A DNA stretch of 64,000 nt, taken from Vibrio sinaloensis DSM 21326. GTDB taxonomy: Bacteria; Pseudomonadota; Gammaproteobacteria; Enterobacterales; Vibrionaceae. The notes below the pieces were generated by a model. That model saw nothing but the letters and a program-made list of their open reading frames with translations, had not been told where the DNA came from and did no database searches. The stretch covers positions 1 through 64,000 of the forward strand of contig NZ_AEVT01000122.1 in assembly GCF_000189275.1 (NCBI RefSeq), in the 5' to 3' direction. This document shows, one piece after another, positions 1 through 64,000 of this stretch. Both the position numbers and the translations under genes were made by a program. The first letter of the stretch is position 1. The number at the start of each line of letters is the position of its first letter.

Positions 1-204
1 GCTGCTTTCTTCTACAATTACCCCTCTTTTCGTCCAAATATTGTCAATCAGCTCTTTCTTGCTTAGCAACTTATCCGGTTGACAAAGGAAGTACTTCATT
101 AATTCAACTTCATTTGTTCCTAACCGATAAACATTATTTGTTTCTAAATCTTTTACCGTTGCTTTTTGAAGATCAACTTCGAAAGAGCGATTTATGTGTA
201 CCAT
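1..204 (-). CDS. Winged-helix regulator, ToxR/CadC type (partial, N-terminus only)
   Basis: Reading leftward from an ATG at 202-204 gives 68 open codons to the window edge. The peptide starts MVHINRSFEVDLQ and continues with RLGTNEVELMKYFLCQPDKL and KKELIDNIW. This is the beta-hairpin, helix and start of the recognition helix of a Trans_Reg_C (OmpR/ToxR/CadC) DNA-binding domain. In vibrios such N-terminal domains often belong to membrane-anchored regulators of the ToxR/TcpP/CadC kind with a TM helix and a periplasmic sensor, but that part lies outside the window. Family call fairly sure; subtype and target unknown. Confidence 0.7.
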   Translation of the reverse strand, partial: MVHINRSFEVDLQKATVKDLETNNVYRLGTNEVELMKYFLCQPDKLLSKKELIDNIWTKRGVIVEESS

Positions 205-926
205 GATAGTCCTCTAAACACTGGATTGCTATTAATACAATTATCAACTATAAATTCATTGCAATTGCATTTATAGTTGGGTTCATCTAAGCCCCGACTT
301 TCCATGGTATTTACCTACAACGCTGCTAATTCTCTTTTATATGCTTAATTGTCATCAAATGGATGAAGGTGTAATGAGACAATCAAAATATCCATTCTAT
401 TTACACATAAATGACGCATTCGTGCTTAGTGCCATAAGTTAAACTCTTTTCTTTATCCTATGACTAAGAGTCAGTATAACAATGAGTTCAGTTTACAATT
501 TACTCACCAAACCTTCGCATACTAATTACCTAACTTTATAAACTTAACTTAATTAACTTTAAATAGGCTTTAGTCATTTTTTTAATTTTTTATACAAGCT
601 CTAATTTACTAAGTCGAATGGCCTGAACAACGAATATATGGTTATAAGTGAGTTTGAGACTAATCGATGGCACGGAAAAATTACTTCTTACTCTTTCTGT
701 TGATACTAAAGCACCCCTTTCTTTTCCATCACGATTAAGCCACCACTAAAAAGTGCATACACAATTCACTTTTTGGATATTTATGTCACTCAGAGGTCTC
801 CTTACTATTCTCGCTACAAATCGACTTAGGATTAACTCCGATTGTCGATATCAATAAAAACTGTTCTTAATGCCATTTGAGGCACCTTGAGCAGCGACTC
901 ATTATGAATACACCCAAGGAAAAGCA
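205..926. other. Long AT-rich intergenic region, no gene recognised
   Basis: About 720 bases lie between the divergent regulator (left) and the MFS exporter (right). The stretch is AT-rich and has no convincing long reading frame. The longest item with some ribosome-site support is a 22-codon frame at 374-442 behind GAAGGTG, which I do not call. The divergent arrangement and length leave room for promoters of both neighbours and for an unseen small RNA. Confidence 0.5.
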
Positions 927-2150
927 ATGAATACTAGTGCGGTTAGTCCTGCATCCAACTCTTACTCAGTAGCGACAACACTTTTGGCCGGTTTGCCACT
1001 TTTTACCCTGCTGCCACTCGGGCAAGACTTTTTCTTACCCGGCGTGTATAGCATTGGTACATACTTTGGCAACCAGAATGTGGGTAGCTTAGCTATCACG
1101 GTGTATATGATCTGTTGGGGTATTGGCCAAGTTATTTGGGGCGGCATCGTAGACTCAATTGGCAAAAAAACATCGGCGATCATAGGTCTACTTTTGTTTG
1201 CGGCCGGATCTTACTTAGCGGCGATATCCGTTCCGGGTGAAGATGCACAGTTTCTTACTGGGCGAGCCATTCAAAGTTTAGGCGGTGCGGGCTGCTTTAC
1301 GGCGATATTCGCCATCGTACGATCTCGATTTGAAGGGAGCCAGCTTAACCGAGGTTACAGTTATCTTTATGGCGTAATGGGGTTTGTTCCCGTTGCCTCA
1401 CCCGTAGTGGGCGGTTTGCTATTACAGAGTAACCAATGGCAGTTTTTGTTTGAGATTATGACGTGGCTTGGATTTATCAGTGTCGTGTGGGTTGCCTTCT
1501 CATTGCCAAATGAAAAACGTCGATCATCCGTCAGCATTCAGCAAAACAAACCGTCAGCTTTGCGAGCATATGCTGTGGTGTTAAAAGATCGCGTTTTTGT
1601 TACGTACTTAACGATTGCTGTGCTCGCACAAACACTGTTTCTTTACTACCTGAGTTACGGCCCTGCTTACTTAATCGGACAACTCGGTATGGACGAACTT
1701 GGTTTTGGTCAGCAGTTCACCATCGTTGCGACGGCCTTCTTATTGATGAGCTTTCTAGCTCCACAAATCATAGATCGCTTCCCTACTCGCACTTTACTCA
1801 ACGCGGCGCTACTACTCATGACACTCGCTTCAGGCCTAATGTACCTATTGGCTGATGCAGACGCTTGGTATGCAGTCACTGTACCGATGATCGTTATGAC
1901 GATAGGCTTAACACTCGTGATGACAAGTTGCCCAGGTCGCGCTTTAGAGAGCCTTAAAGAGCAAGCGGGTGTAGCAAGTGGGCTTTATTCAGCGGCGCAG
2001 TTTGGTATGTCGGCAGCAATTGCGGGGGCACTGTTTACTCTATTTGATAGCTCAGATCTTCACGTGGTAGCCATTGCATCCTTTGGCTGCCTTGTCATTC
2101 CTTGGCTATTGTTCTTCTTCAGTAACACCCTCAAGCAACACGCCAAATAG
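927..2150 (+). CDS. MFS drug exporter, DHA1 (Bcr/CflA-like)
   Basis: This 407-residue integral membrane protein has the 12-helix pattern of the major facilitator superfamily. The loop between TM2 and TM3 (around residues 72-83, GGIVDSIGKKTS) is the MFS motif A. Helix 4/5 (QSLGGAGCFTAIFAIVR, about residues 116-132) resembles the Bcr/CflA drug:proton antiporters. Length fits that family. The start is set by AAGGA six bases before the ATG. It lies alone and ends in a strong hairpin terminator. Substrate is unknown; proton-driven efflux of a drug or metabolite is the likely role. Confidence 0.85.
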   Translation: MNTSAVSPASNSYSVATTLLAGLPLFTLLPLGQDFFLPGVYSIGTYFGNQNVGSLAITVYMICWGIGQVIWGGIVDSIGKKTSAIIGLLLFAAGSYLAAISVPGEDAQFLTGRAIQSLGGAGCFTAIFAIVRSRFEGSQLNRGYSYLYGVMGFVPVASPVVGGLLLQSNQWQFLFEIMTWLGFISVVWVAFSLPNEKRRSSVSIQQNKPSALRAYAVVLKDRVFVTYLTIAVLAQTLFLYYLSYGPAYLIGQLGMDELGFGQQFTIVATAFLLMSFLAPQIIDRFPTRTLLNAALLLMTLASGLMYLLADADAWYAVTVPMIVMTIGLTLVMTSCPGRALESLKEQAGVASGLYSAAQFGMSAAIAGALFTLFDSSDLHVVAIASFGCLVIPWLLFFFSNTLKQHAK

Positions 2151-2169
2151 TTTTGACTGTTAAACGAAT

Positions 2170-2194
2170 AAACGGCCCACTTATTGGGCCGTTT
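2170..2194 (+). terminator. Rho-independent terminator after the MFS exporter
   Basis: A perfect 10-bp stem (AAACGGCCCA at 2170-2179, TGGGCCGTTT at 2185-2194) with a five-base loop follows the stop codon by 19 bases. It ends in a T-rich stretch (TTTCTATTT). It also separates the gene from the convergent one at 2246. Confidence 0.9.
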
Positions 2195-2245
2195 CTATTT
2201 ATCTCAATCTCAGTCTTTCAGTTAACTGCTTTTTCTTGTGCTAAG

Positions 2246-3013
2246 TTATTTTTTTGTATTGCTTTCAATGACCTGATCGCGCACTTCACCGATGGTTTGC
2301 CATATCTGCTCGACGAGTTCTGGGTTCTGCTGCGTAAATCGATGACTAAAGATCAAGTAATAATCTTTGGTCGAGATTGGCGGCTCTATGCGTTCAATGT
2401 TAGTGAGCTGATTCTCTTCAATAAAGCTGGTAGCAATATTGCTTTGGATAGCGACGGCAGCGAGTCGGCGCTTTCTTAACATCTCAAATAACTTTTCCGT
2501 TGTCTCTACTTCCAGCGTAGCGATCTTGTTGGCTTGGAGTATCTTCACAATAGAGAAACCTCGATGTGCCCCTACCAACATTTGATTTACCGCTTCTAGC
2601 CTAGTGCCATCCCAATTCACTGGTTGTTGCTTGAGTTTATAGAGGAAGTAATCCAAGGTTGCGATACGTAATGCACTATCGGCTTGGTTTTCTTTTAACG
2701 GATAGTCTGCGTATTTTGCTCGTTCTTGGTTATACGAAAAGATGAATCCGCCATCGACATCATTGGCTCGGATATGATGAAGGACGCGCTTACCAGGAAG
2801 GCGGACGTATTCGATCTTGATATGGAGCTGACTAGCTGCTTGTTCAATCACATCAATAGAAAGGCCAGGAGGTCTAGCGACGGAAGTGCCATTACCCATT
2901 TGGAAAGGAAAAGACTCAATATCTGAATAGGCCAGTTTAATCGTCTTGATGGGAGATGAGAGCGAGCCGTTTGAAAAGAGCAGTATGACCAATATTAAGA
3001 GTATATTGCGCAT
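2246..3013 (-). CDS. Periplasmic solute-binding protein, family 3 (orphan)
   Basis: The 255-residue protein starts with a signal peptide (hydrophobic residues 3-15, cleavage near GSLSS). The mature part looks like the bacterial extracellular solute-binding family 3 fold: IKLAYSD near the N-terminus, PPGLSIDVIEQAA around residues 48-60, and VDGGFIFSYNQERAKY around 86-101. GGGAAGG five bases before the ATG supports the start. There are no permease or ATPase genes nearby, so it may be a stand-alone sensor-type binding protein, as is frequent in Vibrio, rather than part of an amino-acid importer. Ligand unknown. Confidence 0.75.
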   Translation of the reverse strand: MRNILLILVILLFSNGSLSSPIKTIKLAYSDIESFPFQMGNGTSVARPPGLSIDVIEQAASQLHIKIEYVRLPGKRVLHHIRANDVDGGFIFSYNQERAKYADYPLKENQADSALRIATLDYFLYKLKQQPVNWDGTRLEAVNQMLVGAHRGFSIVKILQANKIATLEVETTEKLFEMLRKRRLAAVAIQSNIATSFIEENQLTNIERIEPPISTKDYYLIFSHRFTQQNPELVEQIWQTIGEVRDQVIESNTKK

Positions 3014-3186
3014 CCGACCTTCCCTCGTTTCGACTCACCTATGTACGACAGTATAGAGTCTTTTTGTCCCATTATTGCAACATGATAGCGCTAAAACTTA
3101 CATCAAACTGTGGGCTAGACGACTTCTTGAGCAATAGCTCAACGTAAAGCTAAGCCTAATGCTAGATGCAAAAACACCCAGTGTAA

Positions 3187-3711
3187 TTAATCGGTTGCCA
3201 AGCTGTCTTCATTCAGCACATCAATTTCGCTCGATGAAAACGACGCTTTCAATCTCTGGGTGATGACCGGAAGGTCACTGCGATAGAAGGATACGGTATA
3301 ACCGTCTACACGAGGTGGCAAAGAGTGGATAAGTTGAGTCAGCGCATTTTTTGTCAGCTCAGGCACTTCACTATCAGCATTCAAGGTCGGGAATACGTCG
3401 AACTCAATCACTTTAAACAAATCAGAGATGAGTTGCTCATAGTGAGCGACATTTTCAACAGTCATCGCTTGATAAACAAAATAGTAGTTGGCGACTCGAT
3501 AAAGCGCATCTCCCTCTGTTTGGGTTAGGCATCCAGAGTCCACCAGCGGCTTAATATCACTCTTAAAGCGTTTCTTTAGTTTCTCAACACGGGCAACCAG
3601 AGATTTCTTAGTGCTTTGCTGCTGTGTTTTTTTCTTGTTGTCGTGATAGAAGTAGAAAGTAATCAGGGCGAACATTGCAAGCAGCAATGTGATGATAAGG
3701 AAGAATGGCAT
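3187..3711 (-). CDS. Membrane-anchored conserved protein of unknown function
   Basis: The 174-residue protein has one N-terminal transmembrane helix (residues 2-22, rich in L, F and I). A Lys-rich linker (about 25-50) and a soluble, helical, acidic C-terminal domain follow. No enzyme motif is visible. The domain between residues 45 and 120 has heptad-like hydrophobic spacing. The gene stands alone between the binding protein at 2246 and the divergent MFS gene at 3950. The ribosome site before the ATG is weak. Real because of its length and clean membrane-anchor architecture; function unknown. Confidence 0.6.
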   Translation of the reverse strand: MPFFLIITLLLAMFALITFYFYHDNKKKTQQQSTKKSLVARVEKLKKRFKSDIKPLVDSGCLTQTEGDALYRVANYYFVYQAMTVENVAHYEQLISDLFKVIEFDVFPTLNADSEVPELTKNALTQLIHSLPPRVDGYTVSFYRSDLPVITQRLKASFSSSEIDVLNEDSLATD

Positions 3712-3949
3712 AGCTAACTGTTCAAAGAATGGATATCGTTATTAAAGTTGAGAAAATTATATAAAATCATCCTCCTACGATCAAAAAACTCTTCACACAT
3801 AATGTTACTTGATGTTAGCACCATCACGAATTGTTACACCGCAACGACAGATTGATAGTAATACTTAATAATTCGATAGACTAACCCTTTTACCTAGTAT
3901 GCAAAAAGGTATATACCTAGTCTTAACTAATCCAAAATGTGAAAGCCTC

Positions 3950-5281
3950 ATGACGCTCAAAGAAATCCTGCAAATCCGTAATGTTCGCTGCTTTCTAATG
4001 TTTCGCAGTAGTTACTTTGCGCGCTTTTACTACCCAGTATTCACTTTGCTTTACTTAGACTACGGACTGACCTTATCGCAGTTTGCCATGCTCAACGTAG
4101 TTTGGGCCGCGACGATCGTAATCTCAGAGGTCCCTTCTGGCGCTTTCGCTGACACGTTAGGCCGTAAAAAGTTGGTCGTCCTCTCATCATTGATGATGTT
4201 TATTGAGATCGCCATGATCGCCTTAGTCCCAACCAGCAACACTCACCTCGTCTTTATTGTGTTCTTGGTCAATCGAGTTTTGAGCGGGCTTGCAATGTCT
4301 TTAGCAAGTGGCGCTGATGAAGCCCTCGCCTACGACACCTTGAAAGAGCAAGGCAAAGAAGAGATATGGCCTCAAGTTCTACAAATCCAACTGCGTATCT
4401 CTTCAACTGTGGGGATATTCGTCACCCTAATTGGCGCCGCAATGTATGACGTAAACTTTATGGCTAGCGTTTACGCTTTTCTCGGCCTCAATACGCCAGA
4501 GACCACTCAGGACATCATGCGGGTTCCTGTTTATGCCACTTTGTTTGTCGCCCTATTTGCCATCTATGCAGCGTTTAGTATGGACGAAGAAACCAAACAG
4601 TTACCGACACACAAAAACAAAGTTGCCACCACAATAGCTAGCCTTAAGCTTACGTTAAACACAGCAAAGTGGGTTGTTTCCACCCCCTATGTACTGTTTA
4701 TTTTGCTTTACTATAGCTTGTTTGAGCATACCTCCAGAATGTTCCTAACTATGAACAGCCAGTACTACCGCGCCATCGACATACCGATAATCTACTTTGG
4801 TTTAATTGGCGCCGGGATCAGTGTGTTGCAGATCTTATTAGCAGGTCAAAGTCGAAGACTGGCAGAGAGCATCGAACCAAAATTATTTCTCGCGATCATG
4901 GGGGTCGCTTCAATGGCAACTTACTACTGGATCAGTCTTGGTTGGGCAATTTATGGGGTAATCCCGGCCTTGGTACTGATATTCATCATCATGACCATGA
5001 ACATTTTCATCAGTTACCATTTAAACAAGAAGACCGAATCTCATAACAGAGCAACCGTGTTGAGCTTTAAGGGGCTGATGTTCAACTTAGGCTACGGCTC
5101 GATTGGTATGCTCTATGCCTACTACTACAAGCTTTTATCGCAAAACTACACGGAACAACAAATCGAAGACAATATTGCTTTCTTAGACTCGTTGTCCTCC
5201 TTTTTCTACTATTTTACGTTTTTGTTCTTGCTCATTAGCGCGTTTTTCTATGTCAAACACAGAAAGGAAGCGATTTTTTAG
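3950..5281 (+). CDS. MFS transporter
   Basis: This is a roughly 443-residue membrane protein of the major facilitator superfamily. The motif-A loop is clear (PSGAFADTLGRKKLV, about residues 59-73) and about 12 hydrophobic segments follow. I start at the ATG at 3950 (MTLKEILQIR), because an upstream in-frame ATG at 3899 has no ribosome site and would add 17 residues not typical of the family. The helix after motif A (NRVLSGLAMSLASGADEALAYD) resembles MFS proteins of the tetracycline/macrolide efflux type. The substrate cannot be told. The gene ends 42 bases before the convergent CIA30 gene. Confidence 0.8.
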   Translation: MTLKEILQIRNVRCFLMFRSSYFARFYYPVFTLLYLDYGLTLSQFAMLNVVWAATIVISEVPSGAFADTLGRKKLVVLSSLMMFIEIAMIALVPTSNTHLVFIVFLVNRVLSGLAMSLASGADEALAYDTLKEQGKEEIWPQVLQIQLRISSTVGIFVTLIGAAMYDVNFMASVYAFLGLNTPETTQDIMRVPVYATLFVALFAIYAAFSMDEETKQLPTHKNKVATTIASLKLTLNTAKWVVSTPYVLFILLYYSLFEHTSRMFLTMNSQYYRAIDIPIIYFGLIGAGISVLQILLAGQSRRLAESIEPKLFLAIMGVASMATYYWISLGWAIYGVIPALVLIFIIMTMNIFISYHLNKKTESHNRATVLSFKGLMFNLGYGSIGMLYAYYYKLLSQNYTEQQIEDNIAFLDSLSSFFYYFTFLFLLISAFFYVKHRKEAIF

Positions 5282-5323
5282 TCGCGAGAACAAGCACCAA
5301 TAATAGGCTAAAAGTGGCGTTGT

Positions 5324-5953
5324 TTATTGACTGCTCATGCTGGGCTTAAAACGGATCTGACCAACATCTAAGGAGAAAGGACCAGCCGTTTTGTCTGCAA
5401 TCAAAAAACCGACTCTTGATATATCTGACGCTGCCAACCGTGGGGCGTCATCTATCAATCTGCCTCGGTAGACAGCTTGGAAGTCTTTTAAGCTAAACTC
5501 TAGGTTTTGAAGCTGGCCGTCTCTAGTTGAGAATTCATGCTTGTAATTGATTTGGACCCCGTTCTTCCTTGTAGAGAATCTAAGTTGATAGCGTCTTCCA
5601 TCACCGACAACGATTATCGCAACCGTCTCGATATCTGAACTGAGTGACTCAATAGAACGATTTATCGAGCTAAAACCGCCGTTATTCGCGAGTGATAACT
5701 CCCCTTCAAAGCGGCTTATAGGTTTCGCATAAATCAACTGCCCGTTAGATACACCACCCATGACGTTATCGTTGGTCGCTTGCCACTGTTGGTACTCATT
5801 CGGCTGTGTCATATCAATCATGTAATCCTCCATAGCCAGAGCAGCACCTGCATTAAAAAGTAACGTGATCAGGAATAAGAAAATAAGGCTTAAACGTGTT
5901 GAGTATTGAACTGAAATCATGACCGACGCTTTGGCACCTAAACTGCGGTTCAT
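5324..5953 (-). CDS. CIA30-family exported protein
   Basis: The C-terminal 170 residues match the CIA30 beta-sandwich family: WQATNDNVMGGVSNG near its start, GGFSSIN in the middle and VGFLIADKTAGPFSLDVG near the end. A hydrophobic stretch ending AGAALA looks like a signal peptide. I choose the ATG at 5953 because it overlaps the stop of the upstream DUF3081 gene as ATGA (translational coupling); a downstream ATG at 5920 would also keep the signal peptide. In bacteria the family is of unknown function and its complex I assembly role is known only in eukaryotes. Forms an operon with the gene at 5950. Confidence 0.8.
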   Translation of the reverse strand: MNRSLGAKASVMISVQYSTRLSLIFLFLITLLFNAGAALAMEDYMIDMTQPNEYQQWQATNDNVMGGVSNGQLIYAKPISRFEGELSLANNGGFSSINRSIESLSSDIETVAIIVVGDGRRYQLRFSTRKNGVQINYKHEFSTRDGQLQNLEFSLKDFQAVYRGRLIDDAPRLAASDISRVGFLIADKTAGPFSLDVGQIRFKPSMSSQ

Positions 5954-6216
5954 TGCACTGGTTTGCTTGCCGTAAGCACAAGACAACGCTTAAGAAACTC
6001 GGAGTAATTAGCTTGATTGTCATACTCAATTTTTAGCGAGCCATGAAACATCAAGGTAACCGTTACGTCTTCATAGCCGAGCCAACAGGTATAGCCATCA
6101 AAATCGTGCCACGCGTCCAAGCCATTGAGATGGTACTTATGCTCGAATTTTTCTCCGCTAGAACAAACGCTATCAAACGCACGCAGAAATTGCTTGATTG
6201 TTAGCCTACTTTCCAT
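5950..6216 (-). CDS. DUF3081-like small protein
   Basis: This 88-residue protein has the pattern GEKFEHKYHLNGL-AWHDFDGYTCWL-VTLMFHGSLKIEYD, which I recognise as DUF3081, a small family found mainly in Vibrio and relatives. There is no signal peptide or metal motif. GGTGG lies ten bases before the ATG. Its stop overlaps the next start (ATGA), so it is translated together with the CIA30 protein. Function unknown. Confidence 0.65.
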   Translation of the reverse strand: MESRLTIKQFLRAFDSVCSSGEKFEHKYHLNGLDAWHDFDGYTCWLGYEDVTVTLMFHGSLKIEYDNQANYSEFLKRCLVLTASKPVQ

Positions 6217-6350
6217 TTGTCATTCCACCGTAAAACAATCACTTGTGAGTTCTTTAGTGTTTACGATTTAGGGAGCATAGCCGATCACTTGCTGCGGTCA
6301 GCGGCTAAAAAAGCGTGCTGAAGAGATTTCAGTTACGCCAAGCAATGAGT

Positions 6351-7136
6351 TTAACGACTCAAAGCTTCACCAAGTGGCTTGAAATAGGCGATCAATGCAT
6401 TGTAAATGGCGGTTCGATGAGCCATATCAGGATAAACGGGCGCCATATCCGGTGCCGTCGTACCAGAAACCAAATAAGGGTTGCGAATGCTTGGACAAGA
6501 CTCGATAGCGGCCTCAAATGCTCTCGCCATCATTTCTGTTGGCAAAGAGAAATAGCTTTTACCAATGATTTTATCTGCACTGACACTACGCGCGACATAA
6601 TCGTGCTTATCGGAACTGTCCTCCGTAAGCAAAGTCGTATCGAAAATACTCAACAAGCGTTCATTAAGCGGATGTACCAGCGGCGTTTTGTCCATTAACC
6701 AGCAATCACTGGCGAACATGGTTTTGCGTATAGAAGAAGCCCTCACATCAAACGCCTTATCAGCGATGTAATGGTCAAACGCGTGCCAAAACTCATGAGC
6801 TAAAGCTCCGGCTCCAGCATTCTTTGCCAACGCAAGCTCCCTTTGATGCGGCGCATAATGCGCTTGAACACCTTTGCGTCCACCGCTACCAAAAGCAAGA
6901 TTGAGGTTCCCACGCAAGCCCATCGCTTCCGGCGGTAGAGCAAGCATGAAAGCTAAGTCAGCAAAGGAGTCGAAAATCAAATTGGCCGCGAGATCTTTTT
7001 CTTCTCGAGTTACCCAGTTTCCGATACGGATATTGCCCATACCAAAGGTCTGCTGGATGTCTTGAAAAGAAACCTGTTCACCGTGGCGATAGTCTGGCCC
7101 TTTGCGTGTTTTGTGCTTAAAACTGGTTAACTTCAA
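6351..7136 (-). CDS. HEFWH-motif protein, CLCA_X / LPD1-like putative zinc protease
   Basis: The 261-residue soluble protein starts at TTG (7134-7136), which keeps the conserved N-terminus MKLTSFKHKTRKGPDYRHG and has an AGGTAAG site. Residues 90-135 contain the segment GVQAHYAPHQRELAL, then GALAHEFWHAFDHYI, an HExxH zinc-hydrolase signature in the context of the LPD1 domain seen in phage polyproteins. I believe Vibrio genomes label this family CLCA_X. No signal peptide is present, so it is probably cytoplasmic. A third metal ligand is not obvious. Substrate and role are unknown; protease activity is inferred from the motif alone. Confidence 0.65.
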   Translation of the reverse strand: MKLTSFKHKTRKGPDYRHGEQVSFQDIQQTFGMGNIRIGNWVTREEKDLAANLIFDSFADLAFMLALPPEAMGLRGNLNLAFGSGGRKGVQAHYAPHQRELALAKNAGAGALAHEFWHAFDHYIADKAFDVRASSIRKTMFASDCWLMDKTPLVHPLNERLLSIFDTTLLTEDSSDKHDYVARSVSADKIIGKSYFSLPTEMMARAFEAAIESCPSIRNPYLVSGTTAPDMAPVYPDMAHRTAIYNALIAYFKPLGEALSR

Positions 7137-7243
7137 TTCTTACCTAATCGCTTATAGACAGTCATTAAGGAGATGACGAGCGATTATAACCAAATGAAAG
7201 AAGCTTCAGGAAGCTATTGGTGGGTGTGCTGGTGAAATAATCA

Positions 7244-7265
7244 AGGCCCTATGAGTTAAGGGCCT
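7244..7265 (-). terminator. Hairpin at the end of the sit operon
   Basis: Seven-base arms AGGCCCT (7244-7250) and AGGGCCT (7259-7265) form a GC-rich hairpin just beyond the stop of the last permease gene, in the direction of its transcription. The following run (TTGATTATTT) is only moderately T-rich, so termination strength is uncertain. Confidence 0.6.
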
Positions 7266-7270
7266 GATAG

Positions 7271-8125
7271 CTAAGCCGCTTTAACACTCGTGATATTAGA
7301 AGCGCTGGTTTGCTTTTTGATGATAGACAATCGACGTACCAATGCAAAGATAAACAATGCGCTTTGAATCAGTACTATGGTGGGTGCTGGCGCGCTGTCT
7401 AAGTTAAAGCTGAGATAAACACCTGCCAACATAGTAGCTAGGTTGATCACACACGCCAGCCATAGCATGGTTGAGAATCGTCTCACCAATAGAAACGCAA
7501 TAGCACCAGGAGCAATCAGCAAGCTTATCGCCAGAACTAAACCAATAGCACTTAGCGTTGCAACTATGGTCAGAGAAAGAAATGTCAGAAGTGCATAGTG
7601 CAACAGCGTGACGTTCAAACCGCTCACTCGCGCTTGCACTTCATCAAACGAGTGAAGGAGAAAGTCTTTCCAGAAAACTACAATACCTGTCACGACAACC
7701 AATGAAATCACAGCCGCTGTTAGGATCTCTTGAGAGTCAACGCCTAGCATGTTGCCAAACAGGATGTGATCCAAATGCGCATGAGTATCCAACGCAACAT
7801 ACAATACTATCCCAGCGGCAAACATTCCTGAGAATACAACGCCCATTACGGTATCTTGTTTGACTCTTGAGTTCGCAGAGAAGAACCCCGTTAAAAAGCT
7901 GCAAAGCATTCCAGCGGCAAAGGCCCCCAGCAGCAAAGGTAATCCTGTCACGTAGGCAAGAACGATCCCCGGCAGTACCGCGTGACTGACCGCATCCCCC
8001 ATCAACGCCCAACCTTTCATCACTAAAAAGCAAGAGAGTAGCGCCGTTGGTAACGCGATAACCAAGCAGATAATGAAGGCATTTTGCATAAAAGGAAATT
8101 GGAACGGCAACAATAGGTCCATCAT
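7271..8125 (-). CDS. sitD: Manganese/iron ABC transporter permease (SitD/YfeD-like)
   Basis: This 284-residue protein has about eight transmembrane helices of the ABC-3 permease family. The conserved segment MKGWALMGDAVSHAVLPGI (about residues 36-54) is the hallmark loop of zinc/manganese/iron chelate permeases. It is the last gene of the minus-strand operon sitA-B-C-D. Its ATG overlaps the stop of the preceding permease as ATGA, so the two permeases are probably made in equal amounts and form a heterodimer in the inner membrane. Mn(II) and Fe(II) are the expected substrates, based on the operon and its Fur-family regulator. Confidence 0.88.
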   Translation of the reverse strand: MMDLLLPFQFPFMQNAFIICLVIALPTALLSCFLVMKGWALMGDAVSHAVLPGIVLAYVTGLPLLLGAFAAGMLCSFLTGFFSANSRVKQDTVMGVVFSGMFAAGIVLYVALDTHAHLDHILFGNMLGVDSQEILTAAVISLVVVTGIVVFWKDFLLHSFDEVQARVSGLNVTLLHYALLTFLSLTIVATLSAIGLVLAISLLIAPGAIAFLLVRRFSTMLWLACVINLATMLAGVYLSFNLDSAPAPTIVLIQSALFIFALVRRLSIIKKQTSASNITSVKAA

Positions 8126-9033
8126 GAAAAATCCTCTGCAGTGGATGCTTTGTTTTGATCAAAATTGACGAGCTGACGATGTTCGTTGAGTGCTTTCTTA
8201 GCACGTTGCTTAGCCGCAAAATAACCATGTTTGGGGGCGAAGAAAAACGCCACAATAAAAATCAGAGTTTGCAGACAGATAATGATGCCGCCCGTCGCTC
8301 CGTCTAAGAAAAAGCTTATATACGCACCTACAAAGCTGGTCGTACTACCAATCAGCACCGACACCATAATGAGTCTTGGAAAACGATCGCACAATAGGTA
8401 AGCCGTTGCGCCCGGTGTGACGACCATTGCGATCACAAGCAGAGCTCCCACAGTTTGCATCGCGGCAACAACCGATGCCGACAATAAAGTGAAGAATATG
8501 GCTCGAAGCAGAGGAGGATTTAAACCAATCGAACGCGCATGGCTCTCGTCAAAGAAGGTCACCATCAGATCTTTCCACTTAGCGATTAACACCACTAACG
8601 TGATACAGCCAATCAAAACCAGTTGCAACGTATCCTCTGGCGTAATCGCAAGTATGTTGCCCATTGTGATGGTTTGAACACTGATTGATATCGGATTAAC
8701 GGAGATTAGGAACAACCCGAGTGCAAAGAACGAGGTAAACACCAAGCCGATAATGACGTCTATTTTTAAACCCGAGCGTTCAGATAAGAACAGCATGCTG
8801 GCTGCGGCGATGCCGCCCGAAATAAAAGCGCCAAACGCAAACGGCAAACCTATCATATACGCAAGCGCGACACCGGGAACCACTGCATGGCCAAGCGCAT
8901 CACCAATTAATGACCAGCCTTTGAGCATCAAGTAAGAAGAGAGAAACGCGCAAACTCCCCCAACCAGCGCTGACACCCACATCGCACTGTTCATGTAGCC
9001 ATAACTGAAGGGCTGGAGCAAAAAATCAACCAT
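8122..9033 (-). CDS. sitC: Manganese/iron ABC transporter permease (SitC/YfeC-like)
   Basis: This 303-residue ABC-3 family permease has the same signature as its neighbour ([21 protein letters not shown], residues 36-55), about eight membrane helices and a charged cytoplasmic C-terminal tail. It overlaps the ATPase gene by eight bases and the second permease by four, so three membrane/ATPase genes are tightly coupled. Two different permease subunits plus one ATPase and one binding protein is the Sit/Yfe layout, as opposed to ZnuABC or MntABC which have a single permease. Confidence 0.88.
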
Positions 9034-9898
9034 GATCGGACTCCCTCTCAGTCGGAGTCACGGCCTTACCTCCATATTGAACAAACGGACGCTCATCATC
9101 AGTTAGGATGATCAACTCCCGCGAGTCTTCATCATGGTGTAAGGTGTCGCCACCGAGCGTTAAGTGTCTTAGTACACCGCCAAAGACGCGCTGAAGATTC
9201 TGTTGGGTATAGGTGGTTTCTATAGGGCCAGAGGCAAGTACCGTTTTATTGACCATGATTGTGCGGTCGCAGAATTCAGGTACCGAGCCTAAGTTATGGG
9301 TCGACACCAGCATCACGTGGCCTTCTTCGCGCAATGATTTTAAAAGGTCCATGATTTGTTGTTCCGTCTGTACATCTACCCCAGTGAAAGGTTCATCAAG
9401 TAGAATGACTTTGGCTTGTTGAGCGAGCGCTCTGGCGAGAAACACGCGTTTCTTTTGCCCACCGGAGAGTTCACCAATCTGCCGCTTACGAAACTCCAAC
9501 ATGTTGACCCGCTCTAACGCTTGATCAACGGCAGCAAAATCCGCTTGTTTAGGCTTTCTTAACCACCCCATATGACCATAACGCCCCATCATGACCACTT
9601 CTTCAACCAGTACAGGGAAACTCCAATCTATCTCTTCTGATTGCGGAACATAAGAGACCAGGTTGGTTTTGAGCGCTTTCTTAACGCTTAAGCCCATGAT
9701 GGTGATTTCACCTTGAGACATAGGTACAAAGCCCATAATCGCTTTGAAAAGGGTCGACTTGCCTGCTCCATTTACGCCAACGAGGGCTGTCACAGAGCCT
9801 GGAGGAACGGAGAAATTCGCGTCATGCAGCGCCGTGTACCCATTACGATACGTAACGGTCACATCTTTGGCTGAAATACCTAACTGATCATCGTTCAT
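9026..9898 (-). CDS. sitB: Manganese/iron ABC transporter ATPase (SitB/YfeB-like)
   Basis: The 290-residue cytoplasmic ATPase has Walker A at about residues 39-46 (GVNGAGKST), the signature LSGGQKKR near 143-150, Walker B (VILLDEPF) near 162-169 and the switch His in VSTHNL. It powers metal import by the SitCD permeases. The last 50 residues form a polar tail, common in YfeB/SitB. It lies 77 bases after the binding-protein gene; that gap may hold processing or attenuating structure but I see no strong hairpin. Confidence 0.9.
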
Positions 9899-9975
9899 TA
9901 CAGGTGCTTAGCTCCAAAAAATCTGATTGAGGATTGAGACCTAAAGCGGCCCTTGCGAGGCGCCAGTTTCGCGTC

Positions 9976-10875
9976 TTAATTAACAGAGTTAAGACCTTTC
10001 GCGACCGTTTCAGACGTCACCGTCAGTAGATCAAGGTAGGTCGGTACTGGACCATTGGCCGTAGAGAGAGAGTCGACAAACAACTCGCCACCGTATTGTG
10101 CGCCCGTTTCTCTTGCAACTTGTTTGGCGGGAGATGTATTGACCGTAGACTCACAGAACACAACCGGAATCTGGTTCTTTTTCACCCCATCAATCACCGA
10201 GCGAACCTGCTGAGGTGTGCCCACTTGGTCAGCGTTCATTGGCCATAAGTACAACTCTTTTAGGCCAAAATCTTTAGCTAGATAGCTAAACGCACCTTCA
10301 CAAGTCACTAACCAGCGTTCCGAATCAGGAATACTAGCGATCTGCTCTTTTAGCGGTTCAATCGTCGCGCGTAGTTTAGCCTTGTACTTGGCTGCATTTT
10401 TAACGTAAGTCGCGGCGTTGTCAGGATCGTGCTCAGCAAACGCCTCAACAATATTGTCGATATAGATAAGCGCATTATCTAAACCCATCCAAGCATGAGG
10501 GTTGGGCTTACCTTGATAAGATCCTGAAGCAATTGGAATGGGATTGATCCCTTTGGTTAGCGTAACCGCAGGCACCTCTTTCAAATTAGACAAGAACTGC
10601 TCAAACCATAGCTCTAAGTTCATACCATTCCAAAGGATCAGATCGGCATCAGACGCACGGACAATATCTTGAGGCGTCGGCTCGTAGCCATGGATTTCGG
10701 CACCAGGCTTGGTAACTGAGACAACTTCAGCAGCATCACCAGCCACATTCGCAGCCATATCGGCAAGTACAGTAAAGGTCGTGACCACTTTCATTTTGTC
10801 TTCATCAGCGCTCGCGAAAGGTGAAATGGCCAATAATAAAGCGGAAGCAGCGGCAGCGAATTTGAACTTGGTCAT
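9976..10875 (-). CDS. sitA: Periplasmic Mn/Fe-binding protein (SitA/YfeA-like)
   Basis: The 299-residue protein has a signal peptide (residues 1-23, ending PFASA) and belongs to the cluster A-I (TroA-type) metal-binding proteins. Likely metal ligands are visible: His in PGAEIHGYEPTPQD (about residue 62), His in KPNPHAWMG (about 127), an acidic residue in TCEGAFSYL (about 193) and Asp near FVDSLS (about 268). There is no long His/Asp-rich loop, which argues against a ZnuA-type zinc protein. First gene of the operon, with AAGGAG before its ATG; the promoter region carries Fur/Mur-like boxes. Confidence 0.88.
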   Translation of the reverse strand: MTKFKFAAAASALLLAISPFASADEDKMKVVTTFTVLADMAANVAGDAAEVVSVTKPGAEIHGYEPTPQDIVRASDADLILWNGMNLELWFEQFLSNLKEVPAVTLTKGINPIPIASGSYQGKPNPHAWMGLDNALIYIDNIVEAFAEHDPDNAATYVKNAAKYKAKLRATIEPLKEQIASIPDSERWLVTCEGAFSYLAKDFGLKELYLWPMNADQVGTPQQVRSVIDGVKKNQIPVVFCESTVNTSPAKQVARETGAQYGGELFVDSLSTANGPVPTYLDLLTVTSETVAKGLNSVN

Positions 10876-10940
10876 ATCTGGCTCCTTGATAATTAAAAAA
10901 TACTTTCATACATCAAGAGGCCACAATTAACACACCCTCT

Positions 10941-10986
10941 TGAGATTAATTCTCATTTGCAAATACGTTAATGCAAACAATTCTCA
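10941..10986. promoter_or_regulatory. Two Fur/Mur-box-like operators between sitA and its regulator
   Basis: Two 15-bp sites share the right half ATTCTCA: TGAGATTAATTCTCA at 10941-10955 and TGCAAACAATTCTCA at 10972-10986. Against the Fur 7-1-7 pattern (TGATAAT-N-ATTATCA) they match 11 and 10 of 14 positions. TTTGCA (10956-10961) and TGCAAA (10972-10977) also form an inverted repeat. The sites lie 66-111 bases before sitA and 36-81 before the regulator gene, so one bound repressor could control both directions. Confidence 0.65.
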
Positions 10987-11021
10987 TTTACAACATTTAA
11001 ATAGCGAAAACTAGATGATTT

Positions 11022-11477
11022 ATGGCGATTGAACAAAAAGTAACAAGCGAAGACCATGCTGGTGTTATTGAAGAGTTGGAAGAAACACTGAGATCTGGTG
11101 GTGTAAGAATCACACAACAGCGAATGGCCATTCTGGCAGCACTTGCGGCGTCAGACGACCACCCTACTGTCGAAACCTTACATAGGCGAGCTAACAAGCT
11201 TAATGCCAATGTCTCTTTGGCTACCGTTTATAGAACAGTCACGGTTCTGGTTGAGCGTGGTGCAATCATTCGCAACGAGTTTGACGGCTCTAAGTCCAGC
11301 TATGAACTGGCGAATAAGCCTCACCACGATCACCTTATCGATGTCGATACAGGTGAAGTCATAGAGTTCTGCTCTGAGGAAATAGAAGCGATTCAGGAAG
11401 CCATCGCGAAACAACTGGGCTACGAAATCGTCGCGCATCGTCTTGAGCTGTATGTCAGAAAACATGGTCAGAGTTAG
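11022..11477 (+). CDS. Fur-family metalloregulator, Mur/Fur-like
   Basis: The 151-residue protein has a winged-helix N-terminal half (GGVRITQQRMAILAALAAS and NVSLATVYRTVTVLVERGAI) and the Fur dimerisation/metal domain (KPHHDHLIDVDTGEVIEF). In the place where E. coli Fur has CxxC after DHLI, this protein has DVDT, so the structural zinc cysteines are missing, as in alpha-proteobacterial Fur/Mur. Divergent from sitABCD, it is the likely Mn/Fe-dependent repressor of that operon. Zur is excluded by the lack of cysteine pairs and by a separate zur at 36275. Whether it senses Mn or Fe cannot be told from sequence. Confidence 0.8.
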   Translation: MAIEQKVTSEDHAGVIEELEETLRSGGVRITQQRMAILAALAASDDHPTVETLHRRANKLNANVSLATVYRTVTVLVERGAIIRNEFDGSKSSYELANKPHHDHLIDVDTGEVIEFCSEEIEAIQEAIAKQLGYEIVAHRLELYVRKHGQS

Positions 11478-11513
11478 TCTACTGTTTGAGCACTCTGTCG
11501 AGGTTTGAACTGC

Positions 11514-11553
11514 AGTAACTCTATGGGAGTAAATTAATGGAAGTAACTCTATG
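11514..11553 (+). repeat. 12-bp direct repeat in the trpS2 promoter region
   Basis: AGTAACTCTATG occurs at 11514-11525 and again at 11542-11553, start to start 28 bases apart, just upstream of the tryptophan leader. It may be a binding site of a regulator or chance; no E. coli-like TrpR operator is visible. Confidence 0.4.
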
Positions 11554-11608
11554 CTAATTAAACAATCGGCCTGTTGTACTTTATTACTCTTGTTGTTAGA
11601 TTGAGCGA

Positions 11609-11662
11609 ATGATATTCAATTTAATGCCTACATCAAACTTCTTCTGGTGGCGCTCTTTTTAG
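11609..11662 (+). CDS. Tryptophan leader peptide (attenuator)
   Basis: A 17-codon reading frame (MIFNLMPTSNFFWWRSF, then TAG) precedes the tryptophanyl-tRNA synthetase gene. It has two adjacent TGG codons (11645-11650) followed by an Arg codon, the same WWR order as in the E. coli trp leader. A later ATG at 11624 would give a 12-residue version. The ribosome site is weak (GAG before 11609). Tandem Trp codons are rare by chance, and the synthetase downstream makes the product of Trp charging, so ribosome stalling at low Trp-tRNA as a control signal is a strong inference. Confidence 0.75.
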   Translation: MIFNLMPTSNFFWWRSF

Positions 11663-11761
11663 AGCGGCGCTGAATCTTTGCATTCTTTAGCTGCTGGAAG
11701 GTAGCTAAGACTGTTCATTTGTTTTGTATCTCCAGTGGCGAATTACCTTAAAACGGAGATA
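11651..11761 (+). promoter_or_regulatory. Attenuator RNA of trpS2 with mutually exclusive stems and a masked ribosome site
   Basis: Four elements are visible. CGCTCT (11651-11656) pairs with AGAGCG (11661-11666). AGCGGC (11663-11668) can instead pair with GCTGCT (11690-11695, one G-U). TTAGCT (11687-11692) can pair with AGCTAA (11703-11708). Finally TATCTCC (11727-11733) pairs perfectly with GGAGATA (11755-11761), which holds the Shine-Dalgarno of the synthetase gene. No strong U-run follows the third stem, so control may act on translation rather than on termination. Folding is by eye only. Confidence 0.6.
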
Positions 11762-11765
11762 AATA

Positions 11766-12788
11766 ATGAACAAAACAATCGACAACAGTACGCAACCCAT
11801 CATCTTAACGGGCGACCGAGCAACGGGGCCGCTGCATCTAGGTCATTATGTTGGCTCTCTGGCACAGCGAGTGGCGCTACAAGATACTCATGATCAAACC
11901 ATACTTGTCGCCGATATGCAGGGCCTAACCGACAATGCGCACACACCAGAAAAAGTCTCGTCTAATATTCTCAATGTGGTTGCCGATTACCTGGCTGTAG
12001 GGATCTCAGTGGAAAAAACGACCATTTGTCTCCAGTCACAGTTGCCCGCGCTTGCTGAGCTCACCATGTATTACAGTAATCTGGTCACAATCAGCCGTTT
12101 AGAGCGCAACCCAACAGTCAAAAACGAGATACAGAGTAAAGGCTTTGAACGCTCGATTCCTGCAGGCTTTCTCACTTATCCAATATCGCAAGCCGCTGAT
12201 ATTACTGGCTTCAACGCGAGTTTAGTCCCTGTCGGGGACGACCAGCTTCCCATGCTTGAGCAAACCAATGAGATCGTGCGTAAAATCAATACGCTTGCAG
12301 GGCACAATGTGCTGACAGAGTGCCGTCCACTATTGAGTCAATCTCCTCGATTACCCAGTACCGATGGCAAAAATAAAATGTCCAAATCGATGGGTAATGC
12401 AATCAACCTTGGCGCAACACCCGATGAGATTTCAGCGGCCGTAAAATCTATGTACACCGACCCCAACCACTTGCGAGTACAAGATCCGGGGAACGTTGAA
12501 GGTAATGTGGTCTTTACTTATCTCGATGCATTCCACCCAGACAGACACTACGTTGAGCAATTAAAGGGCCACTATCGTGCTGGCGGCTTGGGCGATGGTA
12601 AAACCAAGCAAATTCTCGAAGAATGCTTACAAGAGTTACTCCGACCGATTAGAGAGAAACGCGCGCAATTTCTGAATGATAAAGCACAATTATTGCGCAT
12701 ACTGGCAGAAGGTAACGAGATTTCAAGACAAAAAACAGGGAAAGTTTTGCACGATGTTAAGCAAGTCTTTGGACTGAACTTATTCTGA
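11766..12788 (+). CDS. trpS2: Tryptophanyl-tRNA synthetase, second (auxiliary) type
   Basis: The 340-residue class I synthetase has the HIGH-like motif PLHLGHYVG (about residues 20-28) and the KMSKS loop KNKMSKSMGN (about 202-211). It charges tRNA-Trp in the cytoplasm. The sequence (ILTGDRATG at the N-terminus, YYSNLVTISRLERNPTVK in the middle) differs strongly from the usual Vibrio TrpRS, which reads VLSGVQPSGELSIGNY, and belongs to the other TrpRS branch found as second copy in several bacteria. Some members of that branch resist the TrpRS inhibitor indolmycin. GGAG seven bases before the ATG; the gene is controlled by the Trp leader just upstream. Confidence 0.85.
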   Translation: MNKTIDNSTQPIILTGDRATGPLHLGHYVGSLAQRVALQDTHDQTILVADMQGLTDNAHTPEKVSSNILNVVADYLAVGISVEKTTICLQSQLPALAELTMYYSNLVTISRLERNPTVKNEIQSKGFERSIPAGFLTYPISQAADITGFNASLVPVGDDQLPMLEQTNEIVRKINTLAGHNVLTECRPLLSQSPRLPSTDGKNKMSKSMGNAINLGATPDEISAAVKSMYTDPNHLRVQDPGNVEGNVVFTYLDAFHPDRHYVEQLKGHYRAGGLGDGKTKQILEECLQELLRPIREKRAQFLNDKAQLLRILAEGNEISRQKTGKVLHDVKQVFGLNLF

Positions 12789-13111
12789 ACTGTTGACTTA
12801 AAATGGGTAGCTTCCGGCTAGGCGGCTTGTTCCACCTAGAAGCTGCCCATTTGCCAAAAGCCAGGCCAATGTGTGACTTCAACAACCATCATTATGAATT
12901 TTCCTCATGTTGAGATTGAAAGATTAGAAATGTTTTTCAATCGGTAATCCAAGTATAAAAAATACATCGCCTTCAACTTCTCATGTGACTGGTACCGATT
13001 GCTCACTCAATCAGTCTTGCATGACAAGTGCGCTAGAAACACAAAAAAACTAATGCGACGCGTTTAAAGGTGCATACCGCTTTCATCTAAGGAAATAGGA
13101 TACCGACCATC
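12789..13111 (+). other. Intergenic region with a large hairpin after trpS2
   Basis: From 12802 to 12852 an inverted repeat of 13 bases with one G-U (AATGGGTAGCTTC / GAAGCTGCCCATT) encloses a second short stem (CTAGG/CCTAG). It probably ends trpS2 transcription, although only a short T stretch follows. A second AT-rich hairpin (GATTGAAA with TTTCAATC) lies near 12915-12945. The rest, up to the MesX gene, holds no reading frame; it must contain the mesX promoter. No clear MetJ box or known riboswitch was seen. Confidence 0.5.
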
Positions 13112-14089
13112 ATGACGACAGATTTTACTTATGCTGTAAAAAGCATCAGCTTTGATGAGCACTATCAGCCATCAGACAACACACGCATCACAACGAACTT
13201 TGCCAACCTTGCGCGTGGTGACAGCCGCCAAGAAAATTTGCGTAATGCACTTAAGATGATCGACAACAGTTTCAACGCCCTTGCGCATTGGGATAATCCA
13301 AACGGCGACCGCTACGCCATCGAGCTAGAAATTGTATCCGTTGATATTAATCTGGAACAAAACACTGAGACCTTCCCGACCATTGAGATCTTAAAAACCA
13401 ACATTCTCGATCGTAAAACCAATAAGCGAATTGAAGGCATCGTGGGCAATAATTTCTCATCATACGTTCGCGACTACGACTTTAGCGTGCTGCTGTTAGA
13501 CCACAACAAAGATCAGTCTTCTTTTAGTGTGCCTGATAATTTTGGCGATCTGCACGGTAAAATTTTCCAGCACTTTGTTAACTCACCAGCTTATAAGCAG
13601 AGTTTTGCTAAACCACCGGTTATCTGCTTGAGTGTTTCAGACAACAAGACTTATTTCCGAACTGAAAATCACCACCCGGTACTTGGCTATGAGTACCAAC
13701 CCAATGAATCTTCACTGACTGAGAAGTACTTCCAGAAAATGGGCCTAGAGGTTCGCTATTTTATGCCGCCAAACAGTGTCGCCCCATTGGCGTTTTACTT
13801 CTTCGGTGATCTGCTCAATGACTACAGTAGCTTAGAGTTAATCAGCACAATCAGTACCATGGAGACATTCCAAAAGATCTACCGTCCAGAAATCTACAAC
13901 GCAAATGCAGTTGCAGGTCACTGCTATAAACCTAACTTGAAGAATCAGGATCACTCTCTCACTCAAATCGTTTATGACCGTAAAGAGCGTAGCCACCTCG
14001 CCGTCGAACAAGGCAAATTTGCTGAAGAGCACTTTATTAAGCCTTATCAGAACATTCTTGAGCAATGGTCAGCGAACTACGTCCAATAA
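13112..14089 (+). CDS. mesX: MesX, DUF1852 protein of the MesD methionine synthase system
   Basis: The 325-residue protein is a DUF1852 member (start TTDFTYAVKSISFDEHY; HPVLGYEYQPNESSLTEKYF around residue 193). In Acinetobacter baylyi, DUF1852 (MesX) is needed for the folate-independent, oxygen-dependent methionine synthase MesD, and the two genes are adjacent. Here the same order is kept, with 26 bases to the mesD ATG, so one operon is likely. The reaction carried out by MesX is not known from sequence; no metal or nucleotide motif stands out. Confidence 0.8.
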   Translation: MTTDFTYAVKSISFDEHYQPSDNTRITTNFANLARGDSRQENLRNALKMIDNSFNALAHWDNPNGDRYAIELEIVSVDINLEQNTETFPTIEILKTNILDRKTNKRIEGIVGNNFSSYVRDYDFSVLLLDHNKDQSSFSVPDNFGDLHGKIFQHFVNSPAYKQSFAKPPVICLSVSDNKTYFRTENHHPVLGYEYQPNESSLTEKYFQKMGLEVRYFMPPNSVAPLAFYFFGDLLNDYSSLELISTISTMETFQKIYRPEIYNANAVAGHCYKPNLKNQDHSLTQIVYDRKERSHLAVEQGKFAEEHFIKPYQNILEQWSANYVQ

Positions 14090-14115
14090 ATCCTTCAACA
14101 GGCGGCATAAAGATT

Positions 14116-15144
14116 ATGAAAAAACTATTACCAACATCAACCTCTGGCAGCTTACCTAAACCTTCTTGGCTTGCGCAACCTGAGACACTTTGGTCACCTT
14201 GGAAGCTTGAAGGTGACGAACTGGTACACGGCAAACAAGATGCTCTGCGTTTATCTTTGCAAGAACAGCAACACGCTGGCATCGATATTGTCAGTGATGG
14301 CGAGCAGTCGCGCCAACACTTTGTTACCACCTTTATTGAACATCTCGATGGTGTAGATTTTGAAAAGCGTCAAACGGTTAAAATACGAGATCGTTACGAC
14401 GCCAGCGTTCCAACCGTGGTTGGCCCGGTAAGTCGTCAGAAACCGGTATTTGTCGAAGATGCCAAGTTCCTGCGTGAGCAAACCGATCAACCGATCAAAT
14501 GGGCACTGCCAGGCCCCATGACCATGATCGACACGTTATTCGATGACCATTACAAAAGTCGCGAAAAGCTGGCTTGGGAGTTTGCCAAGATACTTAACCA
14601 AGAGGCAAAAGAACTTGAGGCAGCAGGCGTTGATATCATCCAGTTTGATGAGCCTGCATTTAACGTCTTTTTTGATGAGGTGAATGACTGGGGCATTGCC
14701 GCTCTAGAGCGCGCAATAGAAGGTCTGAAGTGTGAAACGGCTGTCCATATCTGTTACGGCTATGGAATCAAAGCCAACACCGACTGGAAGAAAACGCTGG
14801 GCTCTGAATGGCGACAATACGAAGAAGTATTTCCAAAACTGCAGCAGTCGAACATTGATATCATCTCGCTTGAGTGCCACAACTCTCGCGTGCCCATTGA
14901 ACTGCTAGAACTTATCCGAGGTAAAAAAGTGATGGTGGGTGCGATCGATGTCGCCACCGATGAGATAGAAACGCCAGAAGAAGTCGCTGATACCTTGCGA
15001 CAAGCTCTTCAATTTGTCGATGCAGACAAGCTGTATCCTTGTACAAACTGCGGTATGGCACCGCTCTCACGGGACGTTTCAAACGCGAAACTGAAAGCCT
15101 TACGCGCTGGCGCAGACATTGTTCGCAAAGAATTGACCGTTTAA
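14116..15144 (+). CDS. mesD: MesD, MetE-like folate-independent methionine synthase
   Basis: The protein (about 342 residues) corresponds to the C-terminal catalytic barrel of MetE and lacks the N-terminal half. The zinc/homocysteine ligands expected from MetE are visible: His-x-Cys in AVHICYGYG, Glu in ISLECHNS and Cys in YPCTNCGMAPLSR. It begins MKKLLPTSTSGSLPKPSW; an in-frame ATG at 14065 inside mesX would add 17 residues and is not preferred. The product should methylate homocysteine to methionine without cobalamin and, by family knowledge, without a folate donor. The methyl donor is not settled. Confidence 0.85.
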   Translation: MKKLLPTSTSGSLPKPSWLAQPETLWSPWKLEGDELVHGKQDALRLSLQEQQHAGIDIVSDGEQSRQHFVTTFIEHLDGVDFEKRQTVKIRDRYDASVPTVVGPVSRQKPVFVEDAKFLREQTDQPIKWALPGPMTMIDTLFDDHYKSREKLAWEFAKILNQEAKELEAAGVDIIQFDEPAFNVFFDEVNDWGIAALERAIEGLKCETAVHICYGYGIKANTDWKKTLGSEWRQYEEVFPKLQQSNIDIISLECHNSRVPIELLELIRGKKVMVGAIDVATDEIETPEEVADTLRQALQFVDADKLYPCTNCGMAPLSRDVSNAKLKALRAGADIVRKELTV

Positions 15145-15161
15145 ATTCAGTACAAGCCAAT

Positions 15162-15196
15162 TAGGGTGGCCACAATTGATCACCCTACTTTTCTCC
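15162..15196 (+). terminator. Terminator of mesXD
   Basis: TAGGGTG (15162-15168) pairs with CACCCTA (15181-15187), followed by CTTTTCTCCTTATT. It lies 18 bases after the mesD stop, in the right direction. Confidence 0.75.
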
Positions 15197-15390
15197 TTAT
15201 TACCCCACCTTATTTTAAAAATCCTCAGCTACTTAGCTGAAAACTGAGCGGTAAATCTGAGTATGTGACCTATCGATGCAGTACCGTTAAAACACAAACA
15301 AATGCGTCTCTAACGCACTCATATATCAGAGAAAAACTGTGACAAAACAGTTCTCAATTAACGCATAAACAATGTATTGCAGGATGGCTT

Positions 15391-15618
15391 ATGCTCTCAA
15401 CGAAAGAAATGAACTACTGTTCTCAATGTGACGCGAAAACCACTCATATCGTCGTATTAGTCCGTGATGAACCTAAAGCGAGCAAGCTGAGAGATTTTGT
15501 CGGCGGATTTATTAAAAGTGCGTCGGTTGGGGCATTCGAGGCGTCGATGGATGACTTTTCTAGACACAGTATTTGTGAGCAATGCGGTAAGAAAACCATC
15601 AACGATAACTTAACTTAA
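15391..15618 (+). CDS. Small double-CxxC (zinc-ribbon-like) protein
   Basis: The 75-residue protein has two cysteine pairs, CSQC near residue 9 and CEQC near residue 62, a plausible single zinc site, and a hydrophobic Gly-rich middle (FVGGFIKSASVG). No known family was recognised. It is followed by a strong terminator and stands alone, 246 bases after mesD. Possible nucleic-acid-binding or membrane-associated zinc protein; function unknown. Confidence 0.6.
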   Translation: MLSTKEMNYCSQCDAKTTHIVVLVRDEPKASKLRDFVGGFIKSASVGAFEASMDDFSRHSICEQCGKKTINDNLT

Positions 15619-15621
15619 ACG

Positions 15622-15650
15622 AATAGCCTCAGACACTGTCTGAGGCTATT
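15622..15650. terminator. Strong hairpin between convergent genes
   Basis: AATAGCCTCAGA (15622-15633) and TCTGAGGCTATT (15639-15650) form a perfect 12-bp stem, extended by one C-G pair, with a three-base loop, followed by TTTTCACTT on the plus strand. It serves the zinc-ribbon gene and probably also the convergent lipoprotein gene. Confidence 0.9.
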
Positions 15651-15665
15651 TTCACTTATCTCCGT

Positions 15666-16094
15666 CTATGGCGTGACGCAGCTTTGTGCTTGTTCCGCTT
15701 TCGCCAAGCCCTGCTCTATTAGAGATTCAGCTTGCGCACTACCAATCGACTCTAAGAAGCCATTTAATAGCTTTTCCGCTGACGACGTAGACGTTGCATC
15801 AACCAAACACTGATAGGCATTAGCAAACTTGTCCGTTGCCTGTGAGATCGCTAACGGATCCGTATAATCGAGGCTGATTATCTCTTCTAACGAAGCGGTA
15901 AATTCTTGCGCGCTTTGCTTGGCATCGCCGAACTGTTCTAAGTTCAACTGCTCTAGGTTTAGCGACTCCACTTGAGACTGCACGCTATCGACAGCATCAT
16001 TTGCCGCTTGCTGTGCTTGATCGATCATCTTGTTGGCGTCTTCACATCCAACCAGCACAAGTGCCACTGTCATTAATATCACGGATCGTTTCAT
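15666..16094 (-). CDS. Putative lipoprotein of unknown function
   Basis: A type II signal peptide (MKRSVILMTVALVLVGC, lipobox LVGC) predicts a lipid-anchored protein. I start at 16094 because AAGGAGA lies just upstream; an ATG six codons earlier has no such site. The mature part is Ala/Gln/Glu-rich and helical, with a coiled-coil-like segment at residues 20-60 (MIDQAQQAANDAVDSVQ) and a Cys next to the C-terminus. No family recognised; probably envelope-associated. Confidence 0.65.
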   Translation of the reverse strand: MKRSVILMTVALVLVGCEDANKMIDQAQQAANDAVDSVQSQVESLNLEQLNLEQFGDAKQSAQEFTASLEEIISLDYTDPLAISQATDKFANAYQCLVDATSTSSAEKLLNGFLESIGSAQAESLIEQGLAKAEQAQSCVTP

Positions 16095-16267
16095 GGCCAA
16101 TATCTCCTTCATCTAAGATGAACTCTGTGCTCATCACACAACCGTATTAAGCATTGCGGAAACGGTTGTTTAACTTGGATAGTAGCACTGATTTGACCGC
16201 CAAGATGATAGAGAAAATGGCTTGTTACAATCTCACGATGCGCAGAAACAATTTTTCAAACAAAACG

Positions 16268-17026
16268 CTAGATATCGTTGTCTGAAATGGAATGGTCAAA
16301 GCGACCATGCTTTAAAAAATGTATCGCTTGTCGAGCAACCTGCTCATCGTATCGCATACTCGAATGACCAACATTGACACTGATGAAGTCACTCATATTG
16401 GAAAGCTTCGTTGACTCAACAGACACTAATCCATCATTTGGTCCATTAAACACAGTATCCGTTAATCGGGTCGCTTTTGTTCCGGCAATGATGCCAATGT
16501 TAGCATCGAGAGCCTCAATCTGATTACCTAGGGTCTTGTCACCCGTCGCCAGCGCCTGACTGATCTCGCCTCCGATGCTCATTAGCCAGGTTCCATTGTA
16601 GTGGTCTGCGACCTCACTGCCTTTATTGGGAGTGCCAATCAATACCACTTCTCCCATTTGTTCGCTGTCGATCATATCGGGATGATGCTGCAAGTAAGAG
16701 CGGATGACTAAGCCACCTAGAGAGTGACCGATGAAATGGACTTTTGGCGCAGAAGAGACACAAGCATCAATTTGGTTAGTCGTCACATTCAATACATCAG
16801 ACACGCTTTGGCCGATGGTTTTATAATCTAATGTGCAAACTAAATACCCTGCTCCTTCTAATCGCCGAGTCATGCGCCACATCGCCACATCGCTGCGCCC
16901 TAAGCCATGAGCCAGAACAACCACTTGGTCATTGGCTTCAAACTGAGTGCTTTCTTTGACTGAGCCGGTGCACCCTACCAATACTAAGGAAATAAACACT
17001 AACAAAGTGGAAGTAAGCTTGTTCAT
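16268..17026 (-). CDS. Lipoprotein alpha/beta-hydrolase (lipase/esterase-like)
   Basis: The protein (about 252 residues) begins with a lipoprotein signal (LVFISLVLVGC). The hydrolase fold has the oxyanion-hole strand VVLAHGLGRSDVAMW, the nucleophile elbow GHSLGG (about residues 99-104), a likely acid Asp in NGPNDGLVS and a His in VGHSSMRYD. It resembles the triacylglycerol lipase / PGAP1-like esterases. I choose ATG 17026, nine bases after AGGAA; a GTG two codons earlier is also open. Two large palindromes lie directly upstream, so it is probably under a TetR-type repressor. Substrate unknown. Confidence 0.8.
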   Translation of the reverse strand: MNKLTSTLLVFISLVLVGCTGSVKESTQFEANDQVVVLAHGLGRSDVAMWRMTRRLEGAGYLVCTLDYKTIGQSVSDVLNVTTNQIDACVSSAPKVHFIGHSLGGLVIRSYLQHHPDMIDSEQMGEVVLIGTPNKGSEVADHYNGTWLMSIGGEISQALATGDKTLGNQIEALDANIGIIAGTKATRLTDTVFNGPNDGLVSVESTKLSNMSDFISVNVGHSSMRYDEQVARQAIHFLKHGRFDHSISDNDI

Positions 17027-17042
17027 TCGCACGTGTTCCTAG

Positions 17043-17076
17043 GAATTAAATTACACCGATTAGTGTAATTTAATTC
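17043..17076. promoter_or_regulatory. Palindromic operator 1 (TetR-type)
   Basis: Perfect 14-base arms (GAATTAAATTACAC and GTGTAATTTAATTC) around the spacer CGATTA. The centre is at 17059.5. It lies just upstream of the lipase gene start, in promoter position. Its core ACACCGATTAGTGT resembles operator 2. Confidence 0.7.
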
Positions 17077-17085
17077 AACACGGCC

Positions 17086-17113
17086 ATTAAGTAAACCGAT
17101 CAGTTTACTTAAT
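17086..17113. promoter_or_regulatory. Palindromic operator 2 (TetR-type)
   Basis: Perfect 11-base arms (ATTAAGTAAAC and GTTTACTTAAT) around the spacer CGATCA, centre at 17099.5, exactly 40 bp from operator 1. Both share the pattern ACCGATYAGT, as expected of two sites for one dimeric TetR-family repressor on the same face of the helix. Confidence 0.7.
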
Positions 17114-17154
17114 AGGAGAAACGGCATGAACTGCTCTAAGTTTTCCGATACGAC

Positions 17155-17184
17155 AAAAAAAGCCAGTACCGATTGGCACTGGCT
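17155..17184 (-). terminator. Terminator of the pterin-synthase gene
   Basis: Read on the minus strand, AGCCAGT (from 17184) and ACTGGCT (to 17161) form a stem followed by seven T. It lies just past the stop of the gene at 17208 and insulates it from the lipase promoter. Confidence 0.85.
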
Positions 17185-17207
17185 GTATGAGAATTCAGTA
17201 GATGATG

Positions 17208-18086
17208 TTAGCGGAAGGCCATCGCGCCTTTACCAACACCTTCATAGGCAATTATTTGTAGAGATTCGCCACCAGCAAGGGTCGGCTTAACCTGATCAGC
17301 GATGTAGCCTGCTAAAAGCTCAACCGTTGTATCTGTCGGTAGAATTTCCGTATCTTCTTTTGGTATCGCGAGTTGGAACTCCCCTTGAGGAGCGGTATAG
17401 CGAAAGCCGTAATGGCTCTGATCTGAGATAGATTGTGCCAGCTCGCTTAGCTCTAATTCTCCGACCATGACTTTATCTTCTTGAGAACCAAGGTAGATAT
17501 CTTGCCATCGTTTGGCAAACGCGGCTTCTTTGTCGCTATCACGTTTACCATCGACCACGATTTCGATCGGAGAACGGTGGCCGTGAGCAATGCGCTGGCA
17601 ATTACCGTCGTGTTTCTTTAATCCGTGCGTGTAGTGATAAAAGGCACCAGCGATGTGTTCATTACGTAGCGTAATCTCGATACCCGTCACATTGCTTGGT
17701 AAGTTATCCCGTAAGATGTCGTACACATGCTGAGTAACACTTTCAAGTGTAATTTCTTCAGCATCGATCAGGCAGTAAGCTTCATCAGGACACTGTAAAT
17801 GAATGCTCTTAGCACCGCGCTGCACATCGAGGGTGGCGTAACCAGGCTTGGTACTTTGATAAGAAATAGCGTCACTTTTCATTGGCACCAGTAAGCGATG
17901 ATCAACATGTTCGTCAACAAGGTGTTTAATTTGCTTTTTCACCCTGCCGAAATCCAGCACCATGCTCATTTCATTGAGCTCGCCAGACATGGTTACATCT
18001 AAAATCCAACTATCTCCCACGACCCCTCTGCGCTCACAAATGAAGGAAGAATCGATAACGGTAAGATCTCTTACAAATAGGTTCAA
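17208..18086 (-). CDS. Duplicated 6-pyruvoyl-tetrahydropterin synthase / QueD-like protein
   Basis: The 292-residue protein contains two tandem copies of the PTPS/QueD fold. The first half has VDHRLL and SVTQHVYDIL; the second half has the zinc-site-like HGLKKHDGNCQRIAHGHRS. Single-domain QueD is about 120 residues, so this is the long variant annotated in Vibrio as 6-carboxytetrahydropterin synthase. Some expected metal His residues are missing in the first half, so that half may be structural. The start is TTG at 18084-18086, seven bases after AAGGAG. Role in queuosine or another pterin pathway is inferred; no other que genes are nearby. Confidence 0.75.
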   Translation of the reverse strand: MNLFVRDLTVIDSSFICERRGVVGDSWILDVTMSGELNEMSMVLDFGRVKKQIKHLVDEHVDHRLLVPMKSDAISYQSTKPGYATLDVQRGAKSIHLQCPDEAYCLIDAEEITLESVTQHVYDILRDNLPSNVTGIEITLRNEHIAGAFYHYTHGLKKHDGNCQRIAHGHRSPIEIVVDGKRDSDKEAAFAKRWQDIYLGSQEDKVMVGELELSELAQSISDQSHYGFRYTAPQGEFQLAIPKEDTEILPTDTTVELLAGYIADQVKPTLAGGESLQIIAYEGVGKGAMAFR

Positions 18087-18482
18087 GTTGAACTCCTTAC
18101 TACTTTAATGAGATACGGGAGGCTGATTAAGTTTCAGCAGGCACTTCGTCTCATCGATTAGGTTGAATGAAAATGGAGGGGAAGGATGTTACAACGACTT
18201 AGCAAAGTCCACCTTTTTCGCGCCAATCTTATGAGAAAAGAACAAACTCTATCCAATTCACTCAATAATTGCGCCAAAACGCGCGTTTCCCCATGTTAGC
18301 TAAATGGTTACTCTTAACGTGTTTTCTGCCTGGCGATATTACCATCGCGTCGTTTACCAATGACTAAGTCTAGCTGATGTTTTCACTCTCTATTTTCCTT
18401 TACGAGTATCGGCATCGAATAGTTGTAAATAAATTTATGAGTGGGTATGTTCATATCAGGGTAAAAATAAGGAGAAAAATCA
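18087..18482. other. Divergent intergenic region, with a 37-codon frame behind a strong ribosome site
   Basis: Between the pterin-synthase gene and the S66 peptidase lie about 396 bases. At 18186-18299 (plus strand) a frame starting MLQRLSKVHLFRANLM ends in TAG; GGAGGG sits six bases before its ATG (18175-18180). No homolog is recognised and the codon choice is not convincing, so it is only a candidate. The rest shows no gene. Promoters of both neighbours must lie here. Confidence 0.35.
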
Positions 18483-19511
18483 ATGAAGTACCCAGCAGCA
18501 TTAACCAGAGGCAGTACTATAGCAATCACTGCGTTTTCTTCAGGCATCGCACTTGAGCACAAAGCAAGGTTCGACACCATTAAACAGCATCTCGAATCTC
18601 AAGGGTTTCGCGTAGTCGTGGGTGATTGCCTTTTTGGTCAGCAAAAACACGTCAGCGCCCCCATCGAAAAACGCCTTGAAGAGTTAATGTCATTTTTACT
18701 CGACGACACCATTGACGCCATCTACCCGCCTTGGGGTGGTGAGGTTGCAATGGAGTTACTGCCTTTGATTGATTTTTCACGCCTAGAGACAGCCAAACCC
18801 AAATGGATATTGGGCTTTTCAGACGTCAGCACACTGACTGCTGTGTTTGCCAGTAAGCTCCGCTGGGCAACCGCGCACTGCTCCAACTTGATGGATCTGG
18901 TACCCGCAGCCAGAGATGAGCTCACGGCTAACACGCTGACCCATCTTGCAACGCCTATGGGAGAGCACTTTGTTCAGCTCGCATCACCACTCTACGCCAG
19001 CCAATGGCCAGATATTGTCAACACGCCAGAAAGCGGCTTAACACTAGATACACCTAATGAGTGGAAGTGGCTAGTTAAACCGACATCGAGTGACTACATC
19101 GAAGGACGTTTGATTGGCGGCTGTTGGGACACCCTATTCCACCTTTTCGACACGGAATATCTCGATATTAGCGCTTTATCCAAGGATTACCCCGAGGGTA
19201 TTTTACTATTCCTCGAAAACGCTGAGATGTCTCCGACTGATATCGTTAGAGCGGTATTGAACATGAAATTTAGGGGCATATTCAATCACATTAATGGGGT
19301 ACTGCTTGGCAGAAACTCATCCCCAGATCCTGAAGATGAACACGCGCTTACCTACCTGGAGGCAATCACGTCCAGCTTTGCAAACACCGGGGTTCCAATC
19401 ATGATGGATTTGGACATCGGACACCTTCCACCCAACCTAACATTGGTCAATGGCGCATTGGCTAAAGTTGAACTTGGCGAGCGAGGGAAGATAACCCAGC
19501 GACTGGTTTAA
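18483..19511 (+). CDS. S66 LD-carboxypeptidase / MccF-like serine peptidase
   Basis: The 342-residue protein matches the S66 family. The N-terminal part begins with AALTRGSTIAITAFSSG; the nucleophile Ser sits in ILGFSDVSTL (about residue 118), and the C-terminal domain has the expected RLIGGCWDTL and the His in DLDIGHLPPN. This branch (with PPWGGEVAMELL) is closer to MccF, which cleaves microcin C7-like aminoacyl nucleotides, than to LdcA, which recycles murein peptides. No microcin genes are near, so it may protect against outside inhibitors or act on peptides. AAGGAG before the ATG. Confidence 0.8.
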   Translation: MKYPAALTRGSTIAITAFSSGIALEHKARFDTIKQHLESQGFRVVVGDCLFGQQKHVSAPIEKRLEELMSFLLDDTIDAIYPPWGGEVAMELLPLIDFSRLETAKPKWILGFSDVSTLTAVFASKLRWATAHCSNLMDLVPAARDELTANTLTHLATPMGEHFVQLASPLYASQWPDIVNTPESGLTLDTPNEWKWLVKPTSSDYIEGRLIGGCWDTLFHLFDTEYLDISALSKDYPEGILLFLENAEMSPTDIVRAVLNMKFRGIFNHINGVLLGRNSSPDPEDEHALTYLEAITSSFANTGVPIMMDLDIGHLPPNLTLVNGALAKVELGERGKITQRLV

Positions 19512-19542
19512 GTAATCACCATTCCTCTATGGTTTAACGTAT

Positions 19543-19568
19543 AAGGCGAAGCTAAATTGCTTCGCCTT
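19543..19568 (+). terminator. Terminator after the S66 peptidase
   Basis: Perfect 10-bp stem: AAGGCGAAGC (19543-19552) with GCTTCGCCTT (19559-19568), loop of six. It lies between the peptidase and the convergent secreted-protein gene. Confidence 0.8.
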
Positions 19569-19607
19569 CCCGTATCCCAACTCAAATAACGTTGGATTGG
19601 GTAAATT

Positions 19608-21851
19608 TCAATACAGCAGAATCAATCCTTGGTAACCACCAATCTGAACTTGATCGACGTACTCTCCGATATTGCCATTTTCATCCACTGGGCGCATGGC
19701 TGGGTCAAGAGGTATAGTCACTTTTTCAGAATGATAAAAGTCGCTGCTCTTGCCGAAAAAATCCGTTCGATAAAGTACCTTCCCCTTAGTGAAGTCTCGC
19801 GCCAATACCATGGTTTCTGGGCCTTGTGGGACGATCTCACGCTCACTCTGAACCAAGAAGTAAGTATAAGTTGGTCGCACATTAACGGTTCCGTTCGGCA
19901 AATCAGGGTGCATGACGGAAAGCGAAGACGAATCCCCCACTAGGGTATAGTCTGCGGGATAGGGTGTACTGGTAGAGAGCATTAACGGGATGGCATCATA
20001 GCCTGCTGGGATTGAATTTTTCGGCTCGCCAATATCAATATTCAACAATCTACTAGGTTGATAGGCGATGTTTTTTGCAACCCCACTTTGCCAGAAGTTA
20101 TCACTGGTCGTGTTGTCACTGCCATAGATATAACCGCTGTTCCATTGAGAAAAATAGCTACGATCTGGGTGATGGTTCAAGTAGTACACCGCTAAAGTAG
20201 AGTATTGGTCTTGTTTCCAGTTTTGTTCGTCATTACCCAGATATTCAACACGGCCGTAACGTGTTGTGGCTTGATAAATAACCTTATGGCCGCCTTGCGC
20301 TAGTACAGCATTATCCCAAAATTTCGCCAGCCCAGCGTAGCCGCTAAGACCCATTGATGGTACTAAGTAGTGTTCGCGAAGATACAATGACGCCGAACCA
20401 AACAACGAGGTTTGGCCATTACGGCCCAGCATATTCGCCGTTCCAATATTGACGCTAATCAGAGCATCACTGTTGCTACTGGCGAGCCCTTTAAGGAAGT
20501 CTGCGAAATGTTGCTGATACAAGCGGTTGGCATCTGTACTACCAACCACAGCACCCAACTCCAGCACCTTTCCGCCACTATGTACATGAAACTGATTGGC
20601 TCCGATAAGCTTGTTAGTATCATCGTTATAAGCCCCTTTTAACCCTTGTTCAGACCATGTTTGATGATAGTAATCTTGCATCAAAGTAAGTAACTGAGGG
20701 CTTGCCAGATTGGTCAGTGCCCAAGATGAGGATTGGTTCCACATACGACCGAATGGAATGACGCGAGATTCCCAACGAAATCGCGCAGTGGCGTTTTTAT
20801 TGCTGCGGCTTTTGTACTCCTGCCAAGACAAGTAGTTGTCGTTATTGAGGTCTGCTTGTTTATCAAACCCCCTCACCTTTCTCCATTTTTGGATCGTTAA
20901 TCCTTCGCTTGTCGTAGTATCAGCACCGGTAAGTTTAACCTCGGGAAAACTGTTTTTGAGCTTCACTTCTTTAAGACGCGGGCGCAGCTCCATGGTTTCA
21001 TTTTCTTTCGGTTGCCAAATAATACGCACGGCAAATAATCGCCCGCCATCACGTAACAACCTAGAGCCGAAGTATTGCCCCCCACCGTAACTCGCTCCCG
21101 AGCCATCATGTGTGGTGGCTCTTTTCCAATCTCTGGGCATATGCCAAACGATCGATTGGTTTTTGGTCATATTTAAGGTGCGGTCTTTTTTTATCGCGAG
21201 TGTTTTCCATTCAGTCACAAACCCCGAAGTATCTATCATCGCCGGGTATTCAATGCGAAACGTACCGCCTTGAGCAAACTGAGAGAAACTGAGCTTTAGC
21301 CGATCAAACTGCTCGGAATGATAGACGTAGAGCGCACCACCACGGTCACTATTTTCAAACACATCCGCGTCCCAAGGGGGTGCTTGATATAACCAAAAGC
21401 CGGCATGCATTTCATCGGCGGTGTAACCCACAATCATTGGTTCTCGGTTGATGATCGTTTTGTCACCGTGAGTCGGCTCAACTTCAGCGAGGATCGTATC
21501 TTCAGCAAAATGGAGAAAGAGATCTTCATAGTCGATACCTTGCTGTTCAGCACTATCGCGAATATCACTCTCAAGTTGCCCAGAATTCATTTCTAGCTTT
21601 TGGTTGTACATGTAGCCGATTGCGCTTGTCCGCTCATTGTCCTCTCTGTTTGGGTAAGAGCCAAACACCAAGTCACTGTTAGCCAATTCCCAATCAATCA
21701 CGTCTTGCGGAGAAAGCAACGCACCATCAAGGTCGATACTTTGTTGATGTTGGCCGGGCAACACAATCGCCGCCCCAGCGGAAGGAAAGCTCTTTGCAGC
21801 AAGATAATGAGAAAACGAAATCGAGATAATGAATACAACCAGCAGCTTCAT
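19608..21851 (-). CDS. Large secreted protein with an EF-hand; putative carbohydrate-active protein
   Basis: About 747 residues with a signal peptide (MKLLVVFIISISFSHYLAA). No family is recognised with certainty. An N-terminal beta-rich part (to about residue 320) is followed by a canonical EF-hand loop, DLNNDNYLSWQE (about 332-343, Ca ligands D1, N3, D5, S9, E12). A barrel-like part follows (GANQFHVHSGGKVLELGAVV, ALISVNIGTAN, EYLGNDEQNW). The C-terminus has ETMVLARDFTKGKVLYRTDF and ends GGYQGLILLY, reminiscent of the closing beta domain of putative glycosyl-hydrolase-like proteins. I start at ATG 21851, seven bases after GGTGAGG. Marine polysaccharide binding or degradation is an inference only. 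Confidence 0.6.
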   Translation of the reverse strand: MKLLVVFIISISFSHYLAAKSFPSAGAAIVLPGQHQQSIDLDGALLSPQDVIDWELANSDLVFGSYPNREDNERTSAIGYMYNQKLEMNSGQLESDIRDSAEQQGIDYEDLFLHFAEDTILAEVEPTHGDKTIINREPMIVGYTADEMHAGFWLYQAPPWDADVFENSDRGGALYVYHSEQFDRLKLSFSQFAQGGTFRIEYPAMIDTSGFVTEWKTLAIKKDRTLNMTKNQSIVWHMPRDWKRATTHDGSGASYGGGQYFGSRLLRDGGRLFAVRIIWQPKENETMELRPRLKEVKLKNSFPEVKLTGADTTTSEGLTIQKWRKVRGFDKQADLNNDNYLSWQEYKSRSNKNATARFRWESRVIPFGRMWNQSSSWALTNLASPQLLTLMQDYYHQTWSEQGLKGAYNDDTNKLIGANQFHVHSGGKVLELGAVVGSTDANRLYQQHFADFLKGLASSNSDALISVNIGTANMLGRNGQTSLFGSASLYLREHYLVPSMGLSGYAGLAKFWDNAVLAQGGHKVIYQATTRYGRVEYLGNDEQNWKQDQYSTLAVYYLNHHPDRSYFSQWNSGYIYGSDNTTSDNFWQSGVAKNIAYQPSRLLNIDIGEPKNSIPAGYDAIPLMLSTSTPYPADYTLVGDSSSLSVMHPDLPNGTVNVRPTYTYFLVQSEREIVPQGPETMVLARDFTKGKVLYRTDFFGKSSDFYHSEKVTIPLDPAMRPVDENGNIGEYVDQVQIGGYQGLILLY

Positions 21852-22015
21852 CAACGGCCTCACCTAACAAATACTAGCAATCAATTTGCGAGTCAAAATA
21901 CGAACAAAGTATTGGTGAGGAAAGGGGGTTGTTCAAGAAACACAAGTACATTATCAGCCAAAGGATATTGAGGGTTTAGCAAGAAACGATGTGAGTTCAG
22001 GAGGTTAACAAAGAT

Positions 22016-22056
22016 CTTTTTCTCAATTCGCAACTGAAATGCAAATTGAGAAAAAG
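22016..22056. terminator. AT-rich perfect hairpin after the Aer-like chemoreceptor gene
   Basis: CTTTTTCTCAATT (22016-22028) and AATTGAGAAAAAG (22044-22056) are perfect 13-base arms; an inner GCA/TGC pair tightens the loop. It lies about 45 bases beyond the chemoreceptor stop. It has Us within the stem rather than a GC-rich stem plus U-run, so it could be a terminator or an RNA-stability element. Confidence 0.5.
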
Positions 22057-22099
22057 GTGATTTAAATGCAGTTAATTGCGTACTGTCAAATTGCGAAAG

Positions 22100-23638
22100 C
22101 TAATCGTTGAATGACAAGCCTAGTGAAGCGAGTTGCTCCGCTTTGTTTCTTATGTTGCGCGTTAACCCCGCTACACCATCAACTTCTTTTAAATTACATT
22201 GCGAAGTATCACGAATAATCGAAACGTTTTTGCTAATCTCCTGTGCAACGACAGATTGCTGCTCGGTCGCCGTCGAGATTTGTTCACTCGCGTCTTCGAT
22301 CTGCTGCATAGCTTGAGTCAGAGCACCAATTTTTTCACGCGTGTTAGAGGTGAGTTCCACACACACCTTAGCGGCTTGCTGCCCATCAGCCATCGACACC
22401 GACAACTGCTCAATCGAGCCCATGACTTCGTCCATGGAGCTCTGAATACTCTCGGTCACTTTTTGAGTACGTTGACTTAACGCCCTTACCTCATCAGCCA
22501 CCACAGAAAAACCTCGCCCATAATCTCCGGCGCGCGCTGATTCAATCGCCGCATTAAGTGCGAGTAAATTCGTCTGCTCAGCAATGCCATTGATCTCTTG
22601 CATTAAGTTAGCAATATTTTTGAGCGTATGGGATAGAACCTCGGTCGACTCAAACGATACGTCCACTTTATCAACCAGAGACGATACTTTAGATTGAGTA
22701 GCATCAATGAGCTCATTAGCTTGGACGCAGCTTTTGTTTACCGAAAGCACTTGCGTCATCGTCTCGGAAGAGTTCCTTGCTACTTCTTCAATCGTTGCGA
22801 CCATCTGCTCTATCGCGGTAACAACATTATGAATTTCTTCCGTTTCTTTCTCTAAGTTGTTGTGGGCGCTACCAGATGCATCTTCTAAAGAAGAGGCCTG
22901 TGCCAATAAAGAGTTACTACTATCTTGAGTGCGACCTAAAATGGTTCGTACCCGACCTTCTTGCATCTTCAAATGATACTCTGCGTAATTACTACTATCG
23001 TTACAGAAAACCAAGCGAGAAATGCTGTCATAGGTTTGTCGAAGCTCATCGTAGAATTTCTGCCGAACAAAGAGCTCGTGATAGAAGACGGCCACTGTAG
23101 CCAAAGGTATCGCTAGCGTCGCAAATGGTGACAGATAAATACCCGCAGCAACGGCACCCAGAGACATAACAAACAACAACTGGATTCTCGTTTTCGTCGT
23201 CATGTGCAAAGACTTAGTTAGGCGCTTGCCTTTATCGGCAACAGAATAGAGTTTAATTGCACGACTTTTTATTTCCGGAGACAACCTACGACGCACAGAC
23301 TGATAACCAACAAGATTGTCGCTTTCAAAAATCGGGGTGACAAAAGCGTCTACCCAGTAGTAACGCCCATCTTTGCAGCGGTTTTTAACCGCTCCACGCC
23401 ATGCTTGCCCCTGATTCAAATGTTCCCACAGATCTTTAAATGCCGCTTTAGGCATATCTGGATGACGGATAACATTGTGGTTTTTGTTGATAAGCTCTTC
23501 TCGGGTAAAGCCTGACGTTTCGCAAAACTCGTCATTAACATAGGTAATCACCCCACGTTTATCGGTTGTCGAAACCAGTTCTACGTTTTCATCAAAGTCG
23601 ACTTCTTCATCGATTAAATGTTTGTTGTGCCTAGCCAT
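22100..23638 (-). CDS. PAS-domain chemoreceptor (Aer-like)
   Basis: The 512-residue protein has an Aer-type PAS domain at residues 15-115 ([25 protein letters not shown], the FAD-binding pattern of Aer). Two close membrane segments follow at about 150-185, then a cytoplasmic signalling domain with the hairpin tip [19 protein letters not shown] (about 355-373). It probably senses redox or oxygen through FAD and signals to CheA/CheW. No periplasmic ligand domain is present. The C-terminus lacks an NWETF pentapeptide, so adaptation enzymes would not be tethered here. Confidence 0.88.
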
Positions 23639-24140
23639 AACTTACTGACCTGTTCTATTGATATACTTATTATTCAACCTAGCGCATAATCAGTGTAGTT
23701 TGCTCAATTCATTCACAGGAGTGATGGACAGCCCACTTTTAACAAATAAATCAATTTGGTACTTTTGGTTTAGAGTTTAGTGTAATTAAAGAGCTAGCCT
23801 TTCAACTATTCAATAAGTCGGCACGAGAACCAATCGAATCAGATCATCAAATTTGCTTACTTTGTACTCTATGGTCTTGTCGAAGAATTTGTTCGAGATA
23901 ATGAGAATCCGTTAACGTAAAAATGGCATCAAAGTTTTCGCTCCGAATTGAGAGTTTACTGATTAAACGTTGTGGTACTTGAGAGTTACATACTCTCAAA
24001 AAGCGGATGAATTCAGCTACCTTTGCCGAGACTGAAAATAACACCAATTGATTAAGATGAGTAAGCCTAAGAGGTGCTTAATTGAAATGAAAAGAGCTAG
24101 CGTAAGCTTTCGCTTAGGCTAGCTCTTAATTTAAACGTAT
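23639..24140. other. Intergenic region with a terminator at 24092-24127
   Basis: About 500 bases between the chemoreceptor gene and the gene at 24141 hold no convincing gene. A 66-codon frame on the minus strand (23847-24047) starts at TTG without a ribosome site and matches no family known to me. At 24092-24127 AAGAGCTAGC pairs with GCTAGCTCTT around an inner TAAGC/GCTTA stem; on the minus strand it is followed by CTTTTCATTT, a good terminator for the gene at 24141. Confidence 0.55.
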
Positions 24141-24521
24141 TTACACTAGCGCATCATACCCGGCTGCAAGCAATAAGCCGCGTTCGTGTTTGATAAGCTG
24201 AGCACGGTCTTCAATCAATTCAAGCAGCGCCTGACGAGGCTTTCCAGCCAAAGCTTTGTACTCGTCAAACGAGCTCGATGACTCTATTTCAGCAAACATC
24301 GCGCTGATAACATTACGCGCTTCACAAGGATTGCTGTCTGTCTTGAAATACTCAACACCTTGAGCCGCTTCGCGCATTTCCGCTAGCAATTCAATCGGGC
24401 TAGATTCTTGAGCAACCGCAAGATAATTATCTAGTACACGTTTAGCAAACAGCAGCTCATTTAGTGGAATATCACGGCCACTTTCAATCAGTGCCTGACT
24501 TAGAGTTTTACTTGAGCTCAT
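24141..24521 (-). CDS. Conserved hypothetical protein
   Basis: This 126-residue, acidic, all-helical soluble protein has no motif that I recognise. Segments such as PLNELLFAKRVLDNYLAVAQ and KHERGLLLAAGYDALV suggest a small helical bundle. AAGGATAGGAC precedes the ATG and a terminator follows, so expression as a single gene is likely. Divergent from the peroxiredoxin gene, which may hint at a shared stress-related promoter region but proves nothing. Confidence 0.6.
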   Translation of the reverse strand: MSSSKTLSQALIESGRDIPLNELLFAKRVLDNYLAVAQESSPIELLAEMREAAQGVEYFKTDSNPCEARNVISAMFAEIESSSSFDEYKALAGKPRQALLELIEDRAQLIKHERGLLLAAGYDALV

Positions 24522-24704
24522 GTCCTATCCTTAGTTTTATTTCTACATTCACTTTATCGCAGTCTAAATTATCAAGATGTTAATTGGAACAATAGATTGG
24601 CTCGATTTTCATTGCTCCAGCATGCCCACAATTTTCCTACGGTAGTTTGTTGGGGCTATCCCCGCTAAACTGGTTCCACTTCTAACGAAACAAGGAAAGT
24701 CATC

Positions 24705-25181
24705 ATGATTCAACAAGGTCAAACACTGCCAACTGCTTCACTTAGCGAGCTGACGAGTGAAGGCATGCAAAATCACAACACCGATGCGCTGTTTGCCAAT
24801 AAACGTGTGGTTCTTTTTGCCGTACCGGGCGCTTTTACCCCTACTTGCTCAGAAGCCCACCTACCTGGCTATGTCGTGCTCGCGGATCAGCTTAAAGCAG
24901 CAGGTGTCGATCTCATTGCCTGCGTATCCGTTAACGACGCTTTTGTAATGAAAGCTTGGGGTGATGCACAAAATGCCTCGGAAATTATGATGCTGGGCGA
25001 TGGTGATGCAAGCTTTACCAAAGCACTTGGCTTAGACATGGATACTGCAGGATTCGGCGGTGTGCGCTCGCAACGTTACGCGATGGTGGTTGATAATGGC
25101 GTAGTGACGATTCTCAATGTCGAGGAGCCTAAGCAGTTTGAAGCAAGTAAGGCCGAGACTATCTTGGCCGCGCTCAAGTAA
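24705..25181 (+). CDS. Peroxiredoxin, Prx5/AhpE-type
   Basis: The 158-residue protein belongs to the Prx5 group of peroxiredoxins. The peroxidatic Cys lies in PGAFTPTCSEAHLPGY (Cys at about residue 49), with the active-site Thr three positions before and an Arg in GVRSQRYAMV near 127. It reduces hydrogen peroxide and organic peroxides in the cytoplasm, probably with glutaredoxin/glutathione as reductant; the fused glutaredoxin domain seen in some Vibrio and Haemophilus homologs is absent here. AAGGAAAGTCATC precedes the ATG. Confidence 0.9.
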   Translation: MIQQGQTLPTASLSELTSEGMQNHNTDALFANKRVVLFAVPGAFTPTCSEAHLPGYVVLADQLKAAGVDLIACVSVNDAFVMKAWGDAQNASEIMMLGDGDASFTKALGLDMDTAGFGGVRSQRYAMVVDNGVVTILNVEEPKQFEASKAETILAALK

Positions 25182-25198
25182 TCCAAGGCTGCCAGTGG

Positions 25199-25223
25199 CG
25201 AACCAGAGCATGACTCTGGTTCG
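25199..25223 (+). terminator. Hairpin after the peroxiredoxin gene
   Basis: CGAACCAGAG (25199-25208) and CTCTGGTTCG (25214-25223) form a perfect 10-bp stem with a five-base loop. The U-run is poor (TGCTTTAG). It separates the gene from the convergent diguanylate cyclase gene. Confidence 0.7.
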
Positions 25224-25244
25224 TGCTTTAGCCAGTAAGCTTAC

Positions 25245-26603
25245 TCAGTGCTGCTCTGTATCCCTACTGTAGACCAAGGTTAACGCTTCTTTATCTTGCT
25301 CATTCGCAAAGACGAAGGTGCCGCCACCTTTACTCTTCGCTTTATACATCGCTTGATCTGCGCAGATCAACAGCTCCTCGTGACTCGTTCCGGAAAGTGG
25401 AAACGTGGCAATCCCGATACTGACACCTACCTGATAAGCGGATTGGTTGACGACAATGGGCCGCTCAACTTCTCGAATCATTTGCTCCGCTTTCTTGGAC
25501 ACTGAGCCGCTATCGATTAACAAGTCTAGGCATACCACAAACTCATCCCCCCCATAACGACCTACAATATCCGTTTTACGAGTACATCGACTCAGCCGAC
25601 TCGCGACGGTATGAAGCACTTCGTCTCCCACCTCGTGCCCGTGGGTATCATTAATGATTTTAAACTTATCCAAATCGATAAACAGTACTGCGACAGAAAG
25701 GCCGCTGCGTTGCGCTTTGCCGACGGCGGTTTTAAGACTCGATTCAAGAGAACGGCGATTTAGCAAGGAGGTTAAAGGATCACGCTCGGATAAATACTCT
25801 AGCGTTTTCTTCTGCTTCTCTAGCTCTTGGGTGTGTTTGTTGATCTCACTTTCCAACTGCGATTTGGTGTACACGCTATGTTCGAGCTCTTCACTCATGG
25901 AGTTAAAGGTTTTTCCCAGCAAACTGAACTCTGCATCCAGATTTTCACACTGAATACGGTGATCAAATCGACGCTGACGAATGTTTTCTATTGCCCGAGA
26001 AATGGCATTGGAACCTCTTTGGAACTTTTTAAGCAGCATAAAAGCGATAAAACTCATGCAGATAGAAAACAGAGTTAACACAACCGTCATTTGGCGCATG
26101 GTATTTTCTATTTTTGCATTGGTTTGCTGCAGTTCACGTTCATGCTGGGTTGCCAAATACTCGTACATGTTCTGAATAAGCACATTATATCGAGTCGTCA
26201 GCAATGCCCTGCGCTGGTCTATATGCACTTGCTTCATGTTTTGTTGAGCTTGAGCGTTTTGGAACTGCTTATCTTGCTCGATGAGTTCCGCAAACTGCTT
26301 TTTGACACGTTGAATTTTATTGATTTTTTTACTCGGGATCTGGGATCTTTCTAGGCTCTGCGATAAGAATTTTTTTTGCTCAATTAAACTTTCAAAACTG
26401 CGATCGTCCTTATACTGAAGGTAAAGCCACAGCTGGCCTTGTAATGCCGTCACCTCCGACTGGATATCAATTAATTGTGACTGAGTTTCGATCGCTGATA
26501 CGTGCTGCCGATAGAGACTATGCATAGAGAACGCCGTCGCCAAAGTCATCACTATGCTTGCCGCAAACAAGGTGTACATTTTTAGTGTTAACGAGTGCTT
26601 CAT
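25245..26603 (-). CDS. Diguanylate cyclase with periplasmic sensor (partner of the binding protein at 26600)
   Basis: The 452-residue protein has TM1 at residues 8-25, a periplasmic helical domain (about 30-165), TM2 (about 170-192), a HAMP-like segment (RAIENIRQRRFDH) and a coiled coil. A GGDEF domain from about 275 follows, with the intact active-site loop RYGGDEFVV and FIDLDKFKIINDTHGHEVGD. It should make c-di-GMP. The I-site RxxD may be present as RCTRKTD just before the active site. Its ATG overlaps the stop of the upstream binding-protein gene (ATGA), which argues for a two-protein sensor in which the binding protein controls the cyclase. Confidence 0.88.
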   Translation of the reverse strand: MKHSLTLKMYTLFAASIVMTLATAFSMHSLYRQHVSAIETQSQLIDIQSEVTALQGQLWLYLQYKDDRSFESLIEQKKFLSQSLERSQIPSKKINKIQRVKKQFAELIEQDKQFQNAQAQQNMKQVHIDQRRALLTTRYNVLIQNMYEYLATQHERELQQTNAKIENTMRQMTVVLTLFSICMSFIAFMLLKKFQRGSNAISRAIENIRQRRFDHRIQCENLDAEFSLLGKTFNSMSEELEHSVYTKSQLESEINKHTQELEKQKKTLEYLSERDPLTSLLNRRSLESSLKTAVGKAQRSGLSVAVLFIDLDKFKIINDTHGHEVGDEVLHTVASRLSRCTRKTDIVGRYGGDEFVVCLDLLIDSGSVSKKAEQMIREVERPIVVNQSAYQVGVSIGIATFPLSGTSHEELLICADQAMYKAKSKGGGTFVFANEQDKEALTLVYSRDTEQH

Positions 26604-27586
26604 TGTAATGAGGCCTCCCGTTTGAAATCAGAAAAAGCTTCACTCCTGACCATAGCGCGCACATCGACAGGCTCTCCTTGCAAGATATTTCGCTCAGACG
26701 CCCATCTCGCTTGCATTTGCAAGTTTGACAGCAAGATGTAGTCGTTAGTCAGACTGAAAATATAGTCATTCCAACTCCACTCGACTTGTTCAGGTTTGAT
26801 ATTGAGCTGCTCACTGATTAACGCGATACTTTCCACTGGATGCTCTTCAATCCAGGTGATGGCTTCTTCTATCGCCAGCAACATAGCTTTATCTCGTGCA
26901 TTCAACGCATCTACTGGTGACGTTGTCACAAGGTTAAATGTCAGTTGGAAGATACCTTCAGTTCCGAGATTGATGATAGGTAAAGAAGTGAGTTGAGAGG
27001 CTCTATAGCCGTATGGCTCCCAAATGGAAATCGCATCGACCTGATCCGAAAGCAGTGCATTAACCATGTCATCTGGCTTTAAATAAACTCGTTCAACCTG
27101 CAAGTCTTGCAGCGCGTTAGAGATCAATAAAAAGTCGAAGTAATACTCGCTTGCACTGGCTTTGATGATACCTATTCGCTTATTTTCTAGGTCATGAATG
27201 CTGGTAATTTGATTTGGCGCTAAGGTGAGCAGCTTCAAGTCGTTGCTTGATTTAACGAAACTCGCAAGCAAAGCGATATTGTCATGATAGTAGCTATTAA
27301 ATAATGCGACAGTACCCGATGTAGTCGCATACTCTACCGCCCCTTCTTGCAATAACTCGGCGCAGTGCACGCCGCCTCGACAAGGTACGACTTCCACATT
27401 CAATCCCTGTTTCGCATAAAACCCTTGCTGCTGAGCGACGAAAAATGGCGTGCTAAGTGGTGTTAGCGAAACGGAAACTTTCACTTTTTCAACGTTGACC
27501 ACGGGTGAGGTCACGGGCTTGTTGACTGAAAACCAACCCAAACCGATGATCAAGACTAATGCCACCACTGCTACTATCTTTTTCAC
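26600..27586 (-). CDS. NMT1/THI5-type substrate-binding protein, membrane-anchored
   Basis: The protein (about 328 residues) has an N-terminal hydrophobic segment (KKIVAVVALVLIIGLGWF) and an NMT1/SsuA-type binding domain (KVSVSLTPLSTPFFVAQQQG, YAKQGLNVEVVPCRGG, ISIWEPYGYRASQL). Relatives bind sulfonates, nitrate/bicarbonate or pyrimidine precursors. I prefer the GTG start at 27586, seven bases after GGGA; a TTG 14 codons upstream has no ribosome site. No permease or ATPase is near; instead it is translationally coupled to a diguanylate cyclase. A sensory role, like that of NspS with MbaA in V. cholerae, is inferred. Confidence 0.8.
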   Translation of the reverse strand: MKKIVAVVALVLIIGLGWFSVNKPVTSPVVNVEKVKVSVSLTPLSTPFFVAQQQGFYAKQGLNVEVVPCRGGVHCAELLQEGAVEYATTSGTVALFNSYYHDNIALLASFVKSSNDLKLLTLAPNQITSIHDLENKRIGIIKASASEYYFDFLLISNALQDLQVERVYLKPDDMVNALLSDQVDAISIWEPYGYRASQLTSLPIINLGTEGIFQLTFNLVTTSPVDALNARDKAMLLAIEEAITWIEEHPVESIALISEQLNIKPEQVEWSWNDYIFSLTNDYILLSNLQMQARWASERNILQGEPVDVRAMVRSEAFSDFKREASLQ

Positions 27587-27710
27587 GTCATGTCCCAATG
27601 CGCATTGTTTTATATATAGTGTAGTCAATAAGTGCCTGTTGGGAGGTGATTACCCTTATAAAAGCAAAGGTAATTAACGCAATTGATGAGAGGCTTAGAG
27701 CAACAACAGC

Positions 27711-28487
27711 CTAGAGCAAATGTTCAACCGAAGCGAGCCAACTCGGGGCATTCGAGCGGTACCAGTCAATAAACTTAGCCGCTTCTGGCTTGCGACGCTG
27801 AGTCAAAAGGTTAGTGACTTCGACGATTATCCACGCTTTAGCGAGAACCAAATGCCGTATTAACTGCGCTTCAGACAAGCGAGAATTAAACATTCGATAC
27901 TGAGCGATAATTTGCCGATAATCCTCCTCTGTTCCCAAACCTTTAACGAGAGGCGCGAGATCGATGGCTGGGCTTGCGCAGCCAAAACGCTCCCAGTCAA
28001 ACAACACTAACTCACCATTAAGCCGCTTTCCCCAGTTCCCACTGTTGCTATCCCCTGAGATCAGGCCGTGGTGAGAAAACAGCTCGTGTGATTGAGCACT
28101 AAAGTCTAACAAGTGTCTATTCGCTCCAGTTGGCAGCGATAGATGATCAAGCGCTCGCAGGGTATCTTTGCTTGTCCATAGATGGCGTTTAAACAAAAAG
28201 CCTTGATCTGCATCTGCGCTATGGATAGAAGCAAGCTGACGAAACGTCTCCTCTTGGTTGACTAATTCCGCCAAATCAATCGATGTTGGAATATATTCCA
28301 AAAACAATGTTCTGTTTTCTTGGTGCAGCAGCTGCGGCGTGTTCACACCATCTAAAAGAACATTAGCGTGAGTGTAAAATGCAATCTCTACGTCAGAGGC
28401 TTCATGTTTCACGATACATTGCTGCCCTGCAAACTCGCCAAGGTGAACTTTTGCGCTACCCATTTGGGCTAAGTTTTTGTTAGACAT
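27711..28487 (-). CDS. APH-family small-molecule kinase
   Basis: The protein (about 258 residues) is of the aminoglycoside/choline/fructosamine kinase fold. The catalytic loop is HGLISGDSNSGNWG (His-Gly, Asp, Asn in the expected spacing, about residues 150-163), and the metal-binding motif is LFDWER about 12 residues later. The N-lobe is short (AQMGSAKVHLGEFAGQQCIVKH). The start is ATG 28487 rather than an upstream TTG. It lies eight codons after the deacylase gene and is probably co-transcribed with it. The substrate (a sugar, amine or thiamine precursor) cannot be told; a resistance role is not implied. Confidence 0.75.
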   Translation of the reverse strand: MSNKNLAQMGSAKVHLGEFAGQQCIVKHEASDVEIAFYTHANVLLDGVNTPQLLHQENRTLFLEYIPTSIDLAELVNQEETFRQLASIHSADADQGFLFKRHLWTSKDTLRALDHLSLPTGANRHLLDFSAQSHELFSHHGLISGDSNSGNWGKRLNGELVLFDWERFGCASPAIDLAPLVKGLGTEEDYRQIIAQYRMFNSRLSEAQLIRHLVLAKAWIIVEVTNLLTQRRKPEAAKFIDWYRSNAPSWLASVEHLL

Positions 28488-28522
28488 TTTCTGTGCTCTT
28501 CTCAATAACAGCAAAAACTCGA

Positions 28523-29005
28523 TTACTTGCTAACATCAAGCCACTGCCCACCTGTTAACTCACTGAGGTCGCTCGGCTTAAGCTTAAATACAGAATTTGG
28601 AGTACCCGCCGCAGCCCAAATCTCATCATAGTTAAGTAAGTCGTTATCCAACAGAGTAATGACGTCGTTTGAGTGCGCAACCGGAGGAACACCACCGATG
28701 GCAAAGCCAACTTTATCGCGTACAAATGCGGCATTTGCCTTCGCTAAACGAAAGCCTGTGGCCTGTTGAACCTTGTCGCTGCAGACTTGATTGGTGCCCG
28801 ATGCCACCACTAATATGGCTTCTTCAGTGAGTGCATTTTTGAAAATAAGTGACTTAGCAATTTGCGCCACTGTACAACCGATCGCATCAGCCGCTTCTAC
28901 CGCAGTACGCGTAGAATCAGGCATCTGCACCACCGAAAATTCTTGACCATGTTGAGTAAGGAAGGCTTGGACACGCTGGGATGAGGATTTCAGTTCCGTT
29001 GACAT
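28523..29005 (-). CDS. YbaK/ProX-type aminoacyl-tRNA deacylase
   Basis: The protein (about 160 residues) has the YbaK/EbsC fold with AQIAKSLIFKN (the conserved Lys in the substrate pocket), VVASGTNQVCSDKV and AIGGVPPVAHSND (the GxxPP loop). Members hydrolyse mischarged Cys- or Ala-tRNAPro and similar errors in trans. Closest by eye is the YeaK/ProX-like group. The start at 29005 follows GGAG by five bases; upstream GTG is less likely. First gene of a probable two-gene unit with the kinase at 27711. Confidence 0.82.
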   Translation of the reverse strand: MSTELKSSSQRVQAFLTQHGQEFSVVQMPDSTRTAVEAADAIGCTVAQIAKSLIFKNALTEEAILVVASGTNQVCSDKVQQATGFRLAKANAAFVRDKVGFAIGGVPPVAHSNDVITLLDNDLLNYDEIWAAAGTPNSVFKLKPSDLSELTGGQWLDVSK

Positions 29006-29139
29006 ACACACTCCATTGATTAAGAACCTGATTTAGTTAAAAGTCTGATTGAAAAGAGTACGCAAAAACAGAAGATTTGCTTAGTACTCATTCAACTTTT
29101 TACAAAAAATGAGCACAAGGTCGAGGTAGCAAGAAGAAT

Positions 29140-29169
29140 AAAAAAAGAGCAACCACAACGGGCTGCTCT
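29140..29169 (-). terminator. Terminator of adhP
   Basis: On the minus strand AGAGCAGCC and GGTTGCTCT (one G-U) form a 9-bp stem followed by seven T. It lies 50 bases past the adhP stop. Confidence 0.85.
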
Positions 29170-29218
29170 CAATTTAGCGAAGTTTACATTAAACCGGTAA
29201 CGAGATACGAAAGAGCGG

Positions 29219-30235
29219 TTAGCTCATTTCCATCACAATTCGGCCTGTGATCTCGCCTTTTTCCATGTCGGCAAAAATGTCGTTAATGTCTTCCAGTTTC
29301 TTGGTCTCCGTAATGGCTTTCACCTTACCTTCAGCCGCGAACTGCAAACACTCTTGTAGATCTTTACGCGTACCGACAATAGAACCAATCACTTTGACGC
29401 CATTGAGAACGGTATCGAAGATAGGAATAGGCATTTCCTCTGGAGGAAGACCAACAAGCACGCAGGCACCACCACGACGAATAGAACGATAAGCCTCTTC
29501 AAATGCTGGCTTAGATACTGCGGTACACACCACACCATGGACACCACCATTGGTGATTTCACCGATACGCTGAGAAGGTTTCTCTTTCATAAAGTCGATA
29601 CAGTGAGTTGCACCCAGCTCTTTCGCTAAAGCTAACTTCTCTTCACCTGTATCAACCGCAATGACATTCATCCCCATCGCAACCGCATACTGAATCGCCA
29701 AGTGCCCCAGTCCACCAGCACCAATAATCGCCACCCACTGACCAGGTTTCACATCGGTCACTTTAAGCGCTTTGTAGGTCGTCACACCAGCACAGAATAG
29801 AGGCGCCGCATCGACATAGTTGAGCGATTCAGGCAACTTAACCACATATTCACCATGCGCTAGACAAAACTCAGCATAACCTCCGTCTACAGAGTAGCCC
29901 GCGTTATGTTGATCTAAGCAAAGCGTTTCTTGCCCTTCTAGGCAGTAATCACAGTGACCACAAGCACTGTATAACCAAGGAACGCCGACTCTGTCACCAA
30001 CTTTGAGGTGTTTGATTTCGCTGCCTACTTCGACAATCTCGCCGACGCCTTCATGGCCGGGGACCAGTGGCATTTTAGGTTTAACAGGCCAATCACCATG
30101 GCAAGCATGTAAATCGGTATGACACACACCACATGCATGGATCTTTACCAATACGTCTCTTGGCTTAATATTCGGAAGTGGGATGTCTTTTATCTCAAGA
30201 GGCCCTTTAAACTCACTGACAACTGCAGCTTTCAT
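29219..30235 (-). CDS. adhP: Zinc-dependent alcohol dehydrogenase AdhP
   Basis: The 338-residue medium-chain dehydrogenase has catalytic-zinc ligands Cys in [11 protein letters not shown] and His-Glu in [10 protein letters not shown], and four structural-zinc cysteines in [17 protein letters not shown]. The NAD-binding [11 protein letters not shown] is near residue 173. It is of the AdhP type (propanol-preferring, NAD-linked), oxidising or forming short alcohols in the cytoplasm. GGAG lies seven bases before the ATG. Each subunit binds two zinc ions. Remarkably, both a Fur box (30257-30271) and a Zur box (30358-30369) lie upstream. Confidence 0.9.
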
Positions 30236-30256
30236 ATCCGTCTCCAACCTTGTAAA

Positions 30257-30271
30257 TGATATTTATTATCA
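30257..30271. promoter_or_regulatory. Fur box before adhP
   Basis: TGATATTTATTATCA matches the 7-1-7 Fur consensus TGATAAT-N-ATTATCA at 13 of 14 positions. It lies 22 bases before the adhP ATG, over the likely transcription start and leader. Confidence 0.75.
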
Positions 30272-30357
30272 TTTGATCGAAAAAGACTTGTCTGTGAGCT
30301 ATTTCATATAAATTTCAACCAAATCCAATTTATTCCATTAATATCAATAGTTTAGTT

Positions 30358-30369
30358 ATGTTATAACAT
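30358..30369. promoter_or_regulatory. Zur box 1, upstream of adhP
   Basis: Perfect palindrome ATGTTATAACAT, core GTTATAACAT at 30360-30369. It lies about 120 bases before adhP and just beyond the end of the CopD-like gene on the same strand, so adhP is the only sensible target. Confidence 0.7.
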
Positions 30370-30393
30370 TTCTAGTAACTTAATCATCACTAA

Positions 30394-30837
30394 CTACATT
30401 AACCAACCTACGCGAAATGAAACGCCAACTAGGACAAACAGAATCGAAAACAAGGTCACTGGAATAATATGTAAAGCCATATCAATTAAGTTGGCTTGAG
30501 AAAGTTTGGGAATGACTCTAAATCTCGCATCCAAAGCAAAAATAAAGGTCAATGCCAACAACGTCAGTTTGACCGCAATACCATGAGCAAGAGGGATCGA
30601 CATGTCAAACCACAAGCTGACGTCCGGCAGCATGCGATAAGCCAACATTAAACCAGTAATAATCTGAATCACAAGCGCGGGCATTCCTACCCGTTCGTAC
30701 ACGGATTCAAACTCTAGCAGCCGGGTCGGGTTGCGCTCACGTAATACTCTTGGTAACACGACAACCGCTAGCACGATGTGTCCCCCAGTCCAAATCGTTG
30801 CCGCAATAAGATGCAGTGATAGAAGGATCCCATACAT
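30394..30837 (-). CDS. CopD-family membrane protein
   Basis: The 147-residue protein has four membrane helices and the CopD-family pattern: a His in LLSLHLIAATIWTGGHIVLA (helix 1), DARFRVIPKL in a loop and a His in DMALHIIPVT (helix 4). The conserved His residues could bind heme or copper. CopD proteins are linked to copper handling, but many stand-alone small members have unknown roles. The gene stands alone on the minus strand between the endopeptidase and adhP. Confidence 0.75.
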   Translation of the reverse strand: MYGILLSLHLIAATIWTGGHIVLAVVVLPRVLRERNPTRLLEFESVYERVGMPALVIQIITGLMLAYRMLPDVSLWFDMSIPLAHGIAVKLTLLALTFIFALDARFRVIPKLSQANLIDMALHIIPVTLFSILFVLVGVSFRVGWLM

Positions 30838-30991
30838 ACGTCCACACTCCTTAATTTACGCTCAAGCGCGAACATCTATAGTGCAGCAATTGTCGTTGCA
30901 ATGATTTGATCTCAGCACGCTAGATTAGAACTATTATTATTCCCATCAATATAACCAAATAAACAGCTCAGCGTAGCGGTTCACCGTCCAT

Positions 30992-32251
30992 CTAGCTTTT
31001 GCCCTCTTTTAACACCTTTTCATCAAATGCATCAACACGAGCTAAAAACGACGCTTTCTCGTCCTTGGATATAGAAGACGCAAGTGGCAGATTGGCTTTC
31101 ATGGGATCGACAGCGCGATTACGCACTAGCACTTCAAAATGTAAGTGAGGGCCAGTAAGACGTCCGGTTGCTCCAGACAGTGCGATTTTTTGCCCCCGAG
31201 TCACATGCTGTCCTTTCTTCACCAAGAACTTGCTCAAGTGCAAATAGCGCGTTGTATAAACGCTGTTGTGCTCAATGACCAGGTACTTGCCAGCATAAGG
31301 ATGATTTCTAACACCAACCACTTTGCCGTCACCAATCGAGTAAATAGGAGCCCCAATCGGCGTGGCGAAATCAGTACCATTATGAGGGGAAATACGCCCA
31401 GTCACTGGATGCCTGCGCTTGGGGTTAAATGCTGAGGTGATTCGACGATATTGCCTATCAATTGGGTATCGACTAAATGCTCTTTCTAAGCTTTGACCAT
31501 GTCTATCGTAAAAGCGGCCATCATCAGCGAGAAAAGCGGCAACTTCGCCCCTTGCTAAATGAAATGAGATGGCTTGAATCTCAGTGTTTCCCGTTGGATG
31601 ATCATCCAGAAACTGCTCTTTAACCATCACATCGAACCGATCTCCCGCACGTAATGAGCGCTTAAAATCAACCTTGTCACGTAACACGCGAGTAATGTTA
31701 CCTATCTGATTTGAAGATAACCCCAGTTTATGCGCCGACAATGAGAAACTGCCATTGATCTCACCTGAGTAGAGCGTGTCACGCCATACTCCTTCTTCTT
31801 CGATCCATTGATAGGCGTATTCATCGTCAGACGTTTTACTATAGACCGCCTTTTCGACCAAACTGACGTGATACGTGAGGCTCAATAGCTGGTGGTTGCC
31901 ATCTATTTCAAACTCCAGATAGTCACCTGGTTTGATGGTATCCAACTGTAAAGTCGCCTGATCGGCTACCAAGACTTGCAGCAACTGCTCATAGGGCAAC
32001 TTCCAAGCTGAAAAAATATCGCTGAGTGTATCCCCCACTTTGACAAAATAGTGAATCTTAGTGGATGCGTTGGCTAGCTTAACCTTGTCTGCTGGCTCTA
32101 AACCAAGTGTGGTAGATGCATGTTTACCTTGATAGGGAGTAACAGTAATTTGAGTGGTGTTAGCGGCTTTATCTTTGGGTATGGAAAGATAAGCCGCACA
32201 CGAGAAAGCACCAACCGCGACGGCAATTAGGATCAATCTGAAGTTTTTCAT
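30992..32251 (-). CDS. M23 peptidoglycan DD-endopeptidase, ShyB-like
   Basis: The protein (about 419 residues) has an N-terminal membrane anchor (residues 3-24), a LysM/OapA-like segment (VKVGDTLSDIFSAW) and a C-terminal LytM/M23 domain. Zinc ligands are visible as His in SPHNGTDFATP (HxxxD) and as HLHFEV near the end. It cuts cross-links in periplasmic murein so that the wall can grow. In V. cholerae the paralog ShyB is Zur-repressed; here a Zur box lies 32-45 bases before the ATG, so this is the likely ortholog. Divergent from the aspartoacylase-like gene. Confidence 0.85.
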   Translation of the reverse strand: MKNFRLILIAVAVGAFSCAAYLSIPKDKAANTTQITVTPYQGKHASTTLGLEPADKVKLANASTKIHYFVKVGDTLSDIFSAWKLPYEQLLQVLVADQATLQLDTIKPGDYLEFEIDGNHQLLSLTYHVSLVEKAVYSKTSDDEYAYQWIEEEGVWRDTLYSGEINGSFSLSAHKLGLSSNQIGNITRVLRDKVDFKRSLRAGDRFDVMVKEQFLDDHPTGNTEIQAISFHLARGEVAAFLADDGRFYDRHGQSLERAFSRYPIDRQYRRITSAFNPKRRHPVTGRISPHNGTDFATPIGAPIYSIGDGKVVGVRNHPYAGKYLVIEHNSVYTTRYLHLSKFLVKKGQHVTRGQKIALSGATGRLTGPHLHFEVLVRNRAVDPMKANLPLASSISKDEKASFLARVDAFDEKVLKEGKS

Positions 32252-32282
32252 GAAAACGTAATGACACAATAAAATTTAATGT

Positions 32283-32296
32283 TATGTTATAACATA
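32283..32296. promoter_or_regulatory. Zur box 2, between the endopeptidase and the aspartoacylase-like gene
   Basis: The perfect 14-bp palindrome TATGTTATAACATA lies in the 115-base divergent gap. It is 32 bases from the endopeptidase ATG and 71 from that of the aspartoacylase-like gene, so one site may control both. Confidence 0.8.
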
Positions 32297-32366
32297 CCCA
32301 TCGTTACTTAAATCAAGAAAAGGTCAAAATAGGATTGGGGTAAACCACCCGCCTCAGGAATGCATA

Positions 32367-33230
32367 ATGGAAAACATCACTAATATCTTGCTGGTCTCCG
32401 GAACCCACGGCAATGAGCTCTCTGGTTTGTATCTACAAAAGTTGATTAAAGACGGAAGATATGACGCGAATCGCAGTACTTTCTCTACCTCTCTTTTAAC
32501 AGGCAACCCTGAAGCCGTTCAACAGCAATGTCGATTCTTAGATATGGATTTGAATAGACAGTTCAGCACGTCGCGCCAAGAAGCAACCAGTAAGGAAGCC
32601 AAGCGATCTCAGGCGCTTATCACTCAGTATGCAGATAATGAAAAGCAGTTGATCATAGATTTGCATAACACCACCAGTAACATGGGGGCGACGCTGATCT
32701 TACTGAGTGAATCGCCCTTTTATACAAAGATGGGGGCCTATGTAAAACAGCGCATGCCTGACGCAAACATTCTATTCGAAACGCGAACATCGTGGCCGGA
32801 ACAACCCTATTTATGCACTATGGGTCAATATGGCGTGATGATTGAGGTCGGCGCTCAAGCTCATGGCTCGTTAAAATCAGAGACGCTCGATCTGATGAAA
32901 AGGATGACAACGGCGGTGCTTGATTACATCGAAAAGTCGAATCTTGGTCAGCTAGATCAACTAAACGCTTACGAAGCCTATTTCTATCTCGAAGAGGTTG
33001 TTGTACCACTGGATCAAGATGGTCAACGACTCGCGCTTGTTCACCCTACGGTATGTGGCCAAGACTTTCAGCCTGTGTATCCAGGAGAGCCATTATTGGC
33101 AACCTTCATGGGCAGCGATATCCATTGGCAAGGCGAGCATGAAATCTATCCTCACTTCATCAACGAAGCCGCCTATTGCGCCAGTAACATCGCAATGGCA
33201 CTGGCAGAAAAGAAACATATTGAGGTGTAA
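32367..33230 (+). CDS. Aspartoacylase-family zinc hydrolase
   Basis: The 287-residue protein is of the AstE/aspartoacylase family (M14-like). Zinc ligands His and Glu lie in SGTHGNELSG (about residues 12-21) and His in IIDLHNTTSNMG (about 95-106). The arginine motif is DLNRQFS, and the catalytic Glu is in MIEVGAQAHG. The family removes acyl groups from N-acyl amino acids such as N-acetyl-aspartate. Its place in the Zur-box cluster suggests a role under zinc limitation, perhaps release of amino acid or a ligand; the substrate is unknown. Confidence 0.8.
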   Translation: MENITNILLVSGTHGNELSGLYLQKLIKDGRYDANRSTFSTSLLTGNPEAVQQQCRFLDMDLNRQFSTSRQEATSKEAKRSQALITQYADNEKQLIIDLHNTTSNMGATLILLSESPFYTKMGAYVKQRMPDANILFETRTSWPEQPYLCTMGQYGVMIEVGAQAHGSLKSETLDLMKRMTTAVLDYIEKSNLGQLDQLNAYEAYFYLEEVVVPLDQDGQRLALVHPTVCGQDFQPVYPGEPLLATFMGSDIHWQGEHEIYPHFINEAAYCASNIAMALAEKKHIEV

Positions 33231-33233
33231 AGA

Positions 33234-33267
33234 AAAGCCTGAGGTCCACATTCACGCCTCAGGCTTT
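33234..33267. terminator. Bidirectional terminator
   Basis: AAAGCCTGAGG (33234-33244) and CCTCAGGCTTT (33257-33267) form a perfect 11-bp stem between two convergent genes. The A-rich and T-rich flanks suit both directions. Confidence 0.85.
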
Positions 33268-33270
33268 ACT

Positions 33271-34281
33271 CTAGCCTTGTAAACAATCAAGCAGTTTACT
33301 TTCTAGATGCTCTTCTAACTCGGTTGCAATCAACTCTATTCGGCTCTCAACACACTCGTCCAACTCAACCTTCGTCAAACCATCCTTGGTAAGGTTGTAA
33401 CCAAATATGCCATTTGAGGTGATGAAAACTGCTTTCATTCGTTCCACATTGAGCGTGGAAAATACGGCCTCAAGCTGAGTTTGCTCGAACACTTTATTCG
33501 CCGCAAACCGCCACCCAACACTTAGGAAACCTTCGCCTTTATTCGTTGCTTTCAGCACGCCACTTTCTGGCATTGGCAGTTCTGAGGCCATTGGTTTCTC
33601 TTGCCCATGATGATGATGGTGATGGTGGTGACCGAGCGCTGCATCAATGTCGGCCGTATCTTCAAACTCTTCAAAAGGGACGTTGCCATGCTGTGCGAAA
33701 ATAACTCGTGTATTTGGTCGCCCTACTTTCTCTACATATGCATCAAGCGACGCCGCTTCATCTGCACAATACAAATCACACTTATGACCTACCACGGTAT
33801 CCGCAATCATGATCTGCTGATTGAAGGTTTCATGCTCAGTATATCTGGCATCACTGAGATTACGCGCATCCACCAAGGTGATATTTTTTTGCAGAGAGAG
33901 CAGCTCTCGATAGTAGTCAGTAGAAAGTACTTGAAGCACTTCTTTAGGATGACCAAGCCCTGTAGGCTCGATCAAAAGACGATCCGGCTTGGCCTCTGAC
34001 AGCAGTTGGTTTAAGGCAATTTGCATCGGCAGTCCCGCAGCGCAGCACATACATCCACCCGGAACTTCACGAATGAAAACTTGCTGCTGTGTCGATTGTT
34101 GACCGCTAAACAAGCTACCGTCTACGCCGATTTCACCAAATTCGTTCACTAATACTGCCCAGCGCTCATTGCTAGGTTTGTTCTTCATTAAGTTGAGGAT
34201 CACCGAGGTTTTGCCGACACCAAGAAAACCAGTGATGATATTGGTGGGTACCCCTTTAATTGGTACGTTATCAGAGTTCAT
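33271..34281 (-). CDS. COG0523 GTPase metallochaperone with His8 stretch
   Basis: The 336-residue protein has the P-loop GFLGVGKTS (residues 18-26), the COG0523 metal motif GGCMCC (CxCC, about 75-80) and a GTP-specificity segment near GHKCDLY. An eight-His run around residue 220 joins the GTPase and CobW C-terminal domains and probably holds Zn(II). COG0523 members under Zur control (ZagA/ZigA/YeiR type) deliver zinc to key enzymes when zinc is scarce. It overlaps the gamma-carbonic-anhydrase gene by 11 bases and is last in the operon zur-pyrC2-yrdA2-COG0523, which supports this role. Confidence 0.9.
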   Translation of the reverse strand: MNSDNVPIKGVPTNIITGFLGVGKTSVILNLMKNKPSNERWAVLVNEFGEIGVDGSLFSGQQSTQQQVFIREVPGGCMCCAAGLPMQIALNQLLSEAKPDRLLIEPTGLGHPKEVLQVLSTDYYRELLSLQKNITLVDARNLSDARYTEHETFNQQIMIADTVVGHKCDLYCADEAASLDAYVEKVGRPNTRVIFAQHGNVPFEEFEDTADIDAALGHHHHHHHHGQEKPMASELPMPESGVLKATNKGEGFLSVGWRFAANKVFEQTQLEAVFSTLNVERMKAVFITSNGIFGYNLTKDGLTKVELDECVESRIELIATELEEHLESKLLDCLQG

Positions 34282-34831
34282 TAGCTATTCTCCTATAGCC
34301 TTGTACAAGCTCGTGGTTAGCAGACACAACAGACTCTGAAAACGCTGAATATTCAGGTGGGACAGTCGAAATACTGCTCAAATCAAAGTCGGAGCCGATG
34401 TTGGTCATCGGTGGAACGTGAAACTGATTAGGCAGATCTCGACCATCAACCACACAGTTATGGCGTATTACGCATCCTTGTCCAATTTGCGCATTGAACA
34501 CCACGGAGTTAAAGCCGATGAATACATCATCACATACTTCGCAAGGCCCGTGGATAATGGAACGGTGCGCTATCGAAGAGCGTTCTCCAACGATAACTGA
34601 CGCTCCCGCTTTTGAATGGATAACCACTCCATCCTGGATGTTGGTATCGCGCTTGATGACGATCGCTTCCATCTCACCTTGTTGATTAACTTCGTCAGCT
34701 CGAATTACGGCATAAGGGCCAATAAACACGTTGTCTTCAATGATGACTTTACCGCAAATGATCGCAGTCGGGTCGATAAATGCGGTCTGTGAAACAACAG
34801 GCATGTCGCCACTTGGGTTTCTTCTTAACAT
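34271..34831 (-). CDS. Gamma-carbonic-anhydrase-like hexapeptide protein (Zur-linked YrdA paralog)
   Basis: The 186-residue protein folds as a left-handed beta-helix of hexapeptide repeats (AIICGKVIIEDNVFIGPYAVI). Metal ligands typical of the gamma-CA/YrdA group are visible: His in GVVIHSKAG and two His in SIAHRSIIHGP. A helical C-terminus closes the trimer. Such paralogs are often linked to COG0523 and Zur and may replace a zinc-dependent carbonic anhydrase or act as an iron/zinc-flexible version; that is an inference from context. It starts 30 bases after the dihydroorotase stop. Confidence 0.8.
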   Translation of the reverse strand: MLRRNPSGDMPVVSQTAFIDPTAIICGKVIIEDNVFIGPYAVIRADEVNQQGEMEAIVIKRDTNIQDGVVIHSKAGASVIVGERSSIAHRSIIHGPCEVCDDVFIGFNSVVFNAQIGQGCVIRHNCVVDGRDLPNQFHVPPMTNIGSDFDLSSISTVPPEYSAFSESVVSANHELVQGYRRIANEL

Positions 34832-34861
34832 CTTCTTTCTCTATCTCATTTTGTCGGCGGC

Positions 34862-36196
34862 TTATCGAGCGAAAGACAATCGCATTGCGTGTTTTGCCGA
34901 CTTCGTGACTTTGCCATTGTCATAGACTGCTTCACCGTTTACCCAGGTCGTTTGGATCTTGGCCGAAAATTCATGACCCGCAAATGGTGACCAACCACAG
35001 TGATACAAACTGTTTTCATTTGTGACTAAAGTTGGCGTTTTGATATCCACCAAGACCAAATCGGCATAGTAGCCTTCGCGGATGAAACCACGATCTTTAA
35101 TCGCATAGCGAATAGAAGGATTATGCGCCGTTTTCTCAACAACTTGTGGAAGCGTTAAGTGCCCCAGTTGAACATGATCCAACATGGTGAGTAAGGCGTG
35201 TTGTACCAATGGTAATCCGGCTGGTGCTTGATCATAGTCCACTTGTTTTTCTTGCCACGTGTGAGGGGCATGGTCAGTGGCGATGATGTCTATTTTTCCA
35301 CTATGAAGCGCCTGCAATAAGGCATCACGATCGCTTGGGTATTTGATTGCAGGATTACACTTAATCTGATTGCCTAATCGCGCATAATCTTGGTTGCTAA
35401 ACCACAGATGGTGAACACACGCTTCAGCGGTAATGTGCTTGTTTTCAATATCACCCGACGCAAAAAGTGACAGCTCTTTTTCCGTCGTTATGTGCAAAAC
35501 ATGCAGCTGACTTCCGTGCTTTTTCGCCAACTCGACCGCGAATGCGGATGACGCAAAACAGGCGTTGTCATCCCGCAGTACAGGATGATCTTCAATGGTC
35601 AATGTCGACTTTTCTTCGAGAAGGCGTTGACGATTTTGGGCAATCACAGGCCCACTCTCGCAATGGGTTACAATCAAAACAGGAGAGTCTCGAAATATAG
35701 CGTCCAGCGCTTGCGGATGCTCTACCAGTAAATCTCCTGTCGATGCCCCCATAAAGACTTTAACCCCACAATGTGCAGTCGGGTCGAGACGCTGGATCTC
35801 TTCTAAATTGTCCTCTGTTGCACCAAGGTAAAAGGAATAGTTCGCAACCGAGCTATCAGCCGCAATGGCGAACTTTCGCTCTAACGCTTCAATCGTGGTT
35901 GTCGCAGGATTAACGTTTGGCATTTCCATGTAACTGGTAATGCCACCCGCGACAGCCGCTTTTGATTCAGTGGCAATCGACCCCTTATGAGTTAAACCCG
36001 GCTCTCTAAAGTGCACCTGATCATCAATCATTCCTGGCAACAAGTATCGTCCATGTGCATCGATAACCTTATCGTTTGCACTGGCCTGTATTTCACTGGC
36101 AATGTGTTCGATACGCTGATCGACAATCCGTACATCACAAACGGTAATTCGCCCTTCATTAACAACTTGGGCGTTTTTAATCAGTGTTGAAGACAT
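34862..36196 (-). CDS. Second dihydroorotase (Zur-linked PyrC paralog)
   Basis: The protein (about 444 residues) is a cyclic amidohydrolase of dihydroorotase type (PGMIDDQVHFREPGLTHKG, residues 55-73; EMPNVNP; VHHLWF; IIATDHAPHTW). It closes carbamoyl-aspartate to dihydroorotate in pyrimidine synthesis. The usual first HxH pair is QVH here, so one ligand of the binuclear centre is replaced by Gln, as also found in other proteins of this branch. Under zinc limitation it could replace the housekeeping PyrC. The ATG at 36196 follows AGGAG by 12 bases. Follows zur by 78 bases on the same strand, probably one operon. Confidence 0.85.
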   Translation of the reverse strand: MSSTLIKNAQVVNEGRITVCDVRIVDQRIEHIASEIQASANDKVIDAHGRYLLPGMIDDQVHFREPGLTHKGSIATESKAAVAGGITSYMEMPNVNPATTTIEALERKFAIAADSSVANYSFYLGATEDNLEEIQRLDPTAHCGVKVFMGASTGDLLVEHPQALDAIFRDSPVLIVTHCESGPVIAQNRQRLLEEKSTLTIEDHPVLRDDNACFASSAFAVELAKKHGSQLHVLHITTEKELSLFASGDIENKHITAEACVHHLWFSNQDYARLGNQIKCNPAIKYPSDRDALLQALHSGKIDIIATDHAPHTWQEKQVDYDQAPAGLPLVQHALLTMLDHVQLGHLTLPQVVEKTAHNPSIRYAIKDRGFIREGYYADLVLVDIKTPTLVTNENSLYHCGWSPFAGHEFSAKIQTTWVNGEAVYDNGKVTKSAKHAMRLSFAR

Positions 36197-36274
36197 AGCG
36201 GTACGCAACTCCTTTTAAGGTAAAAGCAAAAACTGGGAAATCGAATCGAACTGACAGGCAAGCGTTCAAACGCG

Positions 36275-36736
36275 TTAACAAGAAGATTGTGCACACTCAT
36301 CACAGATACAGTGAATCTCAAGCTGTGGGTTATCAACATTAAAACCTAGCTCACGAGCGTTGGCTTTGAGGTCTTTAATTAACGCCGGAGCAATTGTCTG
36401 CTCACTGATTTTGTTGCATTTGGAACAGATTAAGAACTGAGGCACACCATGTTCGTGCTCACAAAGGATGTGTGAGCACACAATGTAGTTATTGGAGACT
36501 TTGAGTTTATGGGCAAGGTGTTCGCCTTCGAGAAAATCAAGAATTCGGTACACAGACATAGCTTGAATATCTTGAGAAAAGTGGACTTTGCAATAATCGA
36601 CTAATTCGTATGCAGACAGCGCTTTATCTGCGTGTAATAGCGCTTTTAGCACCAGTTTTCGTTGCGGTGTAAGCTGTTTTCCTTTCGATCGACACAGCTG
36701 TTCAACATGCCGAATTACGCCTTCTATATCACTCAA
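36275..36736 (-). CDS. zur: Zinc uptake regulator Zur
   Basis: The 153-residue Fur-family protein has the helix-turn-helix QLTPQRKLVLKALLHADKAL and SVYRILDFLEGEHLAHKL. A Zur-type metal domain follows: CSHILCEHEHGVPQFLIC, then CSKC, and CICDEC at the C-terminus. The cysteine pairs fix structural zinc; the Cys/His cluster senses Zn(II). The start is TTG at 36734-36736, six bases after AAGGA. A Zur box lies 35-46 bases upstream, so it represses itself and the genes after it (dihydroorotase, gamma-CA, COG0523). Confidence 0.92.
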   Translation of the reverse strand: MSDIEGVIRHVEQLCRSKGKQLTPQRKLVLKALLHADKALSAYELVDYCKVHFSQDIQAMSVYRILDFLEGEHLAHKLKVSNNYIVCSHILCEHEHGVPQFLICSKCNKISEQTIAPALIKDLKANARELGFNVDNPQLEIHCICDECAQSSC

Positions 36737-36770
36737 ACCTCATCCTTGTCATCACAGATTCTTAGTTGTT

Positions 36771-36782
36771 ACGTTATAACAT
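36771..36782. promoter_or_regulatory. Zur box 3, zur operon promoter
   Basis: ACGTTATAACAT, with core GTTATAACAT at 36773-36782 and the right flank ATC, lies just upstream of zur. One base differs from the perfect palindrome. Confidence 0.75.
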
Positions 36783-36833
36783 ATCTTGTGATAAATAAAA
36801 ATATAGGGCCAAACGTATCGAGTAAGCACAAAG

Positions 36834-37781
36834 TCATTTGGAGTGATAAGTACTTACCTTGTTACGCCCGGTGTGCTTAGATTTGTACATGGCTTTATCT
36901 GAGCGCTCGAGTATATCGAGTTTCGACGTATCCGACGGGCTGAAACTGCATACACCGACACTGATCGTCACTTTAATCTCTTGATCATTATCTCTGTACG
37001 GCGTTTGTTCGACCGATTTCCTTAACCTTTCCCCAATCGCCAAAGCTTTGTCTGAAGAGACGTTAGGCAGAATTACTGCAAACTCTTCGCCACCTAAACG
37101 CCCGATAATTTCAACCGATCTTAATTGCTTTGAACATAGGTCCGCGACATGCTTGAGCACTTTATCTCCCGTAACATGCCCAAGCGTGTCATTCCAATGC
37201 TTGAAGCGGTCTAAATCGATAATCAATACTGAGGTGTGCAATCCATTGAGCTTAAACTGATTAAAGTAGGAAGTAAGCTTAGACAAAAATGTACGACGGT
37301 TGACGAGGCCCGTCAGTTCATCTCTCTCGAGCAGTTGTTTCACTTGGCGCTCTTTCTCTACGGTTCGAGAAATATCTCGTGTCACCCATAGAACGGAGTC
37401 GAAATCCGAACCGTTGAGCGCTACCGGGCTGATCTTTGCTTCATACCAAATGGTTTTGTCGAGTGATGTAATATCAAAACCGGGATGCATATCTGAAGGC
37501 TCTACCGAGTGGACTAGCGTTTCTGTCTGGCCTAGTGCAATTGCCTGTTCAATGTGGAACAGAAGCTTTCTCGCCAAAGGGCGATCAACGATCTGTTTTA
37601 GATTCATCCCTTTCAAGCGTTGGTAATTAAAGTCGGGAGACTCCCTATCTTGCCCTTCATATACTTCGATGCAGGTTCCATCAATGGTAAAGACGAAAAT
37701 GTTATCAGGTAAGGCATCAAGTACGGCTTTAGCTTTTAACAGCTCCTTCTGTTCAACCGTTGTCTGCAAATTTTCTGGCAT
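36834..37781 (-). CDS. PAS-GGDEF diguanylate cyclase
   Basis: The 315-residue soluble protein has a PAS domain (residues 15-140, ALPDNIFVFTIDGTCIEVYEG through VLWVTRDIS) and a GGDEF domain (about 150-312) with LIIDLDRFKHWNDTLGHVTGD and the active site RLGGEEFAV. It should make c-di-GMP in response to a cytosolic signal sensed by PAS. There are no membrane segments. A very strong ribosome site (AAGGAGGAGAGT) precedes the ATG. A Zur-type box lies 105-116 bases upstream, which may put it under zinc control. Confidence 0.88.
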   Translation of the reverse strand: MPENLQTTVEQKELLKAKAVLDALPDNIFVFTIDGTCIEVYEGQDRESPDFNYQRLKGMNLKQIVDRPLARKLLFHIEQAIALGQTETLVHSVEPSDMHPGFDITSLDKTIWYEAKISPVALNGSDFDSVLWVTRDISRTVEKERQVKQLLERDELTGLVNRRTFLSKLTSYFNQFKLNGLHTSVLIIDLDRFKHWNDTLGHVTGDKVLKHVADLCSKQLRSVEIIGRLGGEEFAVILPNVSSDKALAIGERLRKSVEQTPYRDNDQEIKVTISVGVCSFSPSDTSKLDILERSDKAMYKSKHTGRNKVSTYHSK

Positions 37782-38180
37782 ACTCTCCTCCTTAATGCCT
37801 CACTCCAAAGTATAAGCAATCTTCTGAGATCCATACGCTTCCGTTGCAATGAATCCGCTGAAATTTAATGGCACACGATACGCCAACGTTATAACATTGC
37901 AATCACACGCCATAAATCAACGATGAATTTAATCATTTCATCGCTAAAACGTCTCTCTTTTTATACGATCCACTAAATTAGTTGTTCATTGAATAATCAA
38001 TCCATTTCCTCTCCGCAAACGTAAAGTCAGCCACCATTCGAATTATTTGAATTAGCCGTTCAAACTCCCCCAATGTTCACCTATGGCAGACAAACATAAA
38101 CTGGAGACCACTCAAGCCGGTTAGCTCCAAAGCCTTGCCGTATCATTGGCATTTTCAGTTGTCCTAAAGGAGAAGAGATT
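37782..38180. promoter_or_regulatory. Divergent region with Zur box 4 (37886-37897)
   Basis: The 399-base gap between the diguanylate cyclase (leftward) and pirin (rightward) contains ACGTTATAACAT at 37886-37897, the same 12-mer as at the zur promoter. It is about 105 bases from the cyclase start and 283 from the pirin start, so the cyclase is the likelier target. The rest is AT-rich and has no reading frame worth calling. Confidence 0.6.
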
Positions 38181-38876
38181 ATGATCACACTAAGACACTC
38201 AGAAGACCGCGGTCGAGCAAATTTCGGTTGGCTAGACAGTAAGCACACTTTCTCGTTTGGGAATTACTATGATGCCCAACACATGGGCTTCTCTGCTTTG
38301 CGGGTCATCAACGATGACATTGTTCAACCTGGAGCTGGCTTTGACACTCATGGTCATCGCGATATGGAAATTATCAGTTATGTACTAGAAGGAACCATCG
38401 AGCACAAAGACAGCGAAGGTAACGTACAAACGTTACCAGCCGGAGAGTTCCAACTGATGTCTGCTGGCAAAGGGATTTATCACAGTGAGTACAATGGCTC
38501 AGACAGCGAGAATCTGCGCTTCCTACAAATTTGGATTCAACCTAATACCTTCGGCCAACAGCCGGGATATCAACAAAAAGATTTTGGTCATCAACCAGGT
38601 TTAACCACAATTGCCACTCCCAGCGGGGAGAACGGAACACTGCACATTAAACAAGATGCGACCTTGCATCAATTGATCTTAGAGCCTAATCAAAGTATCG
38701 AACTTAATATTCCGACAGAAAGAAAGCTGTACGTGCAGCAAGTGAAAAATACGGCTCAAATTGATGGCATACAGATACAACCGGGGGACGGGGCTAAAAT
38801 TGAAGCCGTTACGAAAATTAAATTTCATAACCCAACCAATGCTATTTCAACAAGTCTGGTCTTTGAGCTTCCGTAA
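38181..38876 (+). CDS. Pirin-family protein (YhhW-like)
   Basis: The 231-residue bicupin has the metal ligands of the first cupin in GFDTHGHRDMEIISYVLEG (two His; Glu) and in SAGKGIYHSEYNG (His). YhhW in E. coli has quercetin 2,3-dioxygenase activity in vitro, but the true role of bacterial pirins is unclear. AAAGGAG precedes the ATG. Single gene, followed by a terminator shared with the convergent DUF805 gene. Confidence 0.88.
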   Translation: MITLRHSEDRGRANFGWLDSKHTFSFGNYYDAQHMGFSALRVINDDIVQPGAGFDTHGHRDMEIISYVLEGTIEHKDSEGNVQTLPAGEFQLMSAGKGIYHSEYNGSDSENLRFLQIWIQPNTFGQQPGYQQKDFGHQPGLTTIATPSGENGTLHIKQDATLHQLILEPNQSIELNIPTERKLYVQQVKNTAQIDGIQIQPGDGAKIEAVTKIKFHNPTNAISTSLVFELP

Positions 38877-38981
38877 TTATTTAGTAGAGCGTTATTGACA
38901 ACGCACTTATTAGCATTAAATTAGAATTTGGTAATATTAAGAACACACTTCAAGTTCGATTCTCTTATTACAGGTATAAAA

Positions 38982-39002
38982 AAGGGTAGCTTAGCTACCC
39001 TT
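38982..39002. terminator. Terminator of the DUF805 gene (also near pirin)
   Basis: AAGGGTAGC (38982-38990) and GCTACCCTT (38994-39002) with a three-base loop. On the minus strand it is followed by TTTTTAT, so it mainly ends the DUF805 transcript. Confidence 0.85.
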
Positions 39003-39010
39003 AGTATCAA

Positions 39011-39358
39011 TTATGCGGCGTATTTTACATTTGGACCGTACTCGTTTTCACCTTCTTTACTGTCGCATACTGCGAAGTAAATCAAAACGATCATGCCAAT
39101 CAATGGGATGATACCAATCAAAACCCACCAGCCTGTGCGTCCGATATCGTGCAAACGACGAACTAAAACAGCTAAACTTGGCAGAAATACCGCTAAACTG
39201 TAAATCGGGCTAATAAATGCTGTTCCTAGTAAGCCATCAACAAATAGTAGCGCGAACGAAATAATTGTACTGATTAAGAAAAACATCCAGTATTCTTTAC
39301 GTCTTGCACGACCACTAAATACTGCATACTTCTTAAGTACAGCAAGGTACCACTCCAT
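39011..39358 (-). CDS. DUF805 membrane protein
   Basis: The 115-residue protein has the DUF805 pattern: GRARRKEYWMFFL near residue 17, RRLHDIGRTGWWVL near 67 and a tail with EYGPNV. It has four membrane helices. Related to E. coli YhaH/YhaI, inner-membrane proteins of unknown function. GAGGAATTAAA precedes the ATG. Confidence 0.88.
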   Translation of the reverse strand: MEWYLAVLKKYAVFSGRARRKEYWMFFLISTIISFALLFVDGLLGTAFISPIYSLAVFLPSLAVLVRRLHDIGRTGWWVLIGIIPLIGMIVLIYFAVCDSKEGENEYGPNVKYAA

Positions 39359-39614
39359 TTTAATTCCTCTTATTTTATATTATTACCTAGCACAACGAAT
39401 AATTCGTACGTACAACTGAAAGAGTTGCACGAGCTATTAAATATCCATTTTAAATGGGCGAACAATTTAACCAGCGAATGGAAGTTATAGCAACACTAGT
39501 CTAATAACTTTTATCAATACAAGACTAAATAATTGCTGTATTTGATTATATAAAAACAATACGCGCGCCGTCGATAATATAGCGACTACACATTCCGATG
39601 AACTGGCGTTGGGT

Positions 39615-40628
39615 CTAGTTTAAGCGTTGTTGCATGAATCTTTCGAAGTTATTGCTCATGTCGGAGCTAGTAAAAACGGAACCGGTTTTCTTTAGTTGCA
39701 ATACCTGTCGCGCAACATCGTACATCTGCGCCGAGAGGGGGATATAACCCGACAGAGCAACTGTCTGGTCAATGTTTTCTGGTTGAAAGTACATCTCCAA
39801 AAACCGTTTAACGGAGCCACGTTTCTCCAGCGACGCTTTGTTTACATAGATAAACAATGGGCGAGAAAGCGCGCTGTAGCCCCCTTCCATCACGTTTTCA
39901 ACGTTGGGTAGCATTGGCGGACCGCCAAACTCAGAAATCGCGATTGCCTTGAGTTTATCTTGATTCTGCAAGTAATAGGCAAAACCGAGGAATGCCATAG
40001 CATTTGGGTCAGCGGCAACTTCGGCAACCATCGCCGAATCGTCCTCATTAGCAATGTAATCCTGTCGACTCGGCTCACCAGCGAGCGTGACTTCAGTAAA
40101 GTAGTCATAAGTACCAGAATCAGGGCCCGGACCATGAAGCTGCAATGGGTTGTTTGGAAACTTAGCATCAAACTGCGACCATGACGTCAGCGACGCCTCA
40201 GCCTCTCTTTGCCAAATTTGATTCAACTGTCGTAGCGAGAGTGACTCCAGCCAAGTGTTTTCACTGTTTACCACCACGGTAATCGCATCCATAGCAACAG
40301 GCAGCTCAATGAATTCAATGCCATTTGCTTGGCACAGTTGCCGCTCTTTCTGTTTGATCGGCCGTGACGCGTTGGAGATATCAGTTCGGCCACGACAAAA
40401 CTTACGAAAGCCGCCCCCCGTTCCTGAAATACCAACAGCGACTTGCGTGCCTGTCCCTTCTGAGAGCATATAGCGCTTCGCCAGTTGATAAGTGATCGGA
40501 TACACCGTACTCGACCCTTCAATTTTAATCAGGTCTTTTGCATGGACGTCACTTGTGGTTGCCGATAAAGCAATCGCGCAACAAGTTATCCAAGAAAGTC
40601 TGGCGTTTTTCAGCATTGAGTAGGTCAT
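39615..40628 (-). CDS. PstS-type phosphate-binding protein (orphan)
   Basis: The protein (about 337 residues) has a signal peptide ending DVHA. The mature start is LIKIEGSSTVYPIT, the phosphate-binding loop SGTGGGFRKFCRGRTDIS is near residue 70, and GPDSGTYDYF is near 175, as in PstS. The pstC/A/B genes and phoU are absent. It is divergent from a GGDEF-EAL protein, so it may be a phosphate sensor feeding c-di-GMP signalling, or an additional high-affinity binding protein. The start at 40628 is chosen for the signal peptide; an ATG four codons on is possible. No Pho box was recognised in the 220-base gap. Confidence 0.8.
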   Translation of the reverse strand: MTYSMLKNARLSWITCCAIALSATTSDVHAKDLIKIEGSSTVYPITYQLAKRYMLSEGTGTQVAVGISGTGGGFRKFCRGRTDISNASRPIKQKERQLCQANGIEFIELPVAMDAITVVVNSENTWLESLSLRQLNQIWQREAEASLTSWSQFDAKFPNNPLQLHGPGPDSGTYDYFTEVTLAGEPSRQDYIANEDDSAMVAEVAADPNAMAFLGFAYYLQNQDKLKAIAISEFGGPPMLPNVENVMEGGYSALSRPLFIYVNKASLEKRGSVKRFLEMYFQPENIDQTVALSGYIPLSAQMYDVARQVLQLKKTGSVFTSSDMSNNFERFMQQRLN

Positions 40629-40847
40629 TTCAGTGACAGAGCGGCTATCCAAAGCGCAAAATATACGGCGCTTTATCGATAAGCTCAATCAATGAGATAG
40701 CGATTCACTCAATCTTCACTAAATATTCATCTAATCCATTTATAACCGCTCGATAGCGTTACGTTTTAATCGAATTGAAACATTCAGCGAATACCCTGAC
40801 CGCTTAACATCCATTTGTTCGATCATTACAGATTACCTATCGCTTTC

Positions 40848-42842
40848 ATGAAACGTAAGTTCCTATTCACTTCTATTCTGGCTTTACTTGTCATCGCATT
40901 TACGACTGCACTGGTGACTCAATCAACACACCTGCTGATCAAGAAATCTCCGCTGGCAGAAGCGGCCGCTGAGATAAAAGTAAATGGAACCCTCGCCTAC
41001 CTTTGGTTTGATGAAATCATGTCAGGTGACACCGCCCAATCGATTCAAGAAGTCTGGTACTACTTAGAAATCGCCGATTGGCACATTGTGGCGCTACTGG
41101 AAGGCGGTGAAAGCATTATGGGTAATTACCAACCCGTGGATGATCCAGAGTTAAGAAAAAGACTGGTCACGCTTCGTGAAACGCTCGCTGAGTTTCGGAT
41201 GCGCGCAGAAGACACCTATCAGCACTTGCAATCAGACCGCAGCAACACTTTTAATTCGGTTCGCCGAGATGAGCAGTTTCTTGAGTTTGCAAGTAAAGCC
41301 GATGATATTCAAAGATTTATCAAAGCAAGCTATGAGTCAGGTATCGACAGTTATACACGTACCAGCATTACTCTCATTCTGGCGGTGATCGTGATCGCCG
41401 TCTCCTCGATTCGTATCCAGCACAAGCACGAGAAAAGTCGAGACTCTCTGCTGAAATCACTCACAGAAGCCAAGAGCGCGATTGAAGAGAAAAATACCCA
41501 GTTGCACAACCGGGCCTATTTTGATCCTCTCACTGGGCTGCCTAATCGCTCATTGTTTCTTGATCGCCTTAATCAGTCTATTCTCAATGCAGAGCGTTCA
41601 GGAAAGTCATTTGCGCTGCTGTTTATCGACTTAGACCATTTTAAAGACGTCAACGATATGCACGGCCACGAAGTAGGCGATCAACTCCTAAAACAAGTCT
41701 CTAAACGGATCAAACAATCGATTCGCGTCACTGACTTATCAGCAAGATTTAGCGGCGATGAGTTTGTGGTCGTGTTAGATCACATACAGGATGTCTCCGT
41801 TGCCATCAATGTCGCCAACAGGATTGCCACTAAACTCATTAATGCCTTGTCGCGCCCATTTCAAATCGGTAACCAAAGCGTTTTGATTTCAGCCAGCATT
41901 GGCGTTTCAATTTACCCAGAAGACAGCGCGACACAAGACACCTTGATTCGCTTTGCCGATAATGCGATGTACCACGCCAAATCAAGCGGCAAGAATAATT
42001 TCCAGTTCTACTCGAAAGAGCTAAATCGCATCGCCATGTCGCAAAAAGAGATGGAACGCGCTCTGGATGAAGCGATAAACGGCGATCAATTTGAACTGCA
42101 CTACCTCCCAAAATGGCATCTAAAAACAGAACAAGTGGAAGGAGTGGAAGCACTGGTTCGATGGCAGCACCCAATCAAAGGTCTGCTTTATCCGAACGAT
42201 TTTGTGCCTATTGCCGAATCTACGGGCCAAATTCGCTTGCTCGATCTTTTAGTGACCGAAAAGGCGTTAAATCAGCACCATGACTGGTTGTCGCGTGGAA
42301 TAGATCTGGGTATTTTGGGAATTAACATTTCGGCGAGAAGCCTAAAACACCCCGACTTTTTTGACCAACTCAAGGCAATCATTCTCAGGTCAGGTGTCCC
42401 AACCCAAAAAATAGAAATTGAAATCACCGAGACCGTCATGGTCGAAAATATAGAGTATGCGCAGGTGCTCTTCGCAGAACTTAAAGAGATTGGCGTTCGT
42501 GTCGCTTTGGATGACTTTGGAACTGGGTTTTCTTCACTCTCTTATCTTAAAGATTTCGACTTCCAAACACTAAAAATCGATCGCAGTTTTGTGGTGGATT
42601 ATACAACCAACAACACTTCGTTAGTTCTATTGAAAAATATCGTGCAGTTGGGCAACGAGTTGGGTGTCACCGTTGTGGCAGAGGGTGTAGAGACCGCCCA
42701 GCAACAACAAGATCTGTTTGAAATGGGCTGCACCACCGGACAAGGCTTTTATCTCACCAAGCCTCAACCAGCTAACGAGTTGGTCAACGCCCTGTTTAAC
42801 CAACTCAATAGCAATGTGGTCTCTTTAGGCCGCCTAAACTAA
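40848..42842 (+). CDS. Membrane GGDEF-EAL c-di-GMP enzyme
   Basis: The protein (about 664 residues) has TM1 at residues 5-22, a periplasmic helical sensor part (to about 175), TM2 (about 180-198), GGDEF (about 230-390) and EAL (about 400-650). The cyclase motif is RFSGDEFVV, a conservative change from GGDEF. The EAL part keeps EALVRW, the Asn in LGINISARS, the Glu in EIEITETV, DDFGTGFSSLSYLK and VVAEGVE, so it probably has phosphodiesterase activity. Net output cannot be told. I start at ATG 40848; a TTG 11 codons earlier is open. Divergent from PstS. Confidence 0.88.
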   Translation: MKRKFLFTSILALLVIAFTTALVTQSTHLLIKKSPLAEAAAEIKVNGTLAYLWFDEIMSGDTAQSIQEVWYYLEIADWHIVALLEGGESIMGNYQPVDDPELRKRLVTLRETLAEFRMRAEDTYQHLQSDRSNTFNSVRRDEQFLEFASKADDIQRFIKASYESGIDSYTRTSITLILAVIVIAVSSIRIQHKHEKSRDSLLKSLTEAKSAIEEKNTQLHNRAYFDPLTGLPNRSLFLDRLNQSILNAERSGKSFALLFIDLDHFKDVNDMHGHEVGDQLLKQVSKRIKQSIRVTDLSARFSGDEFVVVLDHIQDVSVAINVANRIATKLINALSRPFQIGNQSVLISASIGVSIYPEDSATQDTLIRFADNAMYHAKSSGKNNFQFYSKELNRIAMSQKEMERALDEAINGDQFELHYLPKWHLKTEQVEGVEALVRWQHPIKGLLYPNDFVPIAESTGQIRLLDLLVTEKALNQHHDWLSRGIDLGILGINISARSLKHPDFFDQLKAIILRSGVPTQKIEIEITETVMVENIEYAQVLFAELKEIGVRVALDDFGTGFSSLSYLKDFDFQTLKIDRSFVVDYTTNNTSLVLLKNIVQLGNELGVTVVAEGVETAQQQQDLFEMGCTTGQGFYLTKPQPANELVNALFNQLNSNVVSLGRLN

Positions 42843-42854
42843 CGCTGATTTCCG

Positions 42855-43763
42855 CTAGCTCTCTTGCTGCTTAATAAACTGGCCTGGTGTCATGCCAAAG
42901 TGGCTTTTAAAGGCTCGGGTGAAATGAGACTGATCATTAAATCCAAGTTCATGCGCTGTTAGCGCAATATTAACCGCACCAGAAGACAAGGCAATCCGCG
43001 CTTGCTCCAAACGTTGACTCATCAAATATTGGTACGGCGTAACGCCCATCAACTTCTTAAACTCGCGTAGGAAATAGAATTTACTGCAGCCAAGCAAATC
43101 GGCCAGATCATCAACCGCGATACTGTTACCGATATTCTCTGTTATGTAGCGGTCAATTTTCTCTACTTGGCGATGATCAAACTTGGACGATGCCTGCTGA
43201 TTGTTCTTAAGATCGAAATAGTTTGAGTAGTTTTGTATATAGTGCGTCGCAAGCAATGAAACTAGGTTATTGAGATAGATTTTCCCGTTACGTCCCTTAG
43301 CTTTGGCCTCTAACATGAAGAGTTCAATGATGCCTTTAATCGTCTCATCAACGACGTTGTAGTTGTTCAAAAACTGAAGTTCAATGCCATCCAAGCTAAG
43401 TGGGCAATGGCTAAGAAATTCTTGTTGTTCAATGGCTAAGATGACGAAGTAACACGGCTCTGAAATATCATGCGTAAACGGCGTGTTTGGCGGATTGATC
43501 CAAATATTGCCTGGGCTAGTTTTCAAATCAGCAAATGAACCGTCTTTCTCTACGCTCCAATTGAGATCTTTTTCCAGTGCCAACGCGAAGTAAAAATATG
43601 GCGTGTAAACGTTGTTTGGATAAAACTGAGGCGACGTCCCCTTTTCCACCAATATGCCCGGCCAATCTAAGCTGTGATTGGAAAATTCAATATCAAGAAC
43701 CTGACCACAGTCGGATAATGTTTGAGAATCGTGATGGAAAAATTTCAGCTTAGACTTCATCAT
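42855..43763 (-). CDS. AraC-family transcription regulator
   Basis: The 302-residue protein has a C-terminal AraC/XylS double helix-turn-helix (about residues 200-298): AVDDLADLLGCSKFYFLREFKKLMG and ALTAHELGFNDQSHFTRAFKSHFGMTPGQF are both present in essence. The N-terminal 170 residues form a cupin-like ligand domain. Target and ligand unknown. It is convergent with the GGDEF-EAL gene (12 bases between stops). Confidence 0.88.
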   Translation of the reverse strand: MMKSKLKFFHHDSQTLSDCGQVLDIEFSNHSLDWPGILVEKGTSPQFYPNNVYTPYFYFALALEKDLNWSVEKDGSFADLKTSPGNIWINPPNTPFTHDISEPCYFVILAIEQQEFLSHCPLSLDGIELQFLNNYNVVDETIKGIIELFMLEAKAKGRNGKIYLNNLVSLLATHYIQNYSNYFDLKNNQQASSKFDHRQVEKIDRYITENIGNSIAVDDLADLLGCSKFYFLREFKKLMGVTPYQYLMSQRLEQARIALSSGAVNIALTAHELGFNDQSHFTRAFKSHFGMTPGQFIKQQES

Positions 43764-43849
43764 TCTGCCTAATTAACATATTCATTACGCTTTGAAACTA
43801 GCCGAATTTTGTTGGACTCGTCAACCTTTTAACAAGCAAAGTGCCTTGG

Positions 43850-44197
43850 TTACAACTGCGACTCACCAAGCATAGAGATAAGTTGCTGCGGATTTAATGT
43901 ACCATCGATCAAGTGTGTGATATCGGGGTCATCGATGGCTTCAAGGGCATAGACGGTTTTCTCTTTGCCCAAAGCATAACCAATGTCCATTGCAACGCTT
44001 TTGCCCACGTAACCGCCAAAGTTCAAAATGTAAATAACATCCGCTTGGCAAATTCTCGCTAAACAACCTTCGATACCTTGCGACTGATCCGGCGCTGAGA
44101 TTAGGGTTTCGATTCCCGCCGCCATCAATTGCGCTTTAACCGCCTCCATTTTGTCGAGATGCTTAAAACTACCCGCAATATACACAACACTATTCAT
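43850..44197 (-). CDS. Nucleoside 2-deoxyribosyltransferase-like protein
   Basis: The 115-residue protein has a flavodoxin-like fold start (MNSVVYIAGSF) and segments ADVIYILNFGGYVGKSVAMDIGYALG, typical of the nucleoside 2-deoxyribosyltransferase / YtoQ superfamily; the catalytic Glu of the family is replaced by Asp in MDIGYALG, so activity is uncertain. Start 44197 has a rich ribosome site (AAGGAGAAAGGAAACAA). It follows the Nudix gene closely, so a nucleotide-salvage or clean-up operon is possible. Confidence 0.7.
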   Translation of the reverse strand: MNSVVYIAGSFKHLDKMEAVKAQLMAAGIETLISAPDQSQGIEGCLARICQADVIYILNFGGYVGKSVAMDIGYALGKEKTVYALEAIDDPDITHLIDGTLNPQQLISMLGESQL

Positions 44198-44223
44198 TTG
44201 TTTCCTTTCTCCTTGACGGACTA

Positions 44224-44628
44224 TCAAACGCTTAAACCTAAAGTACCGGACAATCGACTTAGCTCCGACAACGCTACTCTATCGGCATCTAGGTCTACAG
44301 GAGCATTATCGAAATGGTGCCATGCCACAGATTGCGCCTCTTGAACACGCATCTCACCTTCCCAACGGGTAATAACGTAATAATGAATCCTTTGTAACTC
44401 TTCACTTGGGTGGTAAAGCGTGCAAAGGAAGCGATAATCGCTTGGCTCGATATCCAACTCTTCTTTAAGCTCTCTCAACAATGCTTGCTCTTGCTGCTCT
44501 TTCCCTTCAATGTGACCACCTGGAATGGTTACTTTTCCTGGATCCGTTCTTTTGCTCTCGCTACGTTGCTCTAATAAGACACATTGATCTTTTAATAGAA
44601 TAAAAGACACGCAATCATGAATTTGCAT
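44224..44628 (-). CDS. Nudix hydrolase
   Basis: The protein (about 134 residues) has a full Nudix box: GGHIEGKEQQEQALLRELKEEL (about residues 36-57, only partly quoted by position), with the REL-EEL metal-binding glutamates. It hydrolyses a nucleoside diphosphate linked to another group; the substrate is unknown. Start 44628 is six bases after GAGG. It lies upstream of the deoxyribosyltransferase-like gene in the same orientation. Confidence 0.85.
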   Translation of the reverse strand: MQIHDCVSFILLKDQCVLLEQRSESKRTDPGKVTIPGGHIEGKEQQEQALLRELKEELDIEPSDYRFLCTLYHPSEELQRIHYYVITRWEGEMRVQEAQSVAWHHFDNAPVDLDADRVALSELSRLSGTLGLSV

Positions 44629-44673
44629 TACCTTCCTCATCCTGTTTTGTAAATGTAGACAGGTACATTCAAT

Positions 44674-45285
44674 TCAATCCCACTCCATCACTTGTACATT
44701 TGGCCAGCGTGCTCGGTAGCTCTCGGTCATGCTTTGGTAACTGCGCTTAGACATTGCCAGCTTATTGGGCTTGATCCGCATATAAAACGCGTCTTCTAAC
44801 CCATAAGGGGCGTAAAGGCGAACCCGATTGAATTCATCTAATCGAAAACCAATCGCAAAGGCCGATAACCAAGAATCGATTCCCTGCTCTACTCGAGTGT
44901 AAGGCGTGATTTTAAAACCGAGTTTTTTGGCGTAAACCTGATGTATTGTCGCTTGATTCTTCACATCGACTGGAATGTTATGGCTAACACGCTCGACAAG
45001 CTGCTGCTCGTATTCAGACTGCTCCACAGCTTGTGTCTGATCAAAATAGACCAAGTCGAAGTCTTTAACGCGACTCAACAAAGGTTGGCCATCAATATGA
45101 TTCCAAATTACTTGCGTAATCGCTCCACCAGCAAGGTAGTAATTGGATATCCCCAAAACAGCGGCAACACGCGCCGTCTCGATCAGTTCCGGTACTGACT
45201 CTATGAGCTGGAGCAGTTGTTTTTCATAGACGGTAACTTGATTAACGCGCATGGGTTGATCTGACCAATAACAAGTATGAAGCAT
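44674..45285 (-). CDS. Nucleotidyltransferase-family protein (NTP_transf_6)
   Basis: The 203-residue protein has the pattern YYLAGGAITQVIWN (residues 41-54), then RVKDFDLVYFD with the two metal-binding Asp (about 68-78), and VDVKNQATIHQVYAKKLG. This is the NTP_transf_6 (COG3575) family of small nucleotidyltransferase-like proteins. The substrate is not known. The ATG at 45285 has a poor ribosome site; an ATG 11 codons later (MRVNQV) is an alternative start. Confidence 0.8.
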   Translation of the reverse strand: MLHTCYWSDQPMRVNQVTVYEKQLLQLIESVPELIETARVAAVLGISNYYLAGGAITQVIWNHIDGQPLLSRVKDFDLVYFDQTQAVEQSEYEQQLVERVSHNIPVDVKNQATIHQVYAKKLGFKITPYTRVEQGIDSWLSAFAIGFRLDEFNRVRLYAPYGLEDAFYMRIKPNKLAMSKRSYQSMTESYRARWPNVQVMEWD

Positions 45286-45339
45286 TGATTAGGGAGGTTT
45301 TTCTTGTTCACAGCAAGCGTCTCCTCCCAAATAATTGGA

Positions 45340-45711
45340 TTACAAACGTTCTTGTAAACCAAACTTTTTAAAGAAATCAGACAGGTCTAACTTTGCCAGA
45401 TCTTTGAACTCTCCGGCATCATAGAAGCGTCCTTTACAGGTTGGGCAGCTCTCAAACCAGATGTGCGGCTGTTTAGGGTCAACCAATCGAAGCAATTGAT
45501 TATTCGGGCAAATAGGACAGTCGATACGATCGATGGCGTTAAACGCCTGACCGACCACTTCGTCACCATCATCAATCACATCCGCGAGAGGCTTCATTGC
45601 TTCTACTTCGTAGGCATCAATCCATAATCCTTTGCACTCTGTGCATCGTTCGACATCACCCAGTGGGGTTTGAAGCTGTTCAAAATTAGAACTGCATTTT
45701 GGACATTTCAT
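45340..45711 (-). CDS. Zf-TFIIB double zinc-ribbon protein
   Basis: The 123-residue protein has two TFIIB-type zinc ribbons: MKCPKCSSNF with CTECKGLWID, and CPICPNNQLL with CPTCKGRFYDAGE. Such proteins are common in proteobacteria, of unknown function, possibly RNA- or protein-binding. AAGGAACACACA precedes the ATG. Confidence 0.85.
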   Translation of the reverse strand: MKCPKCSSNFEQLQTPLGDVERCTECKGLWIDAYEVEAMKPLADVIDDGDEVVGQAFNAIDRIDCPICPNNQLLRLVDPKQPHIWFESCPTCKGRFYDAGEFKDLAKLDLSDFFKKFGLQERL

Positions 45712-45743
45712 TGTGTGTTCCTTAGCTATTAATCACTGACGTT

Positions 45744-46346
45744 TTACATTGTTTGCGGTTCACACAGCCGAATCTCTGGCTGCGACCTAAGTTGTTGCAA
45801 GTGGGCATGGTAAAATTCATCACCTTGCGCACCATGTTGGAGGGATTTCTTGAATATCGACGCGACAAATATGTCGGCAAGACTGAACTGTTTGCCGACG
45901 GCGAAGTAGGATTCGCTGCACAGCAAGGGCTTGAGGGTCTCAAGGCCCAGACTGATCCATTCAGCCCGCAGATTACGCTTGTCAGCTTCACTGAGTTCTG
46001 GTCGCAGATACTTTAATACCGTTCGGTTCTGTGGCGTATGAATACTGGCATTAACGTACTCACAAATGCGGCGAATGTGCGTTCTTTCGATCAATGAGTG
46101 ACCCAGTAAGCATGGCTGAGGAAAACGCTCCTCCAAATACTCGGCAATGGCCATTGACTCTGAAAAATGCTCACCTGCCACTTCAAGTGTAGGCACGTAG
46201 CCAAATGCATTGATTTGTCTATAGCTACTAACGAGCTGCTCCGACGTCACTTCAACACGTCGGTATGCAACCTTCTTATAGTTAAGTACCCACTCTACAC
46301 GGTGTGAGCTGTTCGACCCATTCGCAGCATATAAACAAATATCCAT
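45744..46346 (-). CDS. Glutathione S-transferase-like protein
   Basis: The protein (about 200 residues) has an N-terminal thioredoxin-fold domain (MDICLYAANGSNSSHRVEW, likely catalytic Ser in SNSS; FGYVPTLEV with the cis-Pro; ESMAIAEYLEERFP, the SNAIL-like motif) and an all-helical C-terminal domain (ADIFVASIF). It conjugates or reduces substrates with glutathione. I start at ATG 46346; an upstream start 12 codons earlier is open. Confidence 0.85.
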   Translation of the reverse strand: MDICLYAANGSNSSHRVEWVLNYKKVAYRRVEVTSEQLVSSYRQINAFGYVPTLEVAGEHFSESMAIAEYLEERFPQPCLLGHSLIERTHIRRICEYVNASIHTPQNRTVLKYLRPELSEADKRNLRAEWISLGLETLKPLLCSESYFAVGKQFSLADIFVASIFKKSLQHGAQGDEFYHAHLQQLRSQPEIRLCEPQTM

Positions 46347-46467
46347 TTTGCTCACTTCAAGTACTACTCTTTTCGTTTGCATCGGAGCAAGTAAACTCCG
46401 CCAGTCACTGTTTTATAAATTACTATTACTCTGATAATACTCGAAAAATCGTCGACGGGAATGGATA

Positions 46468-46539
46468 ATGCTGAAAACTTTGATCAACCAATGGATACAA
46501 GGTAAGCATAAGAAGTACGCCAAGAGTCGCAAATCCTAA
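46468..46539 (+). CDS. Candidate 23-residue basic small protein
   Basis: A 24-codon frame (MLKTLINQWIQGKHKKYAK then SRKS, stop) lies in the 217-base gap between two minus-strand genes. GGGAATGG is upstream at ribosome-site distance, and a -10-like TGATAAT lies about 35 bases before the ATG. Half amphipathic helix, half Lys-rich tail. No homolog is recognised; low confidence. Confidence 0.3.
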   Translation: MLKTLINQWIQGKHKKYAKSRKS

Positions 46540-46563
46540 CTACCTATAAATCGCATTCAAAGT

Positions 46564-47274
46564 CTAAGTATATTGGCGAATGAGTGAGATCAATTCTTCA
46601 ACTTGGTAAGCAATATGATCGGGCTGTATCGACCAAGTTTCAGGTTGGGAATGGCTGTATGCTGCGGCAATGGATATTACCTGACAATGCTCAGGCAAAG
46701 CGCGTTCAATGTTTTTCGCAAACTCGGTGTCGGCTTGATGGTCACCGACATATATCAGTGTGTTGGGTATGTGCTCACCAAAAATCCGCTCTAGACAGTA
46801 TAAGCCCCCATCTGGATTGGGTTTTTGTTGTTCGCTGGAGATGTCATCATAACCGACAACTGACTTGAACAGAGTGTCGACATTGTGTTGCTGTAATACG
46901 CGGCGGATATTTTGTTGAGAGTTTTGTGAGCAGATGCCATGGGGGAGATGAGAGAATTCATGGATCACCTCTTCCATGCCGTTAAACAAAGAAACGCGAG
47001 TGTCGTTCTTCTCTTGATACTCAGACCATAAACTGCCAGCCTCTAGCATCTCTTGTTCAGACAAGCCGTAATAATCTAAATAGAGTTGCTGCCAGTTCTT
47101 AGCAGCATGATTAGCTTGATGATACAAAGACTCGCTAGTCAGATAGCGTGGAAGGTTATCGCCGGTTAAGCGTGGGGCAACGCGAGCGAGAATGTCTTTG
47201 GTGATTGCAATGTTCTTCGGAACAGAATTCACCAAGGTTCCATCGTAATCCCACAAGATGGCATCGAGCTTCAT
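46564..47274 (-). CDS. HAD-superfamily phosphatase, phosphoglycolate-phosphatase-like
   Basis: The protein (about 236 residues) has HAD motif I DYDGTLVNS (residues 8-16), motif II GICSQNSQ, motif III Lys in QQKPNPDG and motif IV VGDHQADTEFA. The helical cap between motifs I and II is of the C1 type used by Gph and beta-phosphoglucomutase. A small phosphorylated metabolite is the likely substrate. Start 47274 follows AGGA by nine bases; two ATGs upstream lack support. Confidence 0.85.
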   Translation of the reverse strand: MKLDAILWDYDGTLVNSVPKNIAITKDILARVAPRLTGDNLPRYLTSESLYHQANHAAKNWQQLYLDYYGLSEQEMLEAGSLWSEYQEKNDTRVSLFNGMEEVIHEFSHLPHGICSQNSQQNIRRVLQQHNVDTLFKSVVGYDDISSEQQKPNPDGGLYCLERIFGEHIPNTLIYVGDHQADTEFAKNIERALPEHCQVISIAAAYSHSQPETWSIQPDHIAYQVEELISLIRQYT

Positions 47275-47373
47275 AGTACGTTTTCCTATCATTAACATCA
47301 GCCCGATACTAACTCACAGGCCCTCTCTTCGCATTGAATGGCGTATGTGCAAACTCTACTCCGCTACCATTCC

Positions 47374-47907
47374 TTAAGCTAAGTCACATAATGCGTCTGA
47401 ATACGCTTGTTTAGCTTGCGGGCTCAAATGCTCGCGCATGTCGTCGAACAATTGCTTAAGCTCTTCTCCATATTGCTGTTTGAACACATCGCTTGCCAAA
47501 ACCAACTCTAGCTCGTTGGCTACCGTAAGCTCGCAAAAAGCTACGGTTAGTTCTGCTGATAACTCGAACTCACGTTCGACAAAACGGTCTTTAAACTGAA
47601 TCGGCTTACCAAGGCCAAACTGTGGGAAGACAAAATCGCGGTCACAGGAGCAATACAAATAAACTAACGCCTCAGCCTGTGGGCCAATGATGCTGGCAAT
47701 TTTGTCTCGCTGCGCCAACGACACCATGTTGTCGTCGAACCCCGCAGTACCATAAGCCGCATGAAACAAGCCCGCAACTTGCAGCACCTCATCTGCCCCC
47801 CAACGATTAAGTAACGCTTGCGTGCCTTGCAAATGTGCTTCTAACGACCCATTAAGGTGTTGAAAATCACCAGCTCCTAACGCTTTTAACGCGGCAAACT
47901 TATCCAT
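47374..47907 (-). CDS. HD-like protein (DUF6817-type)
   Basis: The 177-residue protein has an HD-domain-like N-terminal half: SLEAHLQGTQALLNRWGADE (His) and QVAGLFHAAYGTAGFD (His-Ala in place of the classic His-Asp). I recognise the DUF6817 style, with unknown function; it lacks an obvious complete HD metal site, so enzyme activity is uncertain. It overlaps the RidA gene by eight bases, so the two are translationally coupled. Confidence 0.65.
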   Translation of the reverse strand: MDKFAALKALGAGDFQHLNGSLEAHLQGTQALLNRWGADEVLQVAGLFHAAYGTAGFDDNMVSLAQRDKIASIIGPQAEALVYLYCSCDRDFVFPQFGLGKPIQFKDRFVEREFELSAELTVAFCELTVANELELVLASDVFKQQYGEELKQLFDDMREHLSPQAKQAYSDALCDLA

Positions 47908-48271
47908 GCGATTCTCCTTGCATGCTTCTGACTGCAGTGACAGTGACTTCTATCAGCACTTCGCCTTCCAGAGCGACACCAAGACAAGCACGTTGTGGCC
48001 AGTCTTGAGGATTTGGCCCCAGCCATTCACACCAGACTTTGTCCATGATCGCTTTGTCAGCCATATTGGCGATATAGACTTGAGCGCTGACAATTCGTGT
48101 CTTATCTGAGCCCAATTCATGCAAGTTTTCATCAATGGTCTTTAAGGTTAGCGTCGTTTGTCCCTCTAGATCTAAGCGGGTGTCGGACGATGTTGCCACC
48201 GTCCACACCAAGTCTTTGTATGCCGAAGATTTGTTCCGACCTTGATACGCTCCCTGCTTTCTTTCAATCAT
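47900..48271 (-). CDS. RidA-family protein (YjgH-like)
   Basis: The 123-residue protein belongs to the RidA/YER057c/UK114 family (LVWTVATSSDTRLDLEGQT, RIVSAQVYIANM, CLGVALEGEVLIEVTVTAV). RidA hydrolyses reactive enamines/imines from amino-acid metabolism; many paralogs lack this activity. The Arg that binds the substrate carboxylate in RidA (in RAC-) seems present as PQRACLGV. Coupled to the HD-like gene. Confidence 0.82.
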   Translation of the reverse strand: MIERKQGAYQGRNKSSAYKDLVWTVATSSDTRLDLEGQTTLTLKTIDENLHELGSDKTRIVSAQVYIANMADKAIMDKVWCEWLGPNPQDWPQRACLGVALEGEVLIEVTVTAVRSMQGESHG

Positions 48272-48300
48272 CCTTTACCTTTATGAATTGCTATCAAAGG

Positions 48301-50184
48301 CTAGAGTTTAAATTTACTTGTTATCTCAGACAAACTTTCTACAACGCCTGACAGTTTCTGAGTCGACACTTCCGTACTTTCAGCATTTTCATTGGTCGCT
48401 TTCGCCAAACCATTGACTTCAATAACAGACTGATTGATCTCCTGCGCAACCGAGTTTTGCTCTTCGGCCGCAGTGGCGATTTGTGTGTTCATGTCTTGAA
48501 TCTCGCGTACGGCGCCTAAGATAGAATTCAAAGACTCGCGTGCTTCTGTTGCCATTGAAATCGCTTCTTGTGTATTCGACTGGCTCTGTTCCATCGACTC
48601 TACCGCCGACGACGCCACTTTTTGCAACTTAGCGATCGTCGCATTGATCTCTTCGATACTGCTTTGAGTGCGGCTCGCGAGCGATCGGACTTCGTCAGCA
48701 ACCACCGCAAAACCACGACCTTGTTCACCTGCTCGCGCTGCTTCAATCGCTGCATTGAGCGCCAACAAGTTAGTTTGATCGGCAACATCACGTATCACAC
48801 CGAGCACATCTCCAACATTGACCGTCTCAACACGCAGCTCATCAATGGTTTTTGATACAGAGTTAATATCCTGACCCAGAGCATCCATTACCAGCGATGT
48901 CTTGTTGGTGATATCCGCGCCATTCTGTGCCTGACCATAAGCATCATGAGCTGACGTCGACGCCTGTTGAGCGTTGCGAGAAATCTCTTCGACGGTCGAA
49001 ACCATCTCATTCATTGCGGTGGCCGTCATCTCCATCTGCAAGATCTGCTGATCCGAGCTTTGACGAGTTTCTTCAACCAAAGAAACCAACTCGCTTGAGG
49101 TGTGCTCAACTTCCATGGCTTGTTTGTTGATACCACCAACAACACTTTTAAGTTTTTCAACCATAGTCACGGTCGCCGCGTAGATGCCGGTATCGCCACC
49201 TTTCGCCACTGCATTAACCGTAAGATCCCCGTTCGCAATACGCTCGATAATCGATTGGATCTCTTTTGGCTCGCCACCAATTGGTACGTAGATCATTTTA
49301 ATAATGATTGAGTAAACAATACCTAAGCCAATAACAATGAAAATCGCAGCTGCGATAAGTGAGGTACGCAGCATGCTCTCACTAGGTGCTAGAATCACAT
49401 CCAATTTTTCGTAGGTAAATACATTTAAACCATACTGAGTTGGCCCCATTTTGGTCGCCACGAATTCTCTGCCATCACTGACTTTATATTGCAGGTGATC
49501 ACCAGAAAAGTTTTTGTACATAGGACGGTGGTCGAAAATATTCTTGCCCAACACTTTCGCATCTGGCGAGAATAGAATTTTGTTTTCTTTATCGGTTAAA
49601 AACAATTGGCCATCAGGAACATTTTCTCTCACGATTTTTTGCCATACATCTGACGAAATATCGACCCCAACGACACCAATAAACTGTCCATTCACTTTTA
49701 GAGGAACGACCAAAGAAGACAATAGCTTACCCGTCACTTGATCCACGGAAGGCTCGGTTAAAACAAATGGAAGGCCCGATTTAGGCCCCGCATACCACTG
49801 TTTGGTAAGACCGATATCGCTAAACTTCTCACCCGTGTGTTCTAGCGAGGTTCCGTCTTCAAACACGATGTAAGTCGCGGTCCCTTGTGCCGACTTATTT
49901 AGCTTCGCAAGCATGTTAAAGATAGACTGTTCATTGACGACTCTGCCTTGCTCGTACTGAACACTGTCATTAATCATGTTCAGTTGTTGTTCAACGCTAA
50001 CAATGTAGTTATCAACTTGAAGAGAGACAGACTTACCTTGTTGAGCTCTAAAAAGAATCGCTTCTTCATAGTTAAAGTCTTGAAATATTTTAAAGTTCAT
50101 CAAGGACAAACTACAAACGGTTAAGAACAGTACCGCTCCTATGATTAACGTGAGCAGTTGCTTTAAACTTAATTTACTAAACAT
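48301..50184 (-). CDS. Chemoreceptor with dCache ligand domain
   Basis: The 627-residue methyl-accepting chemotaxis protein has TM1 at residues 10-30, a periplasmic dCache_1 domain (about 35-275; [30 protein letters not shown] in essence), TM2 (about 283-305), HAMP (about 308-360) and a signalling domain with [20 protein letters not shown] (about 465-485). dCache domains usually bind amino acids, amines or carboxylates. The cytoplasmic output goes to CheA/CheW. It stands alone. Confidence 0.9.
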
Positions 50185-50582
50185 GGCGAAACATACCTAA
50201 ACAGTAATTCTAAAGTTGGATAAAATAAACCGTGGAATTATACACATGGGTTATATGCTAAATGTGATCGAGAACACTTATCTAACAGTTATTTAATCTC
50301 AAGCTGTTTATTAAATCTCTAATTTATAGTGTTGAATAAATATTTAAGCAACACTATAAATAGAAAATAACCCTCATTTTATAAATAACAACCATCAAAA
50401 AAGAAATAAATAATTCACCTTAGATAATATAGATATATTCCCGGATAATTATTCAAATAATCAAATCAGTGTGTTTGATGTATCTGATAACACACGCTAG
50501 GTGAAAGAATTTTGATCTATCCCCTAGAAACACCAATATTGTTAATGCAAACTATTCTCACCATCAACGTAGAGACACCTAA
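50185..50582. promoter_or_regulatory. AT-rich gap with a Fur/Mur-like box at 50546-50560
   Basis: The 398-base gap is very AT-rich and has no gene. At 50541-50560 lies GTTAATGCAAACTATTCTCA, which differs in one base from the site next to the sit regulator (10967-10986). The 15-mer TGCAAACTATTCTCA is 22-36 bases before the SDR gene start, in promoter position. Confidence 0.6.
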
Positions 50583-51215
50583 ATGAAGAATATTGCAATT
50601 TGGGGGGCTGCAAGCGGCCTCGGAGCATCCATGGTTGAGCACTTTCATCAACACGAATTTCAAGTACTGGCGATCGCTCGTAATCCAGATAGAAACCCAC
50701 GTATCAACCAACTGGATCTCACCCATTTCAGTTGCGATGCGACGGACGAGGTTCAAGTACGTGAAACCATCAGCAAGCTGCCAGCTGATACGATCCATAT
50801 TTCCACAATGGGTAGCTTTAATGCGGATGTGCCTGTCGATTATATTGGCCATCGCTACTTAGTTAACGCGTTAGAGGAGTTTGGTCATCGCCGAATGCTG
50901 TTGGTCACTTCGTTAGGGTGCGGAGACTCTTGGCAGTATCTTTCTGAACGCTCTAAGAAAGGGTTTGGCGCAGCCGTGCGCGAGAAGTCGTTAGCTGAAG
51001 CTTGGTTAATGAGCAGTACCCTAGACTTTACCATTGTACGTCCTGGTGGGCTAAAGGACGGCCAAGCAAACGGTAAGGGTGAACTATCACAAAATACCGA
51101 AGTTCATGGACTAATCACACGCAGCGAAGTTGCCCGCCTGTGTGCTTGCCTTCTTGAAGACTCTGACAGCATAGGTCAAATTTATCAGTGCGTTGATCCA
51201 TCTATGCACTACTAA
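50583..51215 (+). CDS. NAD(P)-binding SDR-like oxidoreductase
   Basis: The 210-residue protein has the Rossmann motif WGAASGLGASM (residues 6-16) and resembles the atypical short-chain dehydrogenases / NAD(P)H-binding group (BVR-B-like). Ser in LLVTSLGCGDSW and TIVRPGGLKDG fit. No YxxxK is clear, so it may not be a classical dehydrogenase. A metal-regulator-like box lies in its promoter, so iron or manganese control is likely. Substrate unknown. Confidence 0.8.
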   Translation: MKNIAIWGAASGLGASMVEHFHQHEFQVLAIARNPDRNPRINQLDLTHFSCDATDEVQVRETISKLPADTIHISTMGSFNADVPVDYIGHRYLVNALEEFGHRRMLLVTSLGCGDSWQYLSERSKKGFGAAVREKSLAEAWLMSSTLDFTIVRPGGLKDGQANGKGELSQNTEVHGLITRSEVARLCACLLEDSDSIGQIYQCVDPSMHY

Positions 51216-51222
51216 ACCTCAT

Positions 51223-51252
51223 GGGGTGCCCAGACTATACGCTAGGCACTCC
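51223..51252. terminator. Hairpin between convergent genes
   Basis: GGGGTGCC (51223-51230) and GGCACTCC (51245-51252), one G-U, followed by TTTAATCC. It ends the SDR transcript; its right arm touches the convergent HD gene. Confidence 0.65.
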
Positions 51253-51253
51253 T

Positions 51254-51898
51254 TTAATCCTCAGTTTCTAATTTCACTTCTCGCTCTAATTGAGCTAAGA
51301 AATTCTTCATAAACGCCACTCTCTGCTCAGCGTGTTTTATAGCAGATCGCGTGTGCATTTTGTCTTTAAGCTTAAATAGTTTGGTGTAGAAATGGTCAAC
51401 GGCAAATTGCTTATCATTTGGAACTCTTCGTCGACAAATAGGGTCATCCGCAGAATACAAACCTGTTCCTAAGGCAGTACTTACCTGAATGCAACGCGCA
51501 ACTCCGATGGCTCCCAGTGCGTCCAATCTATCGGCGTCTTGGACAATTTTCGCTTCTAACGTCTGCGGTGGAATATCTGCGCTAAAACTGTGGGTCAAAA
51601 TAGCATGATGAATGCCATCAAAGTATGTTGACGGATAACCAATTTCACGTAGAAAACCGAGCGCTTTGTCCGCAGCATAACGTGAGCTTAACGACCGCTC
51701 TGGATGATTTTTAGGTAGTGATACACAATCGTGTAAATAGGCCGCTGGAAGCACGACTTGCATTTGCGCAGCCTCTTCTTGTGCGAGCGCTTTCGCTGTT
51801 TTCGCTACACGAAGTACATGCTGAAGATCGTGCGCTGCATCTTGCTGCATCTCTTTCGTCACAAACTCGATAAACTGAGCTTCCCAGTTAACTTCCAA
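51254..51898 (-). CDS. HD-domain phosphohydrolase (YedJ-like)
   Basis: The 214-residue protein has the HD metal motif: His in AHDLQHVLRV (residues 23-32), His-Asp in AAYLHDCVSL, two His in GIHHAILTHS and Asp in KIVQDADRLDALG. This is the YedJ/COG1418 pattern of small metal phosphohydrolases acting on nucleotides; the exact substrate is unknown. Full length, with no gap in the motif set. Confidence 0.88.
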   Translation of the reverse strand: MEVNWEAQFIEFVTKEMQQDAAHDLQHVLRVAKTAKALAQEEAAQMQVVLPAAYLHDCVSLPKNHPERSLSSRYAADKALGFLREIGYPSTYFDGIHHAILTHSFSADIPPQTLEAKIVQDADRLDALGAIGVARCIQVSTALGTGLYSADDPICRRRVPNDKQFAVDHFYTKLFKLKDKMHTRSAIKHAEQRVAFMKNFLAQLEREVKLETED

Positions 51899-52005
51899 TT
51901 GTCTCTCCTAAACAATCAATAACTTGGGCGTTAGCTTATTCGCTAGCCAAAGATATGCAACCGATTGTTTTTTTTATTTATAAACAGCCATGGCAGCTTG
52001 CTTTA

Positions 52006-52338
52006 CTAGGCTTTCTTCACAAACTTGGCGGTCACCATCATTTCACCAGCACCATCCACTTTACAGTCAAGCTCGTGATCTTTCCCTTCAATGATTCGGC
52101 GAACCACTGCTTTGGTACCAATTTTAAGTACCAGAGAGCTGCCTTTTACTTTGAGATCTTTCGCTAACGTCACTTTGTCCCCTTCTTCCAATGCAGTACC
52201 GTTCGCGTCTTTAGCAACGAATGCTGCTTCAGCAACTTCATTAGGGTTCCATTCATGCGCACATTCTGGGCAAACGAGTTGATTTTGGTCTGGGTAAACG
52301 TATTCAGATTGGCAGTTTGGACATGGAGGCAGAGACAT
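52006..52338 (-). CDS. yjdM: PhnA/YjdM-type zinc-ribbon protein
   Basis: The 110-residue protein matches E. coli YjdM (old name PhnA). The N-terminal ribbon is CPNCQSEYVYPDQNQLVCPEC, described here by its two CxxC pairs (residues 6-26). A C-terminal SH3-like part follows (EGDKVTLAKDLKVKGSS, TKAVVRRI). Despite the old name it is not part of the phosphonate C-P lyase. I start at 52338, as the family does; 20 upstream codons are open. Confidence 0.9.
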   Translation of the reverse strand: MSLPPCPNCQSEYVYPDQNQLVCPECAHEWNPNEVAEAAFVAKDANGTALEEGDKVTLAKDLKVKGSSLVLKIGTKAVVRRIIEGKDHELDCKVDGAGEMMVTAKFVKKA

Positions 52339-52429
52339 AATATTACTTCTTTGGTTAAAACAAATGGCTATAGTAGTCGCAGTCAGCGATTTTACCAAGA
52401 GCGTAACCAGTGACTCGCGTACTGCTTGA

Positions 52430-52879
52430 CTAAAATTCTAGGCTTAACACCAAGCGATCTTTGTGCTGAATGCCCTCCTCAAAAATCGGTTGCGGATAGT
52501 TGTCGATAAAATAATTCTTTTCTACTTTGTCGACGCGAAATCCTGCTCTTTGATAAAACGCCAGTTGATGACCAAACGTCCCCGTCCCTAGCTCGACCCG
52601 TTTAATTCCTTTACCAGATAGTTTATTTAACGTAACACTAAGCAGTTTAGAACCGACTCCATTTTGTTGATGCTGTGGGTACACCGCAATATTAACGATC
52701 TCCGCTAAGGTCGAGCTATGAGCGGTGACAATGCATGCCCCAATGATCTCGGTCCCTTGCGTTGCCGCAAAACACCAAGCCTCCCGCAAATAGGATTCTA
52801 TATTCGCCTCATCCGGGTCAGCTTCGAGTAATAAATCTAAGGGCACAAGGCTCGCGTAGGTTTCTTGATAATGCAGCAT
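52430..52879 (-). CDS. GNAT-family N-acetyltransferase
   Basis: The protein (about 149 residues) has the acetyl-CoA-binding motif A VYPQHQQNGVGSKLL (about residues 75-89, Q/R-x-x-G-x-G/A) after EIVNIAV. FGHQLAFYQRAGF and a typical C-terminal strand follow. The start 52879 is fixed by AGGAGGAAGT. Substrate (amine, amino acid or protein N-terminus) unknown. Confidence 0.85.
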   Translation of the reverse strand: MLHYQETYASLVPLDLLLEADPDEANIESYLREAWCFAATQGTEIIGACIVTAHSSTLAEIVNIAVYPQHQQNGVGSKLLSVTLNKLSGKGIKRVELGTGTFGHQLAFYQRAGFRVDKVEKNYFIDNYPQPIFEEGIQHKDRLVLSLEF

Positions 52880-53122
52880 ACTTCCTCCTGTATACAACCA
52901 AGCGTTATACGATCAGCGTAGCGAATATCGATACCGCTGTTCCATCTCATGTTTTACGTTGCCACGCACGCAACTGAGAGACAAGCGTACCGACGTGCTT
53001 TCTGACCTAAGCATATACAAATATTGGTTGATCACCACGCAACAGCTGCTAGATTGTTTAATCAGTCATCAACTTATGACCAATCACAAGCTCAAATAAA
53101 GAGCCGAGGGTGGAGATGTAGT

Positions 53123-53356
53123 ATGAAATACCTGTTTAATGTTTTCGGTCAGAAAATGTCTGTACGCAGAGAAGATCAACAGTGGGTACTGTACAGTGAA
53201 CCCGATGTTGGTATTGGCCGTAAGGTTTACGATGTGGTCATTCCGAGCGATTTACAAGAGACTCAACTAGCGACCTACTTAGATGATATCTACCACGAAC
53301 TTGCCACAGAATCTCAACCAAGCGTAGTTTTAATTAAGTCCTCGGCGACCAAGTAA
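53123..53356 (+). CDS. Small conserved hypothetical protein (DUF7661-like)
   Basis: The 77-residue protein reads MKYLFNVFGQKMSVRRED, then VVIPSDLQETQLATYLDDIY and a short tail. I start at 53123 because GGAG lies eight bases before and the conserved family, as I recall it, starts MKYLF. Function unknown. It is followed 18 bases later by a GNAT gene, so the two are probably co-transcribed. Confidence 0.6.
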   Translation: MKYLFNVFGQKMSVRREDQQWVLYSEPDVGIGRKVYDVVIPSDLQETQLATYLDDIYHELATESQPSVVLIKSSATK

Positions 53357-53374
53357 CAACATCAACAGGTCACA

Positions 53375-53824
53375 ATGTCAAATATCGACAGCCTCAATTC
53401 AACTCGCACCTTGCTATGCGACACAGGCTCCGTTCTCGCTCAGCAAGCGGAAGCTTTATTTGCTCGCCAATGGCCTGGTTTCGAACTCGATCAAAGCGAT
53501 GTGGAAGGGGCAAACCTACCACCAATTCTCGTAGTTTTAGAATCAGGTACACTCATTGCCGCATTGGCCTTTTGTCGCTATGAAGATCCACAGCAACCTA
53601 AGCAAGTTATTTGGATAAACGCACTTTATGTGATTGACGAATGGCGTAGATGTGGTGTCGCAAAACACCTGCTCGAACGCGCAGTAGACCTCGTGAGTAC
53701 AGCACAGCAATCTCATCTCTACGCCTACACCAACGTCCCTCAATTATACTTGTCCACGGGATGGCAAAGCCTGTCTTACGAGACCGAATCCGGTCACCAC
53801 GTTATGGCGTTTGATCTCGCTTAA
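53375..53824 (+). CDS. GNAT-family N-acetyltransferase
   Basis: The 149-residue protein has GNAT elements: ILVVLESGTLIAALAFC, INALYVIDEWRRCGVAKHLL (motif A with RRCGVA, about residues 90-106) and LYLSTGWQSL at the end. Substrate unknown. Its last four bases overlap the end of the convergent GNAT pseudogene. Confidence 0.8.
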   Translation: MSNIDSLNSTRTLLCDTGSVLAQQAEALFARQWPGFELDQSDVEGANLPPILVVLESGTLIAALAFCRYEDPQQPKQVIWINALYVIDEWRRCGVAKHLLERAVDLVSTAQQSHLYAYTNVPQLYLSTGWQSLSYETESGHHVMAFDLA

Positions 53825-54354
53825 CTGCACGGTTTTGTTTTCTCTGAGTGTTGTTCTTGGCATGCGAAATGAAGAAACATCATCTCTAGATCCACATCCA
53901 GAGCCAAGCTTTGCTGGTAATCTTCATTGACTGAGGCTCGAATTGCAGATTGCCAAAACCGTTGCGCGCCAACGTTTTCTTTCAGTACACGAATCTGCCA
54001 CCGACCGGGATGAGCTTTGACTACCAACTCTAGCGCACGCTTACCTATGCCCTGTCCTTTATATTTCCTCAATACAAATGCTCCCCATATCCCAGAGATG
54101 GGGAGCATTTGGGTATCTACGTACTAAAGCGAAGCCAGCAATATTGCCATCGACGACAACAAGGTAAGGGGTATGATCACCTGGTTGCCAGTAAACATCT
54201 AACATTGTTGAGTTAAAACTGTAGCGACCGGTATCATCTGGATCCCACGCCATGTATTCCGACATATCATAGACTAATAGGTAAATAGGTTCTCGATTAA
54301 GCCTCGTTGCGCTTTAGAGGCAACTTCCAGCCTAATCTCTCGATATGGATTCAT
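53821..54354 (-). pseudogene. GNAT acetyltransferase broken by two frameshifts
   Basis: Three pieces in different frames make one GNAT protein. Piece 1 starts at ATG 54354 (MNPYREIRLEVASK, IENLFTY) and hits TAG at 54276-54274. Piece 2 runs on as YDMSEYMAWDPDDTGRYSF and ends WDMG at about 54085. Piece 3 gives AFVLRKYKGQGIGKRALELV, with the acetyl-CoA motif, to the stop. Loss of one T near 54276 and gain of one G in a run of four G (54083-54086 on the plus strand) explain both breaks. The gene overlaps the upstream EamA gene by 23 bases. Sequencing error is possible but two errors in one gene are less likely. Confidence 0.85.
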
Positions 54355-55189
54355 TGTTTCTCGCCATTAGTTGCCATACATTCCCCGTTAGCATAATTGC
54401 AGCCCCAACCAGTAAAGACAGTTGTAAAGGCTCTCCGTAGAGCGCAACACCTACCGCCCCAATGATAGGTAAACGCAAAAAGTCCATCACAACAACATGC
54501 GTCACTTCAGTGTGCTGCATCGCTTTGGTCATACAGTAATGAGCCGTTAGGGCGGTAACACTGACCACACTGAGCCACAACCACTGCTCGCCTTGAGGTG
54601 TCACCCAGTTCGGTATCGCCAGCACCAAACCGATCGGCAGCTGAACGACACACATGTAGAACAGGATGGTAATTGGACTTTCGCTACTCGCGAGCCCTTT
54701 AGTACACGCATGAGATACGGAGTAACATATTGCCGCCGCCAGCACCACAAAAGAAGCATAACTGAACAGCTGGGTACCGGGCTTAACAATCAGCATTACG
54801 CCAAACAAGCCTAATACGATCGCCACCAGTTTGTTCGCTGTCAACCGCTCACCTAAAAACAGCCAAGCAATCAAAGCCGTCCACAGTGGAACCGTAAACT
54901 CCAAGGCAAACACCTCTGCTAACGGCAATATGCTGATCCCCAAGAACCAGCCATACTGCCCTGCAAAGTGAAACACGTTCCGCACACAATGCAGCGGCAA
55001 GCGCGTTGTGAATCGTGCTCGAGCTTGCCGAGTAACAATCATCAAGCTACTGATCACCAACAAACCAAAAACACTGCGTAGAAAAAGGACTTGGAACGTG
55101 TCTAAGCTGCCGCTCAGTTCTCTGGCCCCTATCGCCATTAAACAGAAAGAGAATAAGCAGCCCACCATCCAACATACTGCGGTAAAAAT
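54332..55189 (-). CDS. EamA/DMT-family transporter, probable AUU start
   Basis: This membrane protein of about 285 residues has ten helices in two EamA repeats (LFLRSVFGLLVISSL; FTVPLWTALIAWLFLGERLT; ITILFYMCVVQL; VVMDFLRLPIIGAVGVALYGEPL). It exports a metabolite, amino acid or drug. The ATG at 55168 lies inside the first helix and has no ribosome site at usable distance. A perfect GGGAGGTG (55195-55203 region) sits seven bases before ATT at 55187-55189, in frame, which would complete helix 1. I therefore place the start there, with the ATG as alternative. Confidence 0.8.
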   Translation of the reverse strand: MFTAVCWMVGCLFSFCLMAIGARELSGSLDTFQVLFLRSVFGLLVISSLMIVTRQARARFTTRLPLHCVRNVFHFAGQYGWFLGISILPLAEVFALEFTVPLWTALIAWLFLGERLTANKLVAIVLGLFGVMLIVKPGTQLFSYASFVVLAAAICYSVSHACTKGLASSESPITILFYMCVVQLPIGLVLAIPNWVTPQGEQWLWLSVVSVTALTAHYCMTKAMQHTEVTHVVVMDFLRLPIIGAVGVALYGEPLQLSLLVGAAIMLTGNVWQLMARNNESISRD

Positions 55190-55222
55190 AGCGTCACCTC
55201 CCTATGACACATCCAATCATGC

Positions 55223-55612
55223 TTAAACTGTAAGCTCTAAGCGATTTCCATCCGGGTCCAAAATGCAACTTTCATAGTAACCATCACCAGTATGCCTAGG
55301 ACCGTCGAGCTTTTCATAACCATCTCGTACGAGTTGATCCGTCAGCTCATTCACTGATTGCTCAGAGCCCAGTGCAATTGCGATATGAATCAGCCCTGTA
55401 AACTGGTCATAAAGATCATCTTTCGATTCGGGAATCGTGGGCATTTGCATCAGCTCCAACCGACAACCCGACTCAAAAGAGAGAAAGTACGAACAAAACC
55501 CTTTGCTGGCATTATGGTATTTATCATTGGCGGTCGCATCAAAGTACTTGGTATAGAAACTCTTCAGTACTTCAATTTGGTGCGTCCAAATAGCGACATG
55601 TTCAATTTTCAT
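55223..55612 (-). CDS. VOC-family glyoxalase-like protein
   Basis: The 129-residue protein has the vicinal-oxygen-chelate fold: MKIEHVAIWTHQIEVLKSFY, then GCRLELMQMP, GLIHIAIALGSE and DPDGNRLEL. Metal ligands are His at residue 5, Glu near 57, His near 77 and Glu near 127. It resembles glyoxalase I-like or fosfomycin-resistance-like small VOC proteins of unknown substrate. GAGGAGCGCTAG precedes the ATG. Confidence 0.85.
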   Translation of the reverse strand: MKIEHVAIWTHQIEVLKSFYTKYFDATANDKYHNASKGFCSYFLSFESGCRLELMQMPTIPESKDDLYDQFTGLIHIAIALGSEQSVNELTDQLVRDGYEKLDGPRHTGDGYYESCILDPDGNRLELTV

Positions 55613-55718
55613 CTAGCGCTCCTCAAATAATTCGCCAGATCAGGCTACAGAGCAAATAGGGAACAAAACAGAGATGGTCTTCAATCGTACTTATTCCCTT
55701 TTTACGCTAACTTCGCTA

Positions 55719-55964
55719 TCACGCAAATGACTTGGTTTGAAAATGTGGGTTATCTATATCGACATCCAAACGCTTGATGTCATCAAGGATGACAAGCCGG
55801 GTTTGCTCTGCCAGTTCGACCTTAATGCACTCGCGCTTATGCTCATCTCGCGTGGTGTCGAGTGCGATGCCGGAAACACTCTCGCCATTAGCTAGCGAAA
55901 GCGTGATTGGGTATCGGTACATACATACGATTTCGATGTAGTCATAGTCACTGCAACTGATCAT
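55719..55964 (-). CDS. rof: Rof-like Rho-binding antiterminator (YaeO)
   Basis: The 81-residue protein reads MISCSDYDYIEIVCMYRYP, then LANGESVSGIALDT, RECIKVEL and TRLVILDDIKRLDV. This fits Rof/YaeO, which in E. coli binds Rho hexamers and blocks termination. Order and length agree (E. coli Rof about 84 residues). AGGAGAGTGAA precedes the ATG. A single gene, apparently. Confidence 0.85.
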   Translation of the reverse strand: MISCSDYDYIEIVCMYRYPITLSLANGESVSGIALDTTRDEHKRECIKVELAEQTRLVILDDIKRLDVDIDNPHFQTKSFA

Positions 55965-56035
55965 TTCACTCTCCTGCTTACTAATTTCACGAGCTCACTA
56001 ATAAAATCGCTAAATGCGGAACAACCGAGATCACA

Positions 56036-56524
56036 TTACTTCCTAGTATGTTGAGCAAACAAACGCAATTGCTGCCCTTCAAAGCGATAGTACTGCTTTT
56101 CTTCGATCAATGTGGCTCCAATAGATTGATAAAAATTGCCGGCAGTCGGATTGGTCGACTCCGCCGTCCAATCAAATCGGCTACACTCCTGCTTGAGTGC
56201 AATCTTGGCAAGATGCTGCATCAGTTTGATACCCACTCCCTTACCTCTCGCACGGGAAGAGACAAACAGATCTTTCATGTAAAGTTGACCCGACAGGTTG
56301 GGCGCTGGATACATTATCGTAAAGGTTGCAAAGCCAACCACTTCTCTCTTTTCATAAGCGGCGACGACCTTCACTCCGGACCAAGGCGAAAAAACCTTAT
56401 CTTCTAGATAGGCTATCAGCTCTTTCTCGCTCGCAGCATTCTGTTTGAAGTAATAGGTTTCCAACTCAATAAAGATAGGCAGTAAGTCTAAGCAATGTTC
56501 GTGTGTGACGTTGGAAATGATCAA
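56036..56524 (-). CDS. GNAT-family N-acetyltransferase
   Basis: The 162-residue protein has YMKDLFVSSRARGKGVGIKL (motif A, RARGKGVG near residue 93-100), SRFDWTAESTNPTAGNFYQSIGA and a C-terminal strand. It resembles the spermidine/diamine-type GNATs (SSAT-like). The start is TTG at 56522-56524, six bases after GAGGAG. Substrate unknown. Confidence 0.82.
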   Translation of the reverse strand: MIISNVTHEHCLDLLPIFIELETYYFKQNAASEKELIAYLEDKVFSPWSGVKVVAAYEKREVVGFATFTIMYPAPNLSGQLYMKDLFVSSRARGKGVGIKLMQHLAKIALKQECSRFDWTAESTNPTAGNFYQSIGATLIEEKQYYRFEGQQLRLFAQHTRK

Positions 56525-56669
56525 TGAGGGCTCCTCGGCTATCTTTCGACAAGATTGGCATCAACTAAAGATTTAATTTCTTATTAAGCCGCCATTTTAC
56601 ACTTGATTAACAATTCACCAAACCCAATATCTCACTTCAGTGAAAGACATCGAATCAGGGATAGGCTAT

Positions 56670-57281
56670 ATGGATTATTTATTTGCCGTGATACTTTTCG
56701 CGATTTCCTCTTCCGTGACGCCAGGGCCAAACAACATCATGGTAATGACATCTGGGCTCAATTTTGGAGTGAGAAGAAGTCTCCCTTTGCTGGCGGGAAT
56801 CTGCGTGGGCTTTTCTATCATGCTATTGCTTGTTGGCGTGGGTTTCTCGCAACTGTTTGAGCTGTTCCCTAGCCTGCACTTTATCATCAAGTGTGTGGGT
56901 GTTGCTTATCTACTCTATCTTGCTTACATTATTGCCCGTTCGGCCGGTTCAGTCTCAAGTAACCAGCAATCTAAGCCACTGTCTTTCTTAAAAGGTGCGT
57001 TGTTCCAATGGGTCAATGCCAAAGCTTGGGTTGTCGCAACAGGCGCTATTGCAGCGTTTACCAGTGTCGGTGCCGATTTTTTCGGCCAAAATCTGCTGAT
57101 CGCCCTTACCTTCTTTATCGTTTCATTCCCCTGCGTCGGTGTCTGGCTAGCCTTTGGTTCTTTGCTTAAAAAGTGGCTAAACAACCCTAAAGGAAGACAA
57201 TACTTTAACCTTACTATGGCTAGTTTATTGGTACTGTCAGTGGTCCCTGTTATGAATGAAATCATTGCTCAGCTATCGTAA
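56670..57281 (+). CDS. LysE/RhtB-family exporter
   Basis: The protein (about 203 residues) has six membrane helices and the family signature SSSVTPGPNNIMVMTSGLNFG (about residues 13-33, partly quoted) in TM1/2. FQWVNAKAWVVATGAI follows. It exports amino acids or related metabolites. The start at 56670 follows AGGGATAGG. It is followed 14 bases later by the DUF1801 gene, probably co-transcribed. Confidence 0.88.
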   Translation: MDYLFAVILFAISSSVTPGPNNIMVMTSGLNFGVRRSLPLLAGICVGFSIMLLLVGVGFSQLFELFPSLHFIIKCVGVAYLLYLAYIIARSAGSVSSNQQSKPLSFLKGALFQWVNAKAWVVATGAIAAFTSVGADFFGQNLLIALTFFIVSFPCVGVWLAFGSLLKKWLNNPKGRQYFNLTMASLLVLSVVPVMNEIIAQLS

Positions 57282-57295
57282 ACACAGAGCCGCCT

Positions 57296-57688
57296 ATGTT
57301 AGACAGATACAACCAAGTCCCTGAGGAAGCTAAAGCACACCTACTCGCATTACGCGAGATTATCTTAGGTGTTGCTGAGTCTATGGAAAAAATCGAAGTT
57401 GAGGAATCATTGAAGTGGGGTGAGCCCAGTTTTCACGTCAAAGGTGGCAGTCCAATTCGAATCGATTGGAAAGAAAAAACACCAGATCGCTATTACCTCT
57501 ATTTCAACTGCAACACTAAGCTAGTAGAGACTTTTCGCGAGCTGTACAGAGATAATTTTCATTTCGAGAGCAATCGCGCAATGGTTTTCACCTTAGGCCA
57601 AGCTATCCCCATGATTGAGCTAAAACATTGTCTTCGGCTTGCGTTCAATTACCACCAGATTAAGCACCTGCCGTTACTTGGTGCATAA
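57296..57688 (+). CDS. DUF1801 protein
   Basis: The 130-residue protein has the DUF1801 pattern: LLALREIILGVAE, EESLKWGEPSFHVKGG, GSPIRIDWKEKTPDRYYLYF. The family (YdhG/DUF1801) is of unknown function. It lies directly behind the LysE-type exporter. Confidence 0.85.
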   Translation: MLDRYNQVPEEAKAHLLALREIILGVAESMEKIEVEESLKWGEPSFHVKGGSPIRIDWKEKTPDRYYLYFNCNTKLVETFRELYRDNFHFESNRAMVFTLGQAIPMIELKHCLRLAFNYHQIKHLPLLGA

Positions 57689-57690
57689 CA

Positions 57691-58323
57691 CTAGCTTCGT
57701 TTGATCGCGACAACAGAAAACACATGCCAATGTTTAAGGAAACCGCGGGCGGTAGGCGCTTGCTCATCCCTCTCATTAAATCGGATGATGTCAAAACCTT
57801 CAAATAGCTGTTCGACACTCGCCCGCTCGAAAGATGTGGTTGGAGAACGATAGTTTGTCGCCCAAGTGTCTCGTGAGCCGAGAAAGTCTCCTGCAAACAC
57901 ACCTCCGGGTAAAATAGATTCGGTTAAGCGTAGCCAGGTTATATTGAACTGCTCAGGGTCCGCAAAAAACAAGCTTGAGTTAGCCAAAACGATGTTTGCT
58001 TGAGGGTACTGGAAATTCTCGAAACGCGCTTGTTGAATGGACACCTGAGGCCGTTCGGCAAAACGTTGCACACAAATTTCTATGGCATCTGGGTTAGGGT
58101 CGAAACCATAAACTTTGTAACCTACAGCCGACAAGTAATCGATGTCCGATCCTGTCCCACAGCCGCAATCAATTGCTACGCCTTCGTTAGACTTACTCAA
58201 CTGATGCACAAACTCGGTCCGCTTGCTATGGGAGCGAGAGATAGCTTTTTGATAGTACTCCCGCCAAATAGCTTGATTTTCTTCCACTTGAAGCTTGTTG
58301 ATTGAGTTAGATGGTTGCGTCAC
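57691..58323 (-). CDS. Class I SAM-dependent methyltransferase
   Basis: The protein (about 211 residues) has the SAM motif I VAIDCGCGTGSDIDYL (about residues 45-60), then GFDPNPDAIEIC (motif post I) and NIVLANSSLFF. I choose GTG at 58323 (then TQPSNSINKL), since an upstream start would reach far into the DUF2834 gene. It overlaps the end of that gene by 17 bases. Target unknown; a small molecule is likely from the size. Confidence 0.82.
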   Translation of the reverse strand: MTQPSNSINKLQVEENQAIWREYYQKAISRSHSKRTEFVHQLSKSNEGVAIDCGCGTGSDIDYLSAVGYKVYGFDPNPDAIEICVQRFAERPQVSIQQARFENFQYPQANIVLANSSLFFADPEQFNITWLRLTESILPGGVFAGDFLGSRDTWATNYRSPTTSFERASVEQLFEGFDIIRFNERDEQAPTARGFLKHWHVFSVVAIKRS

Positions 58324-58654
58324 GACTATGGTTCTCGGTTTGCTGCGGGGAGAGTTGACGATGACGAAGATACAAATAGAGAGGAAGCCCAAATGAAACC
58401 CCTACCGTTAGCGTACCAATAATAGCAAACAGTGAACCTGAGACCTGATTCGCTCGGCTGTCGGTAACAATAAACACGATTAAGGTCACTCCTGCCACAA
58501 ACACATCTAACCATGCAACGGCGCTGATAGGATTAACAAAAGCTTGCTCAAGCAACAACCCCATTGCTAAGCCATGTTCAAACAGCCATGGTAGAAACGC
58601 GCCATAAGGCAAAGCAATGCCTAGAATCGTCAATAACAAATATAGCTTGCGCAT
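58307..58654 (-). CDS. DUF2834 membrane protein
   Basis: The 115-residue protein has four hydrophobic segments and the DUF2834 pattern: KLYLLLTILGIALPYGAFLPWL (helix 1, partly quoted by position 3-24), FVNPISAVAWLDVFVAG and a third/fourth helix. Unknown function. AGGAGCGTAT precedes the ATG. Coupled with the methyltransferase gene. Confidence 0.82.
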   Translation of the reverse strand: MRKLYLLLTILGIALPYGAFLPWLFEHGLAMGLLLEQAFVNPISAVAWLDVFVAGVTLIVFIVTDSRANQVSGSLFAIIGTLTVGVSFGLPLYLYLRHRQLSPQQTENHSRDATI

Positions 58655-58680
58655 ATACGCTCCTTGTTATGCATCTAAAT

Positions 58681-59223
58681 TTACATTTTTCGTGCCAACC
58701 AATCATCTGCTAACACCGCCAGCACCACCGTATCCCACCATTGGTTTTTGAAATATCGGTTGTGCCTGAGGTGCGCTTCTTGCACCATGCCTAACGAGCG
58801 GCACAGCTTTATCGCGGGGCGATTGCGGCTAATGGTTTCGGCATAGATTCGGTGTATCTCTAGATGGTTAAAACCATATTCCACCAAAGCGCTCGCCGCC
58901 TCCAATATTAGTCCATCAGCTTGGTACGCTCTAGACATACCACAACCTATTGATGCTTGTTGCTCACCTTCAAGACGCAAACATACTGTTCCAATAAAAC
59001 ATTGATCTTCCTTGTGTTCAATCGCGAGTTGAAATGACGTTCTTGGGTGTTCTTTGGCTTGCTCGATAAACAGACGCGTCAATTCACGGTATTTCTCCGG
59101 ATGACAATCTTGCTCATCGTAGAACCTTTGATATTTTGAATTTTGAGAAATAGCCACAAAGGCATCTTCGTCTTCGAGCGTCATATCTCGTATCACAAGT
59201 CGTGCTGTTTCTAACCTAAACAC
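58681..59223 (-). CDS. RimJ/RimL-type N-acetyltransferase
   Basis: The 180-residue protein is of the Acetyltransf_3 family: LETARLVIRDMTLEDEDAFV at the start, ASIGCGMSRAYQADGLILEA (motif A near residue 92-110), EIHRIYAETISRNRPAIKLC and GMVQEAHLRHNRYF. It may acetylate a ribosomal protein N-terminus or a small amine. The start is GTG at 59221-59223, seven bases after AAGGGAA. Confidence 0.88.
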   Translation of the reverse strand: MFRLETARLVIRDMTLEDEDAFVAISQNSKYQRFYDEQDCHPEKYRELTRLFIEQAKEHPRTSFQLAIEHKEDQCFIGTVCLRLEGEQQASIGCGMSRAYQADGLILEAASALVEYGFNHLEIHRIYAETISRNRPAIKLCRSLGMVQEAHLRHNRYFKNQWWDTVVLAVLADDWLARKM

Positions 59224-59224
59224 G

Positions 59225-60040
59225 CTAGATTCCCTTCTTTAATTGACTGAGTTGCTCTTGAGCATATTCAATGAGTACTCGACGATTATCTGCTGTCTCT
59301 TCATCACCACATGCATGGCCGCGGTAGAAAATTTCTGGGCTAGAGTAAATAGGCAGAATCTTATCTTCGTAACTCATTATGGTACCAGCATTGGCGCATT
59401 TGTAGCCCCGAGCGTAACGTTTGATCTTATGGTGTAAATTACGATTGATCACCAACTTTAAGTTCCCCTGCAAACTAGGGAAAGGGACAGTATCTTTATG
59501 TTGTGCCCAGGCAAGGTGACCAAGTTCATGTTCGAGCACTTCTTTACTGGCCGATTCGGACAACATGACATAACTGTCATTGATACCAAAGGCTGCGACG
59601 CCAGAGGTACCCGTTGCAAATTCACCATGATCGCTAGGCAATACGACAACATAGTAATCATTGAGGCTAATTTGCAGCTCACGCAACACACTATCTCTAG
59701 TGGCCGCCTTTAGTCGGCTGTGCACCTGATGAATATCCTCCGTTCCGGTAAGGTCGAGATTGACCGTCTGAAACGAAGCCACTTGGCGACGCAATGGTAT
59801 ACAAGAATTTGTCAAAACCTGATTCCCGTAGTCAATCGACTGGCGGAGGAAAGCCTCCAATTCGGGACTTGAAACCGACTCTTGAATGAAAAAGGTAACA
59901 TTCGTGGTGAATACGGTCTGTTGAGCGCAATCTGGCAGATCCAGTTGGTTTAACTGTAACTCTGTTCTGTCTGGACGATAGATAAACATGAGCGCGGCAG
60001 CCATCAAGCTGGCCACGACCCATTTGATTTTGTTCCGCAT
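59225..60040 (-). CDS. Exported metzincin-type zinc metalloprotease
   Basis: The 271-residue protein has an N-terminal signal anchor (residues 5-20) and a metzincin active site: HELGHLAWAQH (HExxHxxxxxH, about residues 169-179), and a Met-turn in AGTIMSYED (about 220-228). Two Cys residues on each side could form disulfides. Overall it resembles reprolysin/M12-like small bacterial proteases but belongs to no family that I can name. Probably periplasmic or membrane-bound; the target is unknown. It ends one base before the RimJ-like gene start, so both are likely co-transcribed. Confidence 0.75.
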   Translation of the reverse strand: MRNKIKWVVASLMAAALMFIYRPDRTELQLNQLDLPDCAQQTVFTTNVTFFIQESVSSPELEAFLRQSIDYGNQVLTNSCIPLRRQVASFQTVNLDLTGTEDIHQVHSRLKAATRDSVLRELQISLNDYYVVVLPSDHGEFATGTSGVAAFGINDSYVMLSESASKEVLEHELGHLAWAQHKDTVPFPSLQGNLKLVINRNLHHKIKRYARGYKCANAGTIMSYEDKILPIYSSPEIFYRGHACGDEETADNRRVLIEYAQEQLSQLKKGI

Positions 60041-60097
60041 AATTGAATTTGATTGTACTGCTTGAAGAAAACGGCTTCACGAGGAAGCCGTTACCAC

Positions 60098-60502
60098 TTA
60101 ACGCGAGAGGAGTTGCCTAAATTCATCGACCTGCTTTGCAAACAGTTCACCATCCTGATGAGAATAAGATTTGGCAACATTAACCCATTGCAAACCTGTT
60201 TCATCGACATGGCGGAACTCCACTTGCAACGCGTAGCGAGAGCAACGCAGTATCGCAAACACAAAGCCAAACATGGTCAGGCTGGCGCACAAAACCTGTA
60301 GAAAAGTAGGGACAACTGGAAACTCAATCACCGCCAACCAAACGGCTCCTGAGAACAAACATACCCAGAAAGCGATCTGGCCTAGGTTATCCATCCAGCT
60401 AAGCCGTTTAACTCGGATGTTGTTAATTCGCTTTAACGGGTATTCGTCTTTTTTAAAACGAAAGGATTCACCTTGGAGCGAAAAGTCTGCTTCTTTATAC
60501 AT
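60098..60502 (-). CDS. Two-helix membrane protein (DUF6232-like)
   Basis: The 134-residue protein has an N-terminal beta-rich segment (FRFKKDEYPLKRINNIRVKR), two adjacent membrane helices (about residues 43-60 and 65-85) and a C-terminal polar helix. The PH-like start plus TM pair fits DUF6232. Unknown function. GAGACGTTAC precedes the ATG. Confidence 0.65.
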   Translation of the reverse strand: MYKEADFSLQGESFRFKKDEYPLKRINNIRVKRLSWMDNLGQIAFWVCLFSGAVWLAVIEFPVVPTFLQVLCASLTMFGFVFAILRCSRYALQVEFRHVDETGLQWVNVAKSYSHQDGELFAKQVDEFRQLLSR

Positions 60503-60570
60503 GTAACGTCTCTTTTACTAATGAAAACGGTAAATAAAATCGAGTAAAAGGTTCAGTTCAAACACGAGTG

Positions 60571-60954
60571 TTAAACAGAAACAATGGAGTCAACCCACTT
60601 CGCTCGCCACTCTGGAGCGGGGTAATTTTCAGGCCAATATTCGATTTGCTTGGCAATACGCTCCCCTTGCACGGTGTGAAAAGTGATTGCACGATCTTGG
60701 CGTTCACCATCTGTCACACATACGTCCGTCACGACTTGCTCGCCCTGCGAAACAATACGCTCAATAGAAAACTGCCAACGCCCCTTAGCTGGATAGTGAC
60801 TGTTTAAAGCCGCAAAATTCTCCCGACCAAGAATGCGTTCTGCCGACTGAGGCCAAACAAGCTCAAAATCCTCACTGAGCCACTGACTTGCTGCGGCGAA
60901 GTCGTTGCTTTCCATCGCTTGCCAATAGGCAAGCACTATCTGTTTTGCGTCCAT
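60571..60954 (-). CDS. SnoaL/NTF2-like protein
   Basis: The protein (about 127 residues) has the SnoaL/NTF2-like pattern: KQIVLAYWQAMESNDFAAAS at the start, FELVWPQSAERI, GRENFAALN, AITFHTVQGERIAKQIEYWP. These small cone-fold proteins may be enzymes or binders. Start 60954 is preceded by AGAGGAATA; 14 upstream codons are open but lack a ribosome site. Confidence 0.82.
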   Translation of the reverse strand: MDAKQIVLAYWQAMESNDFAAASQWLSEDFELVWPQSAERILGRENFAALNSHYPAKGRWQFSIERIVSQGEQVVTDVCVTDGERQDRAITFHTVQGERIAKQIEYWPENYPAPEWRAKWVDSIVSV

Positions 60955-61330
60955 TATTCCTCTTCGCGTTATCAAAACAATCACGATGACCGGCAATCTA
61001 ATTATCGACAGTCTAAATTACCGAGCAATATAACCATAAACAACACCAATGTGACCAGCTAATATCTATGAGCTTAATCACATAAACAACACCCTTCTCA
61101 AAAGCAAACGGTTGCTTATAGGTGAAAAGCAGCGCAGTTTCTTGTTGACTCCTTCATCTTTGTCCAAATGCGAGGCAAATCATAAAAAAACTTTATTTTA
61201 TTAACTACTTAGGCCAACTATTGTTTGATAATACGCGCGTCATATTGCATCCTTTGCTTAAGCAACAACTTTCAATGCTCGTACTTTGTCATCGAGTGTT
61301 GAAATCTACTCATACTCTAGGAAAAAAGTC
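60955..61330. other. Divergent intergenic region
   Basis: About 375 bases between the NTF2-like gene and the chemoreceptor gene; AT-rich near 61180-61260. I see no gene and no clear sigma-54 or sigma-28 promoter. It must hold the chemoreceptor promoter. Confidence 0.4.
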
Positions 61331-62965
61331 ATGCTGCAACGACTGACCATTAAACACAAACTGGCTCTGCCTATTGTGTTGCTCGCCTTAGTTATCGCGA
61401 TTATTACTCTCATTAACGTCTTCCAAGCAAATCAACAGCAAACACTGAATCATCAGCTCAATAGCGATGTCCAGCCTGTCATGGAAGCACTAGAAGATGG
61501 CTACCGCGACCTTTATCAAGTGATCACCGCAGCTCAAGGCGTTATGCTAGCCAAAACCCCACAACAACTTGAGTACAGCATTGAAGAGTTCAAGGACAAC
61601 GCGTACAAAGCGGAGCCAAGATTTGCCAAGATGCGCTCGCTCATTGACAAAGGTTATCTAGAGCCAAGCCAACGCCGAGTTGCCGACGAACTCACTACGG
61701 CCACCACACGTTGGGTCAAGCTTTACGAACCTATGTTCGCCGACATTGATAATGCCAGCAGCTACTTTGCTCGTAACGAAGCAGCGCTTGAATCAGAGTT
61801 TAAGGTGATTAAAAACCACCTAGGTGCCGTTCGAGAGAGCGTAGAGCAGGTACAATTGAGACTTCGCAGTGACGTTTCAGATTCAATCACCTACAGTAAG
61901 TTTGTCATCGAAGCTGGTGCCGCAATTGCCGTTTTATTGGTTGTACTTTCATTTTGGATTTCAAATCGCTTAGTTCTCAAGCCGATTAATGATATTGGTG
62001 TAGCAATGCAAGAGATTGCCAGTGGAGACGGAGATCTTGCAAAACGGATTGAAGTCACTACTAATGATGAATTGGGTAAACTTGCACAAGGTTTTAATTC
62101 GTTTGTAAGCCGCATTCATACCACAGTAGAGCAAGTCATTATCTCTTCCAATGCTGTGCGAGCAGAAATGGAGAACATTAAGACTCTCACTCAAACCGTG
62201 GCTGAATTCTCAGGTCAACAACAACAAGAAAGTGAAATGGTCGCGACTGCGGTAAACGAAATGCAGGCCACCAGCCACACCGTCGCGTCTAGTGCAGAGG
62301 AAGCCGCGCATGCTAGCCAAAAGGCCAATGACGAAACACACAGTACCGATAAAGTCCTAACGGCGACGGTTTCTTCTATCGAAACGCTCGCCAATGAAAT
62401 AGATAACGCTAGTCAAGTTATTCATAACCTTGATGCCGATGTCAGTAACATTGCTTCAATACTCGATGTGATCCGAGGTATTGCTGATCAAACCAATTTA
62501 CTCGCGCTAAATGCTGCGATTGAAGCCGCTCGAGCGGGTGAACAAGGGCGCGGTTTTGCCGTCGTTGCGGATGAGGTACGCTCGCTGGCAAGCCGTACCC
62601 AAGAAAGTACCGGTGAAATTCACTCCATGATTGAACGATTGCAACAAGGTGCGCGCGAAGCTGTCTCAGTGATGGAAGCAAGTAAAGACAGTGGTCAACA
62701 AACCATTGTGAGTGCGGGAGGCGCGTCTGACTCGCTGCGCGAAATTATGGCGTCTATTACGCTCATGAACGAGATGAACACTCAAATCGCAACGGCGGCC
62801 AGTGAGCAAAATAGTGTCAGTGACGAAGTCAACAACAACGTGGTAAGAATACTCGACAACAGTAACCAGATGGTAGAGATGGTAAGCAGCGCGGAAAATG
62901 CCTGTGTTGCACTTTCTGCTCAGTGCGAAACGCTAGATGAGTTGGTCGCGCAATTTAAGGTGTGA
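61331..62965 (+). CDS. Chemoreceptor with helical ligand domain
   Basis: The protein (about 544 residues) has TM1 at residues 10-30, a periplasmic helical-bundle domain (about 35-190, no Cache motif), TM2 (about 192-212) and HAMP (about 213-265, [20 protein letters not shown]). The signalling domain tip [20 protein letters not shown] lies near 395. The start 61331 follows AGGAAAAAAGTC; a TTG further up is disregarded. Ligand unknown. A bidirectional terminator follows. Confidence 0.9.
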
Positions 62966-62978
62966 CGGTAGCACGCAT

Positions 62979-63010
62979 AAAAAAACGGGGCCTATTTGGC
63001 CCCGTTTTTT
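62979..63010. terminator. Bidirectional terminator
   Basis: AAAAACGGGGCC (62981-62992) and GGCCCCGTTTTT (62998-63009) form a 12-bp stem with a five-base loop. There is an A-run on the left and a T-run on the right, so it ends both the chemoreceptor gene and the convergent PilZ gene. Confidence 0.92.
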
Positions 63011-63011
63011 A

Positions 63012-63368
63012 TTAAGCAGCTTGAACTCGTAAGCGCTCAAAATGCCTTGGATAATTCTTACGTATGTGGCGCTGCTCTTCGACCATGTTTTTAAACGAAG
63101 GGCCTTTCTTTAGCTGTACGATCACTTCTTGATCATCAAAACGCAGCACAGCACCTTCTATGGATACTTCACAGTCATTATGCAGTGATAACACCCCTTT
63201 CATGCTTAACCCTTTATACAGGTTAGAGAAGTTGTTCATGATGACTCGAATGCCACCCTCTGAGACTTCACTGACATGAAACAGTTCTTGTGAGAAACGC
63301 ACACTTGGTCTGCCACGTCGTGGATATTTAAGGCGGTAAAATTTACGCTTCTGCTCTACATCATTCAT
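63012..63368 (-). CDS. PilZ-domain c-di-GMP-binding protein
   Basis: The 118-residue protein is almost only a PilZ domain: RKFYRLKYPRRGRP (the RxxxR motif, residues 8-12) and FHVSEVSEGGIRV (the D/NxSxxG motif with Glu in first position, about residues 30-42). It should bind c-di-GMP and pass the signal on to a partner. AGGAGCGTTGAC precedes the ATG. It is next to a chemoreceptor, so a link to motility is possible but not shown. Confidence 0.85.
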   Translation of the reverse strand: MNDVEQKRKFYRLKYPRRGRPSVRFSQELFHVSEVSEGGIRVIMNNFSNLYKGLSMKGVLSLHNDCEVSIEGAVLRFDDQEVIVQLKKGPSFKNMVEEQRHIRKNYPRHFERLRVQAA

Positions 63369-63643
63369 GTCAACGCTCCTTTTAACCCCATGTTTAACGC
63401 CATTCCATTATTATAGTTCCTAACCTCTGCTACACGTTATCAAAAAACGCGCGACACTTCACTACCCATTGATATCGGCCATATAAAACAATGCTTTAGA
63501 TAATTTATCAAAATGGATAAAAACAAAACTCAAAGCTATCATAAACTATTGATATATAAGGGCATTATCTAAATTAAAATTCTCTTTACTTTATGAGACA
63601 AGACGAGTAAATTTCGCCCAGATTTCACTCAACGAGTAATACC

Positions 63644-64000
63644 ATGTCTGAGCAACGTTTAGGCAATTGGATGGCAGCTATCTCCTTCTTTTTATGGGGA
63701 ATACTTCCACTCTACTATCAGTTTTTACCCAACGCTGCGACGGATGAATTGCTCGCAGTTCGACTAGTGGCTTCAGTACCATGCGGCCTCATTATTGTGC
63801 TAGCCATCACAAAAAGGCTACCTAATTTAAAAGCACTATGGGCAGATAAGTATTCACTCAAACTCACCTTTCTTGGTAGTTTGATGATGTCTATCTCGTG
63901 GGCGGCATTCACCTGGGCACTCACTAACGATCGAGTAATTGATGCAAGCCTCGGATTTTTCATCAGTCCGTTGATGATGAGCGCGTTAGGAGTCTTTGTA
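63644..64000 (+). CDS. RarD-like EamA transporter (partial, N-terminus)
   Basis: From ATG 63644, 119 codons run to the window edge: MSEQRLGNWMAAISFFLWGI, then LPLYYQFLPNAATDELLAVR, WAAFTWALTNDRVIDASLGF and FISPLMMSALGVFV. This is the RarD branch of the EamA family (about 300 residues, ten helices), for which roughly the first third is in view. Substrate unknown. Confidence 0.85.
   Translation, partial: MSEQRLGNWMAAISFFLWGILPLYYQFLPNAATDELLAVRLVASVPCGLIIVLAITKRLPNLKALWADKYSLKLTFLGSLMMSISWAAFTWALTNDRVIDASLGFFISPLMMSALGVFV

Follow-up and report, generated by a model that had tools for sequence, protein, structure and literature searches.

A putative accessory zinc-starvation island in Vibrio sinaloensis containing a second, divergent Zur-family gene

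In a 64,000-nucleotide stretch of the Vibrio sinaloensis DSM 21326 genome (the window) we identified a group of genes that is likely to be an accessory zinc-starvation island, a reading to which we give a probability of about three in four from box type and gene content. The genes predicted to be held by Zur are shyB, aspA and a zur2-pyrC2-gamma-carbonic anhydrase-COG0523 operon, in which zur2, the gene of a second Zur-family regulator, would itself be under a Zur-type box. The features are listed below, with box scores from a matrix trained on 14 sites, among them the first three window sites but not the diguanylate cyclase site.

29219-30235, minus strand: adhP-like alcohol dehydrogenase of a zinc-dependent family (NCBIfam AdhP 411.7 bits, cut-off 344)
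30352-30370, no strand: Zur-type box upstream of adhP, 117 bp from the ATG (score 22.2)
30992-32251, minus strand: ShyB-like M23 LysM endopeptidase (top PDB hit 2gu1, 'Zinc peptidase', at 538 bits; ShyA at 386 bits)
32278-32296, no strand: Zur-type box in the shyB/aspA divergent gap (score 27.0)
32367-33230, plus strand: aspA, aspartoacylase-like enzyme (NCBIfam PRK02259 307 bits, cut-off 180; aspartoacylase structures, E 1e-44)
33271-34281, minus strand: COG0523 (CobW/YciC-type) GTPase with a His-rich run (PF02492 147 bits)
34271-34831, minus strand: gamma-carbonic anhydrase-like hexapeptide protein (Hexapep above cut-off; gamma-carbonic anhydrase structures to E 2e-26)
34862-36196, minus strand: pyrC2, dihydroorotase paralog (NCBIfam PRK09236 706.7 bits, cut-off 535, read from 36208)
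36275-36736, minus strand: zur2, a second and divergent regulator of the Zur family, starting with TTG (FUR, PF01475, 41.1 bits, cut-off 23.1)
36765-36783, no strand: Zur-type box upstream of zur2, 29 bp from the start codon (score 22.7)
36834-37781, minus strand: GGDEF diguanylate cyclase (domain match)
37885-37903, no strand: isolated half-site ahead of the diguanylate cyclase, left out of the Zur boxes (score 7.6)

The preliminary description had placed the 10-mer GTTATAACAT in four promoter gaps, and its coordinates proved exact: the motif lies at 30360-30369, 32286-32295, 36773-36782 and 37888-37897, each time between genes, with six strand-matches against 0.16 expected from shuffles. The sites are also palindromic or nearly so, as had been claimed, two of the 12-mers being perfect ATGTTATAACAT and two ACGTTATAACAT with one mismatch. 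The 12-mer is probably not the true symmetry unit, the sites fitting better to ATGTTATANTATAACAT, which we take to be the 17-bp Zur palindrome consensus and whose centre is shifted relative to that of the 12-mer. Since the bare 10-mer occurs at 13 places in the genome (21 strand-matches) and a reversed control pattern gives 10 matches, it is not specific by itself. The longer TGTTATGTTATAACAT, with up to one mismatch, is found at nine genome places, three of which are the first three window sites. The next-best place in the window scored 11.8 with the box matrix, and the maximum of 40 dinucleotide shuffles was 15.5. Of the four Zur boxes originally proposed, those before adhP, shyB/aspA and zur2 are of the Vibrionaceae type, that is, an AT-rich inverted repeat TGTTATNNTATAACA before known Zur targets, whereas the fourth, at 7.6 against shuffles of up to 15.5, is background-like.

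Boxes of the same class are found elsewhere in the genome. Those of type A (TGTTATGTTATAACA) stand before an L31 gene, a COG0523 gene, DUF1007/DUF1826 and a family-5 solute-binding protein, and canonical-form boxes before znuCB, ribA, a short gene followed by zrgA and a short gene followed by a HupE-like gene. The genome scan proposed earlier, to see whether znuABC and L31 paralogs carry the box, gives a positive answer for znuCB and for an L31 gene.

The shyB/box/aspA layout recurs at three other loci (L078, L079 and L098). A promoter-like match at 32261-32288 on the plus strand overlaps this box; it carries no weight, since the scan gave seven sites compared to 15.8 in shuffles. The LysM_OapA match of the ShyB-like protein is slightly below its cut-off, and the genome encodes two other long relatives (52% and 34%). 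According to the sections available of PMC6381278, Zur binds the shyB promoter in V. cholerae, ShyB is active in EDTA (shown for V. cholerae ShyB only) and 30 non-cholerae Vibrio species carried shyB with a Zur box as published in 2019. Within the zur2 operon, the first His of the HxH motif of pyrC2 is replaced by Gln while the later His, His and Asp are retained (alignments judged by eye), and another PyrC, on contig C36, is above its TIGR00856 cut-off. NCBIfam matches of the gamma-carbonic anhydrase-like protein are all under their cut-offs, as is the COG0523 GTPase for both CobW and ZigA.

The view that everything from adhP to the diguanylate cyclase forms one zinc regulon is supported at sequence level for shyB, aspA and zur2-pyrC2-gamma-carbonic anhydrase-COG0523; joint membership of adhP and the cyclase we consider improbable. 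The adhP box scores well, though it is a training site of the matrix, and adhP appears in a review table under zur-mutant data of Neisseria meningitidis (PMC6103462, consulted in excerpt). Against this, upstream of four of five close adhP orthologs no box reaches score 8, and the remaining one has a degenerate box (10.7); moreover a Fur-like box TGATAATAAATATCA lies between the Zur box and adhP, and such boxes precede adhP in three of the four upstream regions compared, our own included. Membership of adhP is therefore uncertain. For the diguanylate cyclase, matches at E<=1e-60 were present in seven of 117 other genus genomes (up to 19 candidates scored in each) and were 36-39% identical. With a background-like site and no close orthologs, it was rejected as a Zur target and probably lies outside the zinc regulon.

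The clustering itself had been called unusual; however, COG0523-PyrC-Cam clusters, some with zur, have been known since 2009 (Haas et al., PMC2770081). Like the operon predicted here, these comprise a Zur-controlled COG0523 gene with PyrC and gamma-carbonic anhydrase paralogs, in some cases with zur, and Vibrio alginolyticus 12G01 is among the genomes listed for the paralog alignments. Unlike here, the portions of that paper available to us mention no second Zur beside the canonical one, no shyB and no aspartoacylase. The V. cholerae regulon shares with our genome the box, shyB, znuABC, zrg genes, ribA, an L31 paralog and an ABC transporter locus, but its named zur is vc0378 and shyB is a single gene in VSP-II (PMC6381278 and PMC8248653, in the sections available), whereas in the window shyB/aspA adjoins the operon of a second Zur. 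Operons in which zur is controlled by a box of its own, for example together with znuABC, are described for S. coelicolor, Pseudomonads and P. denitrificans in the accessible part of PMC6103462; there the gene encodes the species' Zur, while here the canonical Zur sits elsewhere. Among the matches listed in the literature searched (best 10-25 of each search, in part as excerpts), none describes a separate box-controlled second Zur or a Zur/Zur2 pair; PMC5387054, as far as its excerpt goes, concerns two Zur motifs, not two Zurs.

The zur gene of the island had been described simply as the regulator; it is a second, divergent Zur (Zur2), 35% identical to the canonical Zur encoded on another contig. 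Its best NCBIfam match is Zur (NF008646) at 85 bits, under the cut-off of 167, and we therefore file it as a Zur-like paralog rather than an equivalog. The window protein has CxxC...CxxC and the equivalents of H77/C88/H96/E111, which we take to be the structural and the regulatory site, respectively, of E. coli Zur. Across 47 Zur2 rows, the four Cys and the equivalents of E. coli Y45, R65, H77, C88 and E111 are invariant, with H96 in 45 of 47. These rows split from 16 canonical rows along one branch (support 97/92) of a tree whose bootstrap is not settled and where long branches meet; 16 of 81 input rows had been dropped (13 duplicates, two L115 pieces and one copy of the genome's own Zur), and our own Zur2 has no resolved place within it. 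Another Fur-family gene of the window (11022-11477) was rejected as the regulator since it groups with Fur, its long branch lying away from the Zur rows.

The boundary of the Zur2 class was drawn by eye where match scores drop from 129 to 90 bits. Matches of this class are present in 63 of 247 family genomes; 57 of the 63 also have a second Zur match of any class, and 13 have one in-frame stop inside the matched stretch. A box lies upstream of zur2 at all 31 named Vibrionaceae loci (22 at 26-53 bp, nine at 1.8-2.3 kb). Counting loci cut by contig ends, four of the 31 are without a COG0523 relative, nine without pyrC2 and 11 without the gamma-carbonic anhydrase. Beyond Vibrionaceae, a COG0523 relative is found at 10 of 14 zur2 loci and the ZrgA family at L101. 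At these 14 non-Vibrio loci the matrix scan gave no box closer than 200 bp to zur2; boxes lie farther upstream at L102 (22.6) and, weakly, at L106 (13.6) and L112 (13.3). In these comparisons tblastn hits had to cover at least 50% of the query for loci, and at least 40% of it with at least 45% identity for neighbours. Among nine Vibrionaceae, the nearest relative of the canonical Zur is that of V. atypicus (L098; 92%, V. harveyi 67%), whereas Zur2 is nearest to that of V. harveyi (76%, V. atypicus 62%), a contrast in identity only that makes horizontal exchange possible. A foreign base composition was discounted, the GC content of 0.43-0.47 over 30001-38000 being inside the window range of 0.41-0.48.

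Under zinc sufficiency, zinc-loaded Zur would sit on the boxes and keep shyB, aspA and the zur2 operon off, as we infer from V. cholerae; when zinc falls, these genes would be derepressed. Judging from relatives, the ShyB-like wall endopeptidase may tolerate low zinc, the PyrC2 dihydroorotase and the carbonic anhydrase may use other metals, and the COG0523 GTPase may hand zinc to clients. Zur2, with zinc and DNA contacts kept and its gene under a box, would be made mainly in starvation. There is a somewhat less than even chance that it binds the same box class and provides either early shut-off when zinc returns or a second threshold. More tentatively still, many Vibrionaceae may have a two-Zur circuit in which the standing Zur serves the core, and Zur2, opened by starvation and acting on TGTTATGTTATAACA boxes, sets an accessory threshold or a fast shut-off.

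Raw counts, corrected neither for kinship nor for genome size, with overlapping registers entered twice and the island's own boxes included, gave a mean of 3.76 type A matches per genome in 46 genomes with both Zurs vs 1.37 in 92 without Zur2 (including G132, without any Zur match; two 1-Mb genomes dropped, five Zur2-only genomes kept apart), and 5.41 canonical-form matches in 22 vs 4.20 in 61 (83 of 88 genomes, two 1-Mb and three Zur2-only left out). A quantitative preference of Zur2 for type A boxes is possible. An operator exclusive to Zur2 was ruled out, as a type A box occurs in 75 of the 92 genomes that lack Zur2 and, in the excerpted PMC8248653, V. cholerae verA, whose expression is Zur-dependent, has TGTTATGTTATAACA as its predicted Zur site; Zur2 is therefore not required for such boxes. 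The same 75 genomes, together with the one named zur of V. cholerae and the 184 family genomes missing Zur2, would fit a canonical Zur that does all the regulation, with Zur2 as a passenger or redundant copy, for which we see a minor but real chance, on a par with that of the two-Zur circuit. However, ligands and DNA contacts that are near-invariant in 47 rows from several families, and a gene that stays in zinc operons, argue for selection on Zur2. Its divergence and low NCBIfam score would also suit a sensor of another metal or signal, or an anti-repressor that forms mixed dimers with Zur and opens the regulon further in starvation; with the residues presumed to form the regulatory site retained, this seems the least likely of the alternatives.

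The type of switch is already known, and the apparently new part of the island is a second box-controlled Zur beside the canonical one. The literature searched, as far as its excerpts go, presents the response to zinc starvation with a single Zur in each cell. If part of marine Vibrio has two Zurs, one made mainly in starvation, zur deletions would miss part of the control, and shut-off of the response at zinc return would become directly testable. The island would tie the zinc switch to remodelling of the wall and perhaps also to enzymes with exchanged metals.

The 10-mer GTTATAACAT, which the preliminary description had placed in four promoter gaps, is found by pattern search at exactly those four places, and the window holds no further copy. 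All four are intergenic, and the near-palindrome ATGTTATAACAT around them is exact at two sites and has one mismatch at the other two. The sites and the adjacent regulator gene are:

30352..30370, site before adhP
32278..32296, site in the shyB/aspA gap
36765..36783, site before zur2
37885..37903, site before the diguanylate cyclase gene
36275-36736, minus strand, zur2, a second, divergent Zur-family gene

Across all 134 contigs of the genome (4.9 Mb), GTTATAACAT occurs at 13 places, as against 10 matches for a reversed control pattern, and on its own the 10-mer therefore lacks specificity; at two of the places (L011 and L016) the site alignment finds no extension into a box. The longer TGTTATGTTATAACAT has 7 exact places and 2 further ones with one mismatch, which are the window's adhP and zur2 sites. 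Once oriented alike, most sites are TTGTTATGTTATAACATTTC or near it. They can be read as ATGTTATANTATAACAT, which we take to be the Zur palindrome consensus, with one altered half, and the 12-mer therefore seems to be a side effect of the overlap.

A box matrix trained on 14 own-genome sites scored the adhP, shyB/aspA and zur2 sites, all three training sites, at 22.2, 27.0 and 22.7; the top other place in the window reached 11.8 and the maximum of 40 shuffles was 15.5. The diguanylate cyclase site, outside the training set, scored 7.6, and of the four proposed Zur boxes it is the one that falls away. For the remaining three the assignment as predicted Zur boxes is good, because of the gene set behind the boxes and data from V. 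cholerae, where the predicted Zur site of the Zur-dependent verA is TGTTATGTTATAACA (PMC8248653) and the shyB promoter is bound by Zur (PMC6381278).

The island proteins have probable functions assigned by similarity. The shyB product has 2gu1 as its top PDB match (538 bits; ShyA, 386 bits), and the genome encodes two more long relatives, at 52% and 34%; the aspA product is aspartoacylase-like. The operon runs zur2-pyrC2-gammaCA-COG0523, with gaps of 78 bp and 30 bp and then an 11-bp overlap in the coordinates used here. PyrC2 has the first His of its HxH motif changed to Gln; another PyrC, of the dimeric type, lies on contig C36.

Boxes also precede znuCB and an L31 gene of this genome, the znu and L31 loci singled out in the preliminary description. 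The L31 protein lacks cysteines; other box-adjoining genes are a COG0523 gene, DUF1007 and DUF1826 genes, a family-5 solute-binding protein gene and two 5'-nucleotidase genes (~120 and ~280 bp off), and another box lies in the gap separating a flavodoxin-like from an LprI-like gene. A more canonical form is found before znuCB, before ribA (two boxes) and before short genes followed by zrgA or by a HupE-like gene. A truncated znuA forms the end of another contig and would adjoin znuCB. The 5'-nucleotidase-family genes with upstream Zur-type boxes (L067, 2642-4357; L069, 2745-4601) are not among the Zur targets known to us.

The adhP product matches NCBIfam AdhP, and adhP is found at E<=1e-120 in 6 of 118 genus genomes, its own among them. 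Four of the five other genomes have no box at score 8 before it; the fifth (G257) has a degenerate box at equal distance, scoring 10.7. Among the four upstream regions read, TGATAATNATTATCA, presumably the Fur-like box consensus, occurs in three (own, with one mismatch, at window 30236-30275; G257; G136) and is missing from G050, raising the possibility of an iron link for this alcohol dehydrogenase.

Elsewhere in the window, 7271-11477 holds ABC transporter genes, including a ZnuA-family binding protein (9976-10875, PF01297), and, divergent from the latter, a Fur-family gene without CxxC pairs (11022-11477), whose protein groups with Fur, apart from Zur, in a tree. By eye, the locus is of the Mn/Fe sit type and its regulator is Mur-like; a tryptophanyl-tRNA synthetase-like gene (11766-12788), also recognised by eye, comes directly after the Mur-like gene. 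Three genes with GGDEF-type motifs lie within 18 kb (25245-26603, 36834-37781 and 40815-42842), the first and last recognised by eye only.

The genome has four Fur-family matches: C51, 11022-11477, C133 and zur2. The regulator of the island, described as zur, is Zur-like, but the canonical Zur is that on C133 and Zur2 is a second one, 35% identical to it. Among 247 family genomes, a Zur match is present in 241 and one of the Zur2 class (at least 129 bits; the next match down has 90 bits) in 63, 57 of these with two Zur matches and 6 with one. A single in-frame stop interrupts the matched stretch in 13 of the 63, of which 12 have open frames of at least 150 aa and G001 one of 136 aa. One branch (97/92) parts 47 Zur2-class from 16 canonical rows in a tree with long-branch and unsettled-bootstrap warnings. 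All 47 Zur2 rows keep the equivalents of E. coli Zur Y45, R65, H77, C88 and E111 as well as the four Cys, and 45 of the 47 keep that of H96, a position at which the column of the canonical rows is apparently misaligned. With a canonical-Zur query on 22 genomes, each of the nine Vibrionaceae gave one close and one distant match. The single matches (G122, G128, G176, G186, G001 and G203; 6/247) are 44-48% identical Zur2-class proteins. Among the five loci read, no zinc gene was seen beside the Zur2-class gene in the first four (L166, L167, L169, L170); in G001 (L171) a ZnuA-like gene is two genes from it, and the Zur2 frame looks broken.

A short-peptide pattern scan of genome contigs, which is not a census, gave 45 named loci, 31 from Vibrionaceae/Vibrionales and 14 from other gammaproteobacteria. 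Among the 31, zur2 is accompanied by a COG0523 relative in 27, pyrC2 in 22 and gamma-CA in 20, all three together in 17; aspA is present in 11 (11/11 with a box) and shyB in 4 (3/4 with a box), and relatives of adhP and the diguanylate cyclase at 45% identity in none. All 31 have a box scoring at least 15 upstream of zur2, at 26-53 bp in 22 and at 1.8-2.3 kb in 9. Of these nine distant-box loci, four were inspected. Three of them (L080, L087, L099) have the box in the znuA-znuCB gap and zur2 farther on, with a DUF1826 gene in between in L087 and L099 (znuA, ATPase and DUF1826 of L087 assigned by Pfam); in the fourth, L076, the box stands before COG0523, DUF1826 and zur2 genes in a row. By matrix, no box lies within 200 bp of zur2 in any of the 14 non-Vibrio loci; in the eight read, mostly by eye, a ZrgA-like gene directly precedes zur2 in five (L101 by Pfam) and a MerC-like gene directly follows it in five. 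What the analysis shows directly is the box type, the gene content, conservation and a second Zur class.

Such clustering had been called unusual; a paper of 2009 already describes Zur clusters that contain COG0523, PyrC and Cam (PMC2770081), and autoregulation of zur within operons is known (PMC6103462). In the accessible parts of the open-access literature searched, we found no description of a separate second Zur under the box itself.

In the 46 genus genomes that carry both Zurs, exact TGTTATGTTATAACA (type A) matches average 3.76 (at least one in 46/46), as against 1.37 in 92 without Zur2 (present in 75/92; the 92 include one genome lacking any Zur match), with p 4e-16, a value too small because kinship is uncorrected; five Zur2-only genomes have 0, 1, 0, 1 and 1. 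In an 83-genome set, means with (n=22) and without (n=61) Zur2 are 3.95 and 1.39 for type A (p 4e-9) and 5.41 and 4.20 for the canonical form (p 0.02), both p values again too small for the same reason. From these means, type A is more strongly associated with Zur2 than the canonical box, but the counts include the island's own boxes, and overlapping registers are counted twice. The island genes would be repressed by zinc, with a role for Zur2 that is likewise putative.
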